Assembly (NCBI GenBank): GCA_947260005.1 | Contig: CAMYOL010000070.1 | Coordinates: 1-53,277, forward strand | Direction of reading: 5' to 3' | Source of the DNA: an uncultured Ectothiorhodospiraceae bacterium | Lineage (GTDB): Bacteria; Pseudomonadota; Gammaproteobacteria; UBA6429; Thiohalophilaceae | DNA length: 53,277 bases | In this document: one piece after another, positions 1 through 53,277 of the stretch | Position numbering within the stretch: position 1 is the stretch's first letter | Layout: every line of letters starts with the position of its first letter | The notes under the pieces: model-generated | What the model was told of the DNA's origin: nothing | The model's input: the letters and a program-made list of their open reading frames with translations, nothing else | Databases searched by the model: none | Translations under genes and position numbers: made by a program

Positions 1-1
1 A

Positions 2-358
2 CCTTATGCGCTAAACAGGAAGTACCCCAATGCTGAAAAAGAGTGGTATTGGCAATACGTTTTTCCGTCGAATAATATATCTTCTGATCCAAGAAGCGGT
101 ATCCGAAGACGGCATCATATATATGAAAAGTCATTAAGTCGGGTAATTAAGAAAGCAATGCGAAAGGCGCAAGTATATAAGCCGGGGAGCGTTCATACCC
201 TGCGACATTCGTTTGCAACTCACCTGCTTGAAGACGGATATGATATTCGAACGGTTCAGGAGTTGCTGGGCCACAAAGATGTTAAGACGACACAAATCTA
301 CACACATGTATTACAAAAAGGTGGGGCGGCGGTGCGCAGCCCTCTTGAACGAATTTAG
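2..358 (+). CDS. intI: integron integrase (tyrosine recombinase), C-terminal part only
   Basis: This is the C-terminal 118 residues of a site-specific tyrosine recombinase; the gene enters from the left edge, so it is partial. The frame reads through from base 2, beginning [20 protein letters not shown]. That KYPNA..EW.WQYVFPS stretch is the additional patch that separates integron integrases from other XerC-like recombinases. The catalytic residues expected in this half are present: H and R in [11 protein letters not shown] in LLGHKDV and the nucleophile Y in QIYTHV. The end, [12 protein letters not shown], is also typical of IntI. An integron integrase inserts and excises gene cassettes at attI and attC sites. 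In the usual layout attI and the cassettes lie beyond the 5' end of intI, here outside the window to the left. No convincing attC site was found inside the window. Confidence 0.9.
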
Positions 359-362
359 TCGT

Positions 363-887
363 TTATTGCCGACGAAACGGTTGGCTGAAGTTGATGTCGG
401 TTGGACGAGTCTCGGGTGAATTGCCTAACCCGGTATTGAAGTCACCGAAGTAAAGATCGTTCCCATCGAGATGATATATGTCGTAGAGAGAATCTCCTGC
501 AACAAATCCTAGAAATGCACCTGCAGGAATTTGTCCGGTGGCGGAAGTGGAATCGATAAATAAGTCAATCGCATAAGCATCAACCCCGCTACCCGCGATC
601 AGTGAACCACCAATAACAATGGTGCCCAGCATTTCATTTTGAAACAGAACAGGTCCGCTACAGTCAAAAGAGTCATAGAATTGATTGGTGGCGCGATAAT
701 TTAAACCGCTGTAGTTGTCAGTCCATTGCTTACTACCATTGAAAGTGCCGATTGAGGACGTGGTGCAATCATTTGACCAACTGCCTTCAAGTTCGGTTGC
801 ATCAGACGAACCATCACCGCCTCCACCACACCCTGCGATAACTATGCTTGAAATGATTAGTATCAGCGCTATTGAATAGTTGGCCAT
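363..887 (-). CDS. putative lipoprotein of unknown function
   Basis: A 174-residue protein with a lipoprotein signal: a hydrophobic stretch (IALILIISSIVIAGC) ending in a lipobox with Cys at about residue 19, followed by a Gly/Ser/Asp linker. The mature part is acidic and has a pair of cysteines (NDCTT and FDCSG) that could form a disulfide. I recognise no family. It converges on the integron integrase with only 4 bases between the stop codons. A small secreted protein of unknown function beside intI could be an old cassette, but I see no attC site around it. Confidence 0.6.
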   Translation of the reverse strand: MANYSIALILIISSIVIAGCGGGGDGSSDATELEGSWSNDCTTSSIGTFNGSKQWTDNYSGLNYRATNQFYDSFDCSGPVLFQNEMLGTIVIGGSLIAGSGVDAYAIDLFIDSTSATGQIPAGAFLGFVAGDSLYDIYHLDGNDLYFGDFNTGLGNSPETRPTDINFSQPFRRQ

Positions 888-1283
888 TTTCCCCGCCCTT
901 AATTTTTATCGTTTTTAGCAGCCTACCGGACGAACGGTTTTCTTGCAATAATTATGTGGTTATTCGTCGATAAATGTTCGACACCTTCATTGGTAATTGG
1001 GTGATTTCATCGAGCACGGTGTAGGCTGCGGGGCCGTACATGTGAATTTTGAATAAGACGCTCAACCTCAAGCTATTCATCAAGGAAGTCAATAATTTCT
1101 TGTTCAGTTAGTTTTTGTTTATCAGCCATTTTTCAGATTTTTTATTATTAATTGAGGTTCATTAGAATTCGCTCTCCCTACGAGAGAGGGTTAGGGTGAG
1201 GGGATATTAATTTAACTTACTCCCCCTGTGCCCAAGGTGTATTAAGGAAACTATTTTAGTTGTACACATCGATAAAGAAAATT
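888..1283. other. intergenic region, no convincing gene
   Basis: About 400 bases without a supported gene. It holds the CTCTCCCTACGAGAGAGGG repeat annotated separately and a very short minus-strand reading frame (18 codons, 1073-1129, beginning MADKQKLTEQ) that has no ribosome-binding site and looks like a gene remnant at best. Confidence 0.5.
1172..1203. repeat. dispersed intergenic repeat (CTCTCCCTACGAGAGAGGG type)
   Basis: The sequence contains a small hairpin (CTCTC...GAGAG) followed by GTTAGGGTGAGGGG. From memory, very similar sequences are scattered between genes in many proteobacterial genomes. Only one copy was noticed in this window. Confidence 0.5.
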
Positions 1284-1538
1284 TCACTTAACATTATCAT
1301 TACAAGCCTCTTTATTTTCACTGTTCTTACAATCGTCTTCATTACCCGTGCCGACAATGCCACCTTCCATTCCCGTCGCCTTGTTCATAGGGGCAGCTGC
1401 CGGTTTTGGTGACATGACCGCGGCAGGTTGTTGCTCAGAAGAAGATTCAAGCGGGGATGTTGCTGTGGATGAACACGAGGTAGTAACAATCACACTAGTA
1501 CTTAATAACAGTAAAGCGACGATCTCCTTGGATTTCAT
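1284..1538 (-). CDS. small lipoprotein of unknown function
   Basis: An 84-residue protein with a signal peptide (EIVALLLLSTSVIVTTSC) and a lipobox-like VTTSC, then a low-complexity Ser/Pro/Ala linker and an acidic tail with two cysteines (DDCKNSENKEACND). Its ATG overlaps the stop of the upstream DUF6502 gene (ATGA overlap), so the two are probably translationally coupled and belong to one transcript. I recognise no family. Confidence 0.6.
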   Translation of the reverse strand: MKSKEIVALLLLSTSVIVTTSCSSTATSPLESSSEQQPAAVMSPKPAAAPMNKATGMEGGIVGTGNEDDCKNSENKEACNDNVK

Positions 1539-2365
1539 TTTAATGTTTCCTCAAAATAATGCATGGCCAGTCCAAGTTTTACTTGCTCCGTGTTCGTTTG
1601 ACCTGATGACGAAGTATGATCCCGGTCGTATTGAACCAGGATTTGATTAATCTCTTCTAAGCAGCTTTGCGCTTTCTGGTTTATCTGTTCCTTTAACTCA
1701 GCTACATTTTCTGCCGGAATGTTGTCGTAAAAGACTTTACGTTGGAAGAATTTATCATCTTTGTGAATTATATTGTGTTCGATAGTTTGTGTTAATTCGG
1801 CGATGCTTTCAGACAGGAGCTTAAACTGTTCGACACTGTCGGCATCTGGTATATAGGCTTGTTTAATTAAACGCAATCGTCCTTCGCTGTCTTGCGCAAT
1901 CGCACCGGTGCGCGTGAGCTCATCTGCAATGGTCCGCGCGGTGATGTCGCCGCTGTATTCTTTTACGAGTAAGGCGAAATCGTTACCGTCTCCTTCAAAC
2001 ATCAGTTCACGCGGCTGGCCTTTTTCATCAACAAAACGTTCATCACTGCTCCAGCCGGAGATCACGCGCGCCGCTCGATTGAGCTTATGCAGTGAATCGA
2101 ACTGTTGTTGGTCGTCCTGGTTAAGCAGTCGGTGAACTTCTTTACGTGACAGGCCGGTAATGGTGGATACCCGTGAGGTGGTTTGTTTGCGGCCCGGAAT
2201 GGCCAGGTCAAATTGCGCGGCTTCAACAAAAGCGGTTTTGGCCGCTTCGGCAAATTCACCATATCCCATGCCGCGTCGCAACAACACCCTGGCGAGCGGG
2301 CGCAATAGATAGCTGAGGTAGTGGTGCAGTTGCTTAATGGTGGATGGCATTCGGCGTTGGCTCAC
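1535..2365 (-). CDS. DUF6502 family protein, probable DNA-binding regulator
   Basis: A 276-residue protein that I assign to the DUF6502 family from its N terminus (LLRPLARVLLRRGMGYGEFA, then AAKTAFVEAA). Residues about 60-85 (SRVSTITGLSRKEVHRLL) read as a helix-turn-helix, so DNA binding is likely. The C-terminal half is charged and probably helical. The annotated start is GTG at 2365; an ATG five codons in (2350) is also possible, and neither has a good ribosome-binding site. The gene is divergent from the vWA lipoprotein at 2501, and the 135 bases between them carry an ordered array of TCCCA/TGGGA half-sites. The simplest inference is that this protein controls that promoter and perhaps its own. 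It is followed directly by the small lipoprotein gene. Confidence 0.7.
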   Translation of the reverse strand: MSQRRMPSTIKQLHHYLSYLLRPLARVLLRRGMGYGEFAEAAKTAFVEAAQFDLAIPGRKQTTSRVSTITGLSRKEVHRLLNQDDQQQFDSLHKLNRAARVISGWSSDERFVDEKGQPRELMFEGDGNDFALLVKEYSGDITARTIADELTRTGAIAQDSEGRLRLIKQAYIPDADSVEQFKLLSESIAELTQTIEHNIIHKDDKFFQRKVFYDNIPAENVAELKEQINQKAQSCLEEINQILVQYDRDHTSSSGQTNTEQVKLGLAMHYFEETLK

Positions 2366-2406
2366 ATAGCAGTCTCATGAATGTGACTAATGATAACGCA
2401 AAAGGC

Positions 2407-2465
2407 TTGACATCCCAAGAAAATGGGATAATATTCCCATTATAGAAATGGGAAAATAATCCCAT
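2407..2465 (+). promoter_or_regulatory. sigma-70-like promoter embedded in a TCCCA/TGGGA operator array
   Basis: A consensus -35 (TTGACA, 2407-2412) and a near-consensus -10 (TAATAT, 2429-2434) are separated by 16 bases. Half-sites alternate in orientation: TCCCA 2413-2417, TGGGA 2424-2428, TCCCA 2435-2439, TGGGA 2449-2453, TCCCA 2460-2464. Steps are 11, 11, 14 and 11 bases. The -10 hexamer is exactly the spacer of the dyad ATGGGA-TAATAT-TCCCAT, so a protein bound there would block RNA polymerase. The promoter points at the vWA lipoprotein gene (ATG at 2501). The binding protein is not known; the divergent DUF6502 protein is the obvious candidate. Confidence 0.75.
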
Positions 2466-2500
2466 TTATACTGAATTTGAACTCAAATGGAGTGAAGACT

Positions 2501-4126
2501 ATGAATATATCAAATAAATTCAAAGGATTAGGTATCGCTTGCAGTATTGTGGCGACATCAATGTTATTTGCAGCTTGCATGACAACGGAGACAAACGAAG
2601 CACGGCGAAGTGAAGCCCAACCAGTCGCATACAATAAGGCCCCGCATGCGGTGATGGCACCATTGGCCCAGTATGCGGGTCTGCCGTCAACACCAGTCAC
2701 AATGCAGCCCAACTATGACGTACTGGATCGGGAGCAATACAACAGGATTAACGAAAACGGCTTCTTAACCGTGCTGGACAATCCAATGTCGACTTTCTCG
2801 ATTGATGTCGATACCGCGTCTTATAGTAATGTGCGTCGCTTTATCGATCGTGGCCAGCTACCACCAGCTGATGCTGTGCGTATTGAAGAGTTGGTGAATT
2901 ATTTTGATTACCAGTATCCGGCGCCAACGGGGAATCATCCATTTTCAATTACCACCGAAATGGGTCCGGCGCCCTGGAATAAAGAAAACAAGTTAGTTCA
3001 TATCGGTTTGAAAGCTAAGGTGGTGGAGGAGGCAAAATTGCCACCGGCAAATCTGGTGTTTTTAATTGATGTCTCTGGCTCTATGGGTGCACGCCTGCCA
3101 TTGGTGAAATCATCCATGAAATTGTTGGCGAATAAAATGCGGGCGAAAGACCGTGTCGCTATCGTGGTGTATGCCGGAGCAGCAGGTTTAGTTTTAGAAT
3201 CCACCGCAGGCGATAACAAACAAAAGATCTACGATGCGATTGATCAGTTACAAGCGGGTGGTAGTACGGCCGGTGGTGCCGGTATTGAGCTGGCCTATAA
3301 AGTTGCGCAGCAACATTTCAAACAAGCCGGGAACAATCGCGTCATTTTAGCCACGGATGGTGATTTTAATGTTGGCCCCGTATCACAGGACGATTTACAA
3401 GCCATGATTGAAAAGAAACGCGAGTCCGGGGTGTTCTTGACGGTTCTAGGTTTTGGCATGGGAAATTATCGTGATGCATTGGCCGAAACCTTAGCCAATA
3501 AAGGTAATGGGAACTATGCCTATATTGATTCCATGCAGGAAGCCAAAAAGACCTTGGTGACAGAATTTGGTGGCACGATGGTGACCATAGCTAAAGATGT
3601 GAAAATTCAAGTGCAGTTTAATCCAGCGTTAGTATCAAGCTATCGATTAATCGGCTATGAAAATCGGATATTAAAAACGGAAGATTTCGATAATGACAAA
3701 AAAGATGCTGGCGAGATTGGCACTGGTCATACCGTTACCGCTATTTATGAGGTTGTGCCAAATAAAGATGGTCAATCCCAAGGGACAGCGCGTTATATGA
3801 AACAAAACCAACAGGCGAGCATGGTAGATGAATTAATGTATGTGAAGTTTCGTTATAAAAAACCTGATGGCGATGTCAGTCAGTTGATCGAAAAAGTAGT
3901 CAAAGCTAATGATGATCAATCTGACAGCTTAAGGTTTAAATTTTCGGCTGCTGTGGCTGAGTTTGGTTTGTTGTTGCGCGATTCAGAACACAAGGCAAAT
4001 TCAAACTACAAGCAAGTTATTGAGCTGGCGCGGGCCAGTAAGGGTGAAGACACACACGGTTACCGAAGTCAGTTTATTAATCTGGTTGAAACCGCGAGTG
4101 AAATTAAACAGGTATCGGCGAGGTAA
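2501..4126 (+). CDS. von Willebrand factor type A domain lipoprotein (YfbK-like)
   Basis: A 541-residue lipoprotein. ATG 2501 is chosen because GGAG lies 8 bases upstream and a signal peptide with lipobox LFAAC follows; an upstream in-frame TTG (2477) is less likely. Domain order: lipoprotein signal and linker (1-55), a conserved N-terminal domain (about 75-165, containing STFSIDVDTASYSNVRR), a vWA domain with the MIDAS motif DVSGSMG near residue 190 and ATDGDFN later, and a C-terminal region like that of E. coli YfbK (DUF3520). vWA domains bind metal and mediate protein contacts, so this is probably an envelope scaffold or adhesion-type protein. Its specific role is unknown. The strong promoter with tandem operators suggests it is tightly switched. 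Confidence 0.85.
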   Translation: MNISNKFKGLGIACSIVATSMLFAACMTTETNEARRSEAQPVAYNKAPHAVMAPLAQYAGLPSTPVTMQPNYDVLDREQYNRINENGFLTVLDNPMSTFSIDVDTASYSNVRRFIDRGQLPPADAVRIEELVNYFDYQYPAPTGNHPFSITTEMGPAPWNKENKLVHIGLKAKVVEEAKLPPANLVFLIDVSGSMGARLPLVKSSMKLLANKMRAKDRVAIVVYAGAAGLVLESTAGDNKQKIYDAIDQLQAGGSTAGGAGIELAYKVAQQHFKQAGNNRVILATDGDFNVGPVSQDDLQAMIEKKRESGVFLTVLGFGMGNYRDALAETLANKGNGNYAYIDSMQEAKKTLVTEFGGTMVTIAKDVKIQVQFNPALVSSYRLIGYENRILKTEDFDNDKKDAGEIGTGHTVTAIYEVVPNKDGQSQGTARYMKQNQQASMVDELMYVKFRYKKPDGDVSQLIEKVVKANDDQSDSLRFKFSAAVAEFGLLLRDSEHKANSNYKQVIELARASKGEDTHGYRSQFINLVETASEIKQVSAR

Positions 4127-4175
4127 TAAAGCTTCACGCCTTCTCCTGAAGGGAGCAGGCGGAGATGAGGAATTA

Positions 4176-4880
4176 ATGATGAAAATACTAATGATTATAG
4201 GTATATGTATATATTTACAGGCTTGTACAACCGTTGGATCAGTCGACAGGCCGCTAAATTACTCGTACGCATCACCGGAGTTGAATAAGCACTCTATACT
4301 AAACGATACTAATGAAGCTTTGCTGGACGAGAAAATAAATAATTTACTTTACCAACAGGTAAGACTTCCAAAGAAGATTCGCATCGCTATTCTCAGGCTA
4401 AGCACCGAGAATTCGTGGCGATTTTATTCTAATGACTTTACTGAATTAAACGATTCCATTTCTGAAAACTTGATTACTAAACTAAGATCATCTGAGCGAG
4501 TTTATGATGCTTCTTTTTTACCATCGATGTTAGTCCCTGAAAAGCGTACCTTATCGGTTATCAGAGAGGCCGCAGCACGATTTCAAGCGGATGCTCTATT
4601 GGTATATCGTAACTCATGCAGCTCATATCAAAAATATAGGTTTATCTCGCGTGATGAAACTAAATCATATTGTTCAGTTGAAGCAATCGTACTTGATGTT
4701 AGAAAAGGCATAGTTGCAAAATCTATAGTGACAATGCAGGAGTTTATGGCAAAGAGTACTAATAAAGATTTAAATTTTAGTGAAACAGTTAAAAAAGCAG
4801 AGCTAGAGGCTATGGCAAAGGCCCTGGGAGAAATAGCGAATGAAGTGGTGACCTATTTAAATAATTCAGAAAAATTATAA
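4176..4880 (+). CDS. putative lipoprotein of unknown function
   Basis: A 234-residue protein. The start at 4176 has GAGGA just upstream and gives a lipoprotein signal, MMKILMIIGICIYLQAC. A longer reading frame extends into the end of the vWA gene but would lose the signal. The mature part alternates beta and helix segments (KIRIAILRLS, DALLVYRNS, CSVEAIVLDV) and ends in a helical stretch. This resembles small outer-membrane lipoproteins, but I cannot name a family. It lies 49 bases after the vWA gene and is probably cotranscribed with it. The 52-bp inverted repeat just downstream could terminate the transcript. Confidence 0.65.
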   Translation: MMKILMIIGICIYLQACTTVGSVDRPLNYSYASPELNKHSILNDTNEALLDEKINNLLYQQVRLPKKIRIAILRLSTENSWRFYSNDFTELNDSISENLITKLRSSERVYDASFLPSMLVPEKRTLSVIREAAARFQADALLVYRNSCSSYQKYRFISRDETKSYCSVEAIVLDVRKGIVAKSIVTMQEFMAKSTNKDLNFSETVKKAELEAMAKALGEIANEVVTYLNNSEKL

Positions 4881-4886
4881 ATAGAA

Positions 4887-5004
4887 AAAAACAGGGCTTA
4901 GAGAAATAAATAGGGGTCAGAGACGTATTTTTATTTTTAGGAATTGAGAACGAAAAATAAAAATACGTCTCTGACCCCTATTTATTTCTCTAAGCCCTGT
5001 TTTT
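4887..5004. repeat. perfect 52-bp inverted repeat of the GGGGTCAGAGACGTATT family
   Basis: Arms 4887-4938 and 4953-5004 are exact reverse complements with a 14-base loop. Each arm contains the core AGGGGTCAGAGACGTATTT. It sits between two convergent genes and would fold into a very stable hairpin on either strand, so it may act as a bidirectional terminator. Cores like this are, from memory, typical of short palindromic elements associated with REP-associated (Y1-type) transposases, although no such transposase is in the window. Related copies occur at 38347-38441, 39351-39444 and 39546-39575. Confidence 0.85.
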
Positions 5005-5033
5005 CCACCCTCTTTTTAAAACCGTTATTTAGC

Positions 5034-6662
5034 TTAAATTTTTCCAGTACCGCCTGCTTCAGTTCCAGCCGCCATTAACGATATATGATAATGGTGGATA
5101 ATGCGCGCGATGTGGCGACTAACACGATCCAACCAACGAATGGCCTCAAGTCGTGCGGTTGCGGTGGGTGCATCAATTTCACCACTGGCCAGACGTTGTA
5201 ACACTTTTTCGCGAACCGGTTGCTGTTGTGTTTCTATATCGTCTGCAACTTTAGAAGAAAGTTCATTTGCTTTTTGCCATTGGTTATTTTCAAATAATGG
5301 AATCACGGTCTTAAGTAAATCTTTCAATTGTTGCAAAGAGTCCGTCATCGATTCTGCTTCAAGTGCGGCCATGGCCCGATCTTCTTCTTCCTCGCAGCGT
5401 TCATGGAGTCGTTGTAAATGATCGAGAGTATGTACGATGGCAATTAGTCGATCCCAGTCCTGGTGTTCTTTTGGTGTTAAGTGGATCAGATCGATATAGC
5501 GGTGTGTCTCGTCGATGGCCTTTTTTAAATCGGTAATGTTAGCACGTTGCTGAGTGGGTCCAGCATTTAATAAAACCTGAACATGTTTTAATAAAGCCAG
5601 TGCCTGAAAGTAGATATTTTTCTGGGCATTGCTGATGGCAAGGCTGGGTTGTGTCAATAAGGCTTTATCTAATTTCTCGCTGTAAGGGTGGCGTGATTCG
5701 GGGATCAATCTTTCAATCAGTTTAACGAAGCGGTTAGTGAACGGTAAGACGAAAAAGACGCCGATGGTGTTGAATGTGGTATGAAAGGCCACTAAGGCAA
5801 TCTCGGCGTTGGCTAACAGTTGTCCCGGTGATAGTTTTTCCCATAGCCATATATAGGGAGTGAGCAGAATAAGTGCGCCGATCGCGGTAAAAAGATTATA
5901 AATGACGTGAGATAATCCGGTTCGTTTTGCGCCTATCGAGCCGCCGATGGTGGCGACTGCGGCGGTAAAGGTGGTGCCAACATCCATCCCGATCACTAAT
6001 GCCGCGGCTTGTTCGAAATTAATTAATCCGGCAAACAGGGCAGAAAGGGCGGTTGCCACCCCGGCGCTGGATGACTGGGTCACTATGGTAAAGATAATCC
6101 CGAGTGCAACGAGTTGCAGGCGGGTAAACAGGGAATCTGAGGCAAAACCTTCAAAGTTAAACAAATGCTCAAGGCCCTGCATACCTTCCTGCATAAATGT
6201 GATACCAACAAATATCACGCCAAAACCGGCAATGGCATAACCGGTATTGGCCAATCGCTCATTGGCAAACAGTTTTAAAATCATGCCGACAAAGATTAAT
6301 GGCAGGACGATAAGGCTTAGTTTAAGTTTAAAACCGAGTATCGCGACTAACCAGCCGGTGAGGGTGGTGCCAATATTGGCACCGAACACAATCCCGAGTG
6401 CGGCGGGAAAGCTCATTAATCCGGCACCAACAAAACCAATCGCGGCCACCGTGGTTGCGCTGGAAGATTGGATGATGGCCGTTGAGGCCGCACCGGTGAT
6501 CGCCCCGCTAAGAGGGCTATGAGTAAACCGCATCAAGGCTCGACGAATTGAGTCACCGGCTAAAGCCGTTAAGCCGCTTGTCATGACAACCATGCCCAAC
6601 AAAAAAAGCCCAATGCCGCCGAGGGTTTGAATAACGATTAGCGTGTGACTGGTGTTTTCCAT
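5034..6662 (-). CDS. Na/Pi cotransporter family protein with C-terminal PhoU-like domain
   Basis: A 542-residue inner-membrane protein of the Na/Pi-cotransporter II type (NptA/YjbB-like). The N-terminal 320 residues hold two inverted transmembrane repeats, each with the signature QSSSATT (near 65) or TQSSSAG (near 195). The C-terminal 200 residues are helical and hydrophilic, as in PhoU-like domains fused to these transporters. It probably moves phosphate with sodium; in E. coli YjbB the direction is export, so direction here is uncertain. Length and domain order are normal. It is monocistronic as far as can be seen, between the hairpin repeat and an EAL-gene relic. Confidence 0.85.
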   Translation of the reverse strand: MENTSHTLIVIQTLGGIGLFLLGMVVMTSGLTALAGDSIRRALMRFTHSPLSGAITGAASTAIIQSSSATTVAAIGFVGAGLMSFPAALGIVFGANIGTTLTGWLVAILGFKLKLSLIVLPLIFVGMILKLFANERLANTGYAIAGFGVIFVGITFMQEGMQGLEHLFNFEGFASDSLFTRLQLVALGIIFTIVTQSSSAGVATALSALFAGLINFEQAAALVIGMDVGTTFTAAVATIGGSIGAKRTGLSHVIYNLFTAIGALILLTPYIWLWEKLSPGQLLANAEIALVAFHTTFNTIGVFFVLPFTNRFVKLIERLIPESRHPYSEKLDKALLTQPSLAISNAQKNIYFQALALLKHVQVLLNAGPTQQRANITDLKKAIDETHRYIDLIHLTPKEHQDWDRLIAIVHTLDHLQRLHERCEEEEDRAMAALEAESMTDSLQQLKDLLKTVIPLFENNQWQKANELSSKVADDIETQQQPVREKVLQRLASGEIDAPTATARLEAIRWLDRVSRHIARIIHHYHISLMAAGTEAGGTGKI

Positions 6663-6681
6663 ACTCGATTATCGTAGCAAA

Positions 6682-6807
6682 AAAACCGGGGTCAGAAAAA
6701 GCGGTTTTCTCGGAGGTGGGAATCTAAATATATCTAGATTCCCGCCTCGGCTCTGGCTTCTGCTTCGCCCTACCGCCTATGTCCATGTAGGCGTCCTCGG
6801 GAATGAC
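6682..6807. repeat. composite of intergenic repeats (GGGGTCAG fragment plus GTCATTCCCG-type element)
   Basis: It begins with a hairpin AAAACCG...CGGTTTT (6682-6688/6702-6708) that contains a lone GGGGTCAG. Next comes the palindrome GGGAATCTA...TAGATTCCC (6718-6726/6735-6743) and then sequence up to CGGGAATGAC (6798-6807). The last parts match the element at 39461-39536 in style (TAGATTCCC and a terminal GTCATTCCCG reverse complement). The insertion sits exactly where the start of the broken EAL gene should be. Confidence 0.6.
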
Positions 6808-6828
6808 GGTCTATCTATTCTTCAGAAA

Positions 6829-7235
6829 ATGGGGATCAATGGTATTTTAATCAATTTGTCTGCAGCTGAATTCTTTTCTCCTAATTTTTTAGCGGAAGTG
6901 CGTAAAATCCTGGACGATACAAAAAATCGACCGGCCATGATTGATTTTGAAATAACTAAATTAATAGTGATGGGTGATACTGAGAATGTGATTCAGGTCA
7001 TGCAGTCCCTGCGCGATCCGGGTGTAGCCTTTCTATAGATGACTTTGGTACGGGTTATAGCTCAATATTGTATTTGAAGTGCTTCCCAATTAATGCATTA
7101 AAAATAGATCTGTCGTTTGTCGCAGATATTCCTGGTGATAAATATGATGTCGAAATATGTACCGCCATTATTACGATGGCGCATAAGCCGGGTTTAGAGA
7201 TCGTGGCCGAAGGTGTTGAGACTAAGTTGAGATAA
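6829..7235 (+). pseudogene. EAL-domain (cyclic-di-GMP phosphodiesterase) gene remnant
   Basis: Two reading frames together give most of an EAL domain. The first (from 6829) contains ILINLSAAEFF and MIDFEITKLIV. A frameshift near 7030-7036 then moves the match to another frame with IDDFGTGYSS, LKIDLSFV and EIVAEGVET before a stop at 7233-7235. The catalytic start of the domain with the EAL motif, and everything N-terminal to it, is missing and replaced by repeat DNA at 6682-6807. There is no promoter or ribosome-binding site. This is a decayed gene, probably once part of a GGDEF/EAL protein. Confidence 0.85.
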
Positions 7236-7254
7236 ACAGTTTTTTATAAAAAAA

Positions 7255-7272
7255 GGGTCGTAAAAACGACCC
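7255..7272 (-). terminator. intrinsic terminator of the phosphofructokinase gene
   Basis: On the minus strand a 7-bp GC-rich stem (GGGTCGT...ACGACCC, loop of 4) is followed by a run of T residues, 31 bases after the stop codon at 7303. Confidence 0.8.
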
Positions 7273-7302
7273 CTTTAATTTTGCTTAAACTCAATTCAAA
7301 CC

Positions 7303-8634
7303 TTATAGTTCAAAAGTACCTTTGAGTTTTTTCGGTACACCAACACCCTTAATGCGCACATATTTAGGCATGCCATCTTTATAAGGTGGATAATCTTCAC
7401 CTTTAATCAATGGCTCCATGTAGTTGCGACAGGCTTTAGTGATTCCGTAACCATCTTTTGTGATGAAGTTTTCCGGCATCATTTTTTCGACGTTGGCGAC
7501 CTTGCTTAAGTCAGCCATACCCACTTTCCATTTGAATGGTTTGTTGGAGATACGATCAACGGTCGGCATAACCGAGTTATGACCTTTTAAGGCATAGGCT
7601 ACAGCCGCTTTACCCATCGCATAAGCCATATCAACGTCAGTCTTGGAAGCAATATGACGAGCTGCACGTTGCAGGTAATCAGCCACTGCCCAGTGATTTT
7701 TCAGACCTAATTCAGATTGAATCATGCCGCTAATCACAGTCGCGGCACCGCCTAACTGGCTGTGACCAAACGCATCCTTTAAGCCGCTTTCAGCAAGGAA
7801 ACGACCATCCGGATAGTGAACACCTTCAGAAACAACGACTGAACAATAGCCGTGCTTTTTAACCAGCTGATCAACTCGAGCCAGGAATTTCTCCTGGTTG
7901 AATTCGACTTCCGGGAACAGGATAACGGTTGGGATGGGGGTATCATCCGTTGAAGCCAAACCACCGGCAGCGGCGATCCAGCCCGCATGACGACCCATGA
8001 CTTCTACGATGAAAACTTTGGTAGAAGTTTTGCACATAGAGGCCACGTCAAATGAGGCTTCACGTGTAGATACGGCAGCGTATTTTGCAACCGAAGCAAA
8101 GCCTGGGCAGTTATCGGTACTCGGTAGATTATAGAAGAAGTAACCGATGTTATGGGCCTTGAAGACTTCAATTAAACGTTCGTATTCACGACGATTTTCT
8201 TCTAATGATTTTAACTTAAAGCGACAAGAGCCGAAGGCACCAGAAGGCGTGAAGCGCAGACCTTTAATGGTCGCTACAGATTCTTTCGAGGTATCGATTA
8301 AGTCTTCGGTTAACGCGCCGATGATGCCATTACGACCGGCATAGACTTTACCAATTTTATTGCTTTTGCGTGCGGCTTCGATAACACCGGCTGCACTGGC
8401 ATTGATCACAGCGGTCACACCACCAGATTGTGCATAGAAAGCATTCTTAGCGGGCACTTTTGGCTTGCTCTTACGCTTAGCTGCTTTCTTTTTGGCAGGT
8501 TTTTTCTTACCGGCTTTTTTCTTAGCAGGTTTCTTCTTGGCAGTTTTCTTCTTAGTTACCTTTTTCTTGGTAACTTTCTTTTTTGCTACTTTCTTCTTAG
8601 CAGCTTTTTTCTTAGCTTTCTTTTTCGTGGCCAT
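7303..8634 (-). CDS. PPi-type 6-phosphofructokinase with histone-H1-like tail and a deleted catalytic segment
   Basis: A 443-residue protein. Residues 1-62 are a Lys/Ala-rich tail of KKKAAKKK-type repeats like histone H1 C-termini. From residue 64 it matches proteobacterial pyrophosphate-dependent phosphofructokinase: FYAQSGGVTAVINASAAG, the sugar-phosphate motif MGRHAGWIAAAGG (near 213) and VVSEGV. Intact enzymes phosphorylate fructose 6-phosphate. Here GYFFYN (to residue 169) runs straight into LPSTDNCPGF. In relatives about 35 residues lie between, carrying the phosphate-donor loop GGGDS/GGNDS and the PKT(I/V)DND motif with the catalytic aspartate. The frame is kept. As written, the protein should not be catalytically active, so it is either a pseudoenzyme, a recent in-frame deletion, or an assembly error. 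The start follows the tail's ATG; TTTACTCC upstream gives a GGAG on the coding strand. Confidence 0.85.
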   Translation of the reverse strand: MATKKKAKKKAAKKKVAKKKVTKKKVTKKKTAKKKPAKKKAGKKKPAKKKAAKRKSKPKVPAKNAFYAQSGGVTAVINASAAGVIEAARKSNKIGKVYAGRNGIIGALTEDLIDTSKESVATIKGLRFTPSGAFGSCRFKLKSLEENRREYERLIEVFKAHNIGYFFYNLPSTDNCPGFASVAKYAAVSTREASFDVASMCKTSTKVFIVEVMGRHAGWIAAAGGLASTDDTPIPTVILFPEVEFNQEKFLARVDQLVKKHGYCSVVVSEGVHYPDGRFLAESGLKDAFGHSQLGGAATVISGMIQSELGLKNHWAVADYLQRAARHIASKTDVDMAYAMGKAAVAYALKGHNSVMPTVDRISNKPFKWKVGMADLSKVANVEKMMPENFITKDGYGITKACRNYMEPLIKGEDYPPYKDGMPKYVRIKGVGVPKKLKGTFEL

Positions 8635-8788
8635 TGAATTTACTCCATTTAGCTTTTTTACGAATGATTAAAATGACAATGTTAAATATATTTAGCTTAA
8701 ATTTAGTTAGTTTGAACTTTGATTAAATTCTTTCTCTTCATACTCCGCCTGCGATTTGAGAAGACTGACGATGCAGTCGAATAGATCG

Positions 8789-9049
8789 TCATACCGTTTT
8801 TCTCGGTTCCGTAGGTTTGGAAGAGGCGATAGTAAAATGGTGCTTATCGGCACATGCTATTAGAAAGTGGTCGTTATCCACTTCCCTGAATACGATGGGG
8901 TACTCAGTAAGTTCAGGTATCGCAGGGTTGAGCCGACTTTCAGCATCGGCCTGTTCGATCTCGATGTCATGACTAAAGCGTTCTCTGAGTATAGCAGCAA
9001 TTAAACGAACTTCGTTTTTTGTGAAATCTGGTGGACGTTTATTTGACAT
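8789..9049 (-). CDS. hypothetical small protein
   Basis: An 86-residue protein beginning MSNKRPPDFTKNEVRLIAAI. It is rich in charged residues, with a predicted helix (TKNEVRLIAAILRERF) followed by beta-like segments (YPIVFREVD, HFLIACADK, HFTIAS). There is no signal or membrane segment. I recognise no family. It is upstream of and in the same direction as the phosphofructokinase gene, but 154 bases separate them, so a shared transcript is uncertain. Confidence 0.5.
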   Translation of the reverse strand: MSNKRPPDFTKNEVRLIAAILRERFSHDIEIEQADAESRLNPAIPELTEYPIVFREVDNDHFLIACADKHHFTIASSKPTEPRKTV

Positions 9050-9237
9050 AAAAAACAGTGTTTTTTCAGCAGTTTTTGGGCCGCAAAGGATACTCGATTA
9101 TGCCGATAATTGCATGCTTGAATTGCTAATTCTTTGTGGTGGGGTATCTAGTGTAATTTTGAAAGTCCTTTCCACTGCCTGTCATAGTCAGAGGGGACTT
9201 TTCCTGCGGAGTTGGTAATTTAGCTGAATATATGTGG

Positions 9238-9257
9238 ATTCCCGCCTCCGCGGGAAT
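9238..9257. repeat. GTCATTCCCGC-type palindrome
   Basis: ATTCCCGC (9238-9245) and GCGGGAAT (9250-9257) form an 8-bp stem with a 4-base loop, followed by GACGGGG. It belongs to the same dispersed family as the elements at 6718-6807 and 39461-39536. The minisatellite begins right after it and shares its terminal GGGAATGACGGGG. Confidence 0.7.
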
Positions 9258-9304
9258 GACGGGGAAGGTGCTATGACGGGAAAGACACAATGATGGGGGA
9301 GAGG

Positions 9305-9420
9305 GAATGACGGGGAAGAGAGAAAGAAGGAATGACGGGGAAGAGAGAAAGAAGGAATGACGGGGAAGAGAGAAAGAAGGAATGACGGGGAAGAGAGAAA
9401 GAAGGAATGACGGGGAAGAG
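9305..9420. repeat. 25-bp tandem repeat (minisatellite)
   Basis: Four perfect 25-bp copies start at 9305, 9330, 9355 and 9380 (unit begins GAATGACGGGGAAGAG and continues with GAAAGAAG), and a fifth partial copy starts at 9405. Degenerate purine-rich copies with GAATGACGGGG or GGATGACGGG continue on both sides from about 9260 to 9510. The unit looks like an expansion of the end of the adjacent GTCATTCCCG-type element. Confidence 0.9.
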
Positions 9421-9559
9421 GGAATGACGGAGAAGAAGGAATGAGGGAAAGAAGGGATGACGGGAAAGAAGGTATAACAGGGGAGACGTAGTGACGGGGA
9501 AGAAGGAATGGTGGGAAGTACCAGGGCCTACGTAATACCTGTAGGCATGTTCTTCAGGT

Positions 9560-10204
9560 TCATTGTGAACCTTTGTTTTTATTGAGTAGTTGTTTGATAC
9601 GAGCCTCGATCCGCGCGGTATCGTCGCGCAAGGTCTCAATACCATGATATAAGTGTTCAACTTCTTCGCTCATAGGTAAAACATCGACTTCCTGTTGCAG
9701 GTATTCGCGGCTATTGGTTTGAGCGTGTTTTTTATTATTGCGCCACCAGCTGGCCATTTCGCGTATGGCGGAGCCGGTTTTGTGGGCGATCACATCGCCT
9801 GTGACACGAGACAGGTGCTCTTCCCAATCAATGTCGATATTTTCGAGGGCTTTTTTGAATTTTTGCCCGAGTTCGACATCGCCGGATATCTTTACTTCAC
9901 CTTCAAACATAACCTGGGTGTCATTCAGCAAGGCCAGCTTGGCCATAGAAACCGGTCGGCCTGAGATAAGCGTATCAGCATCGCCCTGATATTGGCTCAT
10001 TATCGTAATGCCTTGTTTGTTGGGCAGGCAATACAGCTTGATGCCGGTGCCTTCCAGTTCAATGGCGATGACCTTTTCATTGAAAACAGCGAACTGCTCT
10101 AGCGCCTCCGGATCCATCTGCAAATAAGTATTCACGGCGGTTTCCATTGCGGCGGTGACGGCTATGGCAATTTCAGATTTGATGGATTCTGATTTGGCTT
10201 GCAT
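9560..10204 (-). CDS. ubiJ: ubiquinone biosynthesis accessory factor UbiJ (SCP2 domain)
   Basis: A 214-residue protein matching UbiJ. It has an N-terminal SCP2-like lipid-binding domain (about 20-130, with GTGIKLYCLP, DADTLISGRPVSM and FEGEVKISGDVELGQKF) and a C-terminal helical part ending in a coiled coil (EEVEHLYHGIETLRDDTARI). UbiJ is a non-catalytic member of the soluble Ubi complex and is thought to hold the hydrophobic coenzyme Q intermediates. It lies 45 bases downstream of ubiE on the same strand, the usual order. ubiB, which often follows ubiJ, is not here: repeats and an unrelated gene come next. Confidence 0.88.
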   Translation of the reverse strand: MQAKSESIKSEIAIAVTAAMETAVNTYLQMDPEALEQFAVFNEKVIAIELEGTGIKLYCLPNKQGITIMSQYQGDADTLISGRPVSMAKLALLNDTQVMFEGEVKISGDVELGQKFKKALENIDIDWEEHLSRVTGDVIAHKTGSAIREMASWWRNNKKHAQTNSREYLQQEVDVLPMSEEVEHLYHGIETLRDDTARIEARIKQLLNKNKGSQ

Positions 10205-10249
10205 CGTATCGTGCGATTTAGGATTCGGGGCCTTGGTTTAGCTTCAGCT

Positions 10250-10996
10250 TCAGGCCTTAAAGCCCCGGTGCAGAGCCACGATGCCGCCGGTCAGGTTATG
10301 ATATTCACAGTTAATAAAACCGGCTTGCTGCATCATGTCTTTGAGGGTGTCCTGATCCGGGTGCATACGGATAGACTCAGCAAGGTATTGATAGCTCTCA
10401 GCATCGTTGGCGATGACCTTGCCCATTAGTGGCAATAGCTTGAATGAGTAAAAATCATAAACAGGATTTAAGGGTTTTACGGTCGGTTTGGAGAACTCCA
10501 GCACCATGGCCTGTCCGCCGGGTTTGAGTACGCGGTACATCGAGCGCAGCGCCTCATCCTTGTCGGTGACATTTCGCAGTCCGAAGGCGATGGTAATGCA
10601 ATCAAAGTAATTATCCGGGAATGGTAGATGTTGGGCATTGGCCTGTACGAACTGGACATTATTCGCAATGCCAATGTCGGCGAGGCGATCGCGGCCCACT
10701 TTGAGCATGGATTCGTTGATATCCGCCAGTACGACCTGGCCGTCTTGGCCGACCAAACGAGAGAATTTAGCCGCTAAATCACCGGTTCCACCCGCAATAT
10801 CCAGCACTTTCTGACCAGCGCGGACGCCACTTAACTCAATCGTAAAGCGCTTCCAGAGCCGATGGACGCCCATCGACATCAGGTCGTTCATGACGTCGTA
10901 TTTCTGGGCGACAGAGTGGAAAACACCAGCAACTTTGCCCTGTTTTTCGTCCCATGAGACGTCTTCATAGCCGAAATGGGTGGTTTTGTCGTTCAT
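10250..10996 (-). CDS. ubiE: ubiquinone/menaquinone biosynthesis C-methyltransferase UbiE
   Basis: A 248-residue class I SAM methyltransferase. The start at ATG 10996 gives the conserved N terminus [18 protein letters not shown]; a GTG six codons upstream is also in frame. Signatures are [20 protein letters not shown], the SAM-binding [12 protein letters not shown] and the UbiE motif [13 protein letters not shown]. It C-methylates the benzoquinol ring during ubiquinone synthesis (and demethylmenaquinol where menaquinone is made). It is the first gene of a ubiE-ubiJ pair. The methylated quinone is the likely membrane electron carrier for the cytochromes encoded nearby. Confidence 0.95.
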
Positions 10997-11091
10997 AAAT
11001 AAATAGTAAACCACTGGGTTGCAGATGGATAGCCGTTTCTAATGTTACGACCCAATTACCCGTAACTGGTTGTTTGTGGATATAGGTAAAT

Positions 11092-11135
11092 TTGATTACT
11101 TGTAATAATAAAGGCTATCAGGCATAAGTAATCAA
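11092..11135. other. spaced inverted repeat upstream of ubiE
   Basis: TTGATTACTT (11092-11101) and AAGTAATCAA (11126-11135) are exact reverse complements, 24 bases apart, in the gap between ubiE and the divergent lipoprotein gene. They could be an operator or part of a transcript structure. Nothing else supports a function. Confidence 0.3.
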
Positions 11136-11218
11136 TCAAATAGACTGTTAAAATCGAAAAAAGAGTCATTCATCATGATATGTACAATGAGTTGTCTTTT
11201 GGAGTTACGGGGAAATTT

Positions 11219-11629
11219 ATGAAAAAAATAGTATTAATAATCAGTTTTGTCCTATCTATATCAGGCTGTACTTCGTTAAATGTCCAATCAGCAAAAAATA
11301 TTGGTGAAAGTGAAATTTGCGTCATCGAAAATAAATCGATTAATCCGGATTTTACCACCGCCTATTTGCGTCAGATCAAAAGCAATGGCTACAAGGCTAA
11401 ATTAATCAGTCGTGAAAATAAGTCTGCTTGTGAGTTTACATCTACTTATACGGCAACCTATGGGCAGCATTGGGGTGTGTATTTAGCAACATCTGAATTA
11501 ACGATATATAAAAATAATAATGTAATCGGAAGGGCAAAGTATAAAGCACCTTACGCGAGCCCAGCCAAGCATGGACGAGTCGAAGATAAAATTGATGAAA
11601 TGGTTAACGAATTATTACCAGCTTTATAA
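11219..11629 (+). CDS. Sbal_3080-type small lipoprotein
   Basis: A 136-residue lipoprotein. ATG 11219 is chosen because GGGGA lies just upstream and a signal peptide with lipobox SISGC follows (MKKIVLIISFVLSISGC). The pattern of an early SICVIEN-like segment (GESEICVIENKSIN), a central CEFTSTYTATYGQHW and TSELTIYKNNNVIGRAKY resembles the Sbal_3080 lipoprotein family as I remember it. The function of that family is unknown. The gene stands alone and a stem-loop follows its stop. Confidence 0.65.
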   Translation: MKKIVLIISFVLSISGCTSLNVQSAKNIGESEICVIENKSINPDFTTAYLRQIKSNGYKAKLISRENKSACEFTSTYTATYGQHWGVYLATSELTIYKNNNVIGRAKYKAPYASPAKHGRVEDKIDEMVNELLPAL

Positions 11630-11645
11630 TAGGTCTAAAACCTAT

Positions 11646-11671
11646 GGGTCAGAGTGCATCAACTCTGGCCC
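11646..11671 (+). terminator. stem-loop after the small lipoprotein gene
   Basis: GGGTCAGAGT (11646-11655) pairs with ACTCTGGCCC (11662-11671) with one mismatch and a 6-base loop, 17 bases after the stop. The T-run is weak. The arm is similar to the GGGGTCAGAG repeat core, so it may be a worn copy of that family that now acts as a terminator. Confidence 0.5.
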
Positions 11672-11778
11672 TAATCATTTTGGTAATTTAACCCAGGTAA
11701 TTCAATCTAATTAATCTGATTCATGTCGCGGGAATAATCCAGGGATTGGTAAACCGGGCGATATGTTGAGGTGTGAGA

Positions 11779-12213
11779 ATGCAAATAATTTTAGGCTGGA
11801 TTTTGATTGGTTTTGGTGGTTTGCTTTATCTTGTCCAGATCATTTCATCATTAAATTTTTCTTTGGCCCAGCGTCTTGGCCTGCAAGAGAAACCCGAAAC
11901 TTCGGATAGGCTATTACAAAGGTCTGAGCGCTATACCGCCTACTGGGATCTATTGACGCTGGTATGGTTGCCGTTTGCTGGCGTTTTAATGGTGATGGAT
12001 CATCGTTGGTGGCCTGTTGTGTCATTGATCGGTGGCGCAGTTTATTTTGATACCGCGGGTAGAGAAGCGGTAAAGAACTTAAGTTTTCAGCATGAAGGTT
12101 TAAGGGTTGGTTCGGACAAAGAACGACGACTCTTTTTTGCAAGTTATCTGGTGATGGCCGTTATCGCCGCTGTGGTTATTGTGTTTGCGTTATCTACACT
12201 AATGAATCTATAA
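11779..12213 (+). CDS. integral membrane protein of unknown function
   Basis: A 144-residue protein with about four transmembrane segments (IILGWILIGFGGLLYLV, LLTLVWLPFAGVLMVM, WWPVVSLIGGAVYF and YLVMAVIAAVVIVFAL). ATG 11779 has GAGG 7 bases upstream; GTG 11773 is in frame but less likely. I recognise no family. The next gene starts 14 bases downstream, and the following methyltransferase gene is also close, so the three probably form one transcript. Confidence 0.6.
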   Translation: MQIILGWILIGFGGLLYLVQIISSLNFSLAQRLGLQEKPETSDRLLQRSERYTAYWDLLTLVWLPFAGVLMVMDHRWWPVVSLIGGAVYFDTAGREAVKNLSFQHEGLRVGSDKERRLFFASYLVMAVIAAVVIVFALSTLMNL

Positions 12214-12227
12214 AAACAGGTTTTGCA

Positions 12228-12647
12228 ATGAAAAATATATTAAATTCAGACGTTGCTGCTGTATTTAATAGTTATCCAGAGAACATCCGAAAAAAAATGA
12301 TGCGACTGCGCAAGCTGGTTTTGGATACCGCATCGGAAACAGAGGGCGTCGGTGTAATTGAAGAGGCCCTTAAATGGGGTGAGCCAAGCTTTCTCAGCAA
12401 AGCTGGAAGTACTATCAGGATGGACTGGAAAGAGAAACGGCCATCTCAATATGCGCTGTATTTTAATTGTAAAACCAGTTTGATCGACACGTTCAAAGAA
12501 CTTTATGGTGATAGTTTAAAGTTCGAAGGCAATCGTGCGATTGTGTTTGATCTAAATGAGAAAATACCGCTAGATGAGTTAAAACATTGTATTTCTATAG
12601 CACTTACCTACCATCAACGAAAACATCTTCCACTATTGGGTGTATGA
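12228..12647 (+). CDS. DUF1801 (YdhG-like) family protein
   Basis: A 139-residue cytosolic protein of the DUF1801/YdhG-like fold: an N-terminal helix (DVAAVFNSYPENIRKKMMRLRKLV), the loop EEALKWGEPSFLSKAG and the pair of strands YALYFNCKTSL and AIVFDLNEKIP, ending in a helix with HCISIALTYHQ. The biochemical role of this family is not established. It lies in a possible operon with the membrane protein before it and the methyltransferase after it. Confidence 0.75.
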   Translation: MKNILNSDVAAVFNSYPENIRKKMMRLRKLVLDTASETEGVGVIEEALKWGEPSFLSKAGSTIRMDWKEKRPSQYALYFNCKTSLIDTFKELYGDSLKFEGNRAIVFDLNEKIPLDELKHCISIALTYHQRKHLPLLGV

Positions 12648-12679
12648 TATTTCAAATGAATATATAACTATAAACTATT

Positions 12680-13309
12680 ATGAGTGAATCAAAAATATTT
12701 AATCATTTAGCGGTTGAGTATGACCAGTGGTTTGATTCTCATAAAACAGAGTATTCGCTGGAATTAAAAGCGATAAAGGCATTGTTACCAAAACAGGGTA
12801 AGGGTGTCGAAGTAGGCGCTGGTACGGGACGTTTTGCACAACCATTAGGAATCTCTTTAGGTGTAGAGCCGTCTGAATCGATGCGAAAAATAGCACGGCA
12901 GCGGGAGGTTAACATCATAGCCGGTTCTGCTGAGTCGTTGCCGATCGAGGATGAGGTGTATGATTTTGCCCTGCTGGTGACCGTCGATTGTTTTCTGAAT
13001 AAGCCGGAAATAGCCTTTAAAGAAGTTTATAGAGTTATAAAGGAAGAGGGACAGATTATTGTTGGCCTGATCGATAAAAATAGTGTGTTAGGTAAAAAAT
13101 ACCAGTCAAGAAAAAACGAAAGTAAATTTTATAAAGACGCAAAATTTCATGCGGTTGAAGAAATAGTTCTAGCCTTAGAGCATTCAGGATTTAAAAACTT
13201 TAAATATATACAGGCCATATTACCTGGTGATTCTTCAAAACAAGTTATTAAGCCAGGCTATGGCGAAGGTTCTTTTGTTGTGTTGCAGGCGCAGAAGTCT
13301 ATGGGCTAA
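12680..13309 (+). CDS. class I SAM-dependent methyltransferase
   Basis: A 209-residue methyltransferase of the UbiE/Methyltransf_11 type. It has the SAM-binding loop GVEVGAGTGRFA (about 40-52), acidic LGVEPSESM, AGSAESLPIEDEVYDFAL and VYRVIKEEGQIIVG. The substrate cannot be inferred: such enzymes act on small molecules or quinones. It ends 6 bases before the stop of ccmI on the other strand, so the two transcripts converge with no clear terminator between them. Confidence 0.8.
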   Translation: MSESKIFNHLAVEYDQWFDSHKTEYSLELKAIKALLPKQGKGVEVGAGTGRFAQPLGISLGVEPSESMRKIARQREVNIIAGSAESLPIEDEVYDFALLVTVDCFLNKPEIAFKEVYRVIKEEGQIIVGLIDKNSVLGKKYQSRKNESKFYKDAKFHAVEEIVLALEHSGFKNFKYIQAILPGDSSKQVIKPGYGEGSFVVLQAQKSMG

Positions 13310-13314
13310 TAAGT

Positions 13315-14637
13315 CTATTGTGCCGGCTGTTTAATTATAATTTCAATTGGATCCGCATGGCTAACCGGATAAGGGCCGGTCTTAGCTTCAATGTCACCGC
13401 TTTGCTTAATCGCCTGTCCGGATTGTGAAATACGAGCGAGTACATTCACTTCTTTTGCGTCAGATAATTTACCCATTGGACCGATCGACAGGCTGTCATC
13501 GAGTGTGACCGTGGTCGGCATATCTTTTACCTGGGCCTTAACAATGGCAAGTGGCATTTTCATACCGCTGACGCGCTGGGCATAGATCATTACATAATCG
13601 GTGTCCGATACAGTGGAACGTAAACTGGTATCAATCTGAACTTTGACAGTCAGTTTTGCTGGTTTAATTTCAGACGGGTTAATTTCTGTTGGGCTAAGTT
13701 TTGTTTCAGCAGCCTGATCTGAAGGTATTGCCGTATTAGCACTTGCCTGTCCAGGCGTACTATTAAGTTGGCGCTCAGCATTGCTGATCAAGGTTTTCAC
13801 TTCCTGGCTTGAACGTGGATCGTCGCCCAGTAAGCTCAATAATAATTTCCATAATTCCAGGGCTTTCGGTATATCGCCGGCATCCTGGTAACCGATACCC
13901 GCCAACCAAAGTGCGGTGGTATTCGTGGGCTCGAGTTTTAAGGCTCTTTTTGCGAGTTCAAACGGTTCCCCACTTATATCGCCATTGCGGGACATGGTAA
14001 GGGTGTCGGCGAGGCCAAGCATAACGGCTGGTTGTTCGCCTACCAGGGCATAAAGTTTTCGATAAGCGTCGACAGACTTTGCGTATTGTTTTTGTACAGA
14101 GTAACTGCGTGCCAACATGTACCAGCCATCTGGATTGTTCGGATCTTGTTTTAAACGTGCCTCTAATTTAACGATAGCCTCATCTAATCCGGCTGCATGT
14201 TTATTTTGATCGGCATGAGGATTGGCAGCGTCACTTGACGCTTGGTCAGTGCGGTTAGTACTGGCCATGTTAATTGCATCAGGCGATCCCCAGTATTGAT
14301 AAAGTCCAAATGCACTGAATGGGATAATCGTTAACAGGATGAATACGATTCTTTTATATTGAGCAGGAAGCTCAGGATTTAAATGCGTGGTTTTATTTTC
14401 GTCGGTGTCGTCTAACAGAGACGATTCGATTTCATTTTTAATAAGATCATATTGTGACTGATCGATCTCAGCGTTGCTTAATTGGGTTTCCAGATCAGCT
14501 AATCGTTCCCTGGCAATATTAATGTTGAGTTGTTCATTGCTATCAAAATTCGCAATTTGCCGGCCAAATAAAACCGGTGCAATCAGCCAGATGACAAAAG
14601 CTAATAGTGCAAACGCGAGAAATATAAAGCCCATCAT
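13315..14637 (-). CDS. ccmI: cytochrome c biogenesis protein CcmI
   Basis: A 440-residue membrane-anchored protein, last gene of the ccm operon. Two N-terminal transmembrane segments (FIFLAFALLAFVIWLIAPV and IVFILLTIIPFSAFGLYQY) flank a cytoplasmic loop with a leucine-zipper-like helix. TPR motifs follow (about 145-285, e.g. NPDGWYMLARSYSVQKQYAK), then a C-terminal domain (about 330-440) with the beta pattern of bacterial CcmI. CcmI recognises the C-terminal helix of apocytochrome c and hands it to CcmF/CcmH for haem ligation in the periplasm. Its ATG overlaps the stop of ccmH by 4 bases. Confidence 0.92.
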   Translation of the reverse strand: MMGFIFLAFALLAFVIWLIAPVLFGRQIANFDSNEQLNINIARERLADLETQLSNAEIDQSQYDLIKNEIESSLLDDTDENKTTHLNPELPAQYKRIVFILLTIIPFSAFGLYQYWGSPDAINMASTNRTDQASSDAANPHADQNKHAAGLDEAIVKLEARLKQDPNNPDGWYMLARSYSVQKQYAKSVDAYRKLYALVGEQPAVMLGLADTLTMSRNGDISGEPFELAKRALKLEPTNTTALWLAGIGYQDAGDIPKALELWKLLLSLLGDDPRSSQEVKTLISNAERQLNSTPGQASANTAIPSDQAAETKLSPTEINPSEIKPAKLTVKVQIDTSLRSTVSDTDYVMIYAQRVSGMKMPLAIVKAQVKDMPTTVTLDDSLSIGPMGKLSDAKEVNVLARISQSGQAIKQSGDIEAKTGPYPVSHADPIEIIIKQPAQ

Positions 14638-15131
14638 TCTTTTTCGTCCTCATCATTGAGTAATTTTTTACTGCGTTCATGATCGGCGTCGCTAAGTTCG
14701 ACGGGTTTCGATTTTTCACGGTTTTTGATATTGAATAGCAACATAATGATCCCGGCTATGAGTAGTATTATTGGCCCAAGCCACAATGATGCGGTAACCG
14801 GGTCAAGTGGTGGGTTATAAAGCACAAACTCACCATATCGATTGACCATGTAATCGATGACCTGCTGATCGGTCTGATTGGTCTTAACCATTTCATAAAT
14901 TTTATCTCGCAGGTCGAGTGCGAGCTGAGAGTTTGAATCGGCTAAATTCTGATTTTGGCAAACCAGACAACGTAATTCATCGACCAATTGATGATAGCGT
15001 CGTTCCTGTTTTGGATTATCGAAGTTACGTACTTCAACGCCTGCCTGGGTCACCGAGATTAAAGAGGTCAATAGTAAACCGGTAATGATGAACAGGCCGG
15101 TTCGGCAAAAGTTATGCGTCTTCAAGTTCAT
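14634..15131 (-). CDS. ccmH: cytochrome c maturation thiol-disulfide protein CcmH
   Basis: A 165-residue protein with a signal peptide or N-terminal membrane segment (FIITGLLLTSLISVTQAG), the redox motif LRCLVCQNQNLADS (about 52-66) and the conserved GEFVLYNPPL, followed by one transmembrane helix (LWLGPIILLIAGIIMLLF). This is the short CcmH/CcmL type; the CcmI part is a separate gene. CcmH helps reduce the apocytochrome CXXCH thiols so that haem can be attached. The start is shared with the stop of ccmG. Confidence 0.93.
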   Translation of the reverse strand: MNLKTHNFCRTGLFIITGLLLTSLISVTQAGVEVRNFDNPKQERRYHQLVDELRCLVCQNQNLADSNSQLALDLRDKIYEMVKTNQTDQQVIDYMVNRYGEFVLYNPPLDPVTASLWLGPIILLIAGIIMLLFNIKNREKSKPVELSDADHERSKKLLNDEDEKE

Positions 15132-15664
15132 TAGCTCGTCTCTGCGTTAAGTTTTTTGATCAGAGGAAGGACTGTGTTGTTGATTTCGTCCGGAAATAGC
15201 GGGCCGATGTATTTAAAACGAATGATACCTTTTTTATCGATAATGAAGGTTTCAGGTACAGCATAAACGCCATAGTCAATACCGACACTGCCGTCGTTAT
15301 CGGTGACCACGACACGATAAGGGTTGCCGTGTTTTTTCAATAAAGCTTTCGCCAGACGGTCATCGTCACGATAATTCAGGCCAATTAAATTGATCTGTTC
15401 GTCTTTAGCGAGGTTAAGCAAATAGGGATGTTCTTTTCGGCAGCCAACGCAATCGGATGTCCAGGTATTTAATATCCAGACTTTACCTTTTAACAACTTA
15501 GGCCCAAACGATACTGTTGGCGCATAGAGGCGTGGTAATGAGAAGTCCGGTGCAGGTTTATCGATTAAGGGCGATGGTACATAGCGAGGATCATTTTGCA
15601 GACCAATCGCCAGGAAAACGACCAATATAATAAAGATACCCAGCGGAATGAGGTAACGTAACAT
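15131..15664 (-). CDS. ccmG: thiol:disulfide interchange protein CcmG/DsbE
   Basis: A 177-residue periplasmic thioredoxin-like protein tethered by an N-terminal helix (YLIPLGIFIILVVFLAIG). The family pattern is clear: KPAPDFSLPRL, KVWILNTWTSDCVGCRKEHP, NYRDDDRLAKALLKKHGNPY and the cis-proline loop GVYAVPETFIID. The active site is CVGC. The residue before the first Cys, nearly always Trp in WCPTC-type CcmG, is Asp here (SDCVGC). It supplies reductant for apocytochrome c thiols. Start and stop abut ccmF and ccmH. Confidence 0.93.
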   Translation of the reverse strand: MLRYLIPLGIFIILVVFLAIGLQNDPRYVPSPLIDKPAPDFSLPRLYAPTVSFGPKLLKGKVWILNTWTSDCVGCRKEHPYLLNLAKDEQINLIGLNYRDDDRLAKALLKKHGNPYRVVVTDNDGSVGIDYGVYAVPETFIIDKKGIIRFKYIGPLFPDEINNTVLPLIKKLNAETS

Positions 15665-17646
15665 TATGCCGGCTCTCCAACTGCGGAATTATTTTCAGCT
15701 GTCGATGGTTTGCTGCGTCTATTTTTCTGGCGATAACGTTTATCAAAGCTTGCGATTAAACCACCTAACGACATGATAACCGCACCTAACCAGATCCATC
15801 TTATGAACGGCTTATGGTAAAGGCGAAGTGTCCAGGCACCTTCCTGGCCGCGCGATTCACCCAGGGCAACAAACAGGTCGCGAGTGATGCCTGCATCAAT
15901 AGCCGCCTCTGTCATTGGATTTTGTTGTGAATAATAAATTCTTTTCTGCGGTTTCAAGGTGGTAATGACAGAATCATTTTTAGTAATCACAACATCACCT
16001 TCGTGGCCACGATAGTTTGGCCCGGTGACCCGTTTTGCGCCATTGAACGTATAGGTATATGTGTCCATGGTATAAGACTCACCCGGCTTGAGCAGTACAT
16101 CTTTTTTGCTGGAGTAATTCGAAGTCAGGGTGATGCCGATACAAAATATTACCACGCCAAAGTGTGCGATGTGAGTACCATAGTAAGAGGGCGGGGTCTT
16201 TTTTAACGTGTTCAACGATAGTGATTGAGTTTTATAGCGTTTCATAAAGCTGATCACAGTCATGATTAATACCCACCAGGCCAGGGTGAGGCCGAGTAAC
16301 GCATAGAAAGAGAAATAAGGCATCAATAGAACACAAATGACACTTAACACGAAACTAATTACGAATGGGATCAATCGTTTTAACTGGGCATTGGTATTAT
16401 CTTTTTTCCAGCGCAATAGTTGTCCGAAGCCTAATAAAATGGCCAGCGGGGTGCCGAGTAGTACAAATATAAAGTTAAAGAACGGAAAGCCAACCGAGTA
16501 TTTACCCAGATCCAGTGCAACGGTAAATATTGGGAACAAGGTACCACCTAATATTCCGATAGCCAGCACCACTAAAATAACATTGTTAAGTAATAGCGCG
16601 GTCTCACGAGACAGCATGGAAAATTGACTGTGTGATTTAATCATCGGAGCGCGAAACGCAAACAGCGCGAGTGAGGCACCGACCACAAGGGCAAGGAAGA
16701 TTAAAATGAATACGCCTCGTTCTGGATCGCTGGCAAAGGCGTGTACCGACGTTAATACACCCGAGCGAACCAGGAAAGTGCCAAGCAGACTTAATGAGAA
16801 AGTGAATATCGCCAGCAGTGCCGTCCATGATTTGAAACTGCTGCGTTTATCGGTCACGGCCAGTGAATGAATTAATGCGGTACCGACTAACCAGGGCATG
16901 AAGGACGCATTTTCGACTGGATCCCAGAACCACCAGCCACCCCAACCTAACTCGTAGTAGGCCCACCAACTACCGAGCGTGATGCCCAGGGTTAGAAAGA
17001 TCCAGGCAACATTGGTCCAGGGTCGTGACCAGCGGGCCCAGGCCGAATCAAGTCGGTTGCCCCACATCGCGGCGATTGCAAATGCAAAGGCCACTGAAAA
17101 ACCAACATAACCCATGTATAACATGGGCGGGTGAATGGCCAGACCAAAGTCCTGAAGCAAAGGATTTAAATCACGTCCTTGCGCAGGCGCGGGAAAGATT
17201 CTTTCAAATGGGTTGGAGGTCATGATCATAAATAGTAAAAAGCCGATGCTGATCCAGCCCATGATCGAGACCACGCGTGACAGCATTAAAGTGGGTACCT
17301 GGCGACTAAATAGAGTCACGGCAAACGACCAGATACTCAGTACCAGTGCCCATAACAATAACGAACCTTCGTGCGCGCCCCATACCGCAGACACTCGGTA
17401 TATCAGTGGCAAATTGGTATTGGAATTATTAGCCACATAAGCAACGGAGAAGTCGTGCACGACGAATGAATACATTAAGCAGGCAAAGGACACTGCTAAT
17501 GCCAAAAATTGTGCCTGGGCTGCTGGCCGGGCAACGACAATCATATTCGGTATGTTGAGGAAGGTTCCGATCAAAGGTAGCACGGACTGAATAATGGCAC
17601 AGACCAGCGCAACGACTAAGGCAAAATGTCCAAACTCTGGAATCAT
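15664..17646 (-). CDS. ccmF: haem lyase CcmF
   Basis: A 660-residue polytopic protein with about 14-15 transmembrane helices. The haem-handling WWD motif is present as WGGWWFWDPVENASFMPW (about 240-258), along with conserved histidines in DFGLAIHPPMLYMG and GTALIHSL and the late GTHIAHFGV. With CcmH and CcmI it forms the complex that ligates haem from CcmE to apocytochromes c. Length and motifs are normal. It overlaps ccmE by 4 bases at its start. Confidence 0.97.
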   Translation of the reverse strand: MIPEFGHFALVVALVCAIIQSVLPLIGTFLNIPNMIVVARPAAQAQFLALAVSFACLMYSFVVHDFSVAYVANNSNTNLPLIYRVSAVWGAHEGSLLLWALVLSIWSFAVTLFSRQVPTLMLSRVVSIMGWISIGFLLFMIMTSNPFERIFPAPAQGRDLNPLLQDFGLAIHPPMLYMGYVGFSVAFAFAIAAMWGNRLDSAWARWSRPWTNVAWIFLTLGITLGSWWAYYELGWGGWWFWDPVENASFMPWLVGTALIHSLAVTDKRSSFKSWTALLAIFTFSLSLLGTFLVRSGVLTSVHAFASDPERGVFILIFLALVVGASLALFAFRAPMIKSHSQFSMLSRETALLLNNVILVVLAIGILGGTLFPIFTVALDLGKYSVGFPFFNFIFVLLGTPLAILLGFGQLLRWKKDNTNAQLKRLIPFVISFVLSVICVLLMPYFSFYALLGLTLAWWVLIMTVISFMKRYKTQSLSLNTLKKTPPSYYGTHIAHFGVVIFCIGITLTSNYSSKKDVLLKPGESYTMDTYTYTFNGAKRVTGPNYRGHEGDVVITKNDSVITTLKPQKRIYYSQQNPMTEAAIDAGITRDLFVALGESRGQEGAWTLRLYHKPFIRWIWLGAVIMSLGGLIASFDKRYRQKNRRSKPSTAENNSAVGEPA

Positions 17647-18092
17647 GGTTGACGATTTCCTTGCGGTTTATTTTTATTCTTCAGGCTGTCAGCGACTTCC
17701 TGCGGCATATAGGTCTCATCGTGTTTAGCAAGAACCTCATCCGCGACAAAGACACCGTCGGTATTTAGTTTGCCCTTAGCGATGATGGCCTGACCTTCGC
17801 GGAATAAATCAGGCAGGATGTCGGCAAAACTAATCGTGATGGTTTTTTCGTAATCGGTTACATCAAATTTAACTTCAACCGACTGCGTGGATTTTATAAC
17901 GCTGCCGTCTACCACCATGCCACCGATGTTAAATCGTTGTCCGGTAGGGGCTTTACCCGCTGCAACTTCACTCGGGGTAAAGTACAGCATTAGATTTTCT
18001 TTAAAGGCAAGAGCGGCAAAACCGCTGGCAATAAACACACCAATTAGCATGATTACAATTAATTTTAGGCGGCGGGCGCGGGCTGGGTGCAT
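17643..18092 (-). CDS. ccmE: periplasmic haem chaperone CcmE
   Basis: A 149-residue protein with an N-terminal anchor helix (LIVIMLIGVFIASGFAALAF) and an OB-fold beta domain. The haem-binding motif is intact: LAKHDETYMP, in which the His forms the covalent bond with haem and the Tyr is an axial ligand. CcmE accepts haem from CcmC and delivers it to CcmF. Its ATG overlaps the TAA of ccmD in TAATG, so translation is coupled. Confidence 0.96.
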   Translation of the reverse strand: MHPARARRLKLIVIMLIGVFIASGFAALAFKENLMLYFTPSEVAAGKAPTGQRFNIGGMVVDGSVIKSTQSVEVKFDVTDYEKTITISFADILPDLFREGQAIIAKGKLNTDGVFVADEVLAKHDETYMPQEVADSLKNKNKPQGNRQP

Positions 18093-18250
18093 TAGTCTTG
18101 CTCCTGTTCTAGCATTTGTTCGATACGTTTACGGGTATTTTTATTTTCGATAATGGGTAAAACCAGACTTAGCGTCAGTACCAGCGCGGTTATACCGTAT
18201 GCGGACCAGATGTATGCGGCATAACCGCCCATATGTAGAAACTCAGTCAT
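18092..18250 (-). CDS. ccmD: haem exporter protein CcmD
   Basis: A 52-residue protein found by reading the gap between ccmC and ccmE. It begins MTEFLHMGGYAAYIWSAYG, has one transmembrane helix (ITALVLTLSLVLPII) and a charged tail (ENKNTRKRIEQMLEQEQD). The GGY..YIW.AYG pattern is the CcmD signature. CcmD stabilises holo-CcmE with the CcmABC complex and helps its release. The start overlaps the end of ccmC by 8 bases and its stop overlaps the start of ccmE. Confidence 0.93.
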   Translation of the reverse strand: MTEFLHMGGYAAYIWSAYGITALVLTLSLVLPIIENKNTRKRIEQMLEQEQD

Positions 18251-18992
18251 TGTTTTTTACCTTAACGATGTTCTTTACCCAGTTACTGCGACGTTCTCGC
18301 CATAATAATTCATTACGGCTGCGTAATAATAAAACGATGATATAAAACAGCTTGAAGGCCACCGCCATGATTAATAAAGGGATCAGCATCCGGGTGTCAA
18401 TTGATGGCGCGTCAAATTTGGATACCGTTGGCCCTTGATGCAAAGTATTCACGAAAACGACCGAGTAGTGGATGATCGGGATATTCACGACGCCCACTAA
18501 GGCGAGGATGGACACCGCTTGTGCGGCCTTGCGCTTGTCTTCGATGGCGCTGTATAAACCGATGATACCTATATACAGGAACAACAATAGTAATTCTGAT
18601 AACAGCCGCGCGTCGCCCCATTCCCAGTAGGTACCCCAGGTCGGTTTACCCCATATTGAACCGGTTACCAGCGCAATGAAGGTAAAGCTGGCTCCAATGG
18701 ACGCGCTGCTGAGCATCATGATTTCAGACAGTTTAATATGCCAGATCAGCGCAATGGCTCCACTGACGGCCATCACGACATAAACAAACATGGACATCCA
18801 GGCGGCCGGTACATGGATGTAGATAATGCGGAAGCTATCTTTTTGTTGATAGTCGGCCGGCGCGTAAACCAGGCCACCATATAAACCAATCACAAACAGT
18901 GCAAAGCAGGCGAATGCAAGCCAGGGTAACCACAAACCCGACCACCGGTAGAAGGTGGGTGGGGAACCTAATTGATGAAACAGTTTATACAT
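18243..18992 (-). CDS. ccmC: haem export/handling protein CcmC
   Basis: A 249-residue membrane protein with six transmembrane helices. The tryptophan-rich WWD motif is WGKPTWGTYWEWGDARL (about 125-142), and the flanking histidines are in IIYIHVPAAWMS and NIPIIHYSVVF. CcmC attaches haem to CcmE in the periplasm. It follows ccmB with no gap. Confidence 0.97.
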   Translation of the reverse strand: MYKLFHQLGSPPTFYRWSGLWLPWLAFACFALFVIGLYGGLVYAPADYQQKDSFRIIYIHVPAAWMSMFVYVVMAVSGAIALIWHIKLSEIMMLSSASIGASFTFIALVTGSIWGKPTWGTYWEWGDARLLSELLLLFLYIGIIGLYSAIEDKRKAAQAVSILALVGVVNIPIIHYSVVFVNTLHQGPTVSKFDAPSIDTRMLIPLLIMAVAFKLFYIIVLLLRSRNELLWRERRSNWVKNIVKVKNND

Positions 18993-19658
18993 TTAACTTA
19001 CACTCATCCTTAATGCCGCCGAGCTTGCCCACGGTGCCAGGCTTAATGATAACACTAACATTCCCATCATAAGGCTTAATGAGGCCATGACTGGATAACC
19101 AGCCATATAGGTGGTCACGGTCTGGCTGGCGAAAATTAATACTGGCACATACAGTGGTAGTATTAGTAACGATAAAATGACGCCGCCACGGCGTAAACCG
19201 ACCGTTAATGCGACACCGATCGAACCAATCGCACTTAATATAGGCGTTCCTATTAATAACGTTAATAACAGGATCTTGGTTGCATCGAATGATAGACCCA
19301 GCATTAACCCTAAGATCGGCGCGACTAAGGCGACTGGCAATCCAGTAATTATCCAATGGGCAAGAATCTTGGCTAATACTAATAGCGAAGTAGGTTGTGT
19401 GCTGATGATCATTTGTTCTAATGCGCCGTCTTCCATATCCGATCGAAACATATGATCAAGACTGAGTAGTGCCGAAAGTAAGGCGGCAATCCAGACAATC
19501 GCCGGTGCAAGTGAGACCAGCACGGCAGGTTTGGCTCGCATACCGAGCTGAAACAAAACGATCACCAGTACAAAAAACAACATCGGATTGAGTAACTCAG
19601 CCCGGTGCCTGATAGCGAGTAACAAATCGCGCTTCAATATAGTTGTAAACACATTCAT
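18993..19658 (-). CDS. ccmB: haem ABC exporter permease CcmB
   Basis: A 221-residue protein with six transmembrane helices. Conserved features are the N-terminal FTTILKRDLLLAIRHRAELL, the cytosolic DMEDGALEQMIIS and the end APWASSAALRMSVS. It is the membrane part of the CcmAB ABC transporter that drives holo-CcmE release. It overlaps ccmA by 4 bases. Confidence 0.96.
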   Translation of the reverse strand: MNVFTTILKRDLLLAIRHRAELLNPMLFFVLVIVLFQLGMRAKPAVLVSLAPAIVWIAALLSALLSLDHMFRSDMEDGALEQMIISTQPTSLLVLAKILAHWIITGLPVALVAPILGLMLGLSFDATKILLLTLLIGTPILSAIGSIGVALTVGLRRGGVILSLLILPLYVPVLIFASQTVTTYMAGYPVMASLSLMMGMLVLSLSLAPWASSAALRMSVS

Positions 19659-20329
19659 GACAGATTCAGATCACGGCAGCGATCTTCATTTATATTTAGA
19701 TCCTGATGAGAGGTAACAATGGCCATGCCATTACGTTGTAAGTGTGCGTTGATCATGTTTTCAACGATTTCGACGCCTTGCTTATCCAATGCCGTCAGGG
19801 GCTCATCAAGTATCCAGATTGAGGTTTCATTCAATAAACAACGTGTAAGGGCGAGTCGCCGGCGTTGACCCGCGGATAAATCATGGGCGAATGTATATTT
19901 TTTTGTCTTTAAACCCATGTCAGATAATGCCTGATCAAGATTAATTGGGTCGAGATTAAGGTTTTTGGTTTTTTGTTGTTTGCCAGTGGCCAGCACCGCA
20001 GCAACCTTTAAATTTTCGGTGACACTTAGATCCTGCTTCACCCCATCGGTATGACCAACATAACTTAACTGGGTGTGATATTCATTACGCTGTTGATGAA
20101 TTGGCGTTCCCCCCCAGCTCACTTCACCTTTATCGGCCGTGGTCAGGCCACACAGAATGCGCAGCAATGTAGTTTTACCGGAGCCATTTGCGCCCCTGAG
20201 GTGTAGCATCTCACCGGGTTCGAGCTCAAAGGCGATGTTTTCAAATAGCCAGCGATCCTGTTTTTCTGCGCAGAGGTTTTCTGCAGATAAACGGGCGGCT
20301 TGTGAATAATGCTGGGAATCTCGTGCCAT
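19655..20329 (-). CDS. ccmA: haem ABC exporter ATP-binding protein CcmA
   Basis: A 224-residue ABC ATPase: Walker A RGANGSGKTTLLR (about 45-57), signature LSAGQRRRLALTR, Walker B IWILDEP and the switch His in VTSHQDL. An N-terminal extension of about 12 residues precedes the conserved LSAENLCAEK. First gene of the nine-gene operon ccmABCDEFGHI, in which every junction overlaps or abuts. The 150 bases to the divergent Fe-S flavoprotein gene must hold the ccm promoter. Confidence 0.96.
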   Translation of the reverse strand: MARDSQHYSQAARLSAENLCAEKQDRWLFENIAFELEPGEMLHLRGANGSGKTTLLRILCGLTTADKGEVSWGGTPIHQQRNEYHTQLSYVGHTDGVKQDLSVTENLKVAAVLATGKQQKTKNLNLDPINLDQALSDMGLKTKKYTFAHDLSAGQRRRLALTRCLLNETSIWILDEPLTALDKQGVEIVENMINAHLQRNGMAIVTSHQDLNINEDRCRDLNLS

Positions 20330-20480
20330 AATATTCGAGGGTATAGGAAAATCTGGTTCAGTTAAACTGAGTTATAGTAAACAAAATTGAGCACTAAAAC
20401 GTGACATGAACGGCTTTTCTATAATAAAAATCGGGTAAAGTGAAAAATCTATATTAAACAGATTTGATGAGTTTTAGGCT

Positions 20481-21785
20481 ATGACTGAAGCAGAAATGTA
20501 CAAATGGGCCGTCTATACGTTTCCGGTCCTCTTTATGATGGGTTACGCACTAATGCGCACCCTGAGGACAAAAAAAAACCGCAAAGTCCTGTCGGATGCG
20601 ACCAAAGCGGGTTTGACCGAGCCCGCCTCATTACACCCTATAATTGATAAGGGTATGTGTATTGGCTGTGGTGCCTGCGTCAATGCCTGTCCTGAAGGTA
20701 AGATCCTCGGTCTGATTAAGGGCAAGGCGGAACTCATTAGTCCAACGCACTGCATTGGTCACGGTGCCTGTAAACGAGCTTGTCCACTGGATGCGATTAC
20801 ACTGGTTTTCGGTACTGAAAAGCGGGGCGTGGACATTCCGCTGGTAAACGACAATTTTGAGACCAATGTCCCCGGTCTATTTATTGCCGGTGAACTAGGC
20901 GGCATGGGCTTGATTCGTAATGCCTGTGAGCAGGGTCGGCAGGCCATGGACGGCATAGCTCAATATATTGGCAAGCATTCGTCTGAATATGATGTGGTGA
21001 TTATCGGTGCGGGGCCTTCAGGTTTTTCGGCGACCCTGGCGGCTCATGAGAAAAAAATGAAATATAAGACACTCGAGCAGGATTCGCTCGGCGGTACCGT
21101 GTTTAAATTTCCTCGAGGCAAGCTGGTGATGACCGCGCCGGTCAAACTACCTATCGTCGGCAAGGTTAATTTCAAGGAGACAACGAAAGAGATCCTGTTG
21201 AAATTTTGGAACGAGGTGGAAAAAAAGACCGCTATCAAGATTAGTTATCGGGAAAAAATGGACAACATAACCCCAAGCGGTAATGGATTTATTGTGACAA
21301 CACCGAAAGGTGAATACAAAACCAGGGCCGTGTTACTGAGTATTGGCCGGCGCGGTACACCCCGAAAACTGAATGTTCCCGGAGAAGATCAGCCTAAAGT
21401 CGTGTACAGCCTGATTGACCCTGAGCAGTATCGGGATCAACATGTACTGGTGGTTGGCGGCGGCGATGCAGCGCTGGAAGCGGCGACCAGTATTGCAGAA
21501 GAAGATGGCACTACAGTTAGCATCTCATATCGAAGTGAAGCATTTTCTCGTGCGAAAGAAAAGAACCGCAAAAAGATTGATGAGGCTAAAAAGGCGGGCA
21601 GACTTAATGTCTTGATGAGTTCAAATGTAAAGGACATTCAAAAGGATAAGGTTGTGCTGGATCAACAGGGTAAGAAAATTGAATTGCCTAATGACGGGAT
21701 AATTGTTTGTGCCGGCGGGATACTGCCAACGCCGTTTCTCAAAGAGATTGGTATTCAGGTTGATACCAAACATGGGACCGTTTAA
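20481..21785 (+). CDS. membrane-anchored 4Fe-4S/FAD/NAD(P) oxidoreductase with permuted domain order
   Basis: A 434-residue protein. One N-terminal helix (YTFPVLFMMGYALM) anchors it. Residues about 50-105 are a two-cluster ferredoxin: the first motif is CIGCGACVNACP, the second CIGHGACKRACP with His for the second Cys. Next is a segment FETNVPGLFIAGELGGMGLI (about 130-150), which in thioredoxin-reductase-like enzymes is the C-terminal end of the FAD domain. Only then come the FAD motif VIIGAGPSGFSA and the NAD(P) motif VLVVGGGDAALEAATS, and the protein stops after GGILPTP, just where that segment would normally follow. The flavin domain thus looks circularly permuted. No CXXC disulfide site is seen. 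It probably passes electrons between NAD(P)H and a membrane partner. It is divergent from ccmA and 14 bases before the ankyrin gene. Confidence 0.8.
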   Translation: MTEAEMYKWAVYTFPVLFMMGYALMRTLRTKKNRKVLSDATKAGLTEPASLHPIIDKGMCIGCGACVNACPEGKILGLIKGKAELISPTHCIGHGACKRACPLDAITLVFGTEKRGVDIPLVNDNFETNVPGLFIAGELGGMGLIRNACEQGRQAMDGIAQYIGKHSSEYDVVIIGAGPSGFSATLAAHEKKMKYKTLEQDSLGGTVFKFPRGKLVMTAPVKLPIVGKVNFKETTKEILLKFWNEVEKKTAIKISYREKMDNITPSGNGFIVTTPKGEYKTRAVLLSIGRRGTPRKLNVPGEDQPKVVYSLIDPEQYRDQHVLVVGGGDAALEAATSIAEEDGTTVSISYRSEAFSRAKEKNRKKIDEAKKAGRLNVLMSSNVKDIQKDKVVLDQQGKKIELPNDGIIVCAGGILPTPFLKEIGIQVDTKHGTV

Positions 21786-21799
21786 TCTATATCTCCAGA

Positions 21800-23764
21800 A
21801 TGAAAAAATCCCTCAGTTTTATATTAATTTGTTTGTTGTTTAGCAGTTCGCTCATTGCGGCGACGATTAATGATGCTAAATATGCAATAAAAAAACGTGA
21901 CTACGCAAAGGCCGTTAGAATTCTTAAACCTATCGCCAGAAAAGGCGATGCCAAGGCGCAATACCATCTCGGTATTTTGATTCGTAATGGACAAGGTACC
22001 AGGCAAAATTCTGAGTTAGCGGCGAAGTGGTTATTGAAGTCAAGTAAGAAAGGTTATGACAAGGCACAGTATGCTTTGGGCGTTATGTATCTCGAGGGAA
22101 ATGGGGTACCAGAGGATCAGGTTAAAGCTAAAAAATGGTTGAGCATGGCCGCCGAGCAGGGGCACCGAAATGCAAAACGGCGTTATGATAATATAGGTAA
22201 AGTAGAAAATAGTCGTGATGACCTTGCGACACTGAATGAAAAACTATTACTGGCCAGCTTACGTGGAAGGACAGATGAGGTCTCAGGGCTCATTTCTTCC
22301 GGGGCAAAGATAAATACCCGGGATGATTTGGGTAACACGCCGCTTATTATTGCCGCCAGTAATGGCCGCACTTCCACAGTAAAATTATTACTTGGTAAAG
22401 GCGCTAACGTCAATTCAAAGAATAAAGATGGTGAGTCTGCATTAATGCAGTCGGCAGGCAATGGTCATATCGGATCTGTAAAGTGGCTGATAAGTTATCA
22501 GGCCGAAGTTAATGCGACAGATAAAAAAGGTGTTACTGTGATGATGGCCGCGGCACGTGAAGGACGTAAAGATGTCATCAAGTTATTAAAGGGCAGGGGA
22601 GCTAAGTTAAATACCACGGATAAGTCTGGATTGACAGCTTATGCATGGGCAGTGAAAAGGAATCAGCCTGCCAGTGCGAAATTGTTGCTTAAGCTGGGTG
22701 CCAAGAAGCCCAAAAAATCTAGGAAAAAACGCAAACAACAAGTCGTTACCTCGACAAAAGGAACGGCCTTCGAAGGCTGGACACCCTTAATGGTTGCCGC
22801 CTGGCAGGGACATACCAGTAGTGTTAAGACTTTATTAAGAAAACGACCGAATATAAATAAACAAGATAGCGAAGGCTATACTGCCTTATGTCGAGCTGCG
22901 CAAAAAGGCCATGTTGACGTTACCCGTCTTTTATTAAAAAAGAAGGCCAACCCGAATTTAAAGAATAAAAATGGCATGACACCATTAATGCATGCAGCGC
23001 GAGAAGGTCACTTAAAGGTCGTGAACGAGCTGCTTAAAAGCAATGTCAAAATCAATAGTGTCAGTAAAAAAGGTGAAACGGCCCTGATTATCGCGGCCAG
23101 GAATGGGCACAGCAAAATAACCGCCCGGCTGGTTAGTTCAGGTGCGAATATAAACAAAGCGCAAAAGGACAGGATGAATGCGTTGTTGTGGTCTGCCAGA
23201 GGCGGTGATCTTAAAACATTTAAAATTCTGATTGAAAATGGTGCGAACGAGAAATCTAAAACAAAAGAGGGTGAAAATGCGCTTTGGTTAGCAGGAATTA
23301 ATGGAAAGGCGAATATCGTTAACTATTTACTCTCTCGATCCAAAAAGCCAACTCATTATGAGTTTGCTAACACCTTGCTGGTTCGTGTATCGGCACTTGG
23401 TCATTTAAATGTGGTTGACGTATTATTGAAAAAAGGAATTCATCCGGATACAAAATCCAGAAAACAAAATACGGCGTTAATGTTGGCATCGGATGAGGGC
23501 CATGTGAAAATTGTAAAGCGGTTATTAAAGAAAAAAGCAAAATTGGATATAAAAAATAAACATGGGAATACCGCGCTTATATTGGCATCGAAAGGTGGAC
23601 ATTTAGAGGTTGTAAACCTGCTGGTTGAAAGTGGTGCGGATGTTAAAATTCGTAATAAAGACAAACAAACGGCCATTATGTATGCGAAAAGTGCCGGTCA
23701 TGTTGAGATTGAGGCAGTGTTACAAAAGGCCCGTGACGATCAAAAGATTTTTGGTATTTTTTAG
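21800..23764 (+). CDS. exported Sel1-repeat and ankyrin-repeat protein
   Basis: A 654-residue protein with a cleavable signal peptide (MKKSLSFILICLLFSSSLIAA). Residues about 25-130 hold Sel1-like repeats (AQYHLGILIRNGQGTRQNSE, AQYALGVMYLEGNGVPEDQ). From about 145 to the end there are some 14 ankyrin repeats of 33 residues (e.g. GNTPLIIAASNGRTSTVKLL), with a Lys-rich linker near 300-320 (KKPKKSRKKRKQQ). Both repeat types bind proteins, so a periplasmic scaffold is likely. It lies 14 bases after the Fe-S flavoprotein gene and is probably in its operon. Its stop overlaps the stop of the convergent beta-barrel gene by 4 bases. The Lys/Arg-rich surface would suit an acidic partner, but the partner is not known. 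Confidence 0.85.
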   Translation: MKKSLSFILICLLFSSSLIAATINDAKYAIKKRDYAKAVRILKPIARKGDAKAQYHLGILIRNGQGTRQNSELAAKWLLKSSKKGYDKAQYALGVMYLEGNGVPEDQVKAKKWLSMAAEQGHRNAKRRYDNIGKVENSRDDLATLNEKLLLASLRGRTDEVSGLISSGAKINTRDDLGNTPLIIAASNGRTSTVKLLLGKGANVNSKNKDGESALMQSAGNGHIGSVKWLISYQAEVNATDKKGVTVMMAAAREGRKDVIKLLKGRGAKLNTTDKSGLTAYAWAVKRNQPASAKLLLKLGAKKPKKSRKKRKQQVVTSTKGTAFEGWTPLMVAAWQGHTSSVKTLLRKRPNINKQDSEGYTALCRAAQKGHVDVTRLLLKKKANPNLKNKNGMTPLMHAAREGHLKVVNELLKSNVKINSVSKKGETALIIAARNGHSKITARLVSSGANINKAQKDRMNALLWSARGGDLKTFKILIENGANEKSKTKEGENALWLAGINGKANIVNYLLSRSKKPTHYEFANTLLVRVSALGHLNVVDVLLKKGIHPDTKSRKQNTALMLASDEGHVKIVKRLLKKKAKLDIKNKHGNTALILASKGGHLEVVNLLVESGADVKIRNKDKQTAIMYAKSAGHVEIEAVLQKARDDQKIFGIF

Positions 23765-26157
23765 AAATCGTAAATATATCCAAAGAACAGATAAAAACTA
23801 TCTTCAGATTGATCTGTTAATCCTCCCGAAGTATCCGACGAATCATAACCCATGTCTAATTCGAGTTTAAACGATCGGGTCACATTGTAATTTGCAATTA
23901 AACGAGGTCGATAACTGATACGTGAGGTACCGTTATCATTATCTCGATGATCGATAACCAGGCGAGGGTTAAGACGCCATGTCGGGTTCAAATTAAAGTT
24001 AGTACTGTAATTAAACTGGATGACATTCGAGCTTGCCAGGTCGAGAAAACGAGCGCCAAAAAGAGTGATGTCGTTAGCAGAGAGCAAATTATTGATGACC
24101 AGGGTTGTATTGAAAACAGTTTCGATTCCTGTGCCCTCTATTGCATCGACACCACCCGATGCAACGGTACCATCTAGTTCAGAAATGGTTATGTCACCAT
24201 TTAATTGATACCGTTCAGACAGGAATGTTGAAGCAGATACAGTGAAGCCTGTGTAGGTTCCGGTTCTATCTTCTGCGAGCTGATAGATTTCATCATCGGT
24301 ATACAGAGCTTTTAATTCATCCATACTGGCAACCCCCTGACCAATAAGCGCATTGTTGGTTGTGAGTAATGGACTTTTACGATGGTCCGCAACAATATTA
24401 AGGGTTGAGTTTGCTTTGTTGCGCCAGGTCGCATTGAATCTAAATTGATTGACTACAGAGTAAAAAACATCGTAATCCAGTAAAGCAAAATAGGAAGAAG
24501 TTTCATTAATAAACTTTACTTCAGTTCCAATAGCCTGGCGATCGGTTAAGCCGTTATTTGTCTGGTTTAAGGCGTAGAATTTAAAATCGGCGTCAGAAAT
24601 AAGTGCTTCCATGTCATAACTTAATCCAAAAAATTGTCGATCAGTGTTTAAGCTATCCTTCAGGAAAAAATCAACCGGGTAACCTGCAAGGAAGTTGATT
24701 TTGTGATCAGTACCGATACGTTTATTAAAAATAATACCGTCAAAGCGACCAAGCACACCGTCACTGCTGTGTGACTGACGGCCAATGCGGGCACCATAGT
24801 CATCATCCCGTTTTGAGATATCGTAATAAAAAGTATGCAGTCGACCATCGGTCTTATCATCATCATTTAGAAAGTCAGTGCGATGATTGCCTCCAATATC
24901 AAAGCGTTGATTGAATTCAAATCCTCGTTTACGTCCGGTGAATAATATATCAGATGCTAAAGAACTATCGGTCTGAAAACTCGGCGTCACCTCATTAGAG
25001 GTATATTGGGTTCGATAAAATTGAAACAGACTTCCAAAAAAATCCCACTCGGGTTCTTTGGTTTTGGTTGGTTCGCCTTTTAATTTTGGTTTTGGACGAG
25101 AGGCGGCGGTGAGCAGACCAAGTAAACGTTGGTGTACACGTTCGGCATCTTCTCCTTCAGGATAAAGTTTCATGTATTTTTGATATTCTGCTTTGGCATG
25201 AGCAAACTGGCCATTTCGTTCCCGAGCCAGACCCAAAAGCTCTCTGCTGACTTTGTGATATCTATCGTTATCTAATTCAAGTATGCGGGTGAACAGTCTG
25301 ATTGCGCTTTTATAGTCTTTATCCAGCATCGCCTGACGGGCGCGTTCCATTAGTTTATCAAGTTTGTCAGGTTTTTTTGCGGAGGTAGATTTTTGCCTGC
25401 TTTTAACCGATTTTAATTTGGTATTAAGAAACCAGGCTTCTGCTGTATCGCGTCGTTTTGGGTTGATCTTGCTGATCCAGCCTTGAGGGTAAAAGGGCTT
25501 CAGGTTTTTTAGGTTAGCTTTAGCTGCAGAGGGTGAATGAAAGTAGCCGAGGTGCAGTGAATATGTTGTGTCAAATTGTGCCAGGACCTCGGTGGTGTAT
25601 ATATCGTAGCGTTTAAATTTTTTAAGAGCCGGTTGATTCTTGGGGTCAATAGGTGAATTGGATGATTTTAAATTCAAAACATAGATTGGTAAATTCGATC
25701 TAAGTGCAGCTGGCACCGGTTTTCTGGTTGATCGGGCTTTTATATTTTTTAGGCGAATAGTCAGGTTTTTTCTGTCCCGCCCCATTTTAATTGCAAAATC
25801 AACCGAACGAGAAAACTCGATCGTGAGTACACCATTTTCACCAGGGAACTGCTCATAAGAAACGCGTGTAGCGGGGTTATCGGTTTTTTCTGAGACCAGT
25901 AATTGATCTCTGATCCGGTTAGATATTTGGGTTGAAGGAAACAGCTCCTTCATGCGAATTTTCAGTGTTGTTGCGTCTTTTGCTGGAAAGTGCGAGATAT
26001 ATTCCATCGGGACATTAAATTCGACATTGAGCTGGCCGTCATTTTCTTCATAAAAAAATGTCTGGTCTGCGAGGATGGTGTTCGTTGCAGATAGCGCGCT
26101 ATGTGAGTAAAAGGCAATAGCGACCAATAGTACAAAACTAATGTGATTAAATTTCAA
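23761..26157 (-). CDS. outer-membrane beta-barrel protein with SPOR-like and TPR-containing N-terminal part
   Basis: A 798-residue exported protein. The only plausible start is TTG 26157, which gives a signal peptide ending HSALSA. Domains: an AMIN-like beta domain (about 30-150), a SPOR-like segment (about 185-235, YSLHLGYFHSPSAAKANLKN), a Lys-rich linker, TPRs (about 268-345, DKDYKSAIRLFTRILELDND), then from about 385 a region of alternating amphipathic strands with aromatic girdles, ending in FYLFFGYIYDF. A C-terminal Phe is the outer-membrane assembly signal. The length of the last part suits a barrel of 20 or more strands. No CXXC like that of MtrB is seen. It is the last gene of the cytochrome operon and may be the sheath or pore of a trans-outer-membrane conduit. 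No established name fits. Confidence 0.75.
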   Translation of the reverse strand: MKFNHISFVLLVAIAFYSHSALSATNTILADQTFFYEENDGQLNVEFNVPMEYISHFPAKDATTLKIRMKELFPSTQISNRIRDQLLVSEKTDNPATRVSYEQFPGENGVLTIEFSRSVDFAIKMGRDRKNLTIRLKNIKARSTRKPVPAALRSNLPIYVLNLKSSNSPIDPKNQPALKKFKRYDIYTTEVLAQFDTTYSLHLGYFHSPSAAKANLKNLKPFYPQGWISKINPKRRDTAEAWFLNTKLKSVKSRQKSTSAKKPDKLDKLMERARQAMLDKDYKSAIRLFTRILELDNDRYHKVSRELLGLARERNGQFAHAKAEYQKYMKLYPEGEDAERVHQRLLGLLTAASRPKPKLKGEPTKTKEPEWDFFGSLFQFYRTQYTSNEVTPSFQTDSSLASDILFTGRKRGFEFNQRFDIGGNHRTDFLNDDDKTDGRLHTFYYDISKRDDDYGARIGRQSHSSDGVLGRFDGIIFNKRIGTDHKINFLAGYPVDFFLKDSLNTDRQFFGLSYDMEALISDADFKFYALNQTNNGLTDRQAIGTEVKFINETSSYFALLDYDVFYSVVNQFRFNATWRNKANSTLNIVADHRKSPLLTTNNALIGQGVASMDELKALYTDDEIYQLAEDRTGTYTGFTVSASTFLSERYQLNGDITISELDGTVASGGVDAIEGTGIETVFNTTLVINNLLSANDITLFGARFLDLASSNVIQFNYSTNFNLNPTWRLNPRLVIDHRDNDNGTSRISYRPRLIANYNVTRSFKLELDMGYDSSDTSGGLTDQSEDSFYLFFGYIYDF

Positions 26158-26299
26158 AATATTAAATTCTTACAATGCTATCGAGACGTTAGCAATGTTC
26201 CTTCAAGTGTCCCGGATTGATTATTAATAAATAGATAGATAACTGTATATCTGTTAAAAATCAGGCCTAGGTATTTAGCCAGTTGTATATTTTTTATAG

Positions 26300-27184
26300 T
26301 CACAATACTGGTGTCCAACGAGTCGTACTATGGCAGTCATCACAGGTATCCGCACTTGGCACATGATTCTGACCCTTTCCGACCGCAATGGTACCGTTAT
26401 GGCAGCTAACACAAGTGCCTATAACTTCACCATGATCAACTGACGCGGGAATCCAGCCAGAGGTGCGGTGACAGTTTTCGCAAATATTACTTGTTTGTAT
26501 GTGGCCTGCGTTTTTACCGGCTGCGCGGGAGCCGTCATGACAGTTAATGCAAGCTGAAGTAATACCTGTGTGATCAAATCCAGCCGGGATCCAGCCAGAG
26601 GTTCGGTGGCAATCTTCGCAGAGATCACTGGTAGGTAAATGATTAGCATTTTTACCTGTCGATATTGTGCCATTATGGCAGCTAACACAACTTGCCGTTA
26701 TCCCACTGTGATCAAAGCGTGCCGGAATCCAGGCAATGGTGCGATGGCACTCATCACAGCGATTATGACTTTGGATATGATTGGGATTTTTCCCGGTAGA
26801 TCTGATTCCGTCGTGGCAGGTCACACATGAGCCTGTAATTGACAGGTGATCCATGCGTGCGCCGAGCCAGCTGACTTCAGTGTGGCAGTCGTCGCACTGC
26901 TCACTCGATTCTATATGGTTGACCGGTTTTTTAGTGATCGCGATTAATGTTCCCTGACCATGGCAACCCTCACATTTTTTTGACGTGCCTTTGAATATTC
27001 CATGTCTGTGGCAGGTTTCACAGCGGATCCGCGAATGGTTTCCACTCAACAGATAACCCGTCTGGTCGTGATCAAATTCAGCAAAGCTATCCTCGGTGAA
27101 TAATAACAACAGGCAGATTGTGATTAAGCTGAACAAAAAGGTTTTATTCTGCCGGTTTGTTGTTTTGGCTATCAATGAACCCAT
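26300..27184 (-). CDS. periplasmic 11-haem c-type cytochrome
   Basis: A 294-residue protein with a signal peptide (FLFSLITICLLLLFTEDSFA) and 11 CXXCH motifs: CETCH, CEGCH, CDDCH, CVTCH, CDECH, CVSCH, CEDCH, CINCH, CENCH, CVSCH and CDDCH. From about residue 80 the sequence is a 46-residue unit repeated about four times, each with two haems and the pattern GWIPA.FDH.GIT..C..CH (one haem per about 23 residues). Spare histidines in FDH and NH positions could be distal ligands. A GAGGAA ribosome-binding site precedes the ATG. It follows the 21-haem gene by 29 bases. Such close haem packing fits an electron wire in the periplasm. Confidence 0.92.
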   Translation of the reverse strand: MGSLIAKTTNRQNKTFLFSLITICLLLLFTEDSFAEFDHDQTGYLLSGNHSRIRCETCHRHGIFKGTSKKCEGCHGQGTLIAITKKPVNHIESSEQCDDCHTEVSWLGARMDHLSITGSCVTCHDGIRSTGKNPNHIQSHNRCDECHRTIAWIPARFDHSGITASCVSCHNGTISTGKNANHLPTSDLCEDCHRTSGWIPAGFDHTGITSACINCHDGSRAAGKNAGHIQTSNICENCHRTSGWIPASVDHGEVIGTCVSCHNGTIAVGKGQNHVPSADTCDDCHSTTRWTPVL

Positions 27185-27213
27185 CTTGTTTCCTCGTCTT
27201 TATTGATGTTGCG

Positions 27214-28809
27214 TCAACGACGCATGCGCACATCTTTAAAATCCTTCGTGCTATGACAACGATCACAGCGCGGCCCGAATTGTCCGTTATGGTTATCGTC
27301 AGCACGATGACAATTAAGACAATTTCTAGGCTTCGATTTCACTTTGCTAACAGCGGTTACATGACAACTGTGGCAATGTACTTTTTTATGTGCACCATCA
27401 AGTTTAAACTTGGATTCTTTATTATGTTCAAAACGCCAGATAGACCAGCCATTCGGATTATGACATCTTTGGCAATTAGTGCCTAACGTTCCTTTGTGTA
27501 CATCATCCTGTTTGTGACAGCTATTACATTTTAGGGAGGTATCCTGATAGTTATTATCAAGGTGGCACTCTTCACAGGGTACGATCGAGTGCAGTCCTAC
27601 CAGGGGAAACTTGGTGATGTCATGGTCAAAGCGCAGTTTACTGCGCCAGCCTTTTTCGTTATGACACTTATCACATTTTTTGCCCTGTTGTCCTTTATGA
27701 ACATCATCGGTCTTATGGCAGCTGTAGCAATTCTTTTTAAGTTTAACTTTATAAATATTTTTTTTATGGCAGCTGGTGCAGGTGGTGGTGGCATGTTTTC
27801 CACGTAACTTGAATTTCGTTTTTTTATTGTGATCAAAGCGATTTTTATACCATGATTTTTCGTTGTGACAGGTCTGACATTTTTTGCCAAAGCGTCCCTT
27901 ATGCGAATCGTCATGTTTATGGCAGGTAATGCAGGCCATCTTTAGTTTGAACTTGTAGGGGTCCTTTTTATGGCAGCTTTTGCAGTCCTGGTTTTTATGC
28001 TGGCCGCGTAATGGGAAATCGGTATGTTTGTCATGATTAAAGCCCCGTGTTTTCCAGTTTTTCGTCGTGTGACACTTTTGACATTGGGTGCCATTACGAC
28101 CGCGGTGTGAGTCGTCGCCTTTGTGACAGGAAATGCAGGTCTTGGGCGTTTTAATATAACGATCGGCTATATGACAGGCACTGCATTCGGTTTTCTTGTG
28201 TTTTCCGGTGTGAGGGAATTTGGATTTTTTGTGCTTGTAGTGAAATTCCCGCCAGTTATTTTCTGAATGGCATTTGTCACAGCGCTTTGCGATCTTACCC
28301 ATCGTTTTAGCTTTATGAGGGGTGTCTTTTTTGTGGCAGCTGTAACAGTCACGGGGCGCTTCACGATATTTCTTTTTTGGTTTATGGCAGCTTTCGCAAC
28401 TAATTTTTTTGTGTTCGCCTTTTAGCTTAAAGTCTGTGTACTGGTGATCAAAGGTCAGTTTATTGAGCTTAACCACATCATACTTTCTGCCCTTATGTTC
28501 GGTATGACAGGTCGAGCACTCTTGTATATGTATGGCCTTTTTACGGCCGTGATATCCGATACGTTTATTTAAGTCATCTCTGACTTCTTTATGACAGTCT
28601 AAACATTTGGATTTTTGTTTCTTGCGATCAAATCGATCATGACATTTAATACATTCATTTTGATATTTTTTATGCCCTTCGATGACATCGCCGGGGCTGA
28701 TCAGTGACTCGATAGCCGTCGCCTGTACCAGGCTGCTAAGCATCGACAAAACACCGAGCAAAAAACAGAATAAAAAAAACGAATAAGTACTGCTCATTTT
28801 GTCGGGCAT
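27214..28809 (-). CDS. periplasmic 21-haem c-type cytochrome
   Basis: A 531-residue protein with a signal peptide (FFLFCFLLGVLSMLSSLVQATA) and 21 CXXCH motifs by direct count. From about residue 150 it is built of roughly 68-residue units with three haems each, of the type SCHK.DD.HKG..G..C..CH....W....F.H, then TKF.L.G.H....C.SCHKK..YK.KL. Five full units and a partial one are visible. It is very rich in Lys and His, so strongly basic with ample distal haem ligands. It probably relays electrons across the periplasm. ATG 28797 (MSSTYSFFL) is an alternative start. It lies 5 bases after the membrane cytochrome b gene, clearly in one operon. Confidence 0.93.
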   Translation of the reverse strand: MPDKMSSTYSFFLFCFLLGVLSMLSSLVQATAIESLISPGDVIEGHKKYQNECIKCHDRFDRKKQKSKCLDCHKEVRDDLNKRIGYHGRKKAIHIQECSTCHTEHKGRKYDVVKLNKLTFDHQYTDFKLKGEHKKISCESCHKPKKKYREAPRDCYSCHKKDTPHKAKTMGKIAKRCDKCHSENNWREFHYKHKKSKFPHTGKHKKTECSACHIADRYIKTPKTCISCHKGDDSHRGRNGTQCQKCHTTKNWKTRGFNHDKHTDFPLRGQHKNQDCKSCHKKDPYKFKLKMACITCHKHDDSHKGRFGKKCQTCHNEKSWYKNRFDHNKKTKFKLRGKHATTTCTSCHKKNIYKVKLKKNCYSCHKTDDVHKGQQGKKCDKCHNEKGWRSKLRFDHDITKFPLVGLHSIVPCEECHLDNNYQDTSLKCNSCHKQDDVHKGTLGTNCQRCHNPNGWSIWRFEHNKESKFKLDGAHKKVHCHSCHVTAVSKVKSKPRNCLNCHRADDNHNGQFGPRCDRCHSTKDFKDVRMRR

Positions 28810-28814
28810 ATTTT

Positions 28815-29717
28815 TTAATACATGTGTACGGCAATAACATGGACAATCCCTGTTACGACAAGCATGATAAACAGTGGTAAATGAAAAACATGCCAGAATG
28901 AAAACAGGCGCGCATAGACAGTAAGCTGGCTGGTTTTTTTCAAACAGAAGAAATAATCACGTAAGTACTCTTTCGATTGTTTTTTAAAGTCATTAAGCAT
29001 TTCGTTGCCCCAGTTATTTGCATAGGCCTGTTTCTTTAAGTCTGTCAGCAATGACCATGTAATATGTTTTATTGTTAACTTTGAGCGTACGGCTATCAAT
29101 GGCATAAAAAGCAGGTGTAACAGGAAAAAACGAGGTTTGAGCATGAATTTCTCATATCGTTTGATTTTCTTAATAATACGAGGTGATAAGGAAATGTGTG
29201 CACCCAGATTACCTTTTGTTAGTTGTATGTCGTGGCGCAAATCTTTTAGAGATGCCATTTGGCCGTATAATCCATAGTGGATGCGGGTATAAAAAAATCG
29301 ACCGACCAAACCACTTCCTGCAACCAATAACATTGAAAACAGGGCGAGGTTACTGTTGGTTGAACCTAAACTAAAATTAGAATGAAAAAGAATAAGTACT
29401 GGGCCAATCACACCAAGTGCCATATGCAGTTGGAACCATCGTTTTACGCTCACCAGGTTTCTCATCGCCTTAATCGATTTGCGTAACGGGTAAAACAGCA
29501 GAAACAGCATTACCGAACCGCCAATAATTCCAAGGGCATATCCCCAGCCATCAGCGGCATTCAGGTAGCTTTCATCACGGCCGCGCCAGCCGATGATCAG
29601 CAAAAGGCTGAAAAATATAGTATTGGCCCAATTCCACAGGCGTTGTGACCAATATGAGAGACGCTCGGTGCGACTAAGCGATTCTTTAGGTCGCAGTTGT
29701 TCATTACGGGTATCCAC
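28815..29717 (-). CDS. inner-membrane b-type cytochrome-like protein
   Basis: A 300-residue protein with about six hydrophobic segments: IFFSLLLIIGW, WGYALGIIGGSVMLFLLFYPL, LHMALGVIGPVLILFHSNF, LALFSMLLVAGSGLVGRFFY, FFLLHLLFMPLIAV and LFIMLVVTGIVHVIAVHMY. Histidines sit at haem-like positions within helices (QLHMALGV, LILFHSNF, FWHVFHLPLFI and GIVHVIAVH), as in cytochrome b561/ferric-reductase-type domains. It is probably the quinol-side or cytosolic-side entry to the multihaem cytochromes. It is the first gene of the run cytochrome b, 21-haem, 11-haem, beta-barrel. CRP-like sites lie upstream. I cannot assign it to a named enzyme. Confidence 0.75.
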   Translation of the reverse strand: MDTRNEQLRPKESLSRTERLSYWSQRLWNWANTIFFSLLLIIGWRGRDESYLNAADGWGYALGIIGGSVMLFLLFYPLRKSIKAMRNLVSVKRWFQLHMALGVIGPVLILFHSNFSLGSTNSNLALFSMLLVAGSGLVGRFFYTRIHYGLYGQMASLKDLRHDIQLTKGNLGAHISLSPRIIKKIKRYEKFMLKPRFFLLHLLFMPLIAVRSKLTIKHITWSLLTDLKKQAYANNWGNEMLNDFKKQSKEYLRDYFFCLKKTSQLTVYARLFSFWHVFHLPLFIMLVVTGIVHVIAVHMY

Positions 29718-29841
29718 TGGTTTTAAAATCTTCTATTTTAAGAAGAACTCCTCTTGATCTCGATTAGCACTTTGTTACGGGCCATATCTATACGTATGGT
29801 AACGTAACCATGCGAAGCATAGGGGAATTATCTTAGAACAC

Positions 29842-29857
29842 AGTGAAATCAATCACA
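29842..29857 (-). promoter_or_regulatory. CRP-like binding site, proximal
   Basis: AGTGAAATCAATCACA reads on the minus strand as TGTGA-N6-TCACT, matching the CRP/Vfr half-sites at nine of ten positions. It lies about 125 bases before the start of the membrane cytochrome gene. The identification is by pattern only. Confidence 0.45.
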
Positions 29858-29950
29858 GAACAGCAGTTTTACAGGCTAAATGTGGAATGATCCCCCTAAT
29901 ATATATAACGTTCCGATCAGCCGATACGTTGCATCGATTTGTCGCGGATA

Positions 29951-29966
29951 TGTGAACATAGTCACA
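29951..29966 (-). promoter_or_regulatory. CRP-like binding site, distal
   Basis: TGTGA-ACATAG-TCACA is a perfect match to the CRP core (TGTGA-N6-TCACA), and the flanking A/T extends the symmetry (ATGTGA...TCACAT). It lies about 234 bases before the membrane cytochrome gene, in a gap whose neighbours both face the minus direction, so only that operon can be its target. The rest of the 29718-30045 gap shows nothing recognisable. Confidence 0.55.
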
Positions 29967-30045
29967 TTTACGTCAGACTTTTATTAGCGGGGCAAAGTTG
30001 TATGAAACAGGATAAAAAAACACCAAGGTTAATGTCGCTAGAGAT

Positions 30046-30068
30046 AAAGGCGGGTAAAACCCGCCTTT
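30046..30068 (-). terminator. stem-loop terminator after the DUF971 gene
   Basis: AAAGGCGGGT and ACCCGCCTTT form a perfect 10-bp stem with a 3-base loop, about 34 bases beyond the stop codon of the minus-strand gene. The T-run is short, but the stem is strong. It would end the hslVU-DUF971 transcript. Confidence 0.65.
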
Positions 30069-30101
30069 GGGGAAGACCATGGATCGGCCAGGTATTGAGC
30101 C

Positions 30102-30479
30102 TTACTGCAGGTGCTGGGGTTCGGGTCGCTCGTGCCCCGCTTCTTTTAGACGTTTCAGGTAGTTTGGCCACAGCTGGTCATATTCTTTTCCGAGTTGATA
30201 TAAGGTATCCCAGGAGTAAATTCCGGTATCATGGTTATCATCAAAGAATAATTGCACGGCGTAGTTACCGACTTGTTCGATCTTGGTGATGTTAACGTCT
30301 TGCTTACCGATTTGCAGGACTTCCTGGCCCGGGCCGTGACCCTGAACTTCTGCCGATGGAGAATTCACGCGAAGATACTCGGCGCTCAATTCATATTTTT
30401 CACCCGTGTTAAATTCGACTTCCAGCATATGAGCTTGTGAGTGATAGGTAAGATTGGTTGGAATGTGTTTTTCAGCCAT
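30102..30479 (-). CDS. DUF971 (gamma-butyrobetaine hydroxylase N-terminal-like) protein
   Basis: A 125-residue protein. ATG 30479 is chosen over the upstream frame start because GAGG lies 8 bases ahead. The DUF971 pattern is present: LEVEFNTGEKYELSAEYLRVNSPSAE, then GNYAVQLFFDDNHDTGIYSW and LYQLGKEYDQLWPNYL. Related domains bind zinc at the N terminus of gamma-butyrobetaine hydroxylase; stand-alone copies are linked to Fe-S proteins, but their role is unsettled. It sits 65 bases after hslU, its usual neighbour. Confidence 0.88.
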   Translation of the reverse strand: MAEKHIPTNLTYHSQAHMLEVEFNTGEKYELSAEYLRVNSPSAEVQGHGPGQEVLQIGKQDVNITKIEQVGNYAVQLFFDDNHDTGIYSWDTLYQLGKEYDQLWPNYLKRLKEAGHERPEPQHLQ

Positions 30480-30544
30480 TGCTTGTGCCTCTAAAAATAG
30501 ATTTCGTTGCAACCTTCTTTTATCGAAGAAGATTAAATATTAAT

Positions 30545-31897
30545 TTATAAGATATACCGACTCAGGTCTTCATCTTCTGCCAGGTCGCTCAAGTGTTTAT
30601 CGACATATTCAACATCGATGGTGACGGTCTCACCATTAATGTCTGATGCACTAAACGAAATTTCCTCTAGCAGTCGTTCCATCACCGTATGTAAACGACG
30701 TGCACCAATATTTTCAGTGCGTTCATTTACTTGCCAGGCGACTTCCGCGACTCGTTCTATGCCTTTGGCTTCAAACACGAGATTTACGTCTTCGGTTTCA
30801 AGCAAGGCGCAATATTGTTCTGTCAAAGATGCATCCGGTTCCGTTAGTATGCGCACAAAGTCCTCGGTTGATAATGCATTTAACTCAACTCGAATCGGGA
30901 AGCGACCTTGCAGTTCTGGGATCAGATCCGATGGTTTTGCTACGTGAAATGCGCCGGAGGCTATAAATAAAATATGATCGGTTTTTACCATGCCGTATTT
31001 TGTTGTGACGGTTGAGCCTTCGACCAGGGGTAGCAAGTCACGTTGGACTCCTTCGCGCGATACATCGGCACCGCCGCCTGATTCACCACGTTTTGCTATC
31101 TTGTCCATCTCATCTAGAAATACGATGCCGTTTTGTTCAACTTGTTCTAATGCTCGGGTCTTTATTTCATCTTCATTAATTAAACGCGCCGCTTCATCAT
31201 CGATTAAGTGTTTACGCGCCTGATGAATAGGTAGTTTTCGAGATTTCTTTTTACTGTTGCCCATGTTGGCAAACATACCCTGCAATTGGCTGGTCATTTC
31301 TTCCATGCCAGGAGGGGCCATAATCTCTACGCCAACGCCAGGTGCATCTACTTCAATTTCAACTTCTTTATCGTCGAGTTCACCTTCACGTAATTTCTTG
31401 CGGAATTTTTGGCGTGTTTCATTTTGACGATCGGTTTCTGTTTCTTCACCTTCGCTATTAAAACCAAAGGTGTTGCCACGTGCTGGCGGTAATAGTATGT
31501 CAAGAATGCGTTCTTCTGCCGCGTCTTCAGCACGAGTGCGGACCTTGAGCATCTCTTGTTCGCGAATCATTTTAATCGCGATGTCCATCAGGTCGCGTAC
31601 AATGGATTCAACGTCACGGCCAACGTAACCGACCTCCGTAAATTTGGTGGCTTCCACTTTCAAAAAAGGGGCGTTTGATAGTTTGGCAAGTCGACGTGCA
31701 ATTTCGGTTTTACCGACACCTGTCGGACCGATCATTAAAATATTTTTTGGTGTAATCTCGTTACGCAATGATTCATCAACGCAGCTACGGCGCCAGCGAT
31801 TACGTAATGCGATAGCCACGGCGCGTTTTGCGTTGTCCTGGCCAATAATGTGTTTATCCAGCTCGTGGACGATTTCACGTGGAGTCATTTGAGACAT
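30545..31897 (-). CDS. hslU: ATP-dependent protease ATPase subunit HslU
   Basis: A 450-residue AAA+ ATPase: start [19 protein letters not shown], Walker [17 protein letters not shown] (about 57-72), Walker [13 protein letters not shown] and sensor region GRFPIRVEL. The I-domain (about 110-240) is present. The C terminus, LSRYIL, is the tail that docks into HslV. HslU unfolds substrates and feeds them to the HslV peptidase. It lies 6 bases after hslV; length is normal. Confidence 0.97.
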
Positions 31898-31903
31898 GAG
31901 AGT

Positions 31904-32443
31904 TTAAAATTCCAGTTCTTCAATCGTGTGATTGTGATTGGTGTAAATACAAATATCGCCAGCAATGCCCAGTGATTTTTCAGTAATCTCACGAGCATCA
32001 AATTCAGTATTATTTAATAAGGCACGTGCGGCTGACAGCGCATAATTGCCTCCTGAACCGATTGCAATAATGCCTTGTTCAGGTTCGATGACATCACCGA
32101 GGCCAGAAATGATCAGGGAGCTTTCTTTATCGGCCACGGCCAGTAAAGCTTCAAGCCGACGCAAAGTGCGATCGGTGCGCCAGTCTTTGGCCAATTCAAC
32201 GGCGGCTCTAGCAAGCTGCCCAGAATGTTTCTCAAGCTTGCCTTCGAAATATTCGAATAGTGTAAAAGCATCCGCAGTCGCGCCGGCGAAACCAGCGAGC
32301 ACTTGATCCCGATAGAGTCGACGTACTTTTCGGGCGTTACCTTTCATGACTGTGTCGCCCAGACTAACCTGACCGTCACCGCCTATAACAACTTTATTGC
32401 CCCGTCGAACCGACAGGATGGTCGTACCGTGATATGGCTCCAA
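31904..32443 (-). CDS. hslV: ATP-dependent protease peptidase subunit HslV
   Basis: A 179-residue threonine peptidase. The start is set at TTG 32443, which has GGGAG 6 bases upstream and gives [14 protein letters not shown], matching the family. A longer frame to 32512 would add residues unlike HslV. The catalytic residue is the first Thr of HGTTI after removal of a short propeptide; GQVSLG, KVRRLY and [14 protein letters not shown] are conserved. It assembles as two hexamers with HslU. First gene of hslV-hslU-DUF971. Confidence 0.95.
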
Positions 32444-32650
32444 AATGAACTCCCAAATAAAACGGGTTGCGATTGTACACCAGTTAATATGGCTTGTTGT
32501 AATCCAGGCCATTTAAATAGGGACGATCCAGCATCGACACAAGGTTTGTGAGAAAATTAAGCTTAAATCCATGAATTTCACAGGGTTTTAGCATGGCCGT
32601 GGGACACGATTCAATTTCCGGGCGATGTTGACGAGTTGGCCTAAATAAAT

Positions 32651-33628
32651 TCAGGCAACGGCAGGTTGAGTCTTTTTACGAAAGTAAGCACTCGCTCCTG
32701 CAGCCGTCATCACACTCCAGACCGCAAACAATGCCCCCGGTAGGGCCACCTGAGGTTGATCTTTAAAATGTTCAAGTGCCAGGGCGACACCCATGCCTGC
32801 GTTTTGCATACCGATTTCGATCGACAAGGTAATTTTATGGGTTCGATCAAAGCGATAAAGCTTCGCCAGCCACCAGCCCGCCAAATAACCGAGAAGATTT
32901 AATACGATGACCAGTGCAAATACCCACGCGCCGGTATCGATAATTTGATGCTTGTTCTTAGCCAGACCATAAGCACAGATAACAATAATGGCGAGTGCGG
33001 CCAGTGCGGGTGCGAGTTCTTTAATCCAGGAAAAGGTCAGCGGTGCGTATTGGCGTGGCATGAGTAAAATGATCATCGGTAACCAGACCAGGAACAGGCT
33101 GAGTAATATGATTTGCCAGCTTGCCAAGTTCGATAGTAAAAAGAACAGGCTGAGAATAATGCTTGCGGTAATCATCTGACCGACAAAAATGCGGAGTTGA
33201 AAACCTTTATCGAGGTAATAGCGAACGAACATACCGCCGCTGAGGGGTATAACTAATATATAGAATATGGTCCACATTAACCCAATCGCATTAATTGGGA
33301 TTGTTTCGCCACCCAGCAAACCGATTAGGTAGGGTGTGAGCAGGGGAGATAAAAAAGTGGCGACTGTGGTGAGTGTAATCGAAAAGGCCAGCGCACCACC
33401 GGCCAGATAAACGATGACATTGGAGGCCATCGCACCCGGTGCGGAACCAACGATAATAAAGCCCAGTGCGATAGAAGGTGGTAAGCCGGTAAGACTGACC
33501 AATGAGAATGCAAACACTGGCATGACGATGAACTGGGTAACAACACCAAGAGCAATGCGCATGGGTTGTTTAAAAGTAACAAGAAGATCTTCTCGATTCA
33601 ATACGATGCCCAGGCAAAACATCGTCAC
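32651..33628 (-). CDS. BASS (bile acid:sodium symporter) family transporter, N terminus apparently lost
   Basis: 325 residues from GTG 33628 (or ATG 33622), with eight or nine hydrophobic segments. BASS signatures are GSAPGAMASNVIVYLAGG (about 60-78) and IGMQNAGMGVALAL (about 270-283). These carriers move organic anions with sodium; the substrate is unknown. The open frame continues upstream for 23 codons to a stop at 33700-33698, and those codons (VLAYLFPDAFTLFG) match the normal first transmembrane segment, yet no ATG, GTG or TTG is available for it. The family usually has a further 15-20 residues before that. So the 5' end seems to have been cut off, next to the stop of the GGDEF-EAL gene. 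It may be a pseudogene or use an unusual start. Confidence 0.75.
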   Translation of the reverse strand: MTMFCLGIVLNREDLLVTFKQPMRIALGVVTQFIVMPVFAFSLVSLTGLPPSIALGFIIVGSAPGAMASNVIVYLAGGALAFSITLTTVATFLSPLLTPYLIGLLGGETIPINAIGLMWTIFYILVIPLSGGMFVRYYLDKGFQLRIFVGQMITASIILSLFFLLSNLASWQIILLSLFLVWLPMIILLMPRQYAPLTFSWIKELAPALAALAIIVICAYGLAKNKHQIIDTGAWVFALVIVLNLLGYLAGWWLAKLYRFDRTHKITLSIEIGMQNAGMGVALALEHFKDQPQVALPGALFAVWSVMTAAGASAYFRKKTQPAVA

Positions 33629-33710
33629 TGCAAACAGTTCTTTGAAAACAAAACCAAACAGCGTGAAGGCATCGGGAAATAAATAAGCAAGGACGGGTTA
33701 AGTCAGGCGG

Positions 33711-36266
33711 TTAGCCAGATACTTTAGTCAGTTTGAAATTTTTATTTTCATGTAACAGGGGTTCGGGTCGGGCAATATAGAATCCCTGTATATGATCAAC
33801 GCCACACTCTTTTAGCAAACGAATCGTTTCTGCTGACTCTACAAACTCAGCTACCGTTTCTTTACCTAAGGTATGAGCAATATTAGTTATCGAGCGCACG
33901 ATCGCCATATCCATTGGGTCATTAATGATGTCTTTAACGAACATGCCATCGATCTTAATATAATCAACCGGTAAACGTTTTAAGTGAGAAAATGAGCAAT
34001 AACCACTACCAAAATCATCGAGTGCAAAACGGCAGCCTATCTTGCGGAGTTCGCTAATTAGTTTATTGGCAGCATAGGTATCATTAATCGCAGTCGTTTC
34101 CGTTATCTCAAAAAGAAACCGGTTTGGATCAAGTTTGTATTTTTTTATACCGTCGCTAAATAATGGTACCAGCATGTCCGGGTCAAGGCTTTGGCCCGAT
34201 AAATTGATGGTAAAGGTGACGTTGTCATGTTCAGGGCCAAGCTCAGCCATACGCTTCATCGCCGCGGTGAGCACCCACTGATCGATGTCGCGCATTAAAT
34301 TAAATCGTTCGGCTGTGGGTAAAAACGCATTCGGAGAAATCGGCTCACCATGACTGTTGTGTAATCTCAATAATACTTCATAGGTGCTGCAAGAATTCGA
34401 ATGAGTTTTAGCAAGATATTCGAGCAGATTACCTTCTTCTGGCAAATCATCAAGATCCAGATCTGCCAGCGGTATAATAGGCTGGAAATATAAATGGAAA
34501 TTATCTTTTTCCAAAGCAGTTTGGATGCGTGCGGACCAACCCAGTTCTAAATCCATCGCGGATTTTTCATCTTGATCGGTACTGTATATATGCGTTGAAT
34601 TACGTCCCAGGCCTTTGGCGATATGACAGGCAATATCAGCATTAGCCAGGACTTCGCCATGTGATTTCACATTTGCATCCATCAATGCCACACCAATGCT
34701 CGCGTGTATCTTATAAGAACGTCCTTCACGTATAAAATCATAGGATGATAATAGTTCCCTATATTTGTCGGCAACTTCATATACATCATCATGACTGACA
34801 TTGCGTAATAAAATTCCGAATTCATCACCGCCGAGTCGGCCTAATATATCGGATTGTCGTAAACGACTTTGCAGTTGCTGGCCAACCTCGATTAACAGCT
34901 GATCACCTGAGGCATGACCGATGGTGTCATTAATATATTTAAAACGATCCAGATCGATATAAACCAGTGCACTCAATTCATCGGATCGTTTCAGGCGTTG
35001 TACTTCCTGATCTAAATGATCTTCAATATATTTACGATTTAATAACTTGGTTAACGGATCATGATTGGCTTGCCAGGTCAGCTCTTCTTCGAGTAGTTTT
35101 CGGACGGATACGTCACGGAACGCAACCACTGCACCTTCATGCTTGCCATCAATGCGCAACGGAAATATTGTTAGTTCGACTTGTATCGGCGTACCATCCG
35201 TACGGGTGAAAACCGATTCAATCCCATGTAATTCTTTACCTTCTTTAACAGCTTGTTCCAGATGGTGAAGATCAATGGTGCTGGCGTAAGAGTTTACGTT
35301 TTCATATTTATGAAATAAAACATCGGGATGATAGCCAATGAGTTCTTCATCCGCGTGGTAGCCGAGGATTTGCCGTGTTGCGGGGTTGATAAAGGTGATA
35401 ATACCGGAAGTATTAACACCGTATACCCCGTCACCAACGGAAGTTAAGATACCCTCAAGTCGAATGCGTTCCTGTTCAATACGATTGGTAATACGAATGC
35501 CGCGACTCATGGCGGCGACACGCGCTTTAAATAAGGCATCCGATTCGTTTTTAAACATACATTCAACCGCGCCGGCTGCGAGTGAACTCTGAATCACGCG
35601 ATCGGAGTAGGTGCTGGTGAGCACAGCAGGCATTATATTCGCGGTGTGCGGGTTATTACGTAATTTTTTACACAACATGTCGCCGTTTTCGTCAGGCATG
35701 AAGTAATCAATGATGGCGATATCAAATCTTTCCTGTGTGGCCAGTTCGATCGCCTCGGTTGCACACGAGGCTGTGGTTGTTTGGTAGCCACAGGTGTCTA
35801 AAATTTTGCGAAATTTAACTCGAGCCGTCGGCGAGTCATCGACTAATAAAACCTTAATCGGTAAGTCTGTTTCGATATCACAACAGGGTTCGGTTAACTG
35901 TTTGGTGAGTAATTTCGGTAGGGTTTTAACCGTATCCTCAAATGTATCCCACATAATAAAAGCACTGTTCATCCGGCTGGATACCCAACCTATTTTGGCG
36001 GAGTCGGCTTCATGGGACAGGACGATCAATGGGATATCGTCATAAGGAGGCTCGCACAACACGGCGAGCATTTCATCTGTGCTGGTATTATTTTCTTCTG
36101 GCCAACCTAAAATAATGGCCTCATAGTGTTCGGGGTGTTCGGTGAGTCTTTGTAGCCCGGTCTCAAAATCTTCCTGAATATCGACCGTATAGCTATGGCG
36201 TACCAGGCTTTTTTTCATCGCATGTCGCAGGGTCGACGAGGGTTCGATAAATAATATTTGTTGCAT
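33711..36266 (-). CDS. REC-REC-PAS-GGDEF-EAL response regulator (cyclic-di-GMP turnover)
   Basis: An 851-residue cytosolic signalling protein. Residues 1-125 are a degenerate receiver (no clear phospho-acceptor Asp). Residues about 137-255 are a normal receiver (KVLLVDDSPTA, IAIIDYFMPDENGD with the acceptor Asp). PAS follows (about 275-390, LTSVGDGVYGVNTSGIITFI), then GGDEF (about 400-565, intact GRLGGDEFGILL) and EAL (about 600-845). The EAL motif is EVLLR instead of EALLR, but the later catalytic DDFGSGY and AEFVES are largely kept. The protein could make and degrade cyclic-di-GMP. No partner kinase is nearby. It is followed by the truncated BASS gene 82 bases on. Confidence 0.93.
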   Translation of the reverse strand: MQQILFIEPSSTLRHAMKKSLVRHSYTVDIQEDFETGLQRLTEHPEHYEAIILGWPEENNTSTDEMLAVLCEPPYDDIPLIVLSHEADSAKIGWVSSRMNSAFIMWDTFEDTVKTLPKLLTKQLTEPCCDIETDLPIKVLLVDDSPTARVKFRKILDTCGYQTTTASCATEAIELATQERFDIAIIDYFMPDENGDMLCKKLRNNPHTANIMPAVLTSTYSDRVIQSSLAAGAVECMFKNESDALFKARVAAMSRGIRITNRIEQERIRLEGILTSVGDGVYGVNTSGIITFINPATRQILGYHADEELIGYHPDVLFHKYENVNSYASTIDLHHLEQAVKEGKELHGIESVFTRTDGTPIQVELTIFPLRIDGKHEGAVVAFRDVSVRKLLEEELTWQANHDPLTKLLNRKYIEDHLDQEVQRLKRSDELSALVYIDLDRFKYINDTIGHASGDQLLIEVGQQLQSRLRQSDILGRLGGDEFGILLRNVSHDDVYEVADKYRELLSSYDFIREGRSYKIHASIGVALMDANVKSHGEVLANADIACHIAKGLGRNSTHIYSTDQDEKSAMDLELGWSARIQTALEKDNFHLYFQPIIPLADLDLDDLPEEGNLLEYLAKTHSNSCSTYEVLLRLHNSHGEPISPNAFLPTAERFNLMRDIDQWVLTAAMKRMAELGPEHDNVTFTINLSGQSLDPDMLVPLFSDGIKKYKLDPNRFLFEITETTAINDTYAANKLISELRKIGCRFALDDFGSGYCSFSHLKRLPVDYIKIDGMFVKDIINDPMDMAIVRSITNIAHTLGKETVAEFVESAETIRLLKECGVDHIQGFYIARPEPLLHENKNFKLTKVSG

Positions 36267-36454
36267 GTATGCTTAGTTCTACCGGTTATGCCTCCTTGCC
36301 TGGTGATGTCCCTGAAGGGAATCTAACCAAATTGCTACCAGATATGTATCGGTAACAATGACCTGATCTTTAAGCTCAAAATTTATACGGGTATAAATGA
36401 CATGATGTAGAAAAGAAATTAGCTTGTCAAGCTAAGCAATTGAAATTGTTAAAA

Positions 36455-37177
36455 TTAAGAATTTTGTGCTGTTTTCAGCTTATTGTTATGGGTATTAATC
36501 GTTTTGATTAATTCATCCAGGCCTTTTTGTTCAATGTCATTGGCATAGCTGGATTTGTAGGTCGTAATCACTGAGACACCTTCTACACTCACATCAAAAA
36601 TTTTCCAGCCCCGGCGCGTATTATTCATCTCGTAGTTGATCGGGACCGCTTTTCCAGATTTAGGTTTGACTAATGAGCGCACGGTAATTTGTTTTGAGGT
36701 TATAGCACCTGGGTCTAAAAACTCCATCAGTTTTGGGTCGAGATCACCTTCATGACTATTTAAATACTCGGTCAATGCAGTCGAATAAAAATTAAGCAGA
36801 AGGTCACGAAACGCCTTAATAAAGCCGATTTTTTGCTCTTTAGTGGCGGTGTCCCAGTGCTGTCCGAGGACTTCTTTTGAGGCATTAATAAAATCGATAT
36901 GAGGCATCAAGTTTTTCTCAATCAGTTCTTGAGTCAGGCCGGGATCGGTTTTAATTTTTGCACGATTTTCATTTAGCGCCGTGATCATTTTAACCGAGAC
37001 GGATTCTAAAAGTGCTTTAGGGTTTTGTTCACTAGCAGCGTGCGAGAGACTCAGGAATGACAACATCAAGGTGATAGCAAAAATGCCAAACAACAGGATT
37101 TTGGGATGCTTCCAGATTATACGTTGCTGAGTTTGCTGGCCAAGTTGCTGGGTGTGTCGCGGAATTGAATGTCTCAT
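36455..37177 (-). CDS. MlaC/Ttg2D-family phospholipid-binding protein
   Basis: A 240-residue exported protein: N-terminal signal-anchor (LLFGIFAITLMLSFLSLSHAA) after an unusually long 27-residue polar leader, then the MlaC fold (NPKALLESVSVKMITALNENRAK, AFRDLLLNFYSTALTEY, INYEMNNTRRGWKIFDVSVEGVSVITTYKSSY). MlaC shuttles phospholipids between the MlaA outer-membrane and MlaFEDB inner-membrane complexes. No other mla genes are present, so this is an orphan copy and its partner is unknown. Confidence 0.88.
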   Translation of the reverse strand: MRHSIPRHTQQLGQQTQQRIIWKHPKILLFGIFAITLMLSFLSLSHAASEQNPKALLESVSVKMITALNENRAKIKTDPGLTQELIEKNLMPHIDFINASKEVLGQHWDTATKEQKIGFIKAFRDLLLNFYSTALTEYLNSHEGDLDPKLMEFLDPGAITSKQITVRSLVKPKSGKAVPINYEMNNTRRGWKIFDVSVEGVSVITTYKSSYANDIEQKGLDELIKTINTHNNKLKTAQNS

Positions 37178-37288
37178 ATTATCCCCTGTCTCAGTGTTAT
37201 CCCTAATGAAAAGGTCTGTTCATATATGACACGTTGAACAGTGATCAGTTCATGGATTGCATATGCTATGGTAAGCCTTAAACTATAG

Positions 37289-38332
<1,044 letters not shown>

Positions 38333-38346
38333 GAAAATAGAAAAAA

Positions 38347-38441
38347 TAGGGGTCAGAAAAAAAAGGGGGTCAGAGACGTATTATTTTTGCCAAGTTAAAA
38401 AGATTTTGTTTTGTTGGTAAAAATAATACGTCTCTGACCCC
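38347..38441. repeat. inverted repeat of the GGGGTCAGAGACGTATT family
   Basis: Arms 38366-38388 and 38419-38441 are exact 23-bp reverse complements starting and ending in GGGGTCAGAG/CTCTGACCCC, and CCAA/TTGG extends the pairing by some bases. A partial extra copy, ATAGGGGTCAG (38347-38357), precedes the left arm, as if one end had been duplicated. It lies between hemB and aroE and may attenuate transcription between them. Confidence 0.85.
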
Positions 38442-38490
38442 TATTTTTTTCGACACTTTATTTAAAACACGATGGAATTAAAACAACAAC

Positions 38491-39351
38491 ATGTCTGATG
38501 ATTTATTTGATTTTGGTGAACGCATCGAGCGTTATGCCGTAATGGGTAACCCTGTCACCCATAGCAAGTCCCCCAAGATCCATTCTTTATTTGCCAAACA
38601 AACCGATCAGGCCATTGAGTACACGGCTATCCAGGTCGACATTGGCGGGTTTAGTCAGGCAGTTGGTAACTTTAGCGCCAGTGGCGGTAAAGGTCTGAAT
38701 ATAACCGTGCCGTTTAAAGAAGAAGCGTGGCAGTTGGTCACAGAGCGCAGTCAACGTGCCGAGTTAGCCGGGGCCGTAAACACGATTAAATTTGAAGGTG
38801 ATCGAATCTTTGGTGATAACACCGATGGTATCGGTCTGGTGCATGATTTAAAAAATAATCATAAGTACGAACTGCGCGATAAGATTGTATTGTTAATGGG
38901 GGCTGGTGGCGCTGCGCGCGGAGTGATTGCGCCGATACTCGAACAACAGCCGAGCTTACTTATTATTGCGAACCGTACACCCGATAAAGCCGTCGCCTTG
39001 GCAAGTCACTTTTCAGAACTCGGAACCGTGCAGGGATGTGGATATAGCCAACTTAGTGAATTGCAATTTGATTTAGCCTTAAATGCGACGGCGGCCAGTT
39101 TGCAAGGTGAAGTGCCGGACTTACCGGACGAATTATTAGCGGATAATGCCATGTGTTACGACCTGATGTACGGCGCAAAACCGACCGCCTTCATGGCCTG
39201 GGCAGCGGTGCATGGTGCGAGTCAGATCACCGATGGTTTGGGAATGTTAGTCGAGCAAGCGGCGGAATCTTTTTATATCTGGCGTGATGTACGGCCGGAA
39301 ACCTCTTCGGTTATTGAGTTGCTCCGCGATGAGCTGAATACAGATGAATAA
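38491..39351 (+). CDS. aroE: shikimate 5-dehydrogenase
   Basis: A 286-residue NADP-dependent enzyme that reduces 3-dehydroshikimate to shikimate in aromatic amino acid synthesis. The substrate site is ERYAVMGNPVTHSKSPKIHS; the catalytic Lys is in LNITVPFKEEAW and the Asp in GDNTDGIGLV. The cofactor motif is GAGGAARGV followed by ANRTPDKA. The C-terminal DGLGMLVEQAAESFYIW is typical. The hemB-aroE order is common; the repeat between them is not. Confidence 0.97.
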   Translation: MSDDLFDFGERIERYAVMGNPVTHSKSPKIHSLFAKQTDQAIEYTAIQVDIGGFSQAVGNFSASGGKGLNITVPFKEEAWQLVTERSQRAELAGAVNTIKFEGDRIFGDNTDGIGLVHDLKNNHKYELRDKIVLLMGAGGAARGVIAPILEQQPSLLIIANRTPDKAVALASHFSELGTVQGCGYSQLSELQFDLALNATAASLQGEVPDLPDELLADNAMCYDLMYGAKPTAFMAWAAVHGASQITDGLGMLVEQAAESFYIWRDVRPETSSVIELLRDELNTDE

Positions 39352-39444
39352 GAAAAATAGGGGTCAGAGACGTATTTTTTATATGATTGTCATCCTGAGC
39401 AAAGCGAAGGATCTTAAAAATACGTCTCTGACCCCTATTTTTCT
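39351..39444. repeat. inverted repeat of the GGGGTCAGAGACGTATT family with a nested GTCATCCTGAG repeat
   Basis: Arms 39351-39379 and 39416-39444 are exact 29-bp reverse complements. The loop contains GTCATCCTGAGCAAAGCGAA (39389-39408) plus GGATCTT, a copy of the repeat seen three times at 45168-45397. One dispersed repeat has therefore landed inside another. The first arm begins at the last base of the aroE stop codon. Confidence 0.85.
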
Positions 39445-39460
39445 AACATTAGCCTTAAAC

Positions 39461-39536
39461 GTCATTCCCGCGAAGGCGGGAATCCATATATATTTAGATT
39501 CCCTTCTCCAAGGGAAAAGTGCCCTGCGGGTATGAC
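39461..39536. repeat. 76-bp GTCATTCCCGC element with terminal inverted repeats (MITE-like)
   Basis: The ends GTCATTCCCGC (39461-39471) and GCGGGTATGAC (39526-39536) are reverse complements with one mismatch. An internal stem ATTCCCGC/GCGGGAAT (39464-39471/39476-39483) and TATTTAGATTCCC are shared in style with 6718-6807. It looks like a small non-autonomous mobile element. Confidence 0.65.
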
Positions 39537-39545
39537 GCTAGAAAA

Positions 39546-39575
39546 AAAAATACGTCTCTGACCCCTATTTTTTCT
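39546..39575. repeat. single arm of the GGGGTCAGAGACGTATT family
   Basis: One right-hand arm (AAAAATACGTCTCTGACCCC, then TATTTTTTCT), the third arm in this gap. Together with 39351-39444 it flanks the GTCATTCCCGC element, so the gap is a nest of at least three repeat insertions. Confidence 0.75.
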
Positions 39576-39630
39576 ATTTTTTAAAAGGGGGCCGCGAGGG
39601 CCCCATGTGACTTAAAAACAGTTCAATATT

Positions 39631-40443
39631 TCAGAATTGTTTACGTAGGCCGGCAAAGTAGGCATGTGCGCCTCCCTTCATGAATGCATAGTTTTTTACA
39701 CCTTTTTTCTCAAGATAATACATCAGCCATCTTACCTGCTTGCCCGCTGCATCATAGATAAGCAGCGTTTTATTTTCACGGGTAGCCTGATCAATAAAAT
39801 GATCCAGTTTGATATGGTCATCAATGTAAACTCTTTTTTCGACACCTGGATATAAAGAGATGGCTTCCCGTTGAAAGCGGTCACGAATATCGAGGACAAT
39901 AATATCTTTTTGAACCATCAGGTCTTCGAATTTCTTTGGTGTTAGTAATTTCTTTTTGAAAGCGCTTTTTGCAATAAGCTTGTTAGGGTTAACCGGTGTC
40001 TCACCCAGCAGTATGGCCTGGTCTGGGTACTGTCTGGCCCAGTCGAAGATACCTAAATCAAATGCGGTCACATTGTTGACATTGTGATCACGACATTTCT
40101 GCGTTGCTTTATAAGATTTCTTACAGGTTCGACCATTACAGTAAACAACAATCTCTTTATTAGGGTGAGTTTTTCTTATTTTGGTCATTTCCTTGATAAA
40201 ATTTGGCGAAGCCAATGGTATATTCAACGCACCAATCATCCTTAATGTTTGATATTCATAGCCAGAGCGAACATCCACGATAATGACATTATTCTTTCGT
40301 TTGTGAAGTTCTTCACTCTCAATAGTGGGAACAGCGGGGTAAAGTTTTCTGATCGGAAATTCATCTGCTTCTTTGGCCTGAATAGGTAAAGAAATAACAA
40401 AGCTGATGAATAGAAAAAGGGTAAGTAATTTGCTTTTTTTCAT
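39631..40443 (-). CDS. exported tandem rhodanese-domain protein
   Basis: A 270-residue protein from ATG 40443, which has AGGA upstream and gives a signal peptide (LLTLFLFISFVISLPIQA). Two rhodanese domains follow. The first (about 30-150) has IIVDVRSGYEY and the active-site Cys in VVYCNGRTCKKS. The second (about 155-270) has IIVLDIRDRFQREA, but its loop is LIYDAAGKQVR, with Asp where the catalytic Cys should be, so it is probably inactive. Sulfur transfer or persulfide binding in the periplasm is likely; the substrate is unknown. It is monocistronic. Confidence 0.85.
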   Translation of the reverse strand: MKKSKLLTLFLFISFVISLPIQAKEADEFPIRKLYPAVPTIESEELHKRKNNVIIVDVRSGYEYQTLRMIGALNIPLASPNFIKEMTKIRKTHPNKEIVVYCNGRTCKKSYKATQKCRDHNVNNVTAFDLGIFDWARQYPDQAILLGETPVNPNKLIAKSAFKKKLLTPKKFEDLMVQKDIIVLDIRDRFQREAISLYPGVEKRVYIDDHIKLDHFIDQATRENKTLLIYDAAGKQVRWLMYYLEKKGVKNYAFMKGGAHAYFAGLRKQF

Positions 40444-40841
40444 ATAACGAATCCTCATAAAAAAAATAATAAAACTGATTTTTTGAAGTAAAAGAGGTTA
40501 TTGCTTAGTTCTATTCGTTATTGTTATCCCAGCCTTGTTACCAGAAAGTACTTCAAATCTAGAAAGCTACTAAGATTTAATATGGACTTGAATGATAAAA
40601 TTCAATCGATTAATAAAAAATAATTAGTAACTCACTTTATGGGTAGAAAGGTAAAACTTGTTTTACCGAGTTTGATAGTGAAGGAAATGATTTGTTATAT
40701 CTGTAACTTAAGTGCCATAGCCAAAAAAAATCCGCCGATTTATGAGTAATCCAGATTAATAATAGTGGAATAGGTTAACCATATACAAAGGGACATTCAG
40801 CGTCATTATTCTTGTCTGACATTATTTGGAATGTCGATGGT
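40444..40841. other. 398-base gene-free stretch
   Basis: A/T-rich and without a supported gene. It must contain the promoter of the rhodanese gene. The one structure seen is an 18-base palindrome, GGTAAAAC-TT-GTTTTACC (40650-40667), about 210 bases before the rhodanese start, which could be an operator. Confidence 0.5.
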
Positions 40842-41309
40842 TTAGGGTTTTGAAGGGGTATGATTATCCAGGCCATTGACGATGCAGTTTGTGGCTTGTT
40901 CAGAGGAGATCGTACCATATTGTTGTTGGCAATCTTTTAATAGGGGTATAACCGGTTCGATCGTTAAGGGGTAGGGTTTATATAGCAACTGTCGTTGACA
41001 CAACTCAAACCGGTAAGTGGGGTAGGTTGTTTCGTTTAGCCAGCTATGGGCATAGACTTCGTCGACAATCTGGTACATGTTTACCAATAGTCGTGAACTG
41101 TCCTTTTCCAAAGGTGTGAGTTTTGCTAACAGGCTGGATTTCGATTTATTTTTGTTGCGTAGTTTGATTGCGGTTTGTGCGGCCTGCATCTCGAAAGTAC
41201 AGGCCTCGTTAATCTCTTTTGGGCTATCGTAGGGATCGTTTGCACAGGCACTAACAAACAAAAGCAATGCCGGTAGCGTTAGATTAAGATGGTTCATCTT
41301 CATCATCAT
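40842..41309 (-). CDS. small lipoprotein of unknown function
   Basis: A 155-residue protein. ATG 41309 gives a lipoprotein signal (MNHLNLTLPALLLFVSAC is the core); ATG 41297 is also possible. The upstream frame has no signal and lies inside the DUF2007 gene. The mature part has five further cysteines (ACTFEM, ELCQRQ, KDCQQQ, TNCIVN). I recognise no family. The start overlaps the end of the DUF2007 gene by 26 bases in another frame, so expression is probably coupled. Confidence 0.6.
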   Translation of the reverse strand: MMMKMNHLNLTLPALLLFVSACANDPYDSPKEINEACTFEMQAAQTAIKLRNKNKSKSSLLAKLTPLEKDSSRLLVNMYQIVDEVYAHSWLNETTYPTYRFELCQRQLLYKPYPLTIEPVIPLLKDCQQQYGTISSEQATNCIVNGLDNHTPSKP

Positions 41310-41532
41310 GGGCAAATTCACCGCGTTCATAGCGCTGGATAATGTCTTTGGCGCGTTGTTCCGCGTGTTTTTCGACAATCAAACGAATCATATCGGTAAC
41401 GGGTAATTCGCCGAATCCGCCTTGCAAGTAATGGCCTGTGATCTCGGCATCGATGTCAAACTGGGCTAACAGGCCCTGCACTAAATGCGCCTCGGTCGTG
41501 GAGGAGGCACTGAAGACTTCAACTTTAGACAT
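41284..41532 (-). CDS. DUF2007 family protein
   Basis: An 82-residue cytosolic protein of the DUF2007 (putative signal-transducing) family: KVEVFSASSTTEAHLVQGLL, IDAEITGHYLQGG and the acidic tail AHDDEDEPS. These small ferredoxin-like-fold proteins are of unknown function; the fold resembles regulatory domains that bind PII-like partners. It lies 21 bases after lgt on the same strand. Confidence 0.85.
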   Translation of the reverse strand: MSKVEVFSASSTTEAHLVQGLLAQFDIDAEITGHYLQGGFGELPVTDMIRLIVEKHAEQRAKDIIQRYERGEFAHDDEDEPS

Positions 41533-41553
41533 AATGTTATTCTCTTTTTTAGT

Positions 41554-42342
41554 TTATGCCGGTTTGTTTTTAATGCTGCGAATAATAAGTACTAAACCTA
41601 AAATAATAAATGGAATGCTAAGCAAGTGTCCAACATTAAGCGCGATGCCGAGGTTGTAGTCGGCCTGCTCCTGTTTGATAAATTCTATCAAAAAACGCCA
41701 GCTAAATATGCTGAAAAACATGGTGCCGGTTAAAAATCCGTTTGCCCATTTGCCTGCTTTGGTTTTATATAAATAGAGTAGCAGTAAAAGGGTAAATAAA
41801 TAAGCCGCAGACTCATAGAGCTGTGCAGGGTGGCGTGGAATATTATCAACACGTGAAAATATAATACCAAATACGCTATCGGTTTTAACACCAAGTATTT
41901 CTGAATTAAAGAAGTTACCGAGGCGGATCGTTGTACTTCCTAATGCAATCGGGATGGTGAGCCGGTCAACGAAATACAAATAGGGTTCTTTGGTGTGCTT
42001 CTGAAATAACATACAGGCGATTAACATACCAACCGTGCCACCGTGGCTGGCGAGGCCGCCTTTCCAGACATATAACACTTCTATCAGATGTTGTGAGTAA
42101 TATTCAGGTTCATAGAAAATGACATGGCCTAAGCGCGCACCGATAACGGCACCGGCAAACATATAATAGAGCAGGCGATCAAGCTGATTTACATCTTTGC
42201 CTTCACGCCGATACATCCATTGCATGATGTAATAACCGAGCATGAAACCCGATACAAATAATAATCCATACCAACGAAGTTGCAGTGGCCCCAGCTCAAG
42301 CAGGACCGGGTTTGGGTGCCAGATAATATGCGATACGTCCAT
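41554..42342 (-). CDS. lgt: prolipoprotein diacylglyceryl transferase
   Basis: A 262-residue inner-membrane enzyme with seven transmembrane helices. It transfers diacylglycerol from phosphatidylglycerol to the lipobox Cys of prolipoproteins. Signatures are GPLQLRWYGLLFVSGF, KGGLASHGG, the catalytic-region STTIRLGNFFNSEI and RHPAQLYESAAY. It serves the many lipoproteins in this window. The upstream gene is 21 bases away and the DUF2007 gene follows, so the four probably form one operon. Confidence 0.97.
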   Translation of the reverse strand: MDVSHIIWHPNPVLLELGPLQLRWYGLLFVSGFMLGYYIMQWMYRREGKDVNQLDRLLYYMFAGAVIGARLGHVIFYEPEYYSQHLIEVLYVWKGGLASHGGTVGMLIACMLFQKHTKEPYLYFVDRLTIPIALGSTTIRLGNFFNSEILGVKTDSVFGIIFSRVDNIPRHPAQLYESAAYLFTLLLLLYLYKTKAGKWANGFLTGTMFFSIFSWRFLIEFIKQEQADYNLGIALNVGHLLSIPFIILGLVLIIRSIKNKPA

Positions 42343-42363
42343 CGAGAAGCTCGGTCCCTTATG

Positions 42364-43686
42364 CTATTCAGCTATCAGTTGTTCAATTTTGCTAACTATA
42401 TCAGGATTGTCCCATTCAACACTACCAAACAAGGCATACCGTATTTTGCCCTGTTTATCGATAACATAACTGGTTGGAAAAGCGAAGACACCCCAATCTT
42501 TCAGTGCCTGGCCATCGTAATCCATGACAATCGAAAAATTGATGTTGACTTTGTTCGTTAAGAATGCGCTGACCTCTTCATTGCTTTCCGCCATGTTAAC
42601 GCCCAGCAGGGTAAATGGTTTTTTATCGAAGTGGTTATTGAGCCGTTGCATCGAAGGCATTTCATGGACACAGGGTGGGCACCAGGTGGCCCAGAAATTA
42701 ACGACCACCACATTTCCTTTTAGCGACTTAAGGTCGAGTTGTTCGCCATTGAGTTTGGGTAAGTTAAGAGCTTGGGGTTTCGGGTTCCCCAGGTACTTCT
42801 CGAGTGTGCGTTCTTTTTGTTTTTGCGCAATAGTTTTAGTTTCGGATAATTTTTTAACCGCCTGACGGTTAGCATCTTGCATACTGGCTAACAAGATAAT
42901 TGCGTCAAACAGGTTATTAGCCAGATCATCGCTGGCGTTGAGTTCTTTGTTAAAGGCATCGGGGCGAAAATAAAAACGATCGCGAATACCACGCATCGGC
43001 TTAAGAAAAACATCGCTGCCCGATTGTTGCAAGGCATTAAGGGACAGTTTTAGTTGCCAGAAATAGGGTGACTTGTCGGGTTGTAAAATAAAGAGTTTTG
43101 AATTGGTGGCCTTTACGATAGGTAAAAGCTCGGGTTGGGTACCCGGTTCCGGGGTTTGTGTGTAAAACTTAGGACTAAGTAAAATTGCGCCAGAAAATTT
43201 ACTCTGTTCATTATTAGCTAACTGCCAGTCACGTATTCCGCGTAACACCGGCACAATACCTCGGCCACTGCCGCCAACAACGATGGTCTTGTTGGTTTTG
43301 TGCGCCTCAGTGATAAGCCTGTTAAACCCATCTCCATTTAGTTTGCTCATGTTGCTGGCGGTATTCGATAAAAAATAGGCCTGCAACAAATCTTGTAACC
43401 ATACTTCAATGCCCATGGCCGCCAGACGTTCTGCTAATTGGGTATCGATGCTTTGCAGACCTTTTTCATGCGGTTGCCAGATAAAAAGCAGATCCGCTGG
43501 CTTTGTCTCGCCAGGATGGGCCGTGGCAGGAAAGACATCGACGTTGATCTCAACATCCGGGTTAACGGTAATATTGATCGACTCGCGAGCGTGCAAAATG
43601 GGGATAGCAAAGAGGAATATCAGTAAACTAATAGGGACATACTGAGGTCGTCTGAGCATTGAATTATTTGTTAACATACACCACAT
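42364..43686 (-). CDS. fusion of an alpha/beta-hydrolase-like domain and a TlpA-type thioredoxin domain
   Basis: A 440-residue exported protein. The frame opens at ATG 43686, but ATG 43659 (MLRRPQYVPISLLIFLFAIP) gives the better signal peptide; no clear ribosome-binding site decides. Residues about 50-275 resemble an alpha/beta hydrolase, with VVGGSGRGIVPVLRG as a G-x-S-x-G nucleophile elbow and GAILLSPKF. A charged linker (about 275-300) leads to a thioredoxin-like domain (300-440) of the TlpA/ResA type, with NFWATWCPPCVHEMPS and the cis-proline FAFPTSYVID. It probably reduces disulfides in the periplasm. The hydrolase-like part may be a binding domain, because its other catalytic residues are not obvious. 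Confidence 0.8.
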   Translation of the reverse strand: MWCMLTNNSMLRRPQYVPISLLIFLFAIPILHARESINITVNPDVEINVDVFPATAHPGETKPADLLFIWQPHEKGLQSIDTQLAERLAAMGIEVWLQDLLQAYFLSNTASNMSKLNGDGFNRLITEAHKTNKTIVVGGSGRGIVPVLRGIRDWQLANNEQSKFSGAILLSPKFYTQTPEPGTQPELLPIVKATNSKLFILQPDKSPYFWQLKLSLNALQQSGSDVFLKPMRGIRDRFYFRPDAFNKELNASDDLANNLFDAIILLASMQDANRQAVKKLSETKTIAQKQKERTLEKYLGNPKPQALNLPKLNGEQLDLKSLKGNVVVVNFWATWCPPCVHEMPSMQRLNNHFDKKPFTLLGVNMAESNEEVSAFLTNKVNINFSIVMDYDGQALKDWGVFAFPTSYVIDKQGKIRYALFGSVEWDNPDIVSKIEQLIAE

Positions 43687-43764
43687 AGAGATTATCTCAA
43701 GTATACGTCTTATTATATAGTATAGAAATAAGGCAGAAATGATTTAAAAACAGGAGTTTGAAAC

Positions 43765-43929
43765 ATGAGTAAGTGGCAATGTATGGTGTGTGGGTTTGTT
43801 TACGATGAGACCGAGGGATTGCCGGAAGAAGGAATTGCCGCAGGAACAAAATGGAATGATATCCCGGATGACTGGCAATGCCCGGAATGTGGGGTATCCA
43901 AATCTGATTTTGAAATGGTTCAGATATAA
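43765..43929 (+). CDS. rubredoxin
   Basis: A 54-residue protein, [20 protein letters not shown] and on. The iron site is complete: CMVCG near the start and CPECG at residues 39-43. AGGAG lies 8 bases before the ATG. Rubredoxin carries single electrons on a Cys4-iron centre in the cytosol. The next gene, 26 bases on, encodes its reductase. Such pairs feed oxygen- or superoxide-reducing enzymes or alkane hydroxylases; none of these is in the window. Confidence 0.97.
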
Positions 43930-43955
43930 AAAAGTAGATAGATAGAGATAATTTT

Positions 43956-45107
43956 ATGTCAGATGCTCCGATCATCATTATTGGCACGGGTTTAGCGGGT
44001 TATAACCTGGCGCGAGAATTCCGTAAGGTCGATGACAAAACCGGGTTAGTGTTGATCACTCAGGACGATGGAGCATTTTACTCAAAACCCATGTTATCCA
44101 ATGCCCTGGCAAAACAAAAAGCGCCTGATGATCTGCCCATGGGTGATGCGACAAAGATGCAAAATGATCTGAATGCCAGGATCATAACCCGCCAACAAGT
44201 ATCCTCAATTGATACACAAAATCAGCAAGTGGCGCTTGATAATGGTGAGCAACTTGGATTTAGTAAACTGGTATTAGCGGTTGGGGCTAACCCCTTTCAA
44301 TTTCCGATGGAAGGTGATGCGACGGGGGATGTGCTCACCGTGAATAATCTGGATGACTATCGAGCCTTCCGCACTAAATTAGAAGGTAAAAAGTCTGTCG
44401 CGATCATTGGGCCGGGTTTAATTGGATGTGAATTTGCAAATGACCTGGCCGCCAATGACTATCAAGTGAATGTCATCGGGCCAGATGAGGCACCGATAAG
44501 CACATTATTACCGACAGCTGCAGGACAAGCCTTGCAAGCGGCATTAACTGCACTTGGCGTTAACTGGCATTTACAAAAAACCGTTTCAGCAATCAATAAT
44601 AGTGATTCAGGTTATGAATTGACCTTAAGTGATGGCCAAACGATTCAAGCGGATGTGGTGTTATCCGCCATTGGCTTGCGTGCTAATATCGCATTAGCCA
44701 AAGCAGCTGGTCTAGAATGTAATCGCGGTATCGTAGTTGATCGACATTTAAAAACCAGCGCCGATAATGTTTATGCACTCGGTGATTGTGCCGAGGTGTC
44801 TGGCCTGGTGTTACCTTTTGTTATGCCGTTGATGCAATCTGCGCGCGCGTTGGCGGCAACACTAAGCGGCAAGCTTACCCAGGTCAGCTATCCCGCCATG
44901 CCGGTAATGATCAAGACGCCAGCGTTAGCCACCGTCGTATCTCCACCTGAGCAAGCTGCACAAGGTGAATGGCAGATTGAAAAAACCGAACAGGGTGTAA
45001 AGGCTTTATATTTGCAAGATGAATCACTATTGGGATTTGTTTTAATGGGTGATGCCGTTAGTGAAAAACCTGTCTTGACTAAACGCCTGCCTGCCGTATT
45101 AGCCTGA
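43956..45107 (+). CDS. rubredoxin--NAD(+) reductase
   Basis: A 383-residue FAD enzyme: FAD motif IIIIGTGLAGYNLAREFR, NAD motif VAIIGPGLIGCEFANDLA, and the second FAD contact NVYALGDCAEVSG. The C-terminal rubredoxin-binding domain (about 320-383) follows the family, including PVMIKTPALATVVSPP. It moves electrons from NAD(P)H to rubredoxin. It is cotranscribed with the rubredoxin gene and followed by repeats. Confidence 0.95.
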   Translation: MSDAPIIIIGTGLAGYNLAREFRKVDDKTGLVLITQDDGAFYSKPMLSNALAKQKAPDDLPMGDATKMQNDLNARIITRQQVSSIDTQNQQVALDNGEQLGFSKLVLAVGANPFQFPMEGDATGDVLTVNNLDDYRAFRTKLEGKKSVAIIGPGLIGCEFANDLAANDYQVNVIGPDEAPISTLLPTAAGQALQAALTALGVNWHLQKTVSAINNSDSGYELTLSDGQTIQADVVLSAIGLRANIALAKAAGLECNRGIVVDRHLKTSADNVYALGDCAEVSGLVLPFVMPLMQSARALAATLSGKLTQVSYPAMPVMIKTPALATVVSPPEQAAQGEWQIEKTEQGVKALYLQDESLLGFVLMGDAVSEKPVLTKRLPAVLA

Positions 45108-45167
45108 TTAGTCCTGCTAGTAATCCACATAACTGTCACCCTGATTGTCCCACTTATAATTCACATA

Positions 45168-45397
45168 ACTGTCATCCTGAGTGGAGCGAAGGATCTTACG
45201 TCGTGAAGTTCAGACGACTGTCATCCTGAGTGGAGCGAAGGATCTTGTGGCGGATAATTTAAAACGAAACACCAAGATTCTTCACTCGCTGTCGTTCGTT
45301 CAGAATGACAGGTTTCGCCTGCTGGTTCCGAACGATAGGTTCGCTTGATTATTGTGAAAGCCAGCTGACTGTCATCCTGAGTGGAACGAAGGATCTT
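45168..45397. repeat. three copies of the GTCATCCTGAG...GGATCTT intergenic repeat
   Basis: Near-identical 30-bp copies of ACTGTCATCCTGAGTGGAGC, continuing GAAGGATCTT, lie at 45168-45197, 45217-45246 and 45368-45397, with a worn inverted copy around 45274-45310. A further copy is in the repeat nest at 39389-39415. The sequence is, from memory, common between genes in many bacteria. The rest of the 45108-45526 gap shows nothing else apart from the sequence just before the next gene. Confidence 0.85.
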
Positions 45398-45526
45398 AAT
45401 GTAAAATCCTTGTAAATCGTGATTGTAATAACCCCTTTCTTATATAAAACACGCTACTATTTAATAGTTAAAAATATATTAAGATTAGTTATAGGCTGAA
45501 AGGCCCACAAGCATAAGGAGAGGCAG

Positions 45527-48500
45527 GTGAAATTCGTCCAATCACTAATATTGTTGGTGCTCGTACTTTTCAGTTTGAGTATTCAGGCGAGCATCGCCAT
45601 TCAGCCTGGAAATACTGTTCCCTTAGCCAAAAGTGATGTCCCCGATCCGCTAAAGACCTGGATACCCTGGGCATTGCATGGTCATGAAACGAAGTCCTGT
45701 CCCTATATCTACAACCAGGCCAGCCAGACGGTATGTGCCTGGGCGACCAGGCTTAATGTGAATCTACGTAAACGAGGCGGTCGTTTCACTCAGCAGTGGC
45801 AGGTTTACGCACCAAGTTGGTTACGGCTACCCGGTGATCAAAAGCTTTGGCCTCAAAACGTTAAGTTAAATGGTAAATCCGTCAGCGTGATTCAAAATGC
45901 TTCCGGTTACCCGGCAATTTTTATTAAAAAAGGTCGGGCAAAAATAGAAGGTGATTTTGTCTGGTCTGATTTACCTGAAACGCTACCATTGCCACCAACC
46001 ACAGGTCTGGTGTCACTGACACTCAATGGAAAATCGAATCCGTTCCCGGTTATCGATGGGCAACACCGTCTGTGGTTAAGCAAGTCACAATCGGACGATG
46101 GCAAGGCCGAGAGTGACAAACTTGAGATCCAGGTGTTTCGAAAGATAACAGACAACATCCCAATGAATGTGCATACGCACATGATACTAAAAGTGACGGG
46201 TAAGCAACGTGAAGTGACATTAGGTCCTATGCCGGTGAACTTTTTTGTTCCTCAATCGTTGGCTAGTCAATTACCGGCTCAATTAGAAAGTGATGGCTTG
46301 CTACGCGTGCAGGTGCGTCCGGGAATCTGGCGAATCGATATTGTTACTCGATCGGTCGCCCAAATGGAGAAGCTAACGTTTCGAGGCATAGCCGAACCCT
46401 GGCCAACGCAAGAGCTCTGGGTGTTTGAGGCCAGAAATCATTTTCGATTAGTCGACATACAAAACCAGAGTATTGATTCTCGTCAAACCAATATCCCGAA
46501 CAACTGGAAAAAATTTCCGGCTTACCTGATGAACCGTGGTGATGAATTCAAAATGAATACCATTCGGCGCGGTAATCCAGAGCCGGAACCCGACCAGTTA
46601 AAATTGTCGCGCAGTTTATGGCTGGACTTTGATGGTAATGGTTATACCTTTCAGGACAGTATCAATGGCACGATTACCAGCGGTTGGCGACTAGAAACAG
46701 AGCCGTTACTGAATTTAGGCCGGGTCAGTATAAATGGTGAGCCGCAATTTATTACCCGCCTGAATGAATCGTCAAAGAAAAGCGGTGTTGAAGTCAGGCG
46801 TGGACAGATGCAGCTTAATGCAGATGGGCGCATTATGTCGGATCAACGCTTGTTGCCGGTAACCGGTTGGGATAAAGAATTTACTCGCATCACCACATCG
46901 TTACATTTACCCCCGGGTTGGACCGCGTTATATGCCGCGGGGACCGATAATCAACCGAATACTTTTATTCAACGCTGGACACTACTCGATTTGTTTCTGG
47001 TGTTGGTGATCAGTGTGATCATCGGTCGCATGTGGTCCTGGCCGTGGGGTGTCGTGGCCCTGCTGACCATGTCGCTAATATGGCACGAGCCGAATGCGCC
47101 GCATTACACCTGGCTAAACCTGTTAATAGCCATCGCGTTGGTGAAAGTATTTCCTGATAATCGATTTGCCATGTGGGTACGGGGTTATCGACATTTTAGT
47201 TTGATCTTATTAATTTTATTCCTGGTACCGTTTTCTATTCAGCAGGCGCGTGTTGGTTTGCATCCTCAGCTTGCCGCCCATTATGGTTTTGAAAAACCTT
47301 CTTTTTCATTTGCTGGATTACAAGCGCCCGCTGAAGTCGCCACGGTGCAACCTGAATCTGGGATTTATAATATGTTTGGTGGTGGTGAGGCCGATCAAAG
47401 TAGGGATATCCCCCAAATGGAATCTCCGGTCAGAAAGGCAAAACCAAAACTCAGTCGTGGACTGGCCGGGAGTGTGGGGGACTCAATGAGTCAATCCATT
47501 CAGTCGCAAAACTATCGGCTGATCGATCCGAATGCGAACATACAAACTGGTTATGGCCTGCCAAGTTGGTCATGGCGAGTCATCAACCTGAGCTGGAATG
47601 GTCCGGTGGTGAAAGAGCAAGACTATCGCCTACTGCTGGTGCCACCTATTTTAAATCGGATCTTGAACTTCCTGCGTATCGCATTAATTGCCAGCCTGAT
47701 TTTATTATTAATCGGTTATTCGTTTAATAAACTAAAAGGTCTGCTGAGTGTTAATAAAGGCGCGGTCTCATCTATGCTTGCGATAACGGCATTGTTTGTT
47801 GCCAGTTATGGTTTTAGTCCTAACGTGGTTGCCGATACTTCGATACCGAATGATAAAACCTTGCAAACGTTACGTGACAAATTACTAACGCCACCCAATT
47901 GCTTACCGCATTGTGCACAAGCATCAAAGATGCATATGAGCGCGAACTCAAAATCATTGCAAATACGCCTGCAAATACACGCAGCTGAAGATGTTGCGGT
48001 ACCGTTACCGGGTAATACCAAGTCATGGAACCCAACAAAAGTTATGGTGGATGGTAAAACCGCAAAGGCCCTGCAACGTGATAGCAACGGTATCTTATGG
48101 GTACGGCTTAGCAAAGGCGTGCATAAACTTAATTTGCATGGTCCTATCCCGAAGATAGCTCACTTTACCGTTGAGCTGCCATTGATACCCAAACAAGTCA
48201 GTCATGAAATTTCCAGCTGGCGACTGGATGGCGTGCATAAAAGCGGGCGTGTTGATTCGCAGCTGCAGTTTTCTCGCAAAGTGAGTGCAGGTGATAGTGC
48301 TGATATCAAATTTGAACAGTCCAGACTGCCGGCCTTTGTTTATATCGAGCGAACCTTACGATTTGGTATTGACTGGACCGTTGAAACGAAAGTGAGACGG
48401 GTCTCACCAACGGGGGCAGCCATTGTATTGAATGTGCCGTTATTAACCGGTGAGACAGTGACGTCGGATATAAATGTTCAGGACAAACAAGTCGTGGTGA

Positions 48501-49708
48501 ATATGTCCCCGCAACAAAGGCAATTCAGCTGGCATTCGACACTGGTAAAAACACCGAAGATGACCTTGCGCACGGGTGAGAACCCTGACTGGTTTGAAAT
48601 ATGGCGCGCGGATATAAGCCCGATCTGGCATGCTGAATTAAAAGGGATTGCCCCCGTTTCACATTACGATGCGTCACGCCAGTGGTTACCTGAATGGCAT
48701 CCCTGGCCGAGTGAGAGTGTGCATTTAACCCTGACTCGTCCGATTGGAATCAAGGGTAAAACCATCACGGTGGATAACAGTCAGTTGGAGGTGCAAACCA
48801 GTAAACGCGCGAGTGCCTTTAAATTAGAAGCGAACATTCGCAGCAGTCAGGGCGGTAAACATCAGTTTGTTTTACCAGAAGGCACGGAACTGCAATCGGT
48901 TAAAATTAATAATCGTATGATGCCAATACGCCTTGAAGATCAGGTGTTGACCTTACCCATCATCCCGGGCAAACAACATATCGAGATCATCTGGCGGCTA
49001 AGAAAAGAATTTAGTTATTTTTTCAAGACACCCAAGGTTGAGCTTGGTTTAGAAAGTACCAATAACAAAACCTATATCGAGATGAACCGGGATCGTTGGA
49101 TCTTATTTGTCGGTGGCCCTCAACTAGGGCCGGCTGTTTTGTTTTGGGGTGTGTTAATCGTACTGGCATTGATCTCGGTTGGTTTAGGGCGAAATAAACA
49201 TATCCCGTTAACATCATGGCACTGGTTTTTACTGGCGATTGGATTATCACAAGTCTCGATTTGGACGGCTTTGATATTTTTAGGAAGTTTTTATGCCTTA
49301 GCATATCGACAGCAATCGGCCAGTAAACTCAAACCATGGTTGTTTAATAGCATGCAGATTGGTATTGCGATCTTAACGCTCACCGCCGGTGTTATTTTAA
49401 TAATATCCATCCATCAGGGATTGCTGGGCTACCCGGATATGCAGATCGCGGGCAATGGTTCGACGAGTTATTATCTTAGCTGGTATAACGATCGTGTAGA
49501 TAATGCCTTATCCCAACCCTGGGTGTTATCGGTGTCGATTATCTGGTATCGCGCTTTGATGTTAGCCTGGGCCCTGTGGTTAGCGTTGGCAGTGATACGT
49601 TGGAGTAAGTGGGCATGGACGTGTTATGCCACCGACGGTCTTTGGAAAACATCACCCCTGCCACTCAATCCAAACCGGCCGGGCGCCCCACAATTACCAG
49701 AAAAGTAG
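45527..49708 (+). CDS. very large envelope membrane protein with an internal duplication
   Basis: A 1393-residue protein from GTG 45527, with AGGAG 10 bases upstream. It has a signal peptide (MKFVQSLILLVLVLFSLSIQ), a large periplasmic part (25-480), about four transmembrane helices (485-580), a Gly/Gln/Ser-rich loop, two more helices (about 710-765), a second large periplasmic part (770-1170) and about five helices at the end. The two periplasmic parts start alike: SWLRLPGDQKLWPQNVKLNG with IFIKKGRAKIEG near 100-145, against VAVPLPGNTKSWNPTKVMVD with VRLSKGVHKLNLHG near 825-870. Each is preceded by a short Cys-containing segment (SCPYIY.., NCLPHC). I recognise no family. It is monocistronic and has a partner on neither side. 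Confidence 0.75.
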   Translation: MKFVQSLILLVLVLFSLSIQASIAIQPGNTVPLAKSDVPDPLKTWIPWALHGHETKSCPYIYNQASQTVCAWATRLNVNLRKRGGRFTQQWQVYAPSWLRLPGDQKLWPQNVKLNGKSVSVIQNASGYPAIFIKKGRAKIEGDFVWSDLPETLPLPPTTGLVSLTLNGKSNPFPVIDGQHRLWLSKSQSDDGKAESDKLEIQVFRKITDNIPMNVHTHMILKVTGKQREVTLGPMPVNFFVPQSLASQLPAQLESDGLLRVQVRPGIWRIDIVTRSVAQMEKLTFRGIAEPWPTQELWVFEARNHFRLVDIQNQSIDSRQTNIPNNWKKFPAYLMNRGDEFKMNTIRRGNPEPEPDQLKLSRSLWLDFDGNGYTFQDSINGTITSGWRLETEPLLNLGRVSINGEPQFITRLNESSKKSGVEVRRGQMQLNADGRIMSDQRLLPVTGWDKEFTRITTSLHLPPGWTALYAAGTDNQPNTFIQRWTLLDLFLVLVISVIIGRMWSWPWGVVALLTMSLIWHEPNAPHYTWLNLLIAIALVKVFPDNRFAMWVRGYRHFSLILLILFLVPFSIQQARVGLHPQLAAHYGFEKPSFSFAGLQAPAEVATVQPESGIYNMFGGGEADQSRDIPQMESPVRKAKPKLSRGLAGSVGDSMSQSIQSQNYRLIDPNANIQTGYGLPSWSWRVINLSWNGPVVKEQDYRLLLVPPILNRILNFLRIALIASLILLLIGYSFNKLKGLLSVNKGAVSSMLAITALFVASYGFSPNVVADTSIPNDKTLQTLRDKLLTPPNCLPHCAQASKMHMSANSKSLQIRLQIHAAEDVAVPLPGNTKSWNPTKVMVDGKTAKALQRDSNGILWVRLSKGVHKLNLHGPIPKIAHFTVELPLIPKQVSHEISSWRLDGVHKSGRVDSQLQFSRKVSAGDSADIKFEQSRLPAFVYIERTLRFGIDWTVETKVRRVSPTGAAIVLNVPLLTGETVTSDINVQDKQVVVNMSPQQRQFSWHSTLVKTPKMTLRTGENPDWFEIWRADISPIWHAELKGIAPVSHYDASRQWLPEWHPWPSESVHLTLTRPIGIKGKTITVDNSQLEVQTSKRASAFKLEANIRSSQGGKHQFVLPEGTELQSVKINNRMMPIRLEDQVLTLPIIPGKQHIEIIWRLRKEFSYFFKTPKVELGLESTNNKTYIEMNRDRWILFVGGPQLGPAVLFWGVLIVLALISVGLGRNKHIPLTSWHWFLLAIGLSQVSIWTALIFLGSFYALAYRQQSASKLKPWLFNSMQIGIAILTLTAGVILIISIHQGLLGYPDMQIAGNGSTSYYLSWYNDRVDNALSQPWVLSVSIIWYRALMLAWALWLALAVIRWSKWAWTCYATDGLWKTSPLPLNPNRPGAPQLPEK

Positions 49709-49727
49709 CGAGCTAACGTTCACAAAA

Positions 49728-49766
49728 GGGGTTACCGATTTTAATAAACTAAAAATCGGTAATCCC
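49728..49766. terminator. bidirectional stem-loop between convergent genes
   Basis: GGGGTTACCGATTTT (49728-49742) pairs with AAAATCGGTAATCCC (49752-49766) with one mismatch and a 9-base loop. On the minus strand a short T-run follows. The right part overlaps the last codons of the minus-strand DUF4124 gene. Confidence 0.6.
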
Positions 49767-50658
49767 AACCATAACCATTATCACCATGGGTCATTAAGCT
49801 GCCGATCTGGCGATTTTCTTTAATGGCCATAATGGATATCATGTACTGGCGGTTTTGTTCAGAGCGGGGTAGTTTAAGCATTATATGAGTGTCTGTTGTA
49901 TTCCCAAATTCAACCAACTCACCAAATTTATAAGGTTCACATTCGTTATATCGTATCCTGTAATGATAAATTACATCATTACCGAGAGAGTCCCATCGAA
50001 AGGTAACTGGAGAAATATGTGACATTTTATTTCCACATGGGTTCGACCATTTTTTTATAATCTGATTATTATCCTGAGGTTCGGTTAAGTGGATTATTTT
50101 GACCATATCTAAATCGCGCTTGATACTGTAACCTGGTTTAATCTTGAAGTTTGCCCAGGTGCGATAATCACCGGGATATAAAGGTGGATTACTTTTATTA
50201 CTATCAATGTTAATACTCATACCATATTCGCCAGGAGGTAAATTCTCAACATAAATAGAACCCTTTCGAACATTAAAATCTACTTGAATATTGGCAGACT
50301 TACCCGAACTCTCATCACGTAACCAGATAGAAACATAGGATTTTGGATTTATCTTTAGTGGTTTTCCATCGAACAGTAATCTTCCGCTGATTGAATGTAG
50401 GTTGGACCGAAATTCACCATGATCGGGTAAATAGGTATTAATTTGGCTCTGGTGTGAATCCGGTGTGATTTTAAGAGGGGGTGGTGGTAAATGATTTAGT
50501 GTAGGTAATTTATTGTGATCAAGTGGGGCCATGTCCTCATCAGGCGACTTATCGCTATAGTGCACTTTGCCATGATCGTCAGTCCATTTATACAGTTCGG
50601 CAATCGAAATAGAATAAGGAACGAAAGACAGTATAGTGATAAATAATAATTTATTCAT
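49741..50658 (-). CDS. DUF4124 domain exported protein
   Basis: A 305-residue protein from ATG 50658, which has GGGG 6 bases upstream and gives a signal peptide (LLFITILSFVPYSISIA). The longer frame to 50733 would bury that signal. Residues about 20-45 are the DUF4124 motif ELYKWTDDHGKVHYSDKSP. The rest is beta-rich with a Pro-rich linker and a carboxypeptidase-regulatory-like segment (ISGRLLFDGKPLKINPKSYV, NLPPGEYGMSINID). The function is unknown; it is probably a periplasmic structural or binding protein. Confidence 0.75.
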   Translation of the reverse strand: MNKLLFITILSFVPYSISIAELYKWTDDHGKVHYSDKSPDEDMAPLDHNKLPTLNHLPPPPLKITPDSHQSQINTYLPDHGEFRSNLHSISGRLLFDGKPLKINPKSYVSIWLRDESSGKSANIQVDFNVRKGSIYVENLPPGEYGMSINIDSNKSNPPLYPGDYRTWANFKIKPGYSIKRDLDMVKIIHLTEPQDNNQIIKKWSNPCGNKMSHISPVTFRWDSLGNDVIYHYRIRYNECEPYKFGELVEFGNTTDTHIMLKLPRSEQNRQYMISIMAIKENRQIGSLMTHGDNGYGWDYRFLVY

Positions 50659-50686
50659 TTCAACCCCATAAATAATTTTTCGAAAA

Positions 50687-51130
50687 TTAGCTCCAAATAT
50701 TCTCTGATTTATAACTATAAAAGAATAAAGCAAGATACTGGAATATTAAAATCGGTAACACTAGGATGACCAGGGTACCAATCAATATATATAGCTCATA
50801 TTCTTCGGTAACTTCAAAATAGCCAGTCAAAAATATTGTATAGACATCCCAGCCAATACCGGCTGGAATTAGATAGCGCCAAAACTTTTGAAAAAGAATC
50901 TTTTTATTGTAAGCAAATCCGAACAGCCCGGTTAAAATTAATGAATAAACGATTAGCTCACCAATGATAGAGCCCAGGCCTTGTTCTTCAGGATATACAA
51001 AGTTGTAGATCATTGAGAGACCTTCCAGTGACGCAAGAACCCAAAAGAAGATTTTCCATTTTAGTTTGGATGGCGTCGCGATGGTCCCATCATCGATATC
51101 AGCGGTAGGCGGTTCGTATGGATTATCCAT
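50687..51130 (-). CDS. four-helix membrane protein of unknown function
   Basis: A 147-residue protein with an N-terminal acidic cytosolic part (MDNPYEPPTADIDDGTIATP) and four transmembrane helices (FFWVLASLEGLSMIYNFV, LIVYSLILTGLFGFAY, FWRYLIPAGIGWDVYTIF and YILIGTLVILVLPILIFQYL). The NPYEPP start is common in small bacterial membrane proteins of unknown function. It starts 4 bases after the flavodoxin-fold gene and ends 29 bases before the DUF4124 gene, so it belongs to that operon. Confidence 0.6.
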   Translation of the reverse strand: MDNPYEPPTADIDDGTIATPSKLKWKIFFWVLASLEGLSMIYNFVYPEEQGLGSIIGELIVYSLILTGLFGFAYNKKILFQKFWRYLIPAGIGWDVYTIFLTGYFEVTEEYELYILIGTLVILVLPILIFQYLALFFYSYKSENIWS

Positions 51131-51133
51131 TGT

Positions 51134-51643
51134 TTACTTTAGCTTTTCTATAAATCCAGCGATATCATCTTGATAGCTTCGAGAATGAAAACCATTATGA
51201 CAATTTGCATGAATAAATCCACCAAATCCTAGACCTAAATAATTAAATGTTTTAGTGAACGATTCGATGAATGAGTCGTCAATTTCTTCGCTGATAGACG
51301 TAGAGACCACATAACCGACTTTGCCTCTTAGCTGCCGACCCTTATCTTTTAATTCATCGACAGACAAAAAATCAGACATTCTATCAATAAATATTTTTAT
51401 CTGGGCACTCATGGCAAACCAATATACAGGGGAGGCAAAGATGATATTATCATGCTTTAAAATAAGTTCCATAAGGGTCAGGAAGTCATCGTTAATATTG
51501 TTATGTTCATAATCAAATGTGGAAATATTCTTTAAACTCAAATCAATAACTTCAATGTCTAATTTATTTGCAATTAAATCAATTAAGTTTCCTGTATTAC
51601 CATTTCGCCTTGAGCTACCAATAACAGCAATTGTTTTATTCAC
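51134..51643 (-). CDS. NADPH-dependent FMN reductase / flavodoxin-fold oxidoreductase
   Basis: A 169-residue protein: TIAVIGSSRRNGNTGNLIDL is the FMN-phosphate-binding loop, FASPVYWFAMSAQIKIFIDR the isoalloxazine-side loop of NAD(P)H-dependent FMN reductases, and GKVGYVVSTS follows. It probably reduces quinones or other small acceptors in the cytosol; the substrate is unknown. It is the first gene of a three-gene run (51643 to 49741). Confidence 0.85.
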   Translation of the reverse strand: MNKTIAVIGSSRRNGNTGNLIDLIANKLDIEVIDLSLKNISTFDYEHNNINDDFLTLMELILKHDNIIFASPVYWFAMSAQIKIFIDRMSDFLSVDELKDKGRQLRGKVGYVVSTSISEEIDDSFIESFTKTFNYLGLGFGGFIHANCHNGFHSRSYQDDIAGFIEKLK

Positions 51644-51709
51644 AACTCACCTCTTTAGCGATATAACGGTTGGGTTATGGGCATGTATAACGCCAGCCTT
51701 CAGCCAAGT

Positions 51710-51725
51710 GGGCGCAATAGCGCCC
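51710..51725. other. GC-rich stem-loop in the gap 51644-51784
   Basis: GGGCGC-AATA-GCGCCC is a perfect 6-bp stem, extended by AAG/CTT beyond one mismatch on either side. It lies between the monohaem lipoprotein gene (which ends upstream of it) and the flavodoxin-fold gene. There is no T-run, so it is at most a weak terminator. Confidence 0.35.
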
Positions 51726-51784
51726 GCTTCGGATGAGAGGCATTGGTAGCAAACCTGTAGTCTGGCATCGACGCTTAGTCAGGT

Positions 51785-52963
51785 CTATTTTGCGTGGAAC
51801 GAAATTGGCCACATGAAATCAAGTGGAACAAAACCATCACCGAGGTATAAATTAGTACCATCTTTCTCAGCGCCATAATATTGCGGCGTCAGAGCACCCG
51901 TTGGTACCGTGAAGGGAAAATAGGTTTCCGTATCTGGATTAATAGCCGCAGTAGCGTGGCACGTGTGGCAAGACGCATTGAAGCTGGTCCAATACCGTGG
52001 TTGCGCGGTATTTGGCGATCCGGCGAAATCTTCCATATCCGTATGCCCGAGGATGACAGGCTTATCACCTTTGCCATCCACGGTATAACGAATCTGCGTA
52101 CCGTTTGGTGCATAGGCTTCAAAGCCCAATCCGTCAATTCCAGCTTTGTTTAATATCGATTTTATATTTTCAGGCGAAAGTGGAGCTCGCTGGGTTATCA
52201 GGTTCTCGCGGACATGATCGATGCCGGGATTGTCATTAAATTCGAAAGTCGTCCAGAACCAGCTGGGTTCTTCCGTGTAAAAGAGATTTTCTTCTTTAGG
52301 TAATGGTCTCATTTTGACCATGATGTGCAAACCACGCCACCAATATGTACCTGACTTGAATTTAAATATCAGCGCGCCGTTTGGCGCTCCTCCCGGAGGA
52401 ACTCTCAGCCACGAGGCCTTGATTTCAACCGAACCAACTGGCATGTCTACACGGTTACCCGCTTTTATGTAATTGAGAACTCCCTGCTTGGTATTTAACA
52501 TAGCCGTTTTGGTTATGTAATCATACGAGACAACATTTCGAGTGACCTCTTCGTTGGCGCCGTCCGGCTGATCCATTGATACACCACCCGCCAAAAGTTT
52601 TTTCTCTGTGACCGGCACCAGGTCATCGCGATTCTTTTGAGAAAACTGAAAACTCGGCTTGATTGCGAACGTATCATTATCGGTAGCCCATGCCATCCAT
52701 TGAGGAACACGGCCGGAATCAGAAACTCCATGTGCATCCTCAATCATTTGATTAACACGGCTAAAGAACATCCAGGCCAATGTTTGACGACCTTTCAGAT
52801 CGCCATTGAATGCCATATCGGCACAATCTGCCGCGAATGATTCATCGCTTTTTGATACCCAGTTTTCCAGGCATTTTCCAGTACTGGAAGGGGTACATGC
52901 GGACATGGCGAGTGTGAGTGAAACCATCACAGTAGCTAGCGCGATCTTATCCCTGATAGACAT
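51785..52963 (-). CDS. monohaem c-type cytochrome lipoprotein of unknown function
   Basis: A 392-residue lipoprotein from ATG 52963, with GGGAG upstream. Signal peptide: MSIRDKIALATVMVSLTLAM, ending with the lipobox MSAC. There is one CXXCH (SCHTCHA, about residue 338) and abundant Trp and aromatic residues (GTYWWRGLHIMVKM, PSWFWTTFEF). An early pair of cysteines (GKCLENW, ADCADM) could form a disulfide. A large domain of about 300 residues before the haem suggests an oxidoreductase or binding domain, not a simple carrier. I do not recognise the family. It needs Ccm for its haem. It stands alone, and downstream is the three-gene flavoprotein run. Confidence 0.75.
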   Translation of the reverse strand: MSIRDKIALATVMVSLTLAMSACTPSSTGKCLENWVSKSDESFAADCADMAFNGDLKGRQTLAWMFFSRVNQMIEDAHGVSDSGRVPQWMAWATDNDTFAIKPSFQFSQKNRDDLVPVTEKKLLAGGVSMDQPDGANEEVTRNVVSYDYITKTAMLNTKQGVLNYIKAGNRVDMPVGSVEIKASWLRVPPGGAPNGALIFKFKSGTYWWRGLHIMVKMRPLPKEENLFYTEEPSWFWTTFEFNDNPGIDHVRENLITQRAPLSPENIKSILNKAGIDGLGFEAYAPNGTQIRYTVDGKGDKPVILGHTDMEDFAGSPNTAQPRYWTSFNASCHTCHATAAINPDTETYFPFTVPTGALTPQYYGAEKDGTNLYLGDGFVPLDFMWPISFHAK

Positions 52964-53092
52964 CAAATTTTCTCCCTGAGGATTTGGTTTAAAAAAGTTT
53001 GACTTGCCAATTAATAGTAGACCAGAGAATGAAAATAGACTGCTTTATATTGGGTAACAAATGGGAAATTATCTTTCTGACACTATTGATAA

Positions 53093-53126
53093 AAATGTGG
53101 GGATCCAACAGGACCTGACCCCATTT
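53093..53126. repeat. worn GGGGTCAGGTC-type palindrome
   Basis: AAATGTGGGG (53093-53102) and CCCCATTT (53119-53126) form an imperfect stem around GGACCTGACCCC. From memory, the motif GGGGTCAGGTC occurs at ends of REP-associated transposase elements. A single copy is seen. Confidence 0.4.
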
Positions 53127-53169
53127 ACATGCCATTTCTCAGGAGGAACGACGCGGTTTTGTATCCAGG

Positions 53170-53277
53170 TTAATTTGTGTTGTTAGATTGCTTAGTTTGA
53201 AACATTGCCCTTGTTTCGCCAACTTTCATTATCCACAGCTCTTGGTCGGAAAATCCACTATCTCTTCCTGCCCGCTT
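53170..53277 (-). CDS. possible C-terminal end of a gene entering from the right edge
   Basis: A minus-strand frame is open from the window edge for 35 codons, ending FQTKQSNNTN and a TAA. It lies next to a transposon-like repeat. It is too short to identify, and no start is inside the window. It could equally be chance. Confidence 0.2.
   Translation of the reverse strand, partial: KRAGRDSGFSDQELWIMKVGETRAMFQTKQSNNTN

What the first reader, a model, noticed from the sequence alone, without database searches (positions are those of the whole stretch)
23761..29717. Candidate trans-envelope electron conduit: cytochrome b, 21-haem, 11-haem and beta-barrel operon
Four same-strand genes with gaps of 5, 29 and 142 bases encode an inner-membrane protein with paired in-helix histidines, two exported multihaem cytochromes (21 and 11 CXXCH by count) and a large protein with a barrel-like C terminus ending in Phe. 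The order goes inner membrane, periplasm, outer membrane. Porin-cytochrome conduits such as MtrCAB do a similar job with a decahaem in a barrel, but here the barrel protein also carries AMIN-like, SPOR-like and TPR parts and lacks the MtrB-type CXXC, and the cytochromes are repeat-built (68-residue three-haem and 46-residue two-haem units). That combination is not one I know. Function in extracellular or periplasmic electron transfer is inferred.
Basis: partly seen in the sequence, partly recalled or inferred. Interest (0 to 1): 0.82.

Follow-up and report, generated by a model that had tools for sequence, protein, structure and literature searches.

The report
PCC3 electron conduit with NAD(P)H-enzyme partner
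The four genes are a member of an already described but untested family of haem-protein 'wires' (PCC3) thought to carry electrons through both bacterial membranes, and its relatives nearly always carry a neighbouring enzyme gene, apparently overlooked, which suggests that the wire is connected to the cell's NAD(P)H rather than to its membrane quinones.

Summary
In detail: four minus-strand genes (gaps 5, 29, 142) encode a membrane protein with two WX3HX13H motifs, a 21-haem and an 11-haem exported cytochrome, and a large exported protein ending in Phe. It is a new member of a known, functionally untested kind.

What I did not find in print is the convergent gene pair beside it: NFOR (two Fe-S motifs plus a circularly permuted thioredoxin-reductase-like FAD/NAD(P)H enzyme) and a Sel1/ankyrin protein. 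In 274 genomes of the class, 34 have the PCC3 membrane protein and 33 of these have NFOR; of the 240 others, 2 do, both on truncated contigs with multihaem genes. In three genomes with two copies of each, the copies track one another. Distant, PCC4-like membrane proteins mostly sit beside an analogous flavo-Fe-S protein (11 of 14). I therefore favour a conduit wired to NAD(P)H, most likely exporting electrons, over the published quinone-linked, electron-uptake model. Direction and chemistry are inferred; the barrel is supported only weakly.

The parts
28815..29717 (-). PCC3-type inner-membrane protein (presumed di-haem b, 300 aa, GTG start)
   Evidence: WX3HX13H at 94 and 275, SGXXG at 135, invariant in 17/17 aligned; hydrophobic segments; no Pfam or NCBIfam hit at E <= 0.1
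27214..28809 (-). Exported 21-haem c-type cytochrome, presumed periplasmic wire (531 aa)
   Evidence: 21 CXXCH, Cytochrome_C7 repeats, 25.3 aa per haem and hydrophobic leader
26300..27184 (-). Exported 11-haem c-type cytochrome, presumed outer-membrane/extracellular wire (294 aa)
   Evidence: 11 CXXCH, 46-residue repeat, 26.7 aa per haem, hydrophobic leader; uncut homologues carry 9 to 69 haems
23761..26157 (-). Exported TPR (SPOR in some relatives) protein with presumed C-terminal outer-membrane barrel (798 aa, TTG start)
   Evidence: SPOR in 4 and TPR_16 in 7 of 10 aligned proteins, C-terminal Phe 10/10, soft strand-like pattern; model failed
20481..21785 (+). NFOR: 2x Fe-S plus FAD/NAD(P)H oxidoreductase, probably membrane-anchored, circularly permuted thioredoxin-reductase-like; conserved partner of the inner-membrane protein
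   Evidence: Pfam Fer4 and Pyr_redox, motifs, permutation test, co-occurrence
21800..23764 (+). Exported Sel1/ankyrin-repeat protein, usual companion of NFOR
   Evidence: Sel1 and ankyrin; found with NFOR in 38 of 45 NFOR loci
13315..20329 (-). ccmABCEFGHI cytochrome c maturation genes, divergent from NFOR (context, not counted as part of the conduit)
   Evidence: CcmA, B, C, F by families; E, G, H, I named from the sequences (recalled)

Best explanation
The locus is a PCC3 porin-cytochrome conduit together with its cytoplasmic redox partner. Shown: gene set, haem motifs, histidine motifs, NFOR cofactor motifs and conserved co-occurrence. Inferred: NFOR takes hydride from NAD(P)H onto FAD, passes single electrons through its two Fe-S clusters to the cytoplasmic-side haem b of the inner-membrane protein, then to the periplasmic-side haem b (a split version of what NOX/FRE/MsrQ-type membrane reductases do; recalled), then to the 21-haem wire, then to the 11-haem cytochrome in or on the barrel, and out to an extracellular acceptor. 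Membership in PCC3 about 0.93; NFOR as a working part of the system about 0.8; NAD(P)H as the cytoplasmic carrier about 0.65; outward flow as the main direction about 0.5.
For: PCC3 match: He et al. 2017 (passages and sections 15, 16). NFOR coupling: 33 of 34 genomes with the membrane protein (E<=1e-40) have NFOR (E<=1e-100), against 2 of 240 without it (Fisher p 5e-39, which ignores kinship); both exceptions (G213, G134) are contig ends with multihaem genes near NFOR. Phylum sample of 299 genomes: 4 have the membrane protein and the same 4 have NFOR (G000 and G122 are also in the first sample). 31 of 37 copies of the membrane-protein gene have NFOR within 11 kb on the same contig. On an Emticicia plasmid (Bacteroidota) NFOR starts 4 bases after the membrane-protein gene and is followed by 23- and 40-haem cytochromes. 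Three genomes hold two copies of each; all 6 copies have the same nearest neighbour in both trees, and tree distances correlate over 41 pairs (r 0.73; 0.62 without Emticicia; best of 1000 permutations 0.41). NFOR has Fe-S motifs, a GGGDxAxE and a YRxxxFxRxK-like stretch, and no CxxC in the flavoprotein part (10 of 10), i.e. not disulfide chemistry. 11 of 14 distant, motif-complete membrane proteins sit near an ~800-aa Fe-S protein with an NFOR-like flavoprotein part; 0 of 4 motif-incomplete ones do. The host also has an MtrAB conduit with a NapC-type cytochrome, so a second, differently wired conduit is plausible.
Against: No function of any PCC3 has been measured in what I read. He et al. proposed a quinone link and nothing here excludes it; NFOR could even serve the quinone pool. 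In Sideroxydans CL21 the membrane protein of PCC3 copy 2 was upregulated in cells able to oxidise iron (PMC12442390), which favours a link to iron oxidation. In G037 and G304 NFOR lies elsewhere, beside ccm. In G070 (single-contig genome) NFOR is interrupted by a stop while the cytochromes are intact, and in G226 only an NFOR fragment was found. Two of 14 distant motif-complete loci (L088, L094) show no such partner. Tree correlation is expected from vertical descent alone and no control gene was run. The barrel and the membrane-protein fold could not be modelled.
Confidence: 0.68

Rival explanations
1. PCC3 as published: electrons enter from an extracellular donor such as Fe(II) or a mineral, pass barrel and cytochromes, and the membrane protein hands them to the quinone pool. 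NFOR is a side path, for example to make NAD(P)H by reverse flow.
For: Model of He et al. 2017; PCC3 is found in many iron-oxidising Gallionellaceae and in Leptothrix; in Sideroxydans CL21 the membrane protein of PCC3 copy 2 was upregulated in cells able to oxidise iron; in Sideroxydans ES-1 proteomes a PCC3 porin and membrane protein (Slit_1449, Slit_1446) were detected.
Against: In ES-1 both PCC3 clusters were lower on Fe(II) than on thiosulfate (PMC8788666), and the extracellular cytochrome Slit_1448 stands at 0 in all eight columns of the table seen in PMC12016527. The host here has no RuBisCO large subunit match and no dsrA over cut-off. The quinone model gives no role to a near-obligate NAD(P)H enzyme.
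Confidence: 0.22
2. NFOR serves cytochrome c maturation (reductant or haem handling), and its linkage to PCC3 only reflects the large haem demand of these proteins.
For: NFOR is divergent from ccmABC here and in G037 and G304; maturation genes recur near PCC3 (L101 CcmF and CcmH-like TPR; CcsA in Emticicia).
Against: ccmB is found in 200 of 274 class genomes, and 33 of those 200 have NFOR, so 167 have none; NFOR tracks the membrane protein instead.
Confidence: 0.07
3. A periplasmic system only: the large protein is not a barrel and the cytochromes store or buffer electrons in the periplasm.
For: Barrel model failed; no MtrB/PioB hit; no match to the large protein on the Emticicia plasmid; the strand-pattern test is soft.
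Against: C-terminal Phe in 10/10 aligned proteins, absence of Cys in the window protein, strand-like pattern above the shuffle mean in 10/10 C-terminal parts and reached by at most 7 of 300 shuffles in 6/10; single homologues hit the barrel families Alginate_exp and DUF481.
Confidence: 0.08

Closest known systems
PCC3 (He et al. 2017, PMC5566968; also PMC10734462, PMC8788666, PMC12016527, PMC12442390, PMC13386937)
   Same: Same four components, 21-haem periplasmic cytochrome, variable second cytochrome, low residues per haem, about 300-aa membrane protein with two WX3HX13H and SGXXG.
   Different: The second cytochrome is at the small end (11 haems; published PCC3 median 34, Gallionellaceae 10 to 35). 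NFOR and the ankyrin protein are not mentioned in the PCC3 passages I read.
PCC4 (He et al. 2017)
   Same: Related motifs in the membrane protein; PCC4-like loci read here mostly have a flavo-Fe-S protein near it.
   Different: PCC4 has 4-, 5- and 10-haem periplasmic cytochromes and no extracellular one.
MtrCAB / MtoAB / PioAB
   Same: Cytochrome-barrel conduit through the outer membrane; the host genome has an MtrAB set elsewhere (L114).
   Different: No MtrB/PioB family match for the barrel; the 11-haem protein scores 39.8 bits against a DmsE/MtrA cut-off of 192.2.
NOX / ferric reductase / MsrQ membrane reductases (likeness to NOX and ferric reductase noted by He et al.; MsrQ recalled)
   Same: Two b haems held by HX13H pairs on two helices, driven by NAD(P)H through flavin.
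   Different: No Pfam match for the membrane protein; the NAD(P)H part is a separate Fe-S flavoprotein of the thioredoxin-reductase kind.
YpdA and thioredoxin-reductase-like ferredoxin-NADP reductases
   Same: Flavoprotein domain of NFOR (closest solved: 7a7b, E 2e-42).
   Different: Circularly permuted, fused behind two Fe-S motifs and a hydrophobic N terminus.

Membership tests
[quoted passage not shown]
   Gene set and order, (locations of the products are inferred)
PCC3 | Periplasmic MHC with about 21 haems (published median 21) | tested here: met
   21; 21 in 33 of 43 relatives
PCC3 | Second MHC with variable, often large haem number | tested here: met
   11 here; 9 to 69 in uncut relatives; published range goes down to 10
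PCC3 | 22 to 39 residues per haem | tested here: met
   25.3 and 26.7
PCC3 | IMP of about 300 aa with two WX3HX13H and SGXXG | tested here: met
PCC3 | IMP has five TM helices | tested here: inconclusive
   Hydropathy at 1.6 gives five segments, four of them at the expected TM2 to TM5; the N-terminal one scores only 1.05 and an extra one (192-210) just passes
PCC3 | Porin is an outer-membrane beta-barrel | tested here: inconclusive
   pLDDT 33.6; indirect support
PCC3 | Sequence homology to Sideroxydans Slit_0867 to Slit_0870 | not tested
   No named Sideroxydans sequence was at hand
PCC3 | Extracellular electron transfer | not testable with these tools
   Needs experiment
MtrB/PioB (PF11854, TIGR03509) | Profile match of the barrel | tested here: not met
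   No hit at E <= 0.1; another protein of the same genome scores 443 bits
DmsE/MtrA decahaem (TIGR03508) | Score over cut-off 192.2 | tested here: not met
   11-haem 39.8 bits, 21-haem 17.7 bits
PCC4 | No extracellular MHC; 4-, 5-, 10-haem MHCs | tested here: not met
Ferric reductase/NOX TM domain (PF01794) | Profile match | tested here: not met
   No family at E <= 0.1; HX13H pairs present
YpdA / thioredoxin reductase equivalogs | Score over cut-off | tested here: not met
   158.3 of 339.9 and 83.4 of 343.45 bits

The most novel reading that the evidence does not exclude
PCC3, and probably PCC4, are NAD(P)H-driven trans-envelope conduits: NFOR plus the di-haem-b membrane protein form a split membrane NAD(P)H dehydrogenase that bypasses the quinone pool and pushes electrons straight onto an outer-membrane cytochrome wire, so PCC3 would be an electron exporter rather than an Fe(II) oxidase.
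Probability: 0.45. Interest if true: 0.75.

Novelty: new member of a known kind. Interest (0 to 1): 0.52.

Why it matters
PCC3 occurs in many proteobacteria and is treated in print as a candidate iron oxidase of unknown wiring. A near-obligate NAD(P)H/Fe-S partner gives a concrete, testable cytoplasmic entry point, would turn the expected direction of flow round, and would make PCC3 the first outer-membrane conduit known to me that is tied to NAD(P)H rather than to quinones.

Tried and rejected
AlphaFold2 of the membrane protein (pLDDT 60.1) and of the C-terminal barrel part (33.6), each with a two-sequence alignment (window plus L023), gave no usable models; a Foldseek search with the first had no match at E <= 0.001 and I draw nothing from it. 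PDB sequence search with the membrane-protein profile gave ten hits at E 0.2 to 5.6, mostly coiled coils, taken as chance; the barrel profile hit mainly TPR chains and, weakly, one SPOR chain; the 21-haem protein had none at 0.001. A scan of named genomes returned one relative, L023, whose contig has the length of G010:C45. Plasmid searches gave one record with both membrane protein and NFOR, Emticicia; the 21-haem search gave 37 records, only Emticicia covering 80% of the query in one place; the barrel search none. The idea that NFOR belongs to c-type maturation was rejected as a general rule.

In the tree comparison 41 pairs were used; L053 was dropped because its NFOR is split, and L049, L054, L064 and L076 were not put in (near-duplicates or broken). 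For five pairs NFOR came from another contig of the same genome. The list of 21-haem homologues lacks loci that the overlap rule had hidden (such as L059, L060, L062). The A1 cut-off of 1e-40 was set after seeing the gap (weakest kept 4e-43; next place that is not a piece of a kept gene 3e-19); the A2 cut-off of 1e-100 was set before its search (1e-90 in the phylum sample). Of the 32 weaker A1 places were fetched and read; two more were seen earlier: L042 has a Pyr_redox/cNMP/Fe-S neighbour, L043 shows no NFOR-like gene.

Papers: PMC5566968 sections 15 and 16 read whole, other passages by term search; PMC10734462, PMC12442390, PMC8788666, PMC12016527 and PMC13386937 by passages only. Supplements and figures were not seen. 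That NFOR or the ankyrin gene is unreported for PCC3 rests on these readings and on searches (listings). 'Ankyrin' occurs 0 times in the main texts of PMC5566968 and PMC10734462, 'ferredoxin' and 'pyridine' 0 times in PMC5566968; the other four papers were not searched for these words. He et al. do say that PCC4 clusters and other IMP-MHC clusters often hold another redox protein.
Full report
What is there. Four minus-strand genes lie at 23761-29717 with gaps of 5, 29 and 142 bases. In order of transcription they encode a 300-aa membrane protein, a 531-aa protein with 21 CXXCH, a 294-aa protein with 11 CXXCH, and a 798-aa protein that starts with a hydrophobic leader and ends in YIYDF. They are flanked by hslVU-like genes (names recalled) on one side and, on the other, by two plus-strand genes: NFOR (20481-21785) and a Sel1/ankyrin protein (21800-23764) whose end overlaps the end of the barrel gene by 4 bases; 151 bases before NFOR lie the ccm genes, divergent.

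It is PCC3. He et al. 2017 described a cluster of porin, extracellular multihaem cytochrome, periplasmic multihaem cytochrome (median 21 haems) and a conserved 300-aa inner-membrane protein with five helices, two WX3HX13H motifs and SGXXG, with 22 to 39 residues per haem. The window's membrane protein has WX3HX13H at 94 and 275 and SGXXG at 135, invariant in 17 of 17 aligned proteins including a Bacteroidota one; hydropathy finds the expected TM2 to TM5 but scores the N-terminal segment low. Residues per haem are 25.3 and 26.7. I could not align it with the Sideroxydans proteins themselves. Later papers extend PCC3 in Gallionellaceae and Leptothrix and call it functionally unverified or uncharacterised (passages). 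Expression evidence is mixed: in Sideroxydans ES-1 both clusters were lower on Fe(II) than on thiosulfate, while in Sideroxydans CL21 the membrane protein of PCC3 copy 2 rose in cells able to oxidise iron.

Relatives. Of 58 related genomes (the window's own included) 21 have the membrane protein at E <= 0.001; the three other genomes of the same genus do not, so distribution is patchy. Where contigs are long enough the order membrane protein, 21-haem, n-haem, barrel is usually kept, with NFOR and ankyrin genes alongside. The second cytochrome varies most: 9 to 69 haems in uncut frames.

NFOR is a near-fixed partner. In an even sample of 274 genomes of the class, the membrane protein was found at E <= 1e-40 in 34 and NFOR at E <= 1e-100 in 35; 33 have both. 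The one without (G226) has an NFOR fragment beside the gene. The two with NFOR alone are contig ends: G213 with ankyrin, barrel and 11-haem genes, G134 a 3.5-kb contig with 3- and 4-haem frames. In a phylum sample of 299 genomes 4 have the membrane protein at that level and the same 4 have NFOR, one of them from another class (two of the four are in both samples). Of 37 copies of the membrane-protein gene in the class sample, 31 have NFOR within 11 kb on the same contig (one of them, G070, with a stop inside); one (G226) has the fragment; three (G122, G221, one copy of G137) have it on another contig, which I read as contig breaks; two (G037, G304, one genus) have it elsewhere, beside ccm. G069, G072 and G137 have two copies of each, and all six copies have the same nearest neighbour in the two trees (for one G137 copy NFOR was taken from a second contig). 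On the Emticicia plasmid the two genes are adjacent, 4 bases apart, upstream of 23- and 40-haem cytochromes; no ankyrin gene or recognisable barrel is there.

What NFOR is. All 10 aligned proteins have an N-terminal hydrophobic stretch (mean hydropathy 1.1 to 2.6; 1.27 in the window's) followed by basic residues, so an anchor is probable, not proven. Then come two Fe-S motifs, CxxCxxCxxxCP and a second one with an invariant His in place of the second Cys, CxxHxxCxxxCP (10 of 10; in Emticicia the first motif has Ser for one Cys). The rest is a thioredoxin-reductase/YpdA-like flavoprotein without a CxxC. It is circularly permuted: the segment 112-165 corresponds to the C terminus of the family. 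Moving it behind the core extends the YpdA match to profile 1-313 of 316 and the thioredoxin-reductase match to 1-300 of 300 (165.4 and 91.4 bits); with the segment shuffled they are 150.0 and 76.3 bits and stop at 268 and 252; the native order gives 158.3 and 83.4.

A wider pattern. Distant membrane proteins found at E 4e-12 to 3e-19 sit mostly next to 10-haem cytochromes (13 of 18 loci read), as PCC4 does. Of these 18 (of 32 weaker places), 14 have both WX3HX13H motifs; 11 of the 14 have near the gene an ~800-aa protein with an NFOR-like flavoprotein part (181 to 211 bits) and two Fe-S motifs, a twelfth (L095) is cut by the contig end and keeps an Fe-S part, and two (L088, L094) have none in the stretch read; the four loci without the double motif have none. 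In one further locus (L042) this protein is Pyr_redox, cNMP-binding and 4Fe-4S. He et al. mention other redox proteins in PCC4 and similar clusters, so the presence of such genes there is in print; the link to PCC3 and the motif-dependent pattern are what I add.

Mechanism. The membrane protein with two haem pairs and no Pfam family is best read, as He et al. read it, as a di-haem b electron carrier across the inner membrane. They linked it to quinones. A near-obligate NAD(P)H flavo-Fe-S partner suggests instead NAD(P)H to FAD to Fe-S to haem b to haem b to the 21-haem wire to the second cytochrome at the barrel. NAD(P)H is a low-potential donor, and moving electrons outward across the inner membrane is favoured by the membrane potential, so export is the easier direction (established bioenergetics, not tested). 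The host fits but does not prove this: no RuBisCO large subunit match, dsrA only below cut-off, and a separate MtrAB conduit with a NapC-type cytochrome and a PdsA-like dihaem protein.

Weak points. The barrel is not shown: the model failed; support is the terminal Phe (10/10), no Cys in the window protein, strand-like alternation and single hits to barrel families. The alternation test is soft: all 10 C-terminal parts exceed their shuffle means and 6 are reached by at most 7 of 300 shuffles, but the window's own is reached by 18 of 300, three N-terminal parts are reached by only 12 to 16, and of four soluble controls ANK (32 of 300) and GGDEF (28 of 300) come close, hslU (119) and NFOR (224) do not. 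The role of the ankyrin protein (with NFOR in 38 of 45 NFOR loci) is unknown; a periplasmic scaffold is a guess.

Noticed in passing
L114 (own genome, C59) 3545-11834: A second conduit of the classical kind in the same genome: NapC-type tetrahaem, PdsA-like dihaem, MtrB (443 bits), DmsE/MtrA decahaem (297 bits) and a 1078-aa 11-haem PKD protein.
   Followed up: partly
L113 (own genome, C20) 7686-10610: A 974-aa lipoprotein-like cytochrome with 32 haem motifs and a PKD-like domain, with no other multihaem gene in the 20 kb read.
   Followed up: no
L053 (G070) 1157-6271: A 1704-aa protein with 69 haem motifs in a PCC3 locus, next to a 23-haem one; in the same locus NFOR is split by a stop.
   Followed up: no
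window 20481-21785, residues 91-101: Second Fe-S motif of NFOR has an invariant His in place of the second Cys (10 of 10 aligned proteins), possibly a His-ligated cluster.
   Followed up: partly
L033 379-8814, L023 1568-9756: Upstream of these two PCC3 loci lies a further cluster with 3-haem, 18-haem and 11- or 12-haem genes; in L033 these are c7-type, NHL propeller, 18-haem and a PKD cytochrome.
   Followed up: partly
L101 7823-12016; L038 9981-10934; L044 6770-9856: Cytochrome-maturation genes (CcmF, CcmH-like TPR, CcsA) occur inside or beside these PCC3-type loci.
   Followed up: no
window 51785-52966: Lipoprotein-like protein with a single CXXCH.
   Followed up: no
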